Of a stretch of DNA of 28,042 nucleotides, positions 1 to 28,042 are shown piece after piece. How positions within the stretch are numbered: the first letter of the stretch is position 1; every line of letters begins with the position of its first letter. The translations under genes were made by a program, and so were the position numbers. The stretch is from a virus. Below the pieces are notes generated by a model that was not told the DNA's origin, ran no database searches, and worked only from the letters and a program-made list of their open reading frames with translations. The DNA lies in the IMG/VR virus record IMGVR_UViG_3300034073_002051, positions 1 to 28,042 of that record; one strand, given 5' to 3'.

Positions 1-3000
1 CCATGCTGAAGGAGTCCTTGACGATGTTTCCAGCAGTGAATAGAGCCGAGATCGGTACGGCACTCCCAAAGATCACTGCCGGAACAAGTGCAAACTTTCC
101 ATTCTTCTGAATGAAGTCGAGCAGATTAGCAGCAGCCACTTCTGATGCCCAATCCCTGAGGTTGACGCGATCAGCAATCACCCCATCAAAATAGTAGTTT
201 CTGTTCTTGCACCATTGATCCGCAGCGGCAAAGCTGTCCGTATCGACCTGTTGGCGGCTGATGTAAGCACCAGTACCAAAGCGATTGTTTGTCAGTAGAT
301 CGAAAAGAATGTCTGGGAATAGGTTGCTTGAACCTGTGGCACCGTTTTCAGACAGAAGTTCAACCTCGCGCCCTTTGAGCACATAGGCCGAAAACTGGCT
401 CAACTGACTCCATTCAAGAGTGGAGCGCATTGAGAGCCCAACAAGAGCGATATTGTCATAGTTTGGTGTTGATGCATTGGCAACGGCTTCGCTGACATAA
501 ACAATTTCGTGTTCAGGCCCATTCTGAGCGCTTGTAGTTATCTCGTCATAGTTGAAAGCCTCTGCCAGCCTGCCCCAAGCATCCGCGTAATTAGTCTCGT
601 CCTGATGTCCGATACCTATGTCTTGGGATCTTTTTGTAGTATTTAATTCAAATACGCTCTTGCTGCGAGAAACAGAGTACCCGTTGAATCTGATTGTTAC
701 CGAGCCGCCCTCCACTGTTCCAGCGGTTAGCCCTGTCGTTAAAGAAACGATAGAATCAGAACCCTTTGTGTTATCGAGAACGTAAAGCGTTCCCGACGCA
801 TTTCCGCTCCTGATCTCCCAGCCCGTCAGCGGCTCAAACCTAATCTGCCATTGAGCAACGGATGGCATCTCAAAGCGAACCGTGTTAAATACAGGTTGCT
901 GTGTTGAGCTTTTCACCCCTATAACTGGTGACATCGCAACATAGTCGCTGCTGCTGTTAGCCTGCTTCACGCTAATCCTGAAGAAGCTGTAGCGATCCTC
1001 AGCAGTTGTCACTACGCCACTGCTGTAGTTCTCTGTCTTTAGCGTGTCTCCTCTTGCGATAATGTCTCCTTTCTTGGACTTTCCAGCCAGGTCGTTGACT
1101 TCGTTGTAGCTCAGTGTGTCTTTGAAATTACAAAGACCTGTGATTCTGATCCCAAGTTGGCTTTTGATCCCAACCTCGATGTATCGGCATTCACGGGTTG
1201 TCGTGACCTCCCCTAATGCAATACGGAAAAGATGTGGACTCTCCGTAGCAACACGTCTGTCCTTCTTGTATTCATCAGCATCTTCGACCAATCTTGAATA
1301 GTCAACCACATTTCCTGTGCCTGGTCTGATGACAGAGAACTTGGCCTCAACACTGCGACCATTGCCCACGGGATCATTTTCCGCGTTGCTGATAAATGGG
1401 TCTTTTGTCCTGTCAATGCAAACTGCAATTGTTGAGCCTATCTTGTAAAGCTCTCCAACTACAATCGCGTCATCCCACGTCTTCTGTCTTGCTGCAATGG
1501 AAAGTGCAGCGTCTGTAGCTTTCTCCTTTCTCTCCTTTGTCTTGCTTACCTTCTTCGTCTCTGACTGGTTGGCGCCCCTAATTCTGACGCCAAACTCAGA
1601 AGTCTCAGTGGTGACAACTGTTGTCTTGACTTCGCCATCTTTTGTCTTCGATAAAGTGTAAGTTGTATTGGTAAAGCCAAAGCTATTTGTGCTTGTACTA
1701 GAGTTCAGGCTAAACTCGGCATCTTTCGCTTCTGTTTTGGCATCACTAACAAGCTTGTCTTCGCGGTCAACCCTGAAATCAACCTCAAACTCAAACTCTA
1801 TTTCTTGATTATCCTCGTCATTGCTATCACTTGTCGTTAGCTTTACTTTGTAGATTACTCGATATTGCCCTTCGCTTGTATTTGAAAGAATTTGATTTGT
1901 TGCTCTTGTCGTGTTTAACGTCAGGCTTGCTGTGACCGTGTTGCCGTTGTTGGCGCCTGATACATTGACATTTGCCCAGCTTTCTACTTCCGAATCAGAG
2001 ATGGCGCTTCCAGTGAAAACACCGGACCCGCTAAGCTTCAAACTGCGCACCCAGATAAATGGGTTCTCCTTTACTTTTACCTCTTTGTTCCATCCGCCAT
2101 TCTTTGTTCCGTCTTCATTGAATGTGGTATTTGCGTCTGATGAGCGATCAAGGATGTAGGTGAACTCGGCACCTACTGATCCAAATGAACCAGCAATAAC
2201 ACCGCTACGAGTTGAGAAGTAAGCCGAATACTTCTTCCTTGCTGCTCTGGCAATTGCATCCTTGTCAATCTTGACCTTTGCATCGCCTTTCTTGCCCTCG
2301 GGCACAAGTTGAGGAGTAATTGTTGGCCTGATCTGGGGGTTCATCCGATAGACCAGATTGTTCCCCATCAGGGTGTAGACGCCAAATGTCGTCTGCGATG
2401 TGGGCTTGGAGACGCTACAGAAGTCGCTGCCGCTTCTCACCCGATACACATTTCCTGATTCCCATGCACCGGGATCTTTCTCGCCAGGCTTTCCTGCAAC
2501 ACGATCAGTCCTTTCAATCCTGCCTCCGTTTTTGCGGAAGTAGATCGAGAAGCGGGCATAGTCAACAGCAGCGCCAGTCAGCTCATAGGCCCCCAGCCCG
2601 TTGTTCCCCAGTGCAAAGCCCAGCAAGTCCAGTTCGCCAATCCTTCCTTCTCCGAGCATGAAGACGCCTCGGAAGAACTGGCCCGCCTTGAAGCTGTGCA
2701 TGTCAGACCACAGCAGTGGCATCGTGACCCGCACGCCGCCAAACTGGGCGCTCTTGTTGGCGTAGACAACGGGGATGACCTCGCCAAGGGTGGCCGTCTC
2801 CTGCACGCTGTCGAAGCCCGCAACCGGCGCGAAGCGGCTCTGGCTGGTGACGTTCTGGCCGTCCCTGGTGCGCTGCTTCAGGCGTGCTGGCCTTGTGTTC
2901 TGGCTCTGCGGTTTGAAGAACGACGCGGCAATGGTCAGGCCAACGCTGATCAGTGTTGACGCAATCGAGATGAAGATCAGTGTCTCAATGCCCGCCTGAG

Positions 3001-3124
3001 GCTTGCCTGGTTCGATGCGAACCCTGGATTCAACTTCTGCCTTGAACCAGCGATACTCTTCCTCTGTCAGGCCCAGCATCTGAGCCAAATAAAGATCGGC
3101 TGGAAGAAGCGGAATCTTTTTCAC
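1..3124 (-). CDS. Tail tip / host-specificity protein, lambda gpJ-like (partial, C-terminus beyond left edge)
   Basis: An open frame of 1041 codons runs unbroken from a GTG at 3122-3124 to the left edge. The start overlaps the stop of the upstream NlpC/P60-like gene as GTGA, which supports this start. The protein begins MKKIPLLPADLYLAQMLGL. One hydrophobic segment lies at about residues 46-66 (ETLIFISIASTLISVGLTI), followed by a basic linker and then beta-rich sequence with 'GEVIPVVYANKSAQFGGV' near residue 120. Near the edge is 'NGKFALVPAVIFG', typical of the gpJ/tail-hub core. Such proteins form the distal tail hub, contact the receptor, and may carry fibre domains further on. Position downstream of tape measure, L-like and K-like genes matches the lambdoid order. 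The hydrophobic segment resembles that of lambda gpI, so a gpI-gpJ fusion is possible. Codon use changes sharply along the gene (see findings). Role is confident; receptor specificity unknown. Confidence 0.8.
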   Translation of the reverse strand, partial: MKKIPLLPADLYLAQMLGLTEEEYRWFKAEVESRVRIEPGKPQAGIETLIFISIASTLISVGLTIAASFFKPQSQNTRPARLKQRTRDGQNVTSQSRFAPVAGFDSVQETATLGEVIPVVYANKSAQFGGVRVTMPLLWSDMHSFKAGQFFRGVFMLGEGRIGELDLLGFALGNNGLGAYELTGAAVDYARFSIYFRKNGGRIERTDRVAGKPGEKDPGAWESGNVYRVRSGSDFCSVSKPTSQTTFGVYTLMGNNLVYRMNPQIRPTITPQLVPEGKKGDAKVKIDKDAIARAARKKYSAYFSTRSGVIAGSFGSVGAEFTYILDRSSDANTTFNEDGTKNGGWNKEVKVKENPFIWVRSLKLSGSGVFTGSAISDSEVESWANVNVSGANNGNTVTASLTLNTTRATNQILSNTSEGQYRVIYKVKLTTSDSNDEDNQEIEFEFEVDFRVDREDKLVSDAKTEAKDAEFSLNSSTSTNSFGFTNTTYTLSKTKDGEVKTTVVTTETSEFGVRIRGANQSETKKVSKTKERKEKATDAALSIAARQKTWDDAIVVGELYKIGSTIAVCIDRTKDPFISNAENDPVGNGRSVEAKFSVIRPGTGNVVDYSRLVEDADEYKKDRRVATESPHLFRIALGEVTTTRECRYIEVGIKSQLGIRITGLCNFKDTLSYNEVNDLAGKSKKGDIIARGDTLKTENYSSGVVTTAEDRYSFFRISVKQANSSSDYVAMSPVIGVKSSTQQPVFNTVRFEMPSVAQWQIRFEPLTGWEIRSGNASGTLYVLDNTKGSDSIVSLTTGLTAGTVEGGSVTIRFNGYSVSRSKSVFELNTTKRSQDIGIGHQDETNYADAWGRLAEAFNYDEITTSAQNGPEHEIVYVSEAVANASTPNYDNIALVGLSMRSTLEWSQLSQFSAYVLKGREVELLSENGATGSSNLFPDILFDLLTNNRFGTGAYISRQQVDTDSFAAADQWCKNRNYYFDGVIADRVNLRDWASEVAAANLLDFIQKNGKFALVPAVIFGSAVPISALFTAGNIVKDSFSM

Positions 3125-3519
3125 AAGAGCACCCTGTAGAGCTTCAGGCTGGCGAGGACATCAACCGGAACTGGCAGCACCCCTTTTCTGTGGTGTGGAA
3201 TCAACAAGAAAAGGCGGCCATTGTCATGATCTGGTACGACAATACCAACTCCATATCCAATGGACTCATCCAGAAAGAGGGTCACGCAATAAGGCTCAGC
3301 CTTTTCGATTTGCTGTGTATGTGCCGCAAATATCTCTGCGATCTGCTCTGCATTCTTTTGCTCTGCCAGTGCATAAATCCGCTCTGGCGCAACAGGAAAC
3401 GTTAGGCCCTGGCTTTCCAGTACCAGCTTTGTGATCTGCACGCAACAGGCTGCCCTCCCTTCCCTTGGATCGGCACCAACCTCATGCGGTAGCCCCACCC
3501 AGGCCTTCCAGTCATCCAT
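3121..3519 (-). CDS. NlpC/P60-like tail assembly protein (lambda gpK C-terminal domain-like), possibly catalytically degenerate
   Basis: 132 residues if started at the ATG at 3517-3519 (MDDWKAWVGLPHEVG), one base after the stop of the L-like gene. A TTG start at 3561 would add 14 residues and a 41-bp overlap, which is less likely. The N-terminal half has the layout of NlpC/P60 enzymes: 'WVGLPHEVGADPREG' and then a cysteine at the start of a helix (RAACCVQITKLVL). The C-terminal half has a beta segment (GVGIVVPD) and 'LLIPHHRKGV'. In active members a histidine precedes the GVGI-type strand; here that place holds tyrosine/glycine (IGYGVGIV), so hydrolase activity is doubtful. In lambda-type phages the K protein joins the tail tip and helps DNA entry. 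The family call rests on this pattern and on gene order between the L- and J-like genes. Confidence 0.6.
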   Translation of the reverse strand: MDDWKAWVGLPHEVGADPREGRAACCVQITKLVLESQGLTFPVAPERIYALAEQKNAEQIAEIFAAHTQQIEKAEPYCVTLFLDESIGYGVGIVVPDHDNGRLFLLIPHHRKGVLPVPVDVLASLKLYRVLL

Positions 3520-3520
3520 A

Positions 3521-4003
3521 TCAAGACGCGAAAACGGTGCCAGATGAAGGGATGGATCCAACGAGGTATGAACTCAGCACTCGCTTGGGAATCTGTGATC
3601 TTGTTGCATCCAATGGACTTGACAGGGTGATTGATACTTTTTCGTAGTCCTGTGTTCCGTTGACGCAACTCCATATCTCAGTCGCCAAAAGCTGTCCTTC
3701 CGAAAATGCACCGCTTTCGCTTTGTGTCAATGCAACGGTTGAGACGCGAACCAGTCGGTAGTTGATCACCATCTGCGAAACAATCCCAACGGTGATGTCA
3801 TTGGGAACTGTGACCAGTGATGCCCTAGGCGCGTCCCCTCCTCTGTTGCTCACCGTGCCGCTGATGATGAATGGTGCATAGCTGTAGTTGTTTCCTCCCC
3901 AGTTGCGAGTTTCACCGACAAAGAAGTTCTGATACCTTGAATTGGCAATCAGTGTTCCTGCCTTGTCTTCAAACTGAATGTAATTCGCAATTGCAATGTT
4001 CAT
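3521..4003 (-). CDS. Minor tail protein, lambda gpL / DUF1833-like
   Basis: 160 residues from an ATG at 4001-4003 that overlaps the tape measure stop as ATGA. The C-terminal half contains 'SITLSSPLDATRSQIPKRVL', the hallmark of the gpL/DUF1833 group, where a 'LSSPLD...iPkr' segment precedes the terminal region. The N-terminal half is beta-rich. In lambda, gpL sits at the tail tip between the tube and the hub and carries C-terminal cysteines that hold an iron-sulphur cluster. Here the only cysteine is in 'EIWSCVNG', so a cluster of that type is unlikely. It is the first gene after the tape measure and precedes the NlpC-like and hub genes, as expected. Confidence 0.7.
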   Translation of the reverse strand: MNIAIANYIQFEDKAGTLIANSRYQNFFVGETRNWGGNNYSYAPFIISGTVSNRGGDAPRASLVTVPNDITVGIVSQMVINYRLVRVSTVALTQSESGAFSEGQLLATEIWSCVNGTQDYEKVSITLSSPLDATRSQIPKRVLSSYLVGSIPSSGTVFAS

Positions 4004-7000
4004 CAGAGTCCGAGTCTCCGGCGTGTTTTCACCGAACCTTGCATCGACTGAAAGGCCAGCGCCTTGCCGCGTTCGGCTGCCTCTCTCGTAGCAACGCGCA
4101 ACTGCTCAGTCGTGACATATTCCACGCCGTTAATAACCCTGGATTCATAGCGAACATCAATTGGCTTATTACTGAAGTCAGCGAAGCCCATATCATTCTT
4201 CTGCTGCATGGCAGCACGGGTTGCTTCCAGTTGAGCCCTTGTCTTCTTGAACAGGCTATTGGTGTCGTTGCTTGACATCACCTGTCCAGCGCCATCGGGC
4301 ATGAACAGCTCTGGGCCGCGCTCACCGACGATGTAGGGCTGGCGGGCATTCACCGGGCCGCCATTGGCCCTGAACAGGCCGAACAGGGAGCCACCAGGGG
4401 TGAACATCCCCGTGATGCCACCCACGGCACCAAAGATCCCCGCCAGGCCCATGAGGGTGTTGTAGGTGCCGCCTTCCTGCATCTGGTTGGCCCCGGCAAT
4501 GCCCATGGCAATGGAGCCCAGTGCGCCCACGGCAGCACCCATGGCCGTACCCAGGCCAGAGAAGGCGCCAGGGACCGGCTTGGCAGCATCCCCGGCCTTC
4601 TTGATGTCCGCTGCTGCGCTGGTGTTCGCAGCGGCGAGGAAGGCCTGGGAATCGGCCACGACCTCCGAACCAGGGGCTGCTGCTGCCGGAGGAATCGCCG
4701 GAGTGGTTGCTGTGCCAGGCACCGTGCCCGATGCAGACTGGGTTGCGGTTGCCAGGGTCTGACCAAGAACGGACAGGCCCTGTGCAGCCTGCTGGGCCTC
4801 GATGCCCAAGGTGTTCACCTGTTGGCCTGCCTGCTGCCAGGGCACCTGCTCCAATGCGATAGGCCCCTGACCTTCGCCTGCAGGCAGCGGGAACGCCTGA
4901 GGCGGCATGGCTCCATCCACCTGCGATGAGGTCTGACCAGCAACCGGGAGCCGGTTTGTCGTCGGTCCCATCGCTTGCGCTGGAGGCAGCACTGGAGCAG
5001 GAGGAGGTGTAACCATACCTGGCTTCACTGCAAGGCTCTGCTTGATTGCCTCCAGCGGGTTCTGTATTTGCCCAAGGGCATTGCGTAACTCGTAATGAAG
5101 ATGCGTGTTCTGTCCGTCATCGGTCACGGTGGCTATGCGCTGGCCAGCAGCGATGGGTTGACCGACACGCATTCCGCTCATCGGATTGACATGCCCATAA
5201 GTTCCTTCCGTCCCATCGTCGTATTTCACGACAACGGCACCACCCACTTCCCCAAATCCTGAGGAGTAGAAATCCTTGATGGTTCCAGCTCGCCTGGAGT
5301 GAATCGGATCACCAGGATCAAGGCCTAGGTCTTGACCGTTGTGATTGCGACCTCGCCAAGCACTCCAGCCAACACCTTCATTGATGTTGGGTCCACCTTT
5401 GGTTCCAGGCAGCATGTTGGCGACACCACCCACGGTGTTCGCAACGCCACCGGCTTGGCCTGCACCGGGGCCAACCTGCTGCGGACCCGCAGGGGGCTGC
5501 CATGCCTTGTTGAACACCCGTTCAATGGCAGCATTGAAGTCACGATGGAAGTTCTGGATCTCCGTGAGCGTGTTCTGCTCAATAGTGAGCCCCTTGGCAA
5601 TTTCTTGCTTGACTGCCTCACTGCCACTCCTGAAGATCTCTTCAGGTTTTTCGGGTGGCTTGAATCCGTCACCCATCAGTGCGCGAATCCCTGCGAACAG
5701 GTTGCGCTCCATGGGCTTCAGCACAAATTCATCAATGATGCTGGTCATGATCCGGTCACTGAGCTGACCGGCTGCATCGCTGATGGCCTCATCAATCCCG
5801 CCTTCCCTGAGGCCACGGGCAAAGGCGCTGGCGACTGACCGCCGGAATTCGCTCAGGCCTGCCGTCGCCTCACCCAGGACAGTGCCGATGCCATCCAGGC
5901 TGTCGAGAAACTCATTCCACCAGCGAATCGTGTCCAGCTCTGCCAGCTCACGTTGCTTGGCAATGTTTTCTGCAGTGGCCTGAGCTACGCGGCGAGTGCT
6001 TGCCTCTGCAATATCAAACTGCCTATTGGCTTCCGATGTTGATGCGGCTAGATCCCGTTCTGCTGCCTCCAGCGATTCAAATCCACCGATCAAGTTGGTG
6101 ACGCTTGCTTGAATCCCATTTGGATCCGCCTGTGCAGTGCCACCCGATGCAGCCGGAACACCGCGCCTTGCAAGTTCAGCATTGATTTGGTCGCGTGCAG
6201 CGATCTTTTGTTGATCCACGCGGCCTGCGGCCTGATCAGACCTGATGCCTTCTTGCAGTTGCAATTGCAAGATGGCCAACTGTGCCGCCAGTTGCGCCCT
6301 TTGGGTTGCCAGGGCAATACGTGCTTTCTGCTGCTCAAGATTGAAGATCTCGCGCTCTACCTTTAGGCGTTGCTCATCAAGCCGCAGAGTGAGCAGAGCG
6401 GATTCTTCCTGACGATCCGCCATCTCTTGCATGAGGCGTCGGCGTTCTTGGCCGATGCTCATCACGTCCTGATCAGCGGTTTGCCCATAGGCAGCCATGC
6501 GGGTGAAGAACCCATCGCTATCACGATCCCTGAAAGCTTGAATCCTGCTATCTGCAATCTGCTGATCGAGATCAATGCCCTCTTGAATGACCTGATTTTC
6601 TCGCTCAAGAAGGTCAACATACTTCTCTGCCAGCGAGATGCGCTCCTGCATTGTTTCAATGCCTCTGTCTGCCTGAGCATCAAGATTGGAGAACTCCTGC
6701 TCGGCAGCCTTGAGCTGAGCATTGATCACATTTGTCTGTTCTTCGATGAACAAACGTTGCTGTTCAGACAGTGAGTTCTCCCTGGCAAGCTGACCCTCAA
6801 TGTCGAGAATCCGTGCTCTAACCCCGGCGGTTTGTAAGTTGACTTGATAGAGCTTATCCGCATTGGCAATGAGCTTGTCATAGCTTGCTACCTGTGCATC
6901 CAGGGAGTTGGATGTTCTGAGGGCTTCATCTGCCAGTCTTTGTGTGATTGTAGAAAGACGCTGACCTTCAGGGCTTGTATCTGCCTTTCTGAACTGTGCT

Positions 7001-10000
7001 GTGTAGCTGAGCTGCACATAACGTTCACGCTCCTGCGCAGCCTGTGCCCTGAGCTGAGCCTGTGTGCCACGCAGCTCTGCTTGACGCATCTCCCGCTCAA
7101 TGGCAAAGCGCTGGCGGTCATTGGTGAGCAGAGAGCGTTGCTGCCTGATTTCAGCCTGACGGTTGCGAGCCTGGAGTGCGCTCAGATCCTTTTCAGCCTT
7201 GATCGCGTCCCCTTCAAAGCCAAGCTGCCTGCTGAGGCTTGCCCGGTTCTGCAGCCGTTGCTCTGATACCTGAGATCGCTTCTGAGCCAGCTCAATGTTG
7301 GCTTCCAGCAAGCGCCGCTCACCTTCCAGCACCTCAAGGCGCACCTGGCCGGAGACTTGAGCAGCAGCGGCAACGGCCTGCTCTGCCTTGGCCCGATCCT
7401 CCAGCAGCCTGATGTTCTGCTGCTCTGTGGACATGCTGAGCAGTTCACGCTCAAAGGTGAGAGCGCCAACCTTTCTGACGCCAGCATCAAACTCTTGACG
7501 GTTGCCTGTTGAGCGCAGATCAAGCTGGAAGATTCGCTCTTGTGTTGCTTTAATCTCCTGGTCAATGTTGCCAATAGTCAGAGGCAGTGTGTTGCGGACT
7601 TGTTCGTAGATCTTCAGCCTCTGCGTCAAAGAGTCGATGCCCTTCTCAAGTTCTTTTGCAGCTCCTAGATCCTTTCTGAATGCTTCAATATCTGCCTTGC
7701 GTCGTGCAGGAACATTATTCAGGTTTGTGATTTGACCAAGCTCTTTCTGTCCTGCAATGAAATCCTTGATGTCAGTTTCTCCCACGCCCTGCGTCCGCAG
7801 GAGCCTTGTGATCTGTTCTTTGGCGTTGTTTTGGGCTTGCTGCAGAAGACCGCCTGCTGCTGCAATCTGACTTGGGTTGAAGGGTAGGTTTTTGGTTAGA
7901 TTCTCCCTGCGTTGCCTTGTGCTTCTCAGTCTCGCATCAATCTCTTCACGCTTGCTGGTATTGGTTTCCAGCTTCGCCTCGTTAACAAGAGCTGCTTCTT
8001 CGATAGCAAGCTTGGTATCTTCTTCCCTCCACTTTGCGTAGGCCTCGCCATCTTGCTGGAGCGACTTGTAAACCTTGCCAGATTCATCAAGAATCTTTTT
8101 GGTTGTTCCCGCAGACTGCTCTTGGCCGATGTATGCGCCAAGGTTGAGCGAAGCAAAGAACCTGTCACTGCGGCTGAACTTCGCAGCGTTCTCCTGTCCT
8201 TCACCTTTGGTCAGGGCCTCCAGTGTCGTTTCAGCACCTTTCAGCGGATTCAGGTCGCCGCTGAAGGCCTTGAACAGCAAGGTCAGCGCTTCGATGGCCA
8301 GGTAGAGCTTCAGGACCGGGGCCAGCGCAGCAAAGGTGGCCTTGCCCAGGCCCACCATTCCGGCAGCGGCACCCTTGAGCCCCTGGCCCGTCTGCAGCAG
8401 GCCTGCATTGAGGCCTGTGAGGGCACCCTGCATCTGCCCCAGCGGCGCACCGGGTTGCGGGCCTCCCTGCCTGCCAAAAGCGAAGACTGCCGCCAGGGAA
8501 GTCTTCAGGCCATCCACGGCTTGCCGTGCGCCGCTGGCCACCTTGCCCAGGTTGCTCATCCCCTGCGGGGGCTGCGGCGCTTGCGGTGCCGCGACCCAAG
8601 GCGTTGCATAGGTCGGCCCGCCCTGGCGGCCCAGTGCAGTAGCTGCGCCAGCCTTGTCCCCAGATGCCAGTGCCAGGCCTGCAGTGGCAAGCTGCCCCGC
8701 TGCAGTCCGCCAGGACTTGATGCCCAGCGCACCCTTGGCCATGTTGGAGCCCAGCACCAGGGCGCCCACGCTCAGCACCCCTGCCAATGGGATGAGTTGC
8801 TTCAGCAGCGTCACCAGCCCCTGCAGGGCCAGGGTCAACGGCGCAAACAGCGGTTGACCAGCCACTGCACCGAACTGTTCCAGAACAGCACTGAGCTGCT
8901 CTTGCAGGTTGGAGAAACTTCCCGAGAGGGCATTGATGGATCCGCCCTCTGCCTTCAGTTGCTTGATGAACTTGTCAACAAATTCATCACCGGCAATCTG
9001 ACCGGCGCCAACCATCTTGTATAGCTCTTCCGTCGTGACACCAAATGCCCTGGCGGCAATTTGAATTGCACCTGGCATCTGCTCTGCCAACTGCTGCCGC
9101 AGTTCTTCCATCTGCACCGTGCCCTTACCCACGATCTGCGTGAGGGCAGAGGACACCCGGCCCAGTTGCTCACCGCTCAGACCCATGTTCCGGCCCGATG
9201 TGGCCAGCGTGCGGGTGATGTCCGTCTCCTGGCCCTCCAGGCGGGTGCCCTTCAGTGCTGCAGCAAAGGACAGGTAGCTCTGTGCTGTCTGCTGGTAGCT
9301 GGTGCCCAAATCCAGTGACTGCTGACGCAGCTCTTTCAGCACCTCGGTGGAATCGGTGATCCCCCTGGTGTTTCGCAGGTAGGTGCTGATGGATGTATCG
9401 AGTCGATCGAACTCTGCCGTGGTCTGCAGGATGATCCGAGGCAGGGGCAGCAGTGTGGAGTAGAGAATGTTGAATGCGAAGTCAAAGGCAATCAACTGCG
9501 GAATCAGGTTGCCCAGGTCATCTGAGAAGACACCGAATGCATTACGCAGGGTTTCAAATGCTCTTTCTCCATCTGTCGCTGTGTCATTCAGAACCCTGAA
9601 AGCACGATCAGCATTGGCAATCTGCCTATCAATTGCACCCATCGCATCGCGATAGGAGTTTTCATTCAGGAAGCCACCAGCAGGATCAGGCGAAAGACGC
9701 ATATTCGCCTTTGCCTCCTCCAGGTTTCTCCTGAAGTTCATCAGCTCCGTGCGCTGCAGGGTGCGATTCAGCACTTCATCGCCAATCTCCCTGCCACGGA
9801 AGCCACCAAAACCAGATGCCCCTTGAGCGCCGCGAATCTGCTCTTGGAGATAGCTCAGCTCTTGAATATCGCGAGCATTGTTTGCCCTGGCTTTTTCTGC
9901 ATCAGACAGACCTGAGGCTTGAATGGCGCGATTGGCTTCATCTCTGATCCGGCGCGTGGCCTGGATTGAAGATTCTGATTGAATGCCAAGCGCCTCAAAC

Positions 10001-13000
10001 TCCTTCGCCAGGCCCCGTGTTGCTGCTGCCTGGGCTTGCAGTTCAGTGGTGGTCCGCCGTGCCCCAGCTTCTGCCAGGGCCAGATCATCAGGATCAATCA
10101 GGCCTTGATCAGCCAGATTGCGAATTTCACGAATCGACTGCTCAACAGACTGCAGCGCATTGTTGGTATCAATGATGCCGCTGGTATCGACATTGGCAAA
10201 CAGACGGCGCAGCTTATCGAACTGCTCATAGATGTCCTGAATGCTTTTCAGGGTTCTGTTGATAGAACCTTCTGCATTAAATGCGCCAGCGTCTTCAAAC
10301 TCAAGTGAGTCAGGATCAACAGTTGCTCGCTGTTGCTGTGCATTGATAAAGCGATTGACGCTTCCTTCAGAGCCGTAGAAGTTAGTAGCTGTCCGTGCTG
10401 CATTGACCTGCCGCTCCAGCGCCCTTTGCTCTGCCAGAAGATCATTCAGTATCGCTTCATCATCTGGATCAGGAACACGCTCCCCATCAGGGCCTTCGAT
10501 GTAGCGCATCTGATCACGGAATGCGCTAACCCGTTTTCCAGCTGCAAATGCCTCGCGTTCAACTTCCCGCAATGCATCAATCAGGTTGTTGAAGCCTTGA
10601 CGGCTACCTGTACCTCGACTGGGTAGGACTTCATCAAGCCAGTCATTGAAGGCAAAGTCCCCTCCACCAGGAGGCCTTTGACCGCCAGGGCCTCCCAGTC
10701 CACCTGTTACACCAGCACCAGTAGAGCCACCACCACTACCACCACCAGAACCACCAGCACCACCGCCCCCAAAATTATTAGCGAATGCACCAGCAAAGTT
10801 GGAAACTGCGTTCTGAAACTTCTGGCCAACTCCCTGAACTTTGCTCTTAGCTGCATTGAAGGTGTCTCCAAGGGATTCAAGAGACGACAGGAATTGATCA
10901 ACGATACCCATTGCTGCATCAGCAGCACGGTTCATGTTCTGTTCAGATGGGCCTGCTGATGCACCCATCGAATACGAACCACTGGGGGTGAACCCACCAG
11001 GCTCTGTTGATGTCGTCTCAAAGACAGAGGCAATGGTCGGTTCAGGCCTGCGTGCTGGCGGCAGCAGCAGTTGACGCATCGGGGGTTGCGGAGCACGCGG
11101 CGGTGTCCGGTCCTGCATCGAGTAGGTGCTGCTTTCCCATGGATCGGGAATTGGCCCCACCCGGCTGCCCACGTCAAACAGGGGCAGCGAGGCCCCGCCC
11201 ACGCCCGCAGGGAGCCTTCCACGGATCCGACCAGTGCCGCTCCGCAGCATCCCTGGTGACAACGGAGAGGAAGGCGCACCAATGGCCTGCGTAGGAGCCA
11301 GATCCGACGCCACAAAGCGACTTGAGCTGTACTGATTGAAGCTCTTGGTAAATGCACCATCAATCAGGCGTTCCAGTGTTCCTGGTAGCTGCCTGGCAGT
11401 GCGTTCAATCTTCGCCTCTGGGAAGAAGTCTTGGAATGTGCCCCTTGCCGAAGCTTCCGATAGAAGCTGAGACGGCATATTCTGAAGACCTACGCTTTCA
11501 AGACGCTTCTGATAAAGCGGAGGGTCTATTGTTAGATCGGCAATTGAACCAATCAAAGTGCTGTAGTCAACACCCGCACCGGCAGGTGTTTTCACTGCAT
11601 AATCAAATACCTTGTTGAGGCTGCTTTCAATTCTCCCTTTGAGCAGATCCATTACCTGCTCCCATCCGATCAAAACAGATAGACCCGCTTCTCTCCCTAG
11701 GGCTATCAGAAGCCTCGATGGACTCTTCATTTGAAGAGCAGCCTTGATGCCCTGGATCAGCGCGAATGCAAGCCTTGAGCCTGCATCAGTCGAGCTGTTC
11801 TTTTCATCAAGAATGCCTGCGATGAAAGACTCTGCGGCTTGACCAGACAGGCCGCGCAGTTCTGATGCAAGCTCTTTGCGGGTATCTGGAACATCTCGAC
11901 CCGTTTGAGCCGATAGTGCCGATGCAAAGTCACTGGTGGTTTTTGCCGCCAGACCACCCTTTCTGCCCTCAAGAAGGCCAGCCATGCCTTCCAGGGCCAT
12001 GGATGCAAAGTTCTTCTTGAAGTCCTCGTTGTATTCAACGGCTGTATTTAGGGCGTTGACAGTCTTCGACTCCTTATCCCATGCCCTGAAAGTGGACTGT
12101 GCCTCTTTGTATTTCCCGAGCTGTTCAGGAGTCCAATCTGACATTGGGCCGCCAAACATGCGGCTGGATGGCTTGTAGGGGCGGGATGTTTCGTATTCCC
12201 CTACAGCCTGTTTGACAAAGTTTGCAAAGAGGTCAAAAGCTTTTGGTTGGGCACTGGAAATCTGACCTGCAGTTGCCGCTTGATCAATGACCTCAACCTG
12301 CCCTTCGGATCCCCTTCTAATTAGGCCCTCTTTGAAGGCCAGTTCTCGCATCTTCCCAAATGCCGCCTTTGCATTGGCAAGCTCTGGATACTCACCGATA
12401 GTGTTATCTATGTCATCGAGTATGGCGCTTTGATCCAGCTCTTTCACCAGAGTGGATAGTTGACGTGCTGTCAGCTTCATCGAAGTAGACAGCTTGATGC
12501 CAGCTTCCTTCAGTGCAGCCCCATGAGTGTTGGCTGAATCTATATCTGTTTGCAGTGCGGTATTTAGACCTTCAAGTTGCTTCTTGCCTAGTCGAATCGG
12601 ATAGAGCTTTTCAACGTCTTGTGCTGTCTCTCTGCTTTCTCCACTGCCGAGAGTATCGGCTACCTTCCTACTGAGATCGACAACCTGTTCACTGAGATCC
12701 CCCAGCCGTTTGTCGGATGCAATCAGCCTTTCAGAGGCCTCGCGGAATGCGCCAGCAATCGTGCCGTCTCCACCTGAGAGCAGAGCGCCTCCCTGGCTAA
12801 CGCTGTCGCCAATTGCTTTCTGGCTATTGAAAAGACGCTGTTGCCATTCTTCGATGTATTTCTGCCTGGCTTCGCCTTTGTCTAGGCCCTTCCATTCTTC
12901 GACGCCGCCAAGAGCCCACTTGGATTCAAAGAGTTGTTCGGCTATTGCGGAGAAATGACGAACATCTGATGCTCGCAATTCGTCAATAACTTTCTTGAAA

Positions 13001-15912
13001 GCATCCGCAATGCCTCCCCTCTTGGGCTGCTGATCAAACGGAGTGGCGCCCACCACTTCAGCGTTGACCGGAAGCGCATCACTACCGGGCAGTGCCAGCG
13101 CATCCCCCAGCACTTGCACGTTGACAGGCTTGATTGATTTCTTGATTGCGCTATCAATTGCCGCGATCTCTTCACCGATAGCCTCAAGGCTATCCATGTC
13201 ATCAGCAACTGCATCGGCAGCTTCTCTGAACTTGGTTGCTTTCTCAATCCACTTCTCTCCGCTTTGGCTGTAAGCCTCAAAGGCCTCGTCAACCTCGGCA
13301 AAGATTTTCTGCAGATCAGGAGACACCTCATCGCCAAATGAAGCGATGTCAGGCAGGGCCAGGTCACGAACCGTGGACTGCACCAGGACCGACTGCTGTT
13401 GACGCTGCAGCTCCTGCTGCACCCGCTGGGCCTCCCGCTTGGCCAGGGCGATGTTTTCCGCTGGCGTGACCGCTGGCTGGGTATCGAACAGCGGTGTCCC
13501 GGCCTCCTCGATGGTTTCAGGCCTGGCTTTGCCAAAAATTGCCTCCAGCTCTTGCTCAACTGCAGACGTGATGTTGGGCAGAATGTCCCGCATGATTGCG
13601 GGCATGTTCTCGCCTTCCTTCAGCTTTGCAATGCCCTGATTGATTGCTTGGGTGATGGCACTCGATGTGAACTTAATCGAGTCAAATGTCTTCAGGATCT
13701 TGTCTGCTGCATTGGCAATCTCCTGGTTTTCATCTACGTTGATAACGTTGCCGCCTTGCTCGCTCAGAACTTCGGCATTCTTGGCAACAACGGAGAACAG
13801 TCGCTTCTGGCCCCTGAGCGCACTCTTGACCCCATCTGTGACCTTGATCCGCTCTCGCAGGTCACTTTCGACAATCTCCTCTAGGCCAAGAATCGTGTCT
13901 TGAACTGTCTTCTTCTCTTCTCCATACCTGCGGATGTCAACGAGTTCCTGAAGCTGCCTGTTGCTGGTCTTCGATGGTTTCCCTGCAAACTTGAGCGCTT
14001 CCCGCTGAGCGTCTTCGCTCAGGCCTGAATTGCCAAGAATCGCAGCGCGATCAATGGACAGTTCACCCCTGACAACCTGATCAAAAATCTCACTCGGCAG
14101 CGATGCCAGGGATAGCCCCTTGCCTGCCATCCCCGACGACAGAGGCAGGCCTACCTTCTTGATTGCATTTACATCACGGATACCTGTATCCCTGAAGAAC
14201 TTGGCCGCATCAACAGCAGTACCAGCACCACTGGCGATGTTCTGCATCGCACCGATGCGCCGCGCTTCAGCAACGTTCTTGGCGTCGATGTAGCGGACAT
14301 TCAGCTCCTCAACACCGAGCTTTTCTGCTAGGGCCAGGCGGTTGTGGCCGTTGACCACATAGGTCTTGCCATCACGGGGATCCCTCCAAACGGAGAGCAC
14401 GCCAGCAAGATCGTCATCCCATGTTTCAACGTCGCTAAGGCTTCCGACCTCGCCCTTTTTATTGCTGCCCATCTTGTATTGCAGCTCTCGCGGATTCAGG
14501 CCAATTTCACGCCTGTTGATCCGCGCCATGTTGCCGGTCAGTTGATCCGACACCATGCGAACTGCATCGGTGACAGCCCTGGAGACAACTGCATTCGATG
14601 CAGGAGGCAGCGCCAGCATCCCTGTGCTGGAGCCAGGCAGAAGCCGGGGTGCAACCGGCGGCACATCAATGACCGGAGGTGTGGAGGAACGCACCCCAGT
14701 GATGCGCTCCATTCGGTTTTTGACGTACTGCCTGACAACGCGACCTGATTCGCTTGCTTCTTGAATGTCAGGTGTTTCCCGCTTGTTGACTTGCTGTCCA
14801 GGCTTCAGGCCTGGCTTTTGCTTCAGATTGCTTGGCAGCAGACCTTCATTGATCTTCCTGAGCTGATCAAACGCTTCTTCGATTTGTTCGTAGCTATACC
14901 TTGACTTTGTGATCAGTTCATTCCAGTTCTTCTCGGCCATCTTCCGGTTTCTTTCCTCGGAAGTGCCGTAGATGATGGCGGGTCGTGCCCTGCCGCCTTG
15001 CGGTGCAGCACTGCGTTGAGATGTAGGCCCCTGCATCTCGCGCAGGAGCTGCTGGAGGCCCGCGTCATCGCGGAAGTTGGCCAGCACCCCAGAGCGGCTC
15101 TGGAAGGTGCTCAGCAGCATCTTGATGTCACGGCCAATGCTGCTCAGAACCTGCCGGTCAAAGAAGCCAGCCCTGGCAGCAGGCAGCGCCCGTGGCCCAC
15201 GCACCGATGCGGCAGAAGGCCTGAAGCTCGGCGGCGGGGGAGGAGCCAGCGGTGCCCTGGTGGCGCTGCTCAGTGGCGGCGGCGGGGGAGGCGGTGTCAG
15301 GCCAGGGAACGGGGTAGGCCTCGGTGCTGCAGGCTGCCTGGTGGGGCGCACGGTCTGGGTTTGGCCAGCCCGATCCGATGCCCGAATCTCAACCCGGCCA
15401 GAGACAGGCCGCTGCCGGAACAGTTGTTGCGTCTCCTGCCAGTGCTCCTGTTTCCGATCCAGCTCTTTGTTCAGCTCGATCAGCTCCGAGAGATCAACCT
15501 TCGGTTTGATGACCGTTGCGTTGATCTGTTGAGCCAACTCATTGAAGCACTCAACAGCGACATTCAGTGCTGTATCGAGATCAATGAGGCCCGACGAATC
15601 AATCTTGGGCTTGATCGGATTTCTGGCTGCATCCGTAACCAGTGTCTGCAGATTCTCCTTGACAACGCCAATGGCAGAGTCAAGGTTGGTCAGCTCATCG
15701 AAGTTGGCCTTGGCCTTAACCTCAAGACTTCCAGCTTTGCGCTGCAAGCGCTGCTGAACACGCTGTAGCTGCTGATCAGCACCAGTAGCAGTGACTTCAA
15801 TATTGGCCTTTACGTCGGGCAAGCCGAGCAGCTTGCTTTCCAACTTGTCAAGCTTATTCTCAACCTCGTCAAGGTTGATTCCTATATTTAGCCTAACATC
15901 ACCCTCTGCCAT
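4003..15912 (-). CDS. Giant multidomain tape measure protein with ParB-like and M23 peptidase domains
   Basis: 3969 residues in one frame. N-terminal coiled region, then a Pro-rich stretch (~201-233). A ParB-like domain (~468-580, 'NGHNRLALAEKLG' with H523 and R525, then 'AGTAVDAAKFFRDTG') has the form seen in phage and plasmid polyvalent proteins. A Pro-rich patch near 1607 and a Gly/Ser hinge (~1715-1748) follow. A tape-measure N-terminal domain (TIGR02675-like) spans ~2160-2325, after a hydrophobic segment, with further hydrophobic segments to ~2390. Long coiled coil covers ~2590-3300. An M23/LytM endopeptidase domain (~3510-3615) keeps H3524 and D3528 (HxxxD), H3574 and H3604/H3606 (HxH). 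The C-terminus has Gly/Ala-rich hydrophobic stretches (~3784-3850) and 'VGERGPELFMP' (~3861), typical of tape measures. It sets tail length, leaves the tail ahead of the DNA and cuts peptidoglycan. The role of the N-terminal half is unknown. Confidence 0.93.
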   Translation of the reverse strand: MAEGDVRLNIGINLDEVENKLDKLESKLLGLPDVKANIEVTATGADQQLQRVQQRLQRKAGSLEVKAKANFDELTNLDSAIGVVKENLQTLVTDAARNPIKPKIDSSGLIDLDTALNVAVECFNELAQQINATVIKPKVDLSELIELNKELDRKQEHWQETQQLFRQRPVSGRVEIRASDRAGQTQTVRPTRQPAAPRPTPFPGLTPPPPPPPLSSATRAPLAPPPPPSFRPSAASVRGPRALPAARAGFFDRQVLSSIGRDIKMLLSTFQSRSGVLANFRDDAGLQQLLREMQGPTSQRSAAPQGGRARPAIIYGTSEERNRKMAEKNWNELITKSRYSYEQIEEAFDQLRKINEGLLPSNLKQKPGLKPGQQVNKRETPDIQEASESGRVVRQYVKNRMERITGVRSSTPPVIDVPPVAPRLLPGSSTGMLALPPASNAVVSRAVTDAVRMVSDQLTGNMARINRREIGLNPRELQYKMGSNKKGEVGSLSDVETWDDDLAGVLSVWRDPRDGKTYVVNGHNRLALAEKLGVEELNVRYIDAKNVAEARRIGAMQNIASGAGTAVDAAKFFRDTGIRDVNAIKKVGLPLSSGMAGKGLSLASLPSEIFDQVVRGELSIDRAAILGNSGLSEDAQREALKFAGKPSKTSNRQLQELVDIRRYGEEKKTVQDTILGLEEIVESDLRERIKVTDGVKSALRGQKRLFSVVAKNAEVLSEQGGNVINVDENQEIANAADKILKTFDSIKFTSSAITQAINQGIAKLKEGENMPAIMRDILPNITSAVEQELEAIFGKARPETIEEAGTPLFDTQPAVTPAENIALAKREAQRVQQELQRQQQSVLVQSTVRDLALPDIASFGDEVSPDLQKIFAEVDEAFEAYSQSGEKWIEKATKFREAADAVADDMDSLEAIGEEIAAIDSAIKKSIKPVNVQVLGDALALPGSDALPVNAEVVGATPFDQQPKRGGIADAFKKVIDELRASDVRHFSAIAEQLFESKWALGGVEEWKGLDKGEARQKYIEEWQQRLFNSQKAIGDSVSQGGALLSGGDGTIAGAFREASERLIASDKRLGDLSEQVVDLSRKVADTLGSGESRETAQDVEKLYPIRLGKKQLEGLNTALQTDIDSANTHGAALKEAGIKLSTSMKLTARQLSTLVKELDQSAILDDIDNTIGEYPELANAKAAFGKMRELAFKEGLIRRGSEGQVEVIDQAATAGQISSAQPKAFDLFANFVKQAVGEYETSRPYKPSSRMFGGPMSDWTPEQLGKYKEAQSTFRAWDKESKTVNALNTAVEYNEDFKKNFASMALEGMAGLLEGRKGGLAAKTTSDFASALSAQTGRDVPDTRKELASELRGLSGQAAESFIAGILDEKNSSTDAGSRLAFALIQGIKAALQMKSPSRLLIALGREAGLSVLIGWEQVMDLLKGRIESSLNKVFDYAVKTPAGAGVDYSTLIGSIADLTIDPPLYQKRLESVGLQNMPSQLLSEASARGTFQDFFPEAKIERTARQLPGTLERLIDGAFTKSFNQYSSSRFVASDLAPTQAIGAPSSPLSPGMLRSGTGRIRGRLPAGVGGASLPLFDVGSRVGPIPDPWESSTYSMQDRTPPRAPQPPMRQLLLPPARRPEPTIASVFETTSTEPGGFTPSGSYSMGASAGPSEQNMNRAADAAMGIVDQFLSSLESLGDTFNAAKSKVQGVGQKFQNAVSNFAGAFANNFGGGGAGGSGGGSGGGSTGAGVTGGLGGPGGQRPPGGGDFAFNDWLDEVLPSRGTGSRQGFNNLIDALREVEREAFAAGKRVSAFRDQMRYIEGPDGERVPDPDDEAILNDLLAEQRALERQVNAARTATNFYGSEGSVNRFINAQQQRATVDPDSLEFEDAGAFNAEGSINRTLKSIQDIYEQFDKLRRLFANVDTSGIIDTNNALQSVEQSIREIRNLADQGLIDPDDLALAEAGARRTTTELQAQAAATRGLAKEFEALGIQSESSIQATRRIRDEANRAIQASGLSDAEKARANNARDIQELSYLQEQIRGAQGASGFGGFRGREIGDEVLNRTLQRTELMNFRRNLEEAKANMRLSPDPAGGFLNENSYRDAMGAIDRQIANADRAFRVLNDTATDGERAFETLRNAFGVFSDDLGNLIPQLIAFDFAFNILYSTLLPLPRIILQTTAEFDRLDTSISTYLRNTRGITDSTEVLKELRQQSLDLGTSYQQTAQSYLSFAAALKGTRLEGQETDITRTLATSGRNMGLSGEQLGRVSSALTQIVGKGTVQMEELRQQLAEQMPGAIQIAARAFGVTTEELYKMVGAGQIAGDEFVDKFIKQLKAEGGSINALSGSFSNLQEQLSAVLEQFGAVAGQPLFAPLTLALQGLVTLLKQLIPLAGVLSVGALVLGSNMAKGALGIKSWRTAAGQLATAGLALASGDKAGAATALGRQGGPTYATPWVAAPQAPQPPQGMSNLGKVASGARQAVDGLKTSLAAVFAFGRQGGPQPGAPLGQMQGALTGLNAGLLQTGQGLKGAAAGMVGLGKATFAALAPVLKLYLAIEALTLLFKAFSGDLNPLKGAETTLEALTKGEGQENAAKFSRSDRFFASLNLGAYIGQEQSAGTTKKILDESGKVYKSLQQDGEAYAKWREEDTKLAIEEAALVNEAKLETNTSKREEIDARLRSTRQRRENLTKNLPFNPSQIAAAGGLLQQAQNNAKEQITRLLRTQGVGETDIKDFIAGQKELGQITNLNNVPARRKADIEAFRKDLGAAKELEKGIDSLTQRLKIYEQVRNTLPLTIGNIDQEIKATQERIFQLDLRSTGNRQEFDAGVRKVGALTFERELLSMSTEQQNIRLLEDRAKAEQAVAAAAQVSGQVRLEVLEGERRLLEANIELAQKRSQVSEQRLQNRASLSRQLGFEGDAIKAEKDLSALQARNRQAEIRQQRSLLTNDRQRFAIEREMRQAELRGTQAQLRAQAAQERERYVQLSYTAQFRKADTSPEGQRLSTITQRLADEALRTSNSLDAQVASYDKLIANADKLYQVNLQTAGVRARILDIEGQLARENSLSEQQRLFIEEQTNVINAQLKAAEQEFSNLDAQADRGIETMQERISLAEKYVDLLERENQVIQEGIDLDQQIADSRIQAFRDRDSDGFFTRMAAYGQTADQDVMSIGQERRRLMQEMADRQEESALLTLRLDEQRLKVEREIFNLEQQKARIALATQRAQLAAQLAILQLQLQEGIRSDQAAGRVDQQKIAARDQINAELARRGVPAASGGTAQADPNGIQASVTNLIGGFESLEAAERDLAASTSEANRQFDIAEASTRRVAQATAENIAKQRELAELDTIRWWNEFLDSLDGIGTVLGEATAGLSEFRRSVASAFARGLREGGIDEAISDAAGQLSDRIMTSIIDEFVLKPMERNLFAGIRALMGDGFKPPEKPEEIFRSGSEAVKQEIAKGLTIEQNTLTEIQNFHRDFNAAIERVFNKAWQPPAGPQQVGPGAGQAGGVANTVGGVANMLPGTKGGPNINEGVGWSAWRGRNHNGQDLGLDPGDPIHSRRAGTIKDFYSSGFGEVGGAVVVKYDDGTEGTYGHVNPMSGMRVGQPIAAGQRIATVTDDGQNTHLHYELRNALGQIQNPLEAIKQSLAVKPGMVTPPPAPVLPPAQAMGPTTNRLPVAGQTSSQVDGAMPPQAFPLPAGEGQGPIALEQVPWQQAGQQVNTLGIEAQQAAQGLSVLGQTLATATQSASGTVPGTATTPAIPPAAAAPGSEVVADSQAFLAAANTSAAADIKKAGDAAKPVPGAFSGLGTAMGAAVGALGSIAMGIAGANQMQEGGTYNTLMGLAGIFGAVGGITGMFTPGGSLFGLFRANGGPVNARQPYIVGERGPELFMPDGAGQVMSSNDTNSLFKKTRAQLEATRAAMQQKNDMGFADFSNKPIDVRYESRVINGVEYVTTEQLRVATREAAERGKALAFQSMQGSVKTRRRLGL

Positions 15913-15942
15913 TGCCGCGCAACAACAACCCGTCCCTTGATT

Positions 15943-16934
15943 CTATTCAGCATCAGACGCAAGTTCGTCCTTCAATACTGCAGCAAGAGAGATTGGAAGT
16001 TCGCCGCTAAGGATTAGCTTCTTGATCAGCCTGAGCGTGCCAGGCGTAGCATTGGTCTTCGACTCCGTGTAAATCTTGTTCGGATCAAACGGAAGCAGTT
16101 GCTCTACCTTGACACTGTTTGCCGCCTTCTGTCCGCCAAGGCCTGACAGCACGATATGAGCCAACCTTGCAACCGTGACGGAATGCAGGTTGGCTTGTAT
16201 CTTCTCCTGCCGGTCTAGTTCCTTTAGAACCAGGGCAACAGTTCTTGTCGTCAGCTTGCTGAAGTTTTCTTGGCTGAACTCGCCGGTTGCGATTCCGCTG
16301 GCGACAAATCTTGCGAAGACTCCGTTCCAGTCGTCTTCTTGCTCGATGATGGCGATGCACTCTCTTTCAAGGGCGTCGATTCCTCCTGCTCTTTTCCCAG
16401 GTCTTCGTCCTCCATTGCAGGGGGATCGAACTCTTCCGCATCCTCATCAAGCTTTCCGCCTGCCTGCTCTTCATAGATGAACTGCAGGAGCTTGTCGCTC
16501 ATGTCACCCGTCAACACCTCGGTGTCACCCTCAGTCCAGTCGGCCAGGGCTTCCCACTTGCTGCGAATCAGGGCCTGGCCCCGTGTCCGCATGAAGATGG
16601 TCAGCAACTGGGAGTCCTGCTCCTCGCGGGAGAGGCCCGAATCCATCAGTTGATTGGTTTCATCCTGGTAGTCAGCGAGCAACATGGCGCTGTCGGCCTC
16701 TCCCTGGCTCTGCAGCAGGCCAAAGGCCTCTTCAACCGTGATGTTCTTGTCGTTAGAGATCTTCTTGGCCAGTTGCACAGCGGAAAGCATCTGCCGCGCT
16801 TGACGCTTTGCCATCCGGCTTTGCTGGATCTTTTCAGCCAGCAGCCACGCATTGTGACGACGGAGGCGAATCCTGTCGTTCAGGAAGAAGTATTCAGCCT
16901 CGTCGCCGTGGACGAGAAATGCGTATTTAGCCAT
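15943..16934 (-). CDS. Tail assembly chaperone, -1 frameshift product (lambda gpGT-like)
   Basis: Predicted 330-residue fusion. Frame 0 is read from the ATG at 16932-16934 for 181 codons to the slippery heptamer GGGAAAA (16392-16398). After a -1 slip, translation continues for 149 residues to the TAG at 15943-15945. The shifted frame is open from just upstream of the slip, beginning RAGGIDALERECIAIIEQED, and reads as folded protein (for example 'FARFVASGIATGEF', 'TVALVLKELDRQEK'). Frame 0 beyond the slip is only Ser/Lys-rich low-complexity sequence. No convincing start exists for the downstream frame (a TTG at 16162-16164 lies far inside the conserved-looking region), so it must be reached by frameshifting. 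By analogy with lambda gpGT, the fusion binds tape measure through its N-terminal part and recruits tube protein through the T part. It lies directly upstream of the tape measure, as usual. Confidence 0.85.
16251..16934 (-). CDS. Tail assembly chaperone, unshifted product (lambda gpG-like)
   Basis: 227 residues from the ATG at 16932-16934 (MAKYAFLVHGDEAEYF). The same frame is open a further 38 codons upstream, but that stretch overlaps the preceding 77-residue gene in another frame and looks like non-protein sequence, so the inner ATG is preferred; the preceding stop is one base away. The body is helical and charged (for example 'AWLLAEKIQQSRMAKRQARQ'). It ends in an acidic linker (DEDAEEFDPPAMEDEDLG) at the slip site and a 46-residue Ser/Lys/Pro-rich tail to the TGA at 16251. 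In siphophages this shorter, more abundant form coats the tape measure during tail assembly and is absent from the virion. Confidence 0.85.
   Translation of the reverse strand: MAKYAFLVHGDEAEYFFLNDRIRLRRHNAWLLAEKIQQSRMAKRQARQMLSAVQLAKKISNDKNITVEEAFGLLQSQGEADSAMLLADYQDETNQLMDSGLSREEQDSQLLTIFMRTRGQALIRSKWEALADWTEGDTEVLTGDMSDKLLQFIYEEQAGGKLDEDAEEFDPPAMEDEDLGKEQEESTPLKESASPSSSKKTTGTESSQDLSPAESQPASSAKKTSAS
16392..16413 (-). promoter_or_regulatory. Programmed -1 ribosomal frameshift site with upstream Shine-Dalgarno-like stimulator
   Basis: On the minus strand the heptamer G GGA AAA (16398 down to 16392) is in the X XXY YYZ register relative to the G frame (codons CTG GGA AAA), so both tRNAs can re-pair after a -1 slip. 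Lambda uses the close relative GGGAAAG. A GGAGGA element (16413 down to 16408) ends nine bases before the heptamer, a spacing like that of the stimulatory element upstream of the E. coli dnaX slip site. Slipping here joins exactly the two open frames. I see no obvious downstream pseudoknot. Confidence 0.82.
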
Positions 16935-16935
16935 G

Positions 16936-17169
16936 CTAGTCAAGTACGGGGAGATCCAGGTTGAATGTTTTAGTGATACTGGTTGAGTCCAGACACTGCA
17001 CCGGAACCAGCAACCTAAGCTTTTGATCTGGCAGCGTGAATGTAGCAACGGGTTGCGTAGTTTCCACGCATATCAGTGCCCCTGCACGAACGTAGCCGTT
17101 ATCCCTAAATACGACATTGACAAGGTAGTATTTCTCGTCATCACTGATCAGGTAGTCACTGCGCTTCAT
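16936..17169 (-). CDS. Small phage protein of unknown function upstream of the tail chaperone
   Basis: 77 residues from the ATG at 17167-17169, which overlaps the stop of the preceding gene as ATGA; its TAG is one base before the chaperone ATG. The sequence starts MKRSDYLISDDEKYYLVNVV and is rich in beta-forming residues, with no signal peptide or membrane segment. I do not recognise a family. Coupling on both sides and position between the neck/tube genes and the chaperone suggest a small tail or tail-assembly component. The charged start and evenly mixed composition are like a real small protein rather than a shadow frame. Confidence 0.65.
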   Translation of the reverse strand: MKRSDYLISDDEKYYLVNVVFRDNGYVRAGALICVETTQPVATFTLPDQKLRLLVPVQCLDSTSITKTFNLDLPVLD

Positions 17170-17687
17170 TGGGTGAACACCTGTTCTGTACTGTTTTCAA
17201 CCGGCGATGGAATGCCTTGCAGGGTTCCATGCGTGGGCCAGTTCTCCAAGTCCACATCTTCCGATGTGATCTGAATCATTGCTCTATCACTGAGGTCAGT
17301 GTCAGCCTTGCGGTAATAAGTCGCCTTGGCTTCACCGCCAAAGTGTCTCAGCAGTTGATTCACGGGCTCTTGAATCGTCTTCTTCCCATCCCACTGCTGC
17401 AGATATAGCGTCCACACCTGGGTCCGCATCGTGATGCCTACCATCCGCATCACCTTGGGCAGGGGCACCTCGACAATCACTGTCTCAAGGCCTTTGGGAT
17501 CCCAGTTGCTTGGCACACGCTGCGTGCCTTGCACAAAAATGGCTGGACTGACTTTCTTGTTCAACTGGTAGTACCAGCCTGGTGCATTGGTTAGCGGTGC
17601 CTTCTTCCAGGTTCCATTGGACTGTTTCGTGTATTGGTAGTAACCCAACACTGTTTCGACAATGCTTCTCAGTTGAATCAGGTTCAC
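17166..17687 (-). CDS. Putative tail terminator / tail completion protein
   Basis: 173 residues from a GTG at 17685-17687 that overlaps the preceding stop as GTGA. It begins MNLIQLRSIVETVLG and contains Trp/Tyr-rich beta segments (PGWYYQLNKK, TQVWTLYLQQWDGKKT). Size, start and place among the neck genes fit the tail terminator or tail completion proteins that cap the tube next to the head, but no diagnostic motif is visible. It sits after the tube gene, whereas many siphophages place the terminator before it. It could also be another tail tube accessory protein. Function is inferred from position only. Confidence 0.45.
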   Translation of the reverse strand: MNLIQLRSIVETVLGYYQYTKQSNGTWKKAPLTNAPGWYYQLNKKVSPAIFVQGTQRVPSNWDPKGLETVIVEVPLPKVMRMVGITMRTQVWTLYLQQWDGKKTIQEPVNQLLRHFGGEAKATYYRKADTDLSDRAMIQITSEDVDLENWPTHGTLQGIPSPVENSTEQVFTQ

Positions 17688-18265
17688 AGCGAGATCCTCA
17701 CGGTTGTGCCATTCAGTCTTGAGCGCAGAGCCTGAATGAATGCTTGCTTGGCAAACTGCCAGCCGGTATCGGGAACGTCTTGCGGCTGCACAAAGGTGTA
17801 GTCCACATCCATCCGCCCACGCTGGTCAAATGGCGTGACCCAGGCTGTCCATGGCCTTGCTGAATAGTTGTCGAACTTGGGACCGTTATACGCATCTGGC
17901 GCACGCATGTATGTCTGGTACTCGACGATGCCAGGTGCGCCATCGTGAACCAGTGCTGCATAACGTCTTCCTGATTCAGGGAAAACTGGATTCCACTGAA
18001 AGGAAAACGCATAGGTTGTTCCAGTTGGTGTCTTGAGTCTTATCACTTCACTCATTCTCTTGCTTTTGATCAAGTCACCATTTTCACCGTTGCCGCCACT
18101 GTTCGACTCTGGATACCCTTCTCTTATCGTCCCATCTACCCACTTCCATGGGTAGTAAAGCATTGCGTACTCCAGTTGATAATCCATCGTTGCCTGCATG
18201 TCTTGTGCAGCAGCAAGCACCGCTTGATTGATCTTTCGCCTTACAGGGTCCAGAAGTCTTCCCAT
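17684..18265 (-). CDS. Putative neck / tail completion protein (possibly HK97 gp10-like)
   Basis: 193 residues from the ATG at 18263-18265. It begins with a basic helix (MGRLLDPVRRKINQAVLAAAQDMQ), as in gp10-like neck proteins, and contains 'RRYAALVHDGAPGIVEYQTY', which resembles their 'yA..vh.G' segment. Its start codon lies one base beyond the T-tract of the intrinsic terminator that follows the tube gene, and there is no good Shine-Dalgarno element (the nearest AGG is inside the terminator stem). So its expression, and that of the genes behind it, probably depends on read-through. The gp10 assignment is tentative. Confidence 0.5.
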   Translation of the reverse strand: MGRLLDPVRRKINQAVLAAAQDMQATMDYQLEYAMLYYPWKWVDGTIREGYPESNSGGNGENGDLIKSKRMSEVIRLKTPTGTTYAFSFQWNPVFPESGRRYAALVHDGAPGIVEYQTYMRAPDAYNGPKFDNYSARPWTAWVTPFDQRGRMDVDYTFVQPQDVPDTGWQFAKQAFIQALRSRLNGTTVRISL

Positions 18266-18266
18266 G

Positions 18267-18299
18267 AAAAAAGCGCCTAGCTGTTTCCAGTCTAGGCGC
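18267..18299 (-). terminator. Rho-independent terminator after the major tail protein gene
   Basis: Minus-strand order: GCGCCTAG (18299-18292), A, CTGGAAACAG (18290-18281), CTAGGCGC (18280-18273), TTTTTT (18272-18267). The outer arms pair perfectly over 8 bp. The inner CTG/CAG pairs around a GAAA tetraloop, so the stem is 11 bp with one bulged A. It lies 22 bases after the tube gene stop and directly before the next start codon. It would end most transcripts after the abundant head and tube proteins and let fewer continue to the tail chaperone, tape measure and tip. Confidence 0.85.
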
Positions 18300-18321
18300 C
18301 GTATTCAATTGCTACTTGCTA

Positions 18322-19380
18322 TCAAGCAACAGTGAATTCACCAGTGCGAAGACCGATCAGAGGCGTATTCACGCTGTTCACGGTCTGGAGCATGGCACCA
18401 GTCTCGATCTCGGCGTAATACTTGGCGCCAGCGGTCAGGGAGGCAGCCGGAGTCAGGGTCACGATGCCCGTGCCGGTGGTCGCCACCACAGTGGCGGGCA
18501 CGAAGGTCTTGTCGGACACCTTCACCAGGCGAGCCTTGGGCTTGCTGGCCAGATCGGCAGCAGCCACCAGGCCAGTCAGAGCAGTGCCAGCGCCATCGGT
18601 GTACTTGAACACGATGTCGGTAGAGGCATCCACGCTGCCCAGGCCACCCGCCAGGGGGATGGTCGTGGCAACGCTGCTCACCTCGGCGGTGGCGCTGACC
18701 TGACGCAGGATGCTGCCAGTGGGGCCAACAGCAGGCAGGGCAGCCAGGATCTCCCGGTTGGGGAGGCCAGTCCGCATCGGGCTGATGGTGTCATACAGGC
18801 CCATGTAGGCCTCACCACGGCTCATCACATCGAAGGAGCATTCCACCAGGCCATCAGCCGGATAGGACTCCTGATAGTTCATGACCACACCAGCGAAGCA
18901 GGCCACGTCATAGACGCTCACGCCACCGTCGATGTTGTCGATGAGCTTGTAGATCTCGATCCAGGCCTCAAAGTCCTTATTGTTCTTGAACTTGGAGACG
19001 ATGGCCTGCACCTCGTCAAACTTGCCCTTCTGGGAGTAGTAGGTGGGAGCCTCTGCATTGCCAGCCCACTCCAGGTTCTTCAGGAAGTAGGCAGTCACCG
19101 ACATCTGCACCCGGCTGTTGGTGATCACACCATCAGACCAGCCGGAGTCACCCACCAGACGGTAGGTGGTTTCATCATCACTGATCTGGAAGTTGGATGT
19201 GGTGGCACCCTGGAACTCGTACATCGCGAGCTTACCGTTGTCAATCCGGTAGATCTCGGTGTTGTCAGTTCCAGCCTTGTAGGTAACACCAGGACGATTC
19301 ACGTCCGTCACAGCGCCGATCCGAACCAGAACGTCGCGGGTTTTCAGGATCCGTGTGGGATGGGTAATAACCGAAGCCAT
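18322..19380 (-). CDS. Major tail (tube) protein
   Basis: 352 residues from the ATG at 19378-19380, with a good Shine-Dalgarno GAGG seven bases upstream. The first ~235 residues form a mixed alpha/beta domain (MASVITHPTRILKTRDVLV, later 'AYMGLYDTISPMRTGLP'). The rest (~236-352) is Thr/Ala/Val-rich and looks like an added beta-sandwich ('TGTGIVTLTPAASLTAGAKY', ending IGLRTGEFTVA), as in tube proteins with surface-exposed Ig-like C-terminal domains. Many copies polymerise around the tape measure. GC-rich, strong codon use, its own Shine-Dalgarno element and a strong terminator immediately after it fit a protein needed in large amounts. The assignment rests on place and expression signals more than on a motif. 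Confidence 0.68.
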   Translation of the reverse strand: MASVITHPTRILKTRDVLVRIGAVTDVNRPGVTYKAGTDNTEIYRIDNGKLAMYEFQGATTSNFQISDDETTYRLVGDSGWSDGVITNSRVQMSVTAYFLKNLEWAGNAEAPTYYSQKGKFDEVQAIVSKFKNNKDFEAWIEIYKLIDNIDGGVSVYDVACFAGVVMNYQESYPADGLVECSFDVMSRGEAYMGLYDTISPMRTGLPNREILAALPAVGPTGSILRQVSATAEVSSVATTIPLAGGLGSVDASTDIVFKYTDGAGTALTGLVAAADLASKPKARLVKVSDKTFVPATVVATTGTGIVTLTPAASLTAGAKYYAEIETGAMLQTVNSVNTPLIGLRTGEFTVA

Positions 19381-19389
19381 TGTTGTGCC

Positions 19390-19842
19390 TCATGGGGTTT
19401 GACCGGCACCGGCCATACGGAAAATACCGCTGAGTCGTGTGCCTAGGGTTGGCTTGAATTCAGGCATCATTGACTGCTCGGGGAGCAGTTCGTATTCACC
19501 GTTCAAACCGTTGAACACAGCATCAAACACTTGATTCGGGTGAATCAATTGATCAAACTGCCAGGGATCTAGCAGCATTCCCTCTAGGTAAAGAGTTGTG
19601 CTGTCAACACCTGCAGCCCTGTTGAGCTGTGGGCGACGAACCAGATGAAGATGCGCCTTATAGACCTGCCTTGTAACAGGTGAAGGAACAGCGCCTTCTG
19701 GCTCTGTATTCGGGATCAGATTCCCGGTAGCTGGATCAATAATCCACCCGGTTACTGAACCAGTTTCCAACGGAGCAACCGCCAGATCCACGCTTAGTGT
19801 GGCGTTGGCAAAGGGTTCAAACGCAGCAAGAAGTGCGCTCAT
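19390..19842 (-). CDS. Putative head closure / neck protein
   Basis: 150 residues from the ATG at 19840-19842, overlapping the stop of the connector gene as ATGA, and nine bases before the tube gene. It has a beta-rich C-terminal half (ELLPEQSMMPEFKPTLGTRL) and a middle segment 'LYLEGMLLDPWQFDQLIHP'. No motif is diagnostic. Genes between the connector and the tube protein usually encode the head-closure or tail-terminator ring; that is the basis for the call, and which of the two cannot be told. Confidence 0.48.
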   Translation of the reverse strand: MSALLAAFEPFANATLSVDLAVAPLETGSVTGWIIDPATGNLIPNTEPEGAVPSPVTRQVYKAHLHLVRRPQLNRAAGVDSTTLYLEGMLLDPWQFDQLIHPNQVFDAVFNGLNGEYELLPEQSMMPEFKPTLGTRLSGIFRMAGAGQTP

Positions 19843-20192
19843 ACCACGAATCCAATCGTTGAATACACACGGCTTTGCTCAAGCCGCATGAACTCCTGCC
19901 CGTAGAGAGTTGCAGTCAGTCCATACGTTGTGAATGGAATGTCTACAGCTTCTCGACTGCCGCCAGACAAATACTGCTTTGCTGGCGTTGCTCCGGTGAA
20001 CATGCCAACTTCACGAATCCTGAGAGCCAGGAGATGTGCCGTCAACCAGTAGGTTGCGTCATCGTGCAGATCGCCCCACACGTCAACATCTGTTTCCCGA
20101 TCCGCTTGCTCCAAACACGCTTGCACCGTGACAGAGGCTTGCGGTTGGAACTCGCTAAAGCGAGCTAGAAACGTTGACGTGGTAACGGCCAT
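19839..20192 (-). CDS. Head-tail connector / adaptor, DUF4054-like
   Basis: 117 residues from the ATG at 20190-20192, which overlaps the stop of the previous gene as ATGA. The pattern matches the DUF4054 adaptor group: 'FLARFSEFQPQASVTVQACL', then 'DVWGDLHDDATYWLTAHLLAL', with the family's Trp-Gly followed by the helix ending in 'AHLLAL', and a Tyr-rich C-terminal part (TTYGLTATLYGQEFMRL). These helical proteins bind under the portal as a ring and join head to neck. Position after capsid and before tube protein agrees. Confidence 0.7.
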   Translation of the reverse strand: MAVTTSTFLARFSEFQPQASVTVQACLEQADRETDVDVWGDLHDDATYWLTAHLLALRIREVGMFTGATPAKQYLSGGSREAVDIPFTTYGLTATLYGQEFMRLEQSRVYSTIGFVV

Positions 20193-20620
20193 CAGCCCTC
20201 TCCGGCTTTCAGGGATCGCAGACGTTGGTTGATCTTGTTGATCACAGTGGATCGGCCCTCAGCGGTCTTCCATCGGCCAAGGAATGTCTCGTCAAAGCTG
20301 GCCTCAACCACTTTCATGGCATCGGTCACAGACAGGCCGAGCACATCGCTCAGTTCAGGATCACGCTGAACATCTGCCTCGTCGCTGCCCTCGCTTGTGG
20401 CGCGGGCTTTCATCTCTTCGATGGCACCGATCTTCATCAGTGCTTTCACAGAGTCCAGGGACTTGAGCGTTTCCCAGGCCTGGTCATCAACCTTGCGGTT
20501 CACTCCAGGCTCAAGGGAAATCGTGGTCATCGAAAGCTTGCCTTCATCCATCAGTGCGAAGGAGACAGCTCCTTCACGCGCCGGATTTTCCAGCTCAGGA
20601 CGATATGCGACAGTCGCCAT
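20192..20620 (-). CDS. Uncharacterised head-region protein
   Basis: 142 residues from the ATG at 20618-20620, two bases after the capsid gene stop. It is acidic in the middle (EGSDEADVQRDPELSDVLGL) and helical and basic near the end (RSTVINKINQRLRSLKAGEG). No membrane segment or signal peptide. I do not recognise a family. Tight coupling to the capsid gene and the connector gene suggests a head completion or assembly accessory protein. A tail-chaperone-like role is unlikely because a better chaperone gene exists before the tape measure. Confidence 0.6.
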   Translation of the reverse strand: MATVAYRPELENPAREGAVSFALMDEGKLSMTTISLEPGVNRKVDDQAWETLKSLDSVKALMKIGAIEEMKARATSEGSDEADVQRDPELSDVLGLSVTDAMKVVEASFDETFLGRWKTAEGRSTVINKINQRLRSLKAGEG

Positions 20621-20622
20621 AA

Positions 20623-21531
20623 TCAGGCTTGATCGACGTAGAGGACAGACTTGGGATAGCGCACCACAGCGCCCATCACACGCGCATGAGCAGCAACCTT
20701 GTATTCAAGGCCTTGGCGCTCAGCGGGGAAGAACTCAAGAACCTGAGGGATGAACAGTTCAACCTTCTCAGGATTGCGGTCATAGACCACCATCCGGTTC
20801 TTGTTGGCGCCGCTGAAGTCATCCAGTTCATTCATCGGCATGATTTCCGAGATGAACGGATTGGTGCGCAGAAAATACTCCATCACCGTGGTGTCGGATG
20901 TGCTGCTGCGCGGAGTTGTTGAAATCTTGTTGTAGTCGTCATACGCCATCAGGATCGTATTCGGACGTTCCACCATCTTGGTGCCGCTGACAATCCGGCT
21001 CACTGCCGTATTCAGCAGGGTCAGGATCTCATCGGGTGTCGATGTGGTGCTGATCCAGCTACTTGTGACATTCAGCTTGTCAACAGAGCTGTTATTCAGG
21101 AAGCCCTCAACACCCACGGTGGCATCGCCGTAGAGCGCCATTTCATTCACCTTCTCCTCATAGGAGCGGCGAACTGCACTCACACGCTGCTCTTGCAGGC
21201 CAAAACCTGCATAGCGGGCTGCGCGAGTCTCCTGCACGGTATAGGCGTAGGAGCTGGCGATGGACACCACCTTCAGCGTGACTTCCTTGCGGGTCACGTC
21301 TGCGCGGGGCAGGTCGCTGGCGCGGTCCTGAATCACCTTGAACCCGCCAGTGCGGTCAAGCATCCGGTAGGTGTAGGTGTCAGCAGCATTGCCGATAGAG
21401 CCGGTATCCACAGGAAGAATCTGCGGATACATGATGTCGGCGTACTTCTTCTCAAAAACCCGAGACTCAATGGCCTCAAGTTCCCGTGACAGCCAGATGC
21501 CGTCATCATCAAGTCGGGTTGCCTTGCTCAT
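20623..21531 (-). CDS. Major capsid protein, DUF2184 type
   Basis: 302 residues from the ATG at 21529-21531 (MSKATRLDDDGIWLSRELE); an in-frame GTG at 21538-21540 would add three residues, but AGGTGA sits five bases before the ATG. The sequence follows the DUF2184 capsid pattern: 'ELEAIESRVFEKKYADIMYP', 'DRASDLPRADVTRKEVTLKV', 'SSYAYTVQETRAARYAG' and 'GDATVGVEGFLNNSSVDKL', ending 'RYPKSVLYVDQA'. These are HK97-fold shell proteins. It follows the protease/scaffold and cement genes in the usual order. There is no long N-terminal delta domain, which fits with scaffolding supplied by the separate protease-scaffold gene. Confidence 0.88.
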   Translation of the reverse strand: MSKATRLDDDGIWLSRELEAIESRVFEKKYADIMYPQILPVDTGSIGNAADTYTYRMLDRTGGFKVIQDRASDLPRADVTRKEVTLKVVSIASSYAYTVQETRAARYAGFGLQEQRVSAVRRSYEEKVNEMALYGDATVGVEGFLNNSSVDKLNVTSSWISTTSTPDEILTLLNTAVSRIVSGTKMVERPNTILMAYDDYNKISTTPRSSTSDTTVMEYFLRTNPFISEIMPMNELDDFSGANKNRMVVYDRNPEKVELFIPQVLEFFPAERQGLEYKVAAHARVMGAVVRYPKSVLYVDQA

Positions 21532-21543
21532 GATTGTCACCTA

Positions 21544-22074
21544 TCAAGCGATGCTTTTGAGCTGGATCGGGACCAGCGAGTTGGCTGCCGCATCCCGCAG
21601 GAAGTAGGCAGAGATGTCCGTGGAAGAGGCCGTGCCACTTGCACAAACGGTGTCGGCGCCTGCATCGAGAAGGGCAACCTTGCTGCCAGCAGTGACGATG
21701 GTGCTGGTGTAGACCCAGATGGTCCCTTCTTCCAGCACGTTCACCACATAGCCCTCGGCATAGCCAGGACGGTCAGCAGTGGTGCTGCCGATGGTGATGG
21801 AGCGGGTGGCGGGAACGAAGGTGTCAGACACCACGGCGAAACCAGCAAAGCCATTGGCTTTGGTGTAGGTGCGAACCTTGCCGTCCCCATCGGGAGACAG
21901 AGGCTGGCCGAACACGATCACAGCAGCCCGGTCATTCACTTTGGAACGACAGGTGTTAGCGCTGTAGTCATAGTGGGCGCCCCAACGGCCCAGATCGTGC
22001 TTCAGGGCGTAGTCGGTTTGAACAGCGCCGTAACCAGCGCCGCTTGCCGCAGCGGGAGTGATAGTGATAGCCAT
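21544..22074 (-). CDS. Structural cement / head decoration protein
   Basis: 176 residues from the ATG at 22072-22074, overlapping the protease/scaffold stop as ATGA. It is beta-rich and small-residue-rich, without long helices: 'RAAVIVFGQPLSPDGDGKV', 'GFAGFAVVSDTFVPATRSIT', 'VVNVLEEGTIWVYTSTIVTAG', 'SKVALLDAGADTV'. This layout, a repeated small beta-barrel with an 'eeG.i.V....v..Gd.v' turn, is that of phage cement proteins encoded just before the major capsid gene. They bind the outside of the shell and stabilise it. Strong GC-rich codon use agrees with an abundant virion protein. Confidence 0.72.
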   Translation of the reverse strand: MAITITPAAASGAGYGAVQTDYALKHDLGRWGAHYDYSANTCRSKVNDRAAVIVFGQPLSPDGDGKVRTYTKANGFAGFAVVSDTFVPATRSITIGSTTADRPGYAEGYVVNVLEEGTIWVYTSTIVTAGSKVALLDAGADTVCASGTASSTDISAYFLRDAAANSLVPIQLKSIA

Positions 22075-22709
22075 CAGTTAGCACCTTGCTTGGTGGTCTT
22101 TTTCCAGGCTTGCCCCAGACCATCGAGATACTGCTTGCGGGCAGCATCAACTTTGCTCATGGTTTTGCCCTTGCTGTCAGAGCGCAGCGTGGCGCTCAGT
22201 TGCTGGCGCAGTTCCTGGGTCGAATCCAGGCTGGAGGCCAGGTCAACCACTGCGTCAAAGCGAGCCTCGACATAGGCATCACTGCGCTCTGCCAGCTCAA
22301 CAGAGTCACCGTGAACAGCTTTGATCACAGCTTCACGGACCTCGCGATCCGATTTGCCAGTGAATTCAAAGTCTGCATCCAGGTGAGGCTGCGACTTCTG
22401 AATCAGCTCCAGACGGGCACCCACCAGAGCATCCACGTCAAACGCAGAGTCAGTGCGCTGCGTCTTCGCTTCCTCCAGTTCGGCAGTCAGGGCATCAATC
22501 CGGCTCTTCAGCTCATCGCTGGTTCCAGCGAGTGCCTCAAGCTGGCCCTGGAGCTGATCGCGCTCCGTAATCAGAGCCTGGTTTTGCTGCTCGACGGAAT
22601 CGAGCTTCTGTTGCTGCTGAGCAGCATCTTCTCGCTGTGCGGAGGTGAGGGCTACAGCGACTGCCTCGCTGACCTCGTATTCCGCACCAGCGATGTTGAT
22701 CTTTGCCAT
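22074..22709 (-). other. Possible internal-start scaffold product (211 residues) of the protease gene
   Basis: An ATG at 22707-22709, in frame with the protease gene, begins MAKINIAGAEYEVSEAVAVA at the exact boundary between the protease domain and the coiled-coil scaffold. Lambda makes its scaffold Nu3 from an internal start within the protease gene C, so the same scheme is plausible here. The upstream sequence CTAAGAAGCCA offers only a weak Shine-Dalgarno. The product could instead arise by self-cleavage. Confidence 0.4.
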
Positions 22710-23282
22710 TGGCTTCTTAGCAATCGGCTGTAAATCAGTTGCCAGTGCAACTGCATCGTTGGTGTCCAGATGTACCCTGACACTCGATCCTGCACGTCCT
22801 TTGCGAGTCAGTGCAACATGATTGCCACGGATGCAGCGCTGAACAGCATCGTAACGATGCCCTTCAGGCGACATACCAGGAGTCATGTCTAGATCAACCT
22901 GATAACCGGCAGACACTTCAGATGTCATTTCACTTTCAACCGATGCAATGGCATCCGCATCAGTGATTGTCATCCGTACACGGACATACTTGCCGTCAAA
23001 GACGATCTCGTTATCCGTGAAGCCAACCTGATACTTTGCAGTATTGGTTGCGTCCAGCAGTTCGGGAGGATGCTCCAGCGTGACAGCCTTCCCTGCAAAG
23101 GAGGAAAGACTATCGACATTGCCGACCTCATCTTCTGGACGGTACTCGACAACTTCAGAGCCATCGGCACGTTTGTACCGCTGGATCCCTGTCCTTGCGA
23201 TTGTTGCCCAACAACGCAGGTAGCCCTCTTCGGTCTTTTCGGGACCGCTTACAGCTCCGGCGTCATACCTGAGGCCCTGCAT
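22074..23282 (-). CDS. Prohead protease fused to scaffold (DUF2213)
   Basis: 402 residues from the ATG at 23280-23282. Residues 15-170 follow the DUF2213 pattern: 'EGYLRCWATIARTGIQRYKR', 'VDSLSSFAGKAVTLEHPPEL', 'TSEVSAGYQVDLDMTPG', 'VQRCIRGNHVALTRKGRAG'. By analogy with other prohead proteases, H71, S124 and perhaps H155 are candidate catalytic residues. Residues ~215-270 form a coiled coil (QQQKLDSVEQQNQALITERD) and the rest is helical, as expected for a scaffold removed after shell assembly. An in-frame ATG at 22707-22709 would give the 211-residue scaffold part alone. Its Shine-Dalgarno element (AGGA) is unusually close to the ATG, one base away. The gene diverges from the XRE gene across a 58-bp gap and heads the main minus-strand operon. 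Confidence 0.83.
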   Translation of the reverse strand: MQGLRYDAGAVSGPEKTEEGYLRCWATIARTGIQRYKRADGSEVVEYRPEDEVGNVDSLSSFAGKAVTLEHPPELLDATNTAKYQVGFTDNEIVFDGKYVRVRMTITDADAIASVESEMTSEVSAGYQVDLDMTPGMSPEGHRYDAVQRCIRGNHVALTRKGRAGSSVRVHLDTNDAVALATDLQPIAKKPMAKINIAGAEYEVSEAVAVALTSAQREDAAQQQQKLDSVEQQNQALITERDQLQGQLEALAGTSDELKSRIDALTAELEEAKTQRTDSAFDVDALVGARLELIQKSQPHLDADFEFTGKSDREVREAVIKAVHGDSVELAERSDAYVEARFDAVVDLASSLDSTQELRQQLSATLRSDSKGKTMSKVDAARKQYLDGLGQAWKKTTKQGAN

Positions 23283-23307
23283 TTCCTAGGTAATGCCTTG
23301 CGTTCCT

Positions 23308-23336
23308 ATTATGCAGCTCAGATTGTGCATTATCAG
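23308..23336 (-). promoter_or_regulatory. Candidate promoter and operator of the head/tail operon
   Basis: In the divergent gap between the XRE gene and the protease gene, the minus strand reads CTGATA (23336-23331), 17 bases, then CATAAT (23313-23308): 4/6 and 5/6 matches to the sigma-70 consensus with ideal spacing. This would start transcripts about 20 bases before the protease ATG. The same bases hold an imperfect dyad: ATTATGCA (23308-23315) and TGCATTAT (23326-23333), 7 of 8 positions complementary around a 10-bp spacer. A dyad overlapping the promoter is the expected place for the adjacent XRE regulator to bind. Both calls are by eye. Confidence 0.4.
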
Positions 23337-23340
23337 CGCA

Positions 23341-23667
23341 GTGGATTTTTCTAAGCGGGTTGGCCTTCTTGTGCGCCGCTTACGCCTTGAGCGTGGCCTA
23401 AGTCAGCAGGATCTTGCCAACCTTATGAATTATGAGCGCAGTCGTATTGGCAGGTTGGAACTTGGACAGACGGCAATCACAGTTGACATTCTCTTGACCA
23501 TTGCCAATGCATTGGAAGTCGATATTCATTCACTTCTCCCCGTACAAGTTAAAGTCAAGACGGAAACGGTCACGACAGAGCAGTTCCAATGCCAACCAAA
23601 GATGACCGACTCGATGCTGAACCATTCAGACCCAGTGGCTCTCCCTTGCCAATTGGTCAACTCCTAG
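23341..23667 (+). CDS. XRE/Cro-CI family transcriptional regulator
   Basis: 108 residues from a GTG at 23341-23343. The frame is open to 23293 upstream, but residues before VDFSKRVG do not look like the family, so this start or the ATG at 23311 is likely. Residues ~8-66 are a classic HTH_3 domain: 'RVGLLVRRLRLERGLSQQDL' , 'ANLMNYERSRIGRLELGQ', 'ITVDILLTIANALEVDIHSL'. The C-terminal ~40 residues are polar and unstructured, with no protease-type repressor domain, so it would not be SOS-cleaved like CI. It is divergent from the head operon and sits beside its putative promoter, so it may repress that operon or itself. Its 3' end overlaps the next small gene by 79 bp in another frame. Confidence 0.8.
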   Translation: MDFSKRVGLLVRRLRLERGLSQQDLANLMNYERSRIGRLELGQTAITVDILLTIANALEVDIHSLLPVQVKVKTETVTTEQFQCQPKMTDSMLNHSDPVALPCQLVNS

Positions 23668-23759
23668 ACCTGGCCACGGTGACACCCCAGGACGTTGAGG
23701 AGGCGCTTGATCTGGCCAGAGAGGCCTTTCCACCACGCTTTCAGGAGCTTCTGGAATGA
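23589..23759 (+). CDS. Small protein (56 residues) coupled to the minor head gene
   Basis: From ATG 23589-23591 to TGA 23757-23759; starts MPTKDDRLDAEPFRPSGSPL and ends with a helix EALDLAREAFPPRFQELLE. The TGA overlaps the start of the minor head gene as ATGA, and the start lies inside the end of the XRE gene, so the three genes form a tight plus-strand cassette. Acidic, no cysteine, no membrane segment. I do not recognise a family. The amphipathic C-terminal helix and coupling suggest a head-assembly accessory factor, which is inference. Confidence 0.6.
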   Translation: MPTKDDRLDAEPFRPSGSPLPIGQLLDLATVTPQDVEEALDLAREAFPPRFQELLE

Positions 23760-24418
23760 GCCTCAACCACTTGACACTGGAGCAGGAGGTTTACCGGCGT
23801 GATGCCGTATTCCGTCGTCCTGAATGGGAATTTGATACCCAGCTTGGCCGCTATCGCGATACCACTACAGGCCGCTTCCTCTCAGAGCGTGACGCTCTCG
23901 CCCTGACAAGACGCACCATCACCACAGCCACGGAACGCCTGAAACTGATCACAGATCAACTGTCACAAGGCCTGCTGCGTCTTGATCAATGGCAGCGCAG
24001 CTTTGCATCCCTGATCAAAACCCTGCATACGGCCCAATACATCATTGGTCGCGGTGGGATCCGCAATGTCTTCCCTGCTGACTTCCTTGAGATTGCCCGC
24101 ACCCTCAAGGCGCAATACCGCTTTCTTGACCAGTTCGCAAGAGATATTGCCGCAGGCCGCATGACGCTCAATCAGGTCCGCGCCCGCGCCAATCTCTACC
24201 TGAATAACACCGTCAGCAGCTACTGGCGCGGCCAGGCCCGCTCCCAGGCCGTTGGCCCCCAGCCTGCTGAGATGCGCCGCCTGCTGGCCCCGGTGGAGCA
24301 CTGCCCCGAATGCATCACCTATGCCGCAGCGGGGTGGGTGCCGGTTGGAACCCTCCCCATGCCCACGGAGCTGTGCTCCTGCAGGGCCAATTGCAAGTGC
24401 CGGGTGGAGTACCGCTGA
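23756..24418 (+). CDS. Minor head protein (Mu gpF-like / SPP1 gp7-like head morphogenesis) with Cys-rich C-terminus
   Basis: 220 residues from the ATG at 23756-23758. The N-terminus has 'FDTQLGRYRDTTTGRFLSER'. A helical body follows ('RSFASLIKTLHTAQYIIGRG', 'ARANLYLNNTVSSYWRGQ'). The C-terminus matches the end of the phage head morphogenesis domain: 'EHCPECITYAAAGWVPVGTL' and 'CSCRANCKCRVEYR', with six cysteines (C183, C186, C207, C209, C213, C215) that could bind zinc. Such proteins attach to the portal and are few per virion. Normally encoded directly after the portal on the same strand; here it is on the opposite strand, and its TGA abuts the stop of the convergent 103-residue gene with no gap. 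Confidence 0.75.
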   Translation: MSLNHLTLEQEVYRRDAVFRRPEWEFDTQLGRYRDTTTGRFLSERDALALTRRTITTATERLKLITDQLSQGLLRLDQWQRSFASLIKTLHTAQYIIGRGGIRNVFPADFLEIARTLKAQYRFLDQFARDIAAGRMTLNQVRARANLYLNNTVSSYWRGQARSQAVGPQPAEMRRLLAPVEHCPECITYAAAGWVPVGTLPMPTELCSCRANCKCRVEYR

Positions 24419-24432
24419 TCAGCCCTCAGCGG
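24412..24432. other. Hairpin at zero-gap convergent gene ends
   Basis: CCGCTGA (24412-24418) pairs perfectly with TCAGCGG (24426-24432) over 7 bp around the loop TCAGCCC. It covers both stop codons: the plus-strand TGA at 24416-24418 and the minus-strand stop at 24419-24421, which together form the palindrome TGATCA. There is no T-tract on either side, so it is not a standard intrinsic terminator; it may still slow or separate the two convergent transcripts. Confidence 0.4.
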
Positions 24433-24730
24433 CCTCTTCCTCAGGCTGCTCGGTGGCTTCTTCAGCAGGCTTGTGGTTGCGGCTGCGGCTGCGGCGAGGC
24501 TTCTCCTGCACCGGCTCAGGCTCGACCACCTCTGCCACAGGCTCAGGCTGCGGTTCTTCCACCACAGGGGCCTCGATGGGTGCCGGTTCACCGCCAGAGA
24601 AGGTGCCGCCTTGCGCTGCGTACCAATCCTTTGCCCATGTGAGAGCAGCAGCGTTGTCAGAGGGATGAACAGTGCGGCCATTCACCAACGCCTGTTCCCA
24701 GACATCTGCAGCCAATGGGATCAGAGTCAT
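24419..24730 (-). CDS. Small acidic Pro/Glu-rich protein of unknown function after the portal gene
   Basis: 103 residues from the ATG at 24728-24730, 25 bases after the portal stop. Residues 1-50 look folded (MTLIPLAADVWEQALVNGRT, then 'TWAKDWYAAQGGTF'). From ~50 it is disordered: a Pro/Glu/Val run (EEPQPEPVAEVVEPEPVQE), a basic patch (KPRRSRSRNHK) and an acidic tail (EQPEEEAAEG). No family recognised. Similar small proteins occur beside portal genes, and the charged tail could contact portal, scaffold or DNA, but that is inference. The convergent minor head gene ends at the very next base. Confidence 0.55.
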   Translation of the reverse strand: MTLIPLAADVWEQALVNGRTVHPSDNAAALTWAKDWYAAQGGTFSGGEPAPIEAPVVEEPQPEPVAEVVEPEPVQEKPRRSRSRNHKPAEEATEQPEEEAAEG

Positions 24731-24755
24731 GACATAGATATTCGGATACCCAAGT

Positions 24756-26360
24756 CTACGAATCGCCGCCTGGATCTTCAGAAGCGATTGATTTCTGCCC
24801 CTCGTAGTTCAATGATCCATTTTCATTGTCAGTTGGATCAGAACGCTCACCAGTTTTGGACAGTCCGCGAATGCCCTCTGGACCGTTCACGGCCTCGCTC
24901 TTCATTTTGTCCTCTTGCAGCTCCATCTGTTCAACAGGGTCCATCTTGCCCTGAATCCTGAGCAGCTCTTGAATCTTCTCTTCCTTGATTGTGCCATCAG
25001 CTTCCCGCTGGCTCATATCAAGCGTGGTTTCCAGGGAATACTCAGCACCAGCAAAGCGACTCATTGCCACCTCACTGCTGGTCAATGCACCCATCACCCA
25101 ATAGCGGTAGTCACTGGCAGCAACCCTGGCCTTGAGATCTGCCAGCTCGCGCTCATTCATCACGAACAGACTGGGGAAGTTCACCATCCAGTCTTTCGGC
25201 ACCACACCATTGGTCGGGCCTTGCTTGGCCTTCATCAGGGCATAGGCCAACTGGTTCAGGGGCTTGCGAACCACGGAATCGCGATAGCCCTCAACGGTGC
25301 GGCTGAAATCCCGCTCCTCTCCCCGTCCGGTGGAGCCCATGCCCTGCGGGGACTCGCCAAAGAGCAGCGTGGCCGGGAAGCCAGTGGCGCCCACCAGATC
25401 GGCCTTGAGGGTTTCGATCACCTCGGCCAGGCCGCTGCAGTTGCGGCTCTGAAACTCGATCTCCTCCTTGTCGGCATCAATGGCAAAGCCCCGGTACTGG
25501 CTGCGGGAGAGGTCATTCACGGCCAGGCGGTCCCTGACCTGTTTCTCCTTGCCACTGGCAAGAAGCGTTGCCAAGCCTTTGATCTTGTGCGTGAACACGT
25601 CCAGGTCGCCCAGGATCTGTTGAATGTCACCCAGGCTTTGCGTGTAGCGGCTGATGGATTCCAGCACCGGCTGCAGTTCGCTCATCCCCCAGCCCTTGTT
25701 GAGCTGCTGAAGCCGGAAAGGAAGGCGCCTGCCTTCAAGACGTAGCACCCGCTGATGGTGGATTTTCACCGGGCCGGTATTGAGTTGATCCAGCATGTTC
25801 AACTCATAGTGCTCCGGCCTGCTGTAGCGCACCGTTGTCGGCGTGATGTCGGGCCAGAGATACCAGCGATCCACAGGCTCCAGGCCTGTCACTGCCCTGA
25901 GGTTGTCCCAGTCAACAGGCTGATCCGCAGGGCGTCCATCATCGAGATACATGACAATGGAGCTGCCGCCGTACTGACGTGCTGCCTTGATGGCTTCATT
26001 GAAGACAGCATCTGTCTCAAGGTCACGCATGGCCCGGTCAATGCCTGGCACCTCTTGGGCATTGCTGTCCATGCCCATCTGCACGATCCACCCTGCGCGA
26101 GTGATCTCATCCGCTACATGATCAACAACGCGCCTGCAGATCCAGTGCATGTAGAGCGCATCAAGATCTTCCCTGTCAAGCAGGACGGGATCATTGAGCT
26201 TTGAATACACCAATCTATCTCTACTCGTCCCATGTCCGCTGACGGGATTGCGAAATACCATCATTGGTGAGGATGAAGCTGGATTCGTAGACCCCACAGA
26301 TGACAGCACTTCAGCCAAGCCGTCAGCGCGAACCTGTTGGCTATTCCTAGCTTGAGCCAT
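24756..26360 (-). CDS. Portal protein, DUF1073 type
   Basis: 534 residues from the ATG at 26358-26360 (MAQARNSQQVRADGLAEVLS), with GAGGA five bases upstream; an in-frame GTG at 26370-26372 would add four residues. Family marks: 'ICRRVVDHVADEITRAGWIV', 'AARQYGGSSIVMYLDDG', 'ATGFPATLLFGESPQGMGST' with 'GRGEERDF', and the long helix near 'SVVRKPLNQLAYALMKAK'. The C-terminal ~70 residues are polar and probably disordered. A portal dodecamer occupies one capsid vertex, nucleates assembly and is the channel for packaging and ejection. It is divergent from terminase with only 34 bp between start codons, so any promoters must lie in coding sequence. Confidence 0.88.
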   Translation of the reverse strand: MAQARNSQQVRADGLAEVLSSVGSTNPASSSPMMVFRNPVSGHGTSRDRLVYSKLNDPVLLDREDLDALYMHWICRRVVDHVADEITRAGWIVQMGMDSNAQEVPGIDRAMRDLETDAVFNEAIKAARQYGGSSIVMYLDDGRPADQPVDWDNLRAVTGLEPVDRWYLWPDITPTTVRYSRPEHYELNMLDQLNTGPVKIHHQRVLRLEGRRLPFRLQQLNKGWGMSELQPVLESISRYTQSLGDIQQILGDLDVFTHKIKGLATLLASGKEKQVRDRLAVNDLSRSQYRGFAIDADKEEIEFQSRNCSGLAEVIETLKADLVGATGFPATLLFGESPQGMGSTGRGEERDFSRTVEGYRDSVVRKPLNQLAYALMKAKQGPTNGVVPKDWMVNFPSLFVMNERELADLKARVAASDYRYWVMGALTSSEVAMSRFAGAEYSLETTLDMSQREADGTIKEEKIQELLRIQGKMDPVEQMELQEDKMKSEAVNGPEGIRGLSKTGERSDPTDNENGSLNYEGQKSIASEDPGGDS

Positions 26361-26394
26361 TGCATTCCTCACTCATAAACAGGATAACGGAACC

Positions 26395-27813
26395 GTGCAG
26401 CCAAAGATTCACATTGAGGACTTTGCGACTGCTGTTCTTGGGTTGGAGCTTTACCCAGAACAGAGAAACATGCTTGTTCAGTTCTGGGAGGATCAATACA
26501 ACTATGGTGTGTTTGCACTTGGTAGGCGTTCCGGTAAAACATTGATGGCTCAGATCAGTGCCGCCTATGCGGGCACTGTCATGGATCCGATCTACCGGCA
26601 ATTCCTACGCAAAAACGAAACCTTCCGTATCGTCGCTGTTGCCAACAGTGAAGATCAGTCGCGCATTGCGATTGCTGGCATTCAGCAGTTGATCATGGAT
26701 AGCCCGTTTAAGCACATGATCGAGCGCAAACGCGAGATGTCGATGACGCTTGAGAATGGCGTGGAGTTCATCGGCATCCCCACCAGTGCCCGTGCTGCCC
26801 GTGGTGCGGCCTGTCCCCTGCTGATCATGGACGAGCTGGCGTTTGCCGTGGGGGGCAATGAGGTCAATGCCGGTGGCGAGGCCATCTACAACGCCCTGGC
26901 GCCCTCCATGGCCCAGTTTGGGCGCTACGGCAAGCTGTTCGCCCTCTCCTCCCCTGGCATCAAGGCGGGCATCTTCTACAAGCTCTATGAGCAGTCCACC
27001 TCGATCCGGGGTGATGGCGAGCGGGAGTTTCCCAACATGCTGGGCTTCCGCAAAGCCACCTGGGAGGTCAACCCACGCATCAGCCATGAATTCCTAGCAG
27101 CAGAGAAGAAACGTGACCCGGTGATGTTCTCCGTTGAATACGGAGCCAACTTTATCTCCAATGCAATGGGTCTGGTGGATAGCCGCGTCATTGATGATGC
27201 GGTGGACTACTCAGAGCGCCTTGGCAAGCCCAATGATATTTACTTTGGCCAATACTACTTGAGTATTGACCCTGCTAAAGGGAACCGCGACGACTATGTT
27301 GCTTGCATCTGCCATTATCAAGACAAGCATTTGTGTGTTGACCTATGGCATGAATTCAAAGCCACGAAGCGGGTGGTGAAACGAACCACGGCAGGCGATG
27401 AAGAAGTGACCCAGGTTGACATCAAAGAAGTTCAGCACTGGATCAAAGCCATGCATTCTCGCTGGGGCTTTGCCTGTGTCGTTCTTGACCAATACAACAG
27501 TATGGAGACGATTCAAGCCCTACAGGATTACATGGATATTCGCGAATTCATCTGGTCGATGGCGACCAAGACAAAGGCCTACAGCAAGCTCAGGGAGCTG
27601 TTCAATGCAGGCCTGATGCGCCTTCCCGCCAATGAGAAGGGCATCAGCCAGCTCAAGAATCTGACCGTGGTGCATCGCCCCAATGGGCAGTGGGTGGTCA
27701 CAGGTGGCGACAAGGCCGCTGTGGACGACTACTGCGCTGCCCTGGCGGCCAATGTGCTGATGATGGAGGCCCCAGAGCAGGACGTGGAGTGGATTGAGGG
27801 GTTGGTGGCCTAA
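26395..27813 (+). CDS. Large terminase subunit (packaging ATPase and nuclease)
   Basis: 472 residues from a GTG at 26395-26397; AGGA lies ten bases upstream. ATPase domain: Walker A 'GRRSGKT' (43-49), Walker B 'PLLIMDELAF' with D146 and E147, coupling motif 'LFALSSPG' (181-188). RNase H-like nuclease domain: D292 in 'LSIDPAKGNRDD', D365 in 'VVLDQYNS', and D444/D445 in 'AAVDDYCAAL', the usual three acidic metal-binding positions. All key residues are present, so it should be active. It docks on the portal, translocates DNA and cuts it at start and end of packaging. No small terminase gene is recognisable in the window. It is on the strand opposite to the portal and most structural genes. Confidence 0.93.
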   Translation: MQPKIHIEDFATAVLGLELYPEQRNMLVQFWEDQYNYGVFALGRRSGKTLMAQISAAYAGTVMDPIYRQFLRKNETFRIVAVANSEDQSRIAIAGIQQLIMDSPFKHMIERKREMSMTLENGVEFIGIPTSARAARGAACPLLIMDELAFAVGGNEVNAGGEAIYNALAPSMAQFGRYGKLFALSSPGIKAGIFYKLYEQSTSIRGDGEREFPNMLGFRKATWEVNPRISHEFLAAEKKRDPVMFSVEYGANFISNAMGLVDSRVIDDAVDYSERLGKPNDIYFGQYYLSIDPAKGNRDDYVACICHYQDKHLCVDLWHEFKATKRVVKRTTAGDEEVTQVDIKEVQHWIKAMHSRWGFACVVLDQYNSMETIQALQDYMDIREFIWSMATKTKAYSKLRELFNAGLMRLPANEKGISQLKNLTVVHRPNGQWVVTGGDKAAVDDYCAALAANVLMMEAPEQDVEWIEGLVA

Positions 27814-27852
27814 CTCCTAATCAACTTCTAATTTCCGCCAAATTAGGAGTTG
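27812..27852 (+). terminator. Hairpin between convergent terminase and right-edge gene, probable terminator without T-tract
   Basis: CAACTTCTAATTT (27822-27834) pairs with AAATTAGGAGTTG (27840-27852): 13 bp with one U-G wobble in plus-strand RNA and a 5-base loop CCGCC. A second, tandem near-copy, AACTCCTAAT (27812-27821), can instead pair perfectly over 10 bp with the same right arm. The hairpin starts in the terminase stop codon and covers the stop of the opposite gene. It is more stable on the plus strand (on the minus strand the wobble becomes C-A). No T-run follows, so it may act as an RNA 3'-end stabiliser rather than an intrinsic terminator. Confidence 0.5.
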
Positions 27853-28042
27853 GATGCCATCAACTCCACGCGCAGGCGATCCGGTGGCACGCCAGGCAGC
27901 ACGCCGTTCTTCACGTCGCCATAGCCATACACCTTTCCCTGCAGGTTAATCCGATCTTCTGGGCCGAAGTTCTTAATTGTGACCCGCTGTAGGTGGTTGA
28001 GGGGATGACATTGGATGCCGTGCTTCTCGGAGCACTTGGCCA
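27843..28042 (-). CDS. C-terminal end of an unrecognised gene (partial, start beyond right edge)
   Basis: The last 65 residues of a minus-strand frame, ending at TAA 27843-27845. The visible part starts AKCSEKHGIQCHPLNHLQRV and includes 'DRINLQGKVYGYGDVKNG' and 'VLPGVPPDRLRVELMASNS'. Composition is that of a real protein and codon use is GC-rich like the neighbours. The Cys/His cluster (C..H...CH...H) could bind a metal, but too little is visible to call a family. It converges with the terminase gene. Whether it belongs to the phage or to something else cannot be told. Confidence 0.5.
   Translation of the reverse strand, partial: AKCSEKHGIQCHPLNHLQRVTIKNFGPEDRINLQGKVYGYGDVKNGVLPGVPPDRLRVELMASNS

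Follow-up and report, generated by a model that had tools for sequence, protein, structure and literature searches.

A predicted ParB-family module within the tape measure protein of a phage related to Synechococcus phage S-CBS4

The window analyzed here is the whole 28,042-nucleotide stretch of viral DNA in IMG/VR record IMGVR_UViG_3300034073_002051. Its major capsid protein is 52.8% identical to that of Synechococcus phage S-CBS4, and on this sequence comparison we place the phage near S-CBS4, as a cyanobacterial virus. The genes relevant to this analysis are:

4003-15912, minus strand: tape measure protein (TMP) gene, 3969 aa in a single open frame (ORF list, translation, TMP_3, M23 and PHROG matches)
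20623-21540, minus strand: major capsid protein (phrog_264)
22074-23282, minus strand: head maturation protease (phrog_530, E = 3e-101)
23756-24418, plus strand: gene inside the portal-protease interval (phrog_24776), of unknown function and without a ParB module
24756-26372, minus strand: portal protein (PF06381, E = 2.4e-60)

By gene order, the portal-protease interval is the place that the ParB-family module described below occupies in head-gene relatives of this phage.

The long frame is a tape measure protein, as had been claimed from the letters of the DNA before any database search (the sequence-only reading). Its TMP_3 core scores 103.8 bits against a curated cut-off of 41, an M23 peptidase domain lies farther along the chain, and PHROG tail length tape measure families are also matched in the profile search. 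Translation reveals no stop codon within the 3969 codons, and cysteine is nearly absent (one residue in 3969), as in other TMPs. The gene is flanked by tail-tube and assembly genes on one side and by tail-tip genes on the other. The gene p16251 aligns with one shortly upstream of the S-CBS4 TMP, and the ORFs downstream of the TMP have minor tail L-like (weak) and central fiber J-like profile matches. A search for relatives of the tail-assembly gene returned contig L001 alone. The ParB module, the ruler core (TMP_3) and the M23 enzyme share one reading frame, which is laid out as follows:

14548-15912, minus strand: N-terminal region (aa 1-455), helical with proline-rich linkers
10276-14547, minus strand: N-terminal extension (aa ~456-1879), which the TMP of L140, the closest syntenic relative, lacks
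13513-14547, minus strand: ParB-family module (about aa 456-800; AlphaFold, Foldseek, VIA-align and hhalign)
12652-13044, minus strand: second shared module (aa 957-1087), helical, with 28-42% identity to head-cluster carriers
8872-9432, minus strand: TMP_3 core (PF20155; aa 2161-2347, E = 1.3e-29)
5077-5346, minus strand: M23 peptidase domain (PF01551; aa 3523-3612, E = 2.7e-14)

Among the loci compared, the sole homologue of the N-terminal region is that of the near-identical contig L001 (87%), and its first 57 residues have a weak likeness to the L140 TMP. The extension is about 1,425 residues long and holds the ParB module followed by the second module. On its far side, TMP residues 1880-2399 align with residues 456-983 of the L140 TMP at 40% identity (blastp, E = 4e-102). 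About 1000 further residues had been described as uncharacterized in the sequence-only reading. Part of this stretch, aa ~957-1087, is accounted for by a second module common to head-cluster carriers, with the same order and similar spacing after the ParB module in those carriers and in the window TMP. The AlphaFold model of this second module consists of helices only and has low confidence (pLDDT 52). In head-gene relatives of the phage, both modules occur together in the head cluster. For aa 1090-1880, the search returned no relatives.

The proposal of a ParB-superfamily domain in the TMP was originally based on three strings, all of which we located on the minus strand of the 3969-residue ORF between aa 521 and 577: NGHNRLALAEKLG at aa 521-533 (window 14352-14314), ARRIGAMQNIASGAGT at aa 550-565 and AVDAAKFFRDTG at aa 566-577. 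The interval first given for the domain, 14180-14520, does fall on a real module, but the module is larger, at about 13513-14547. Structure prediction returned a ParB-family fold with pLDDT 91.4 and pTM 0.80 in an AlphaFold model built with 47 relatives, and it was only by way of this model that the fold was assigned. The top 28 Foldseek matches in the PDB are all ParB, Noc, KorB or Spo0J proteins (best E = 1.5e-5). VIA-align matches the module to 6t1f_D over 181 residues (Z = 9.5, 4.2 Å, model residues 23-222) and to 7nfu_B over 194 residues (Z = 9.3, 4.3 Å), and both alignments cover the N-domain and the helix-turn-helix. An hhalign comparison of the module with seven true ParBs extends over 212 columns (E = 1.3e-7). 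The predicted structure and the profile comparison thus confirm the module as a member of the ParB superfamily with the N-domain and helix-turn-helix layout of Spo0J, Noc and KorB. Its parts are:

14182-14538, minus strand: ParB N-terminal (nucleotide-pocket) subdomain (aa 459-577, model residues 20-138)
14338-14352, minus strand: NGHNR motif (aa 521-525), at the position of ParB GERR by hhalign; its G, H and R are invariant in 146 carriers
14200-14244, minus strand: QNIASGAGTAVDAAK (aa 557-571), at the position of ParB ENxxRxDLxPxEEA by hhalign
13924-14175, minus strand: helix-turn-helix region, like the ParB DNA-binding domain (aa 580-663; 6t1f_D alignment and hhalign)
13534-13917, minus strand: beta hairpin and helical tail (aa 666-793; AlphaFold secondary structure)

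AlphaFold places the strands of the N-terminal subdomain at model residues 23-27, 67-71, 78-82 and 97-102. Within the helix-turn-helix, hhalign pairs LPSEIFDQVVRGELSIDRAAIL with ParB LPDEVLDMVVRSELSMGHARAL, and the HTH_ParB profile gives a weak match in two of 34 module members (E = 0.017). The ParB structural matches stop near model residue 226-231, the beta hairpin and tail lie beyond them, and the helical tail (aa 685-793) has no ParB match in the whole-module structural alignment. Profile searches with the ParB and DdrB-ParB Pfam models, which had been proposed as a check, gave no match. ParB_N (PF02195) was not found in the TMP up to E = 10 or in five carrier records, PF18763 (ddrB-ParB) matches none of 12 records (the window and 11 carriers) at E <= 1, and scanning the window module against Pfam gave no ParB profile. 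Searches of PDB sequences with phmmer and hmmsearch yielded chance-level matches only. The DdrB sub-type favored by the sequence-only reading is therefore not upheld, and the layout is instead that of Spo0J, Noc and KorB.

The predicted nucleotide pocket is strongly conserved in an altered form. Residues G522, H523, R525, R551, N558 and D568 are identical across all 146-147 aligned carriers, and K571 is kept in 146 of 147. The canonical CTP-binding motifs are changed from GERR to GHNR and from ENxxR to QNIAS, and the G, H and R of GHxR and the N of the ENxxR position are invariant within the module family. Because GERR and ENxxR are altered, a Spo0J-like CTP clamp cannot be assumed. Apart from the near-identical L001, no relative exceeds 47% identity to the window copy, yet this copy keeps all of the invariant pocket residues.

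A profile-guided scan of IMG/VR recovered 421 relatives of the module, and each of 11 carrier records checked has a single copy. It occurs at portal C-termini in some carriers and within head-gene clusters, between portal and protease, in others. It is also found in g21 of the T7-like phage P-SCSP1a, a protein proposed from its size and position to be an internal virion protein (PMC9860041). The suggested link to polyvalent proteins is supported by a Ruegeria phage 45A6 protein in which the module accompanies LPD38, helicase, methyltransferase and GNAT domains; elsewhere it lies alongside an ART domain (L017) or an M90-like metalloprotease (L031), and a 2H phosphoesterase is also among the partner domains. 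The homologue search found the same module on other TMPs as well. A second TMP lineage is represented by L109, whose TMP_3 match is above the Pfam cut-off, and in L109 and L111 the module precedes the TMP_3 core in the same order as in the window. The module is absent from the closest relatives, S-CBS4 and L140. It is mobile among virion proteins, and on the tree the window copy clusters with head-cluster carriers (support 97/91). The two TMP lineages are separate on this tree, and since the AU test does not reject a single origin (p = 0.193), independent gain by each of them is not demonstrable.

The profile PHROG_21 matches TMP aa 466-766 (E = 4.5e-44), far outside chance expectation, at profile positions 1022-1327. 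Given these profile positions and the separate portal gene of the phage, we rejected the 'portal' label for the window module. The same label matches non-portal carriers of the module, which amounts to a systematic naming error.

With confidence that we would call evenly divided, we propose that the TMP extension carries a polyvalent ParB-family module that was moved from head cargo and that comes to the entry site along with the leading DNA. The ParB module and its partner, which are head cargo in related phages, would have been transferred into the TMP here, and the ruler probably also carries a ParB-family factor towards the host cell. In JBD30, the TMP C-terminus is anchored at the baseplate, and the end of the DNA extends into the tail, with the TMP as its probable holder (PMC11445458). 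The C-terminus fixes siphophage TMPs to the tail tip, and the module should therefore be found at the head-side end, adjoining the DNA end. It would then leave the tail last among the TMP parts and reach the entry site together with the leading DNA. Beside a trimeric TMP, the tail lumen probably has too little room for a folded ParB domain, which must therefore either unfold or stay head-side. We infer that the module enters the cell and is active: at the entry site it would most likely fold, bind nucleotide and DNA, and then either hold or shield the incoming genome end or act on host DNA during entry. A bolder version, which we put forward tentatively and consider doubtful, is that the TMP is a delivery chassis, with the head-cargo ParB module built into the ruler. 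The module would thereby come to the entry site joined to the channel-forming protein and beside the leading DNA end, guarding or steering the genome there against nucleases.

The conserved pocket could instead belong to an injected enzyme, a ParB/Srx-type NTPase or nuclease that acts on host DNA or a nucleotide signal with no clamp or shield. Invariance of the pocket over 146 carriers though the canonical CTP motifs changed would suit such an enzyme, as would the ART, M90-like protease and 2H phosphoesterase partners, and Iyer et al. can be cited in its support. The retained helix-turn-helix of DNA-binding ParBs argues for DNA recognition, and we regard this explanation as rather unlikely. 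We also think it unlikely that the module acts in the virion only by gripping the packaged DNA end at the head-tail junction. The module would then sit on portals, head proteins and TMPs because of their place along the route by which DNA leaves the particle. All identified carriers are on or close to this route, and the arrangement of the DNA end in JBD30 is compatible with such a grip. Portal C-termini are among the carriers, and to our knowledge portals are not ejected. Portal-fused copies cannot all be ejected unless cleaved, so at least some of the copies may work within the capsid, which counts against the delivery reading. However, fusions to ART, protease-like, GNAT, methyltransferase and helicase domains suit effectors better than an anchor, and the lack of the module in S-CBS4 and L140 implies that DNA can be retained without it.

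The TMP determines by its length how long the tail is, and the added residues might be an inert passenger that merely lengthens the ruler, but the intact pocket of so divergent a copy makes this very improbable. An assembly chimera that joins two phage contigs might account for a shift in codon usage and GC3 within the gene (GC3 is 0.47-0.52 at aa 957-1879 versus 0.58-0.64 elsewhere) and for a join of module region to TMP core that was observed in this single contig. Against it stand 3969 codons without interruption, cysteine depletion that is uniform along the chain, and the independent contig L001, which repeats the upstream gene order and likewise has this N-terminus and the module within one ORF. 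The L109 and L111 TMPs likewise place the module ahead of the core, and we consider a chimera extremely unlikely.

With this module, the polyvalent-protein idea comes to include a siphophage TMP in addition to head cargo and proteins of podoviruses. The module also provides a natural marker for a long-standing question, namely which TMP parts get into the cell, in which sequence and whether folded. The occurrence of one ~340-aa module at head, portal, internal-virion and tail sites makes these routes comparable for a single domain.

Polyvalent proteins (Iyer et al. 2017, PMC5512222) are similarly modular and multidomain, are encoded among virion genes and contain early-infection domains; the term 'tape measure' is absent from the main text of that paper, and the carrier in this phage is a TMP. 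Phage P1 DdrB (PF18763) shares the ParB/Srx superfamily, phage late-gene contexts and an association with polyvalent proteins (PMC5512222), whereas its profile has no match here and a full helix-turn-helix follows in the module. The P-SCSP1 phages (MPP-C, Prochlorococcus) have the same module in a proposed T7-like internal virion protein, g21 of P-SCSP1a, but they are podoviruses with no TMP, and the g21 protein is otherwise unrelated. The TM4 TMP is reported to have a peptidoglycan hydrolase motif (PMC1796659), and the window TMP resembles such wall-enzyme TMPs in having an extra functional domain and in its M23 domain. It differs from them in that the added domain is a predicted DNA- and nucleotide-handling module near the head-side end. 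With ParB/Spo0J, Noc and KorB the module shares its predicted fold, domain order, GxxR pocket loop, invariant N at ENxxR and an LP..v...V..geLs..rA segment. Unlike these proteins, it has GHNR for GERR, QNIAS for ENxxR, no C-terminal dimerization domain recognized in the whole-module alignment and no Pfam ParB_N match, and it resides on virion proteins.

The three strings quoted in the sequence-only reading are found at aa 521-577 of a 3969-aa minus-strand ORF (4003-15912) of the window, a 28,042-base fragment from IMG/VR. Its product is a tape measure protein (TMP): it is matched by several PHROG tape-measure families and carries two domains:

4003-15912, minus strand, aa 2161-2347: TMP_3 core (E = 1.3e-29)
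4003-15912, minus strand, aa 3523-3612: M23 peptidase (E = 2.7e-14)

Among isolates, Synechococcus phage S-CBS4 comes closest (52.8% for the major capsid protein, 47% for the portal, 44% for the terminase), and the host is therefore probably a cyanobacterium of the kind that S-CBS4 infects. The terminase large subunit (26395-27813, plus strand), which resembles S-CBS4 terL (44%), is divergent from the other structural genes, an arrangement shared with S-CBS4.

The N-terminal module of this TMP belongs to the ParB/Srx superfamily and has the layout of a ParB N-domain followed by a helix-turn-helix, as judged from its model, structural matches, a profile comparison and invariant residues. The AlphaFold model of aa 440-800, built from 47 relatives, is confident (pLDDT 91.4, pTM 0.80). 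A Foldseek search of the PDB places structures of ParB, Noc, KorB or Spo0J at all of its first 28 ranks (best E = 1.5e-5). With VIA-align, the N-domain and helix-turn-helix align jointly to 6t1f_D (Z = 9.5, 4.2 Å, 181 residues) and 7nfu_B (Z = 9.3, 4.3 Å, 194 residues); we quote these compact alignments because several with higher Z (up to 11.2) carry an rmsd above 11 Å, probably reflecting a different placement of the two domains. Profile comparison with seven true ParBs extends over 212 columns (E = 1.3e-7) and aligns LPSEIFDQVVRGELSIDRAAIL with LPDEVLDMVVRSELSMGHARAL. Weak single-member matches agree with ParB (PHROG ParB families in carriers L072 and L080, HTH_ParB in two members), and G522, H523, R525, R551, N558 and D568 are identical in all 146-147 aligned carriers. 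The domain order is that of ParB, but the nucleotide loop reads GHNR and QNIAS where ParB has GERR and ENxxR. Pfam ParB and DdrB profiles, which the sequence-only reading had proposed as a check, do not match the module. The claim, in that reading, of a ParB-like domain of DdrB type thus stands for the superfamily, as the structure prediction bears out, and falls for the type: by motif the module is not a canonical CTPase ParB, nor by profile a DdrB-ParB.

The PHROG_21 profile, annotated as 'portal protein', contains the ParB module at positions ~1000-1340, and this C-terminal part matches window aa 466-766 (E = 4.5e-44) and all carriers scanned. Any carrier, TMPs included, can consequently be mislabelled as a portal.

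Could the ORF be a chimera of two sequences? The frame is open across 3,969 codons, and L001, an independent contig, has the same upstream genes, TMP N-terminus and module within one ORF. The search for relatives found no other contig with the stretch from module to core, where codon usage is shifted, as expected of acquired DNA but also of a chimera. Cysteine content argues for a single TMP. There is 1 Cys in 3,969 aa, whereas Cys makes up 0.74% of residues in the rest of the window's genes (binomial P = 4e-12); the rate per 1,000 is 0.26 in 50 TMP-core ORFs that lack the module and about 9 in head-cluster and portal carriers. Since the module itself lacks Cys in every carrier type except stand-alone proteins, this argument supports the whole extension and not the module alone.

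TMPs and several other giant or ejection-type carriers (L070-L084, L106-L112) are nearly Cys-free (0.1-0.6 per 1,000), a feature that may flag proteins that pass through tails. Head-cluster and portal-fused carriers (L004-L035, L037, L039, L041 and others) have 1-3 copies of a Cys motif of the type C-S-T-G-Y-x-C-G-x-x-C-I (phrog_33618), which may serve in head loading or metal binding; TMP and T7-like carriers, and nearly all of the giant ones, lack it.

A scan with two peptide patterns finds at least 421 relatives of the module in IMG/VR, of which 80 per scan were retained. Several berths are represented. Phages with window-like portal, protease and capsid genes carry it in the head-gene cluster, in the interval that separates the portal from the head protease, as on contig L030:

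1882-3189: portal
9233-11845: carrier
15668-16180: protease
17638-18534: capsid

It also occurs at the C-terminus of lambda-type portals (L037, L039); in a 2563-aa protein of T7-like P-SCSP1 phages of Prochlorococcus, which is g21 in P-SCSP1a, where its size and position led the describing paper to propose an internal virion protein (PMC9860041); in a 3912-aa Ruegeria phage 45A6 protein that also has LPD38, helicase, methyltransferase and GNAT domains; in small stand-alone and giant (1,900-4,400 aa) proteins; in a second TMP lineage (L106-L112; 4,374-5,591 aa where complete), ahead of the TMP_3 core; and on a few bacterial genome contigs (Nostoc, Acidobacteria, others). All 11 carrier records checked have one copy. 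It was not found in S-CBS4, searched whole, or on the contig of L140, the closest syntenic relative.

Other domains accompany the module. The 5,287-aa TMP at L109:5057-19999 combines it and TMP_3 with a Beta-lactamase2 serine-hydrolase domain (PF13354, aa 4419-4615, E = 1.6e-24), perhaps a wall enzyme. Two head-cluster proteins pair it with a further domain: ART in one (L017:9272-13507; PF01129, E = 6e-10), an M90-like metalloprotease in the other (L031:9371-14092; PF06167, E = 3e-6). A 3,181-aa cysteine-free carrier (L070:2474-12019) has a 2H phosphoesterase (2_5_RNA_ligase2) domain directly ahead of the module and also matches Acb1 weakly.

The module-free TMP of L140 (capsid protein 61.6%) has 2,410 aa, and its aa 456-983 align to window aa 1880-2399 (40%, E = 4e-102), so that the window TMP has ~1,425 extra residues ahead of the core. 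These hold the ParB module and, ~150 residues on, a second module (aa ~957-1087), which follows at similar spacing in head-cluster carriers (470-811 then 957-1086 in the window; 336-679 then 799-928 in L025). By eye, one helical unit seems to occur twice in this second module (12652-13044), as IADAFKKVIDELRASDVRHFSAIAEQL and IAGAFREASERLIASDKRLGDLSEQV. A tree groups the window module with head-cluster and T7-like carriers (support 97/91), its exact place being unsure because its branch is long. The simplest reading is that a head cassette of two modules was transferred into the TMP. A single origin of the module in both TMP lineages is not rejected (AU test, p = 0.193). In place of a module carrier, the window's portal-protease interval has two interrupting opposite-strand genes (23293-24418), in neither of which the module was found:

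23293-23667, plus strand: opposite-strand gene
23756-24418, plus strand: phrog_24776 gene with a Cys-rich C-terminal segment, MuF-like by eye only

In siphophages the TMP C-terminus is anchored at the tail tip. In JBD30 the end of the DNA extends into the tail, where the TMP probably holds it, and the entry channel is proposed to consist of expelled TMP (PMC11445458). Being N-terminal, the window module would probably lie at the head side of the tail, beside the DNA end; it would then be the last part of the TMP to leave and would come to the entry site along with the leading DNA. Its most likely activity is DNA binding under nucleotide control, because both helix-turn-helix and pocket are retained. 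An NTPase or nuclease role, the case that Iyer et al. make for ParBs of the DdrB-like kind, is a live rival, as is a purely virion-internal grip on the DNA. SNIPE, a defence nuclease, cleaves DNA while it is being injected and is associated with TMPs (PMC13190303); a TMP module able to bind DNA would, we speculate, be well placed to matter at that step.

The founding paper on polyvalent proteins is silent on tape measure proteins in its main text, and none of the open-access literature searched describes a ParB module within a TMP. Polyvalent proteins, the ParB-superfamily domains within them and TMPs with wall enzymes are already known; the ParB module in a TMP appears to be new.
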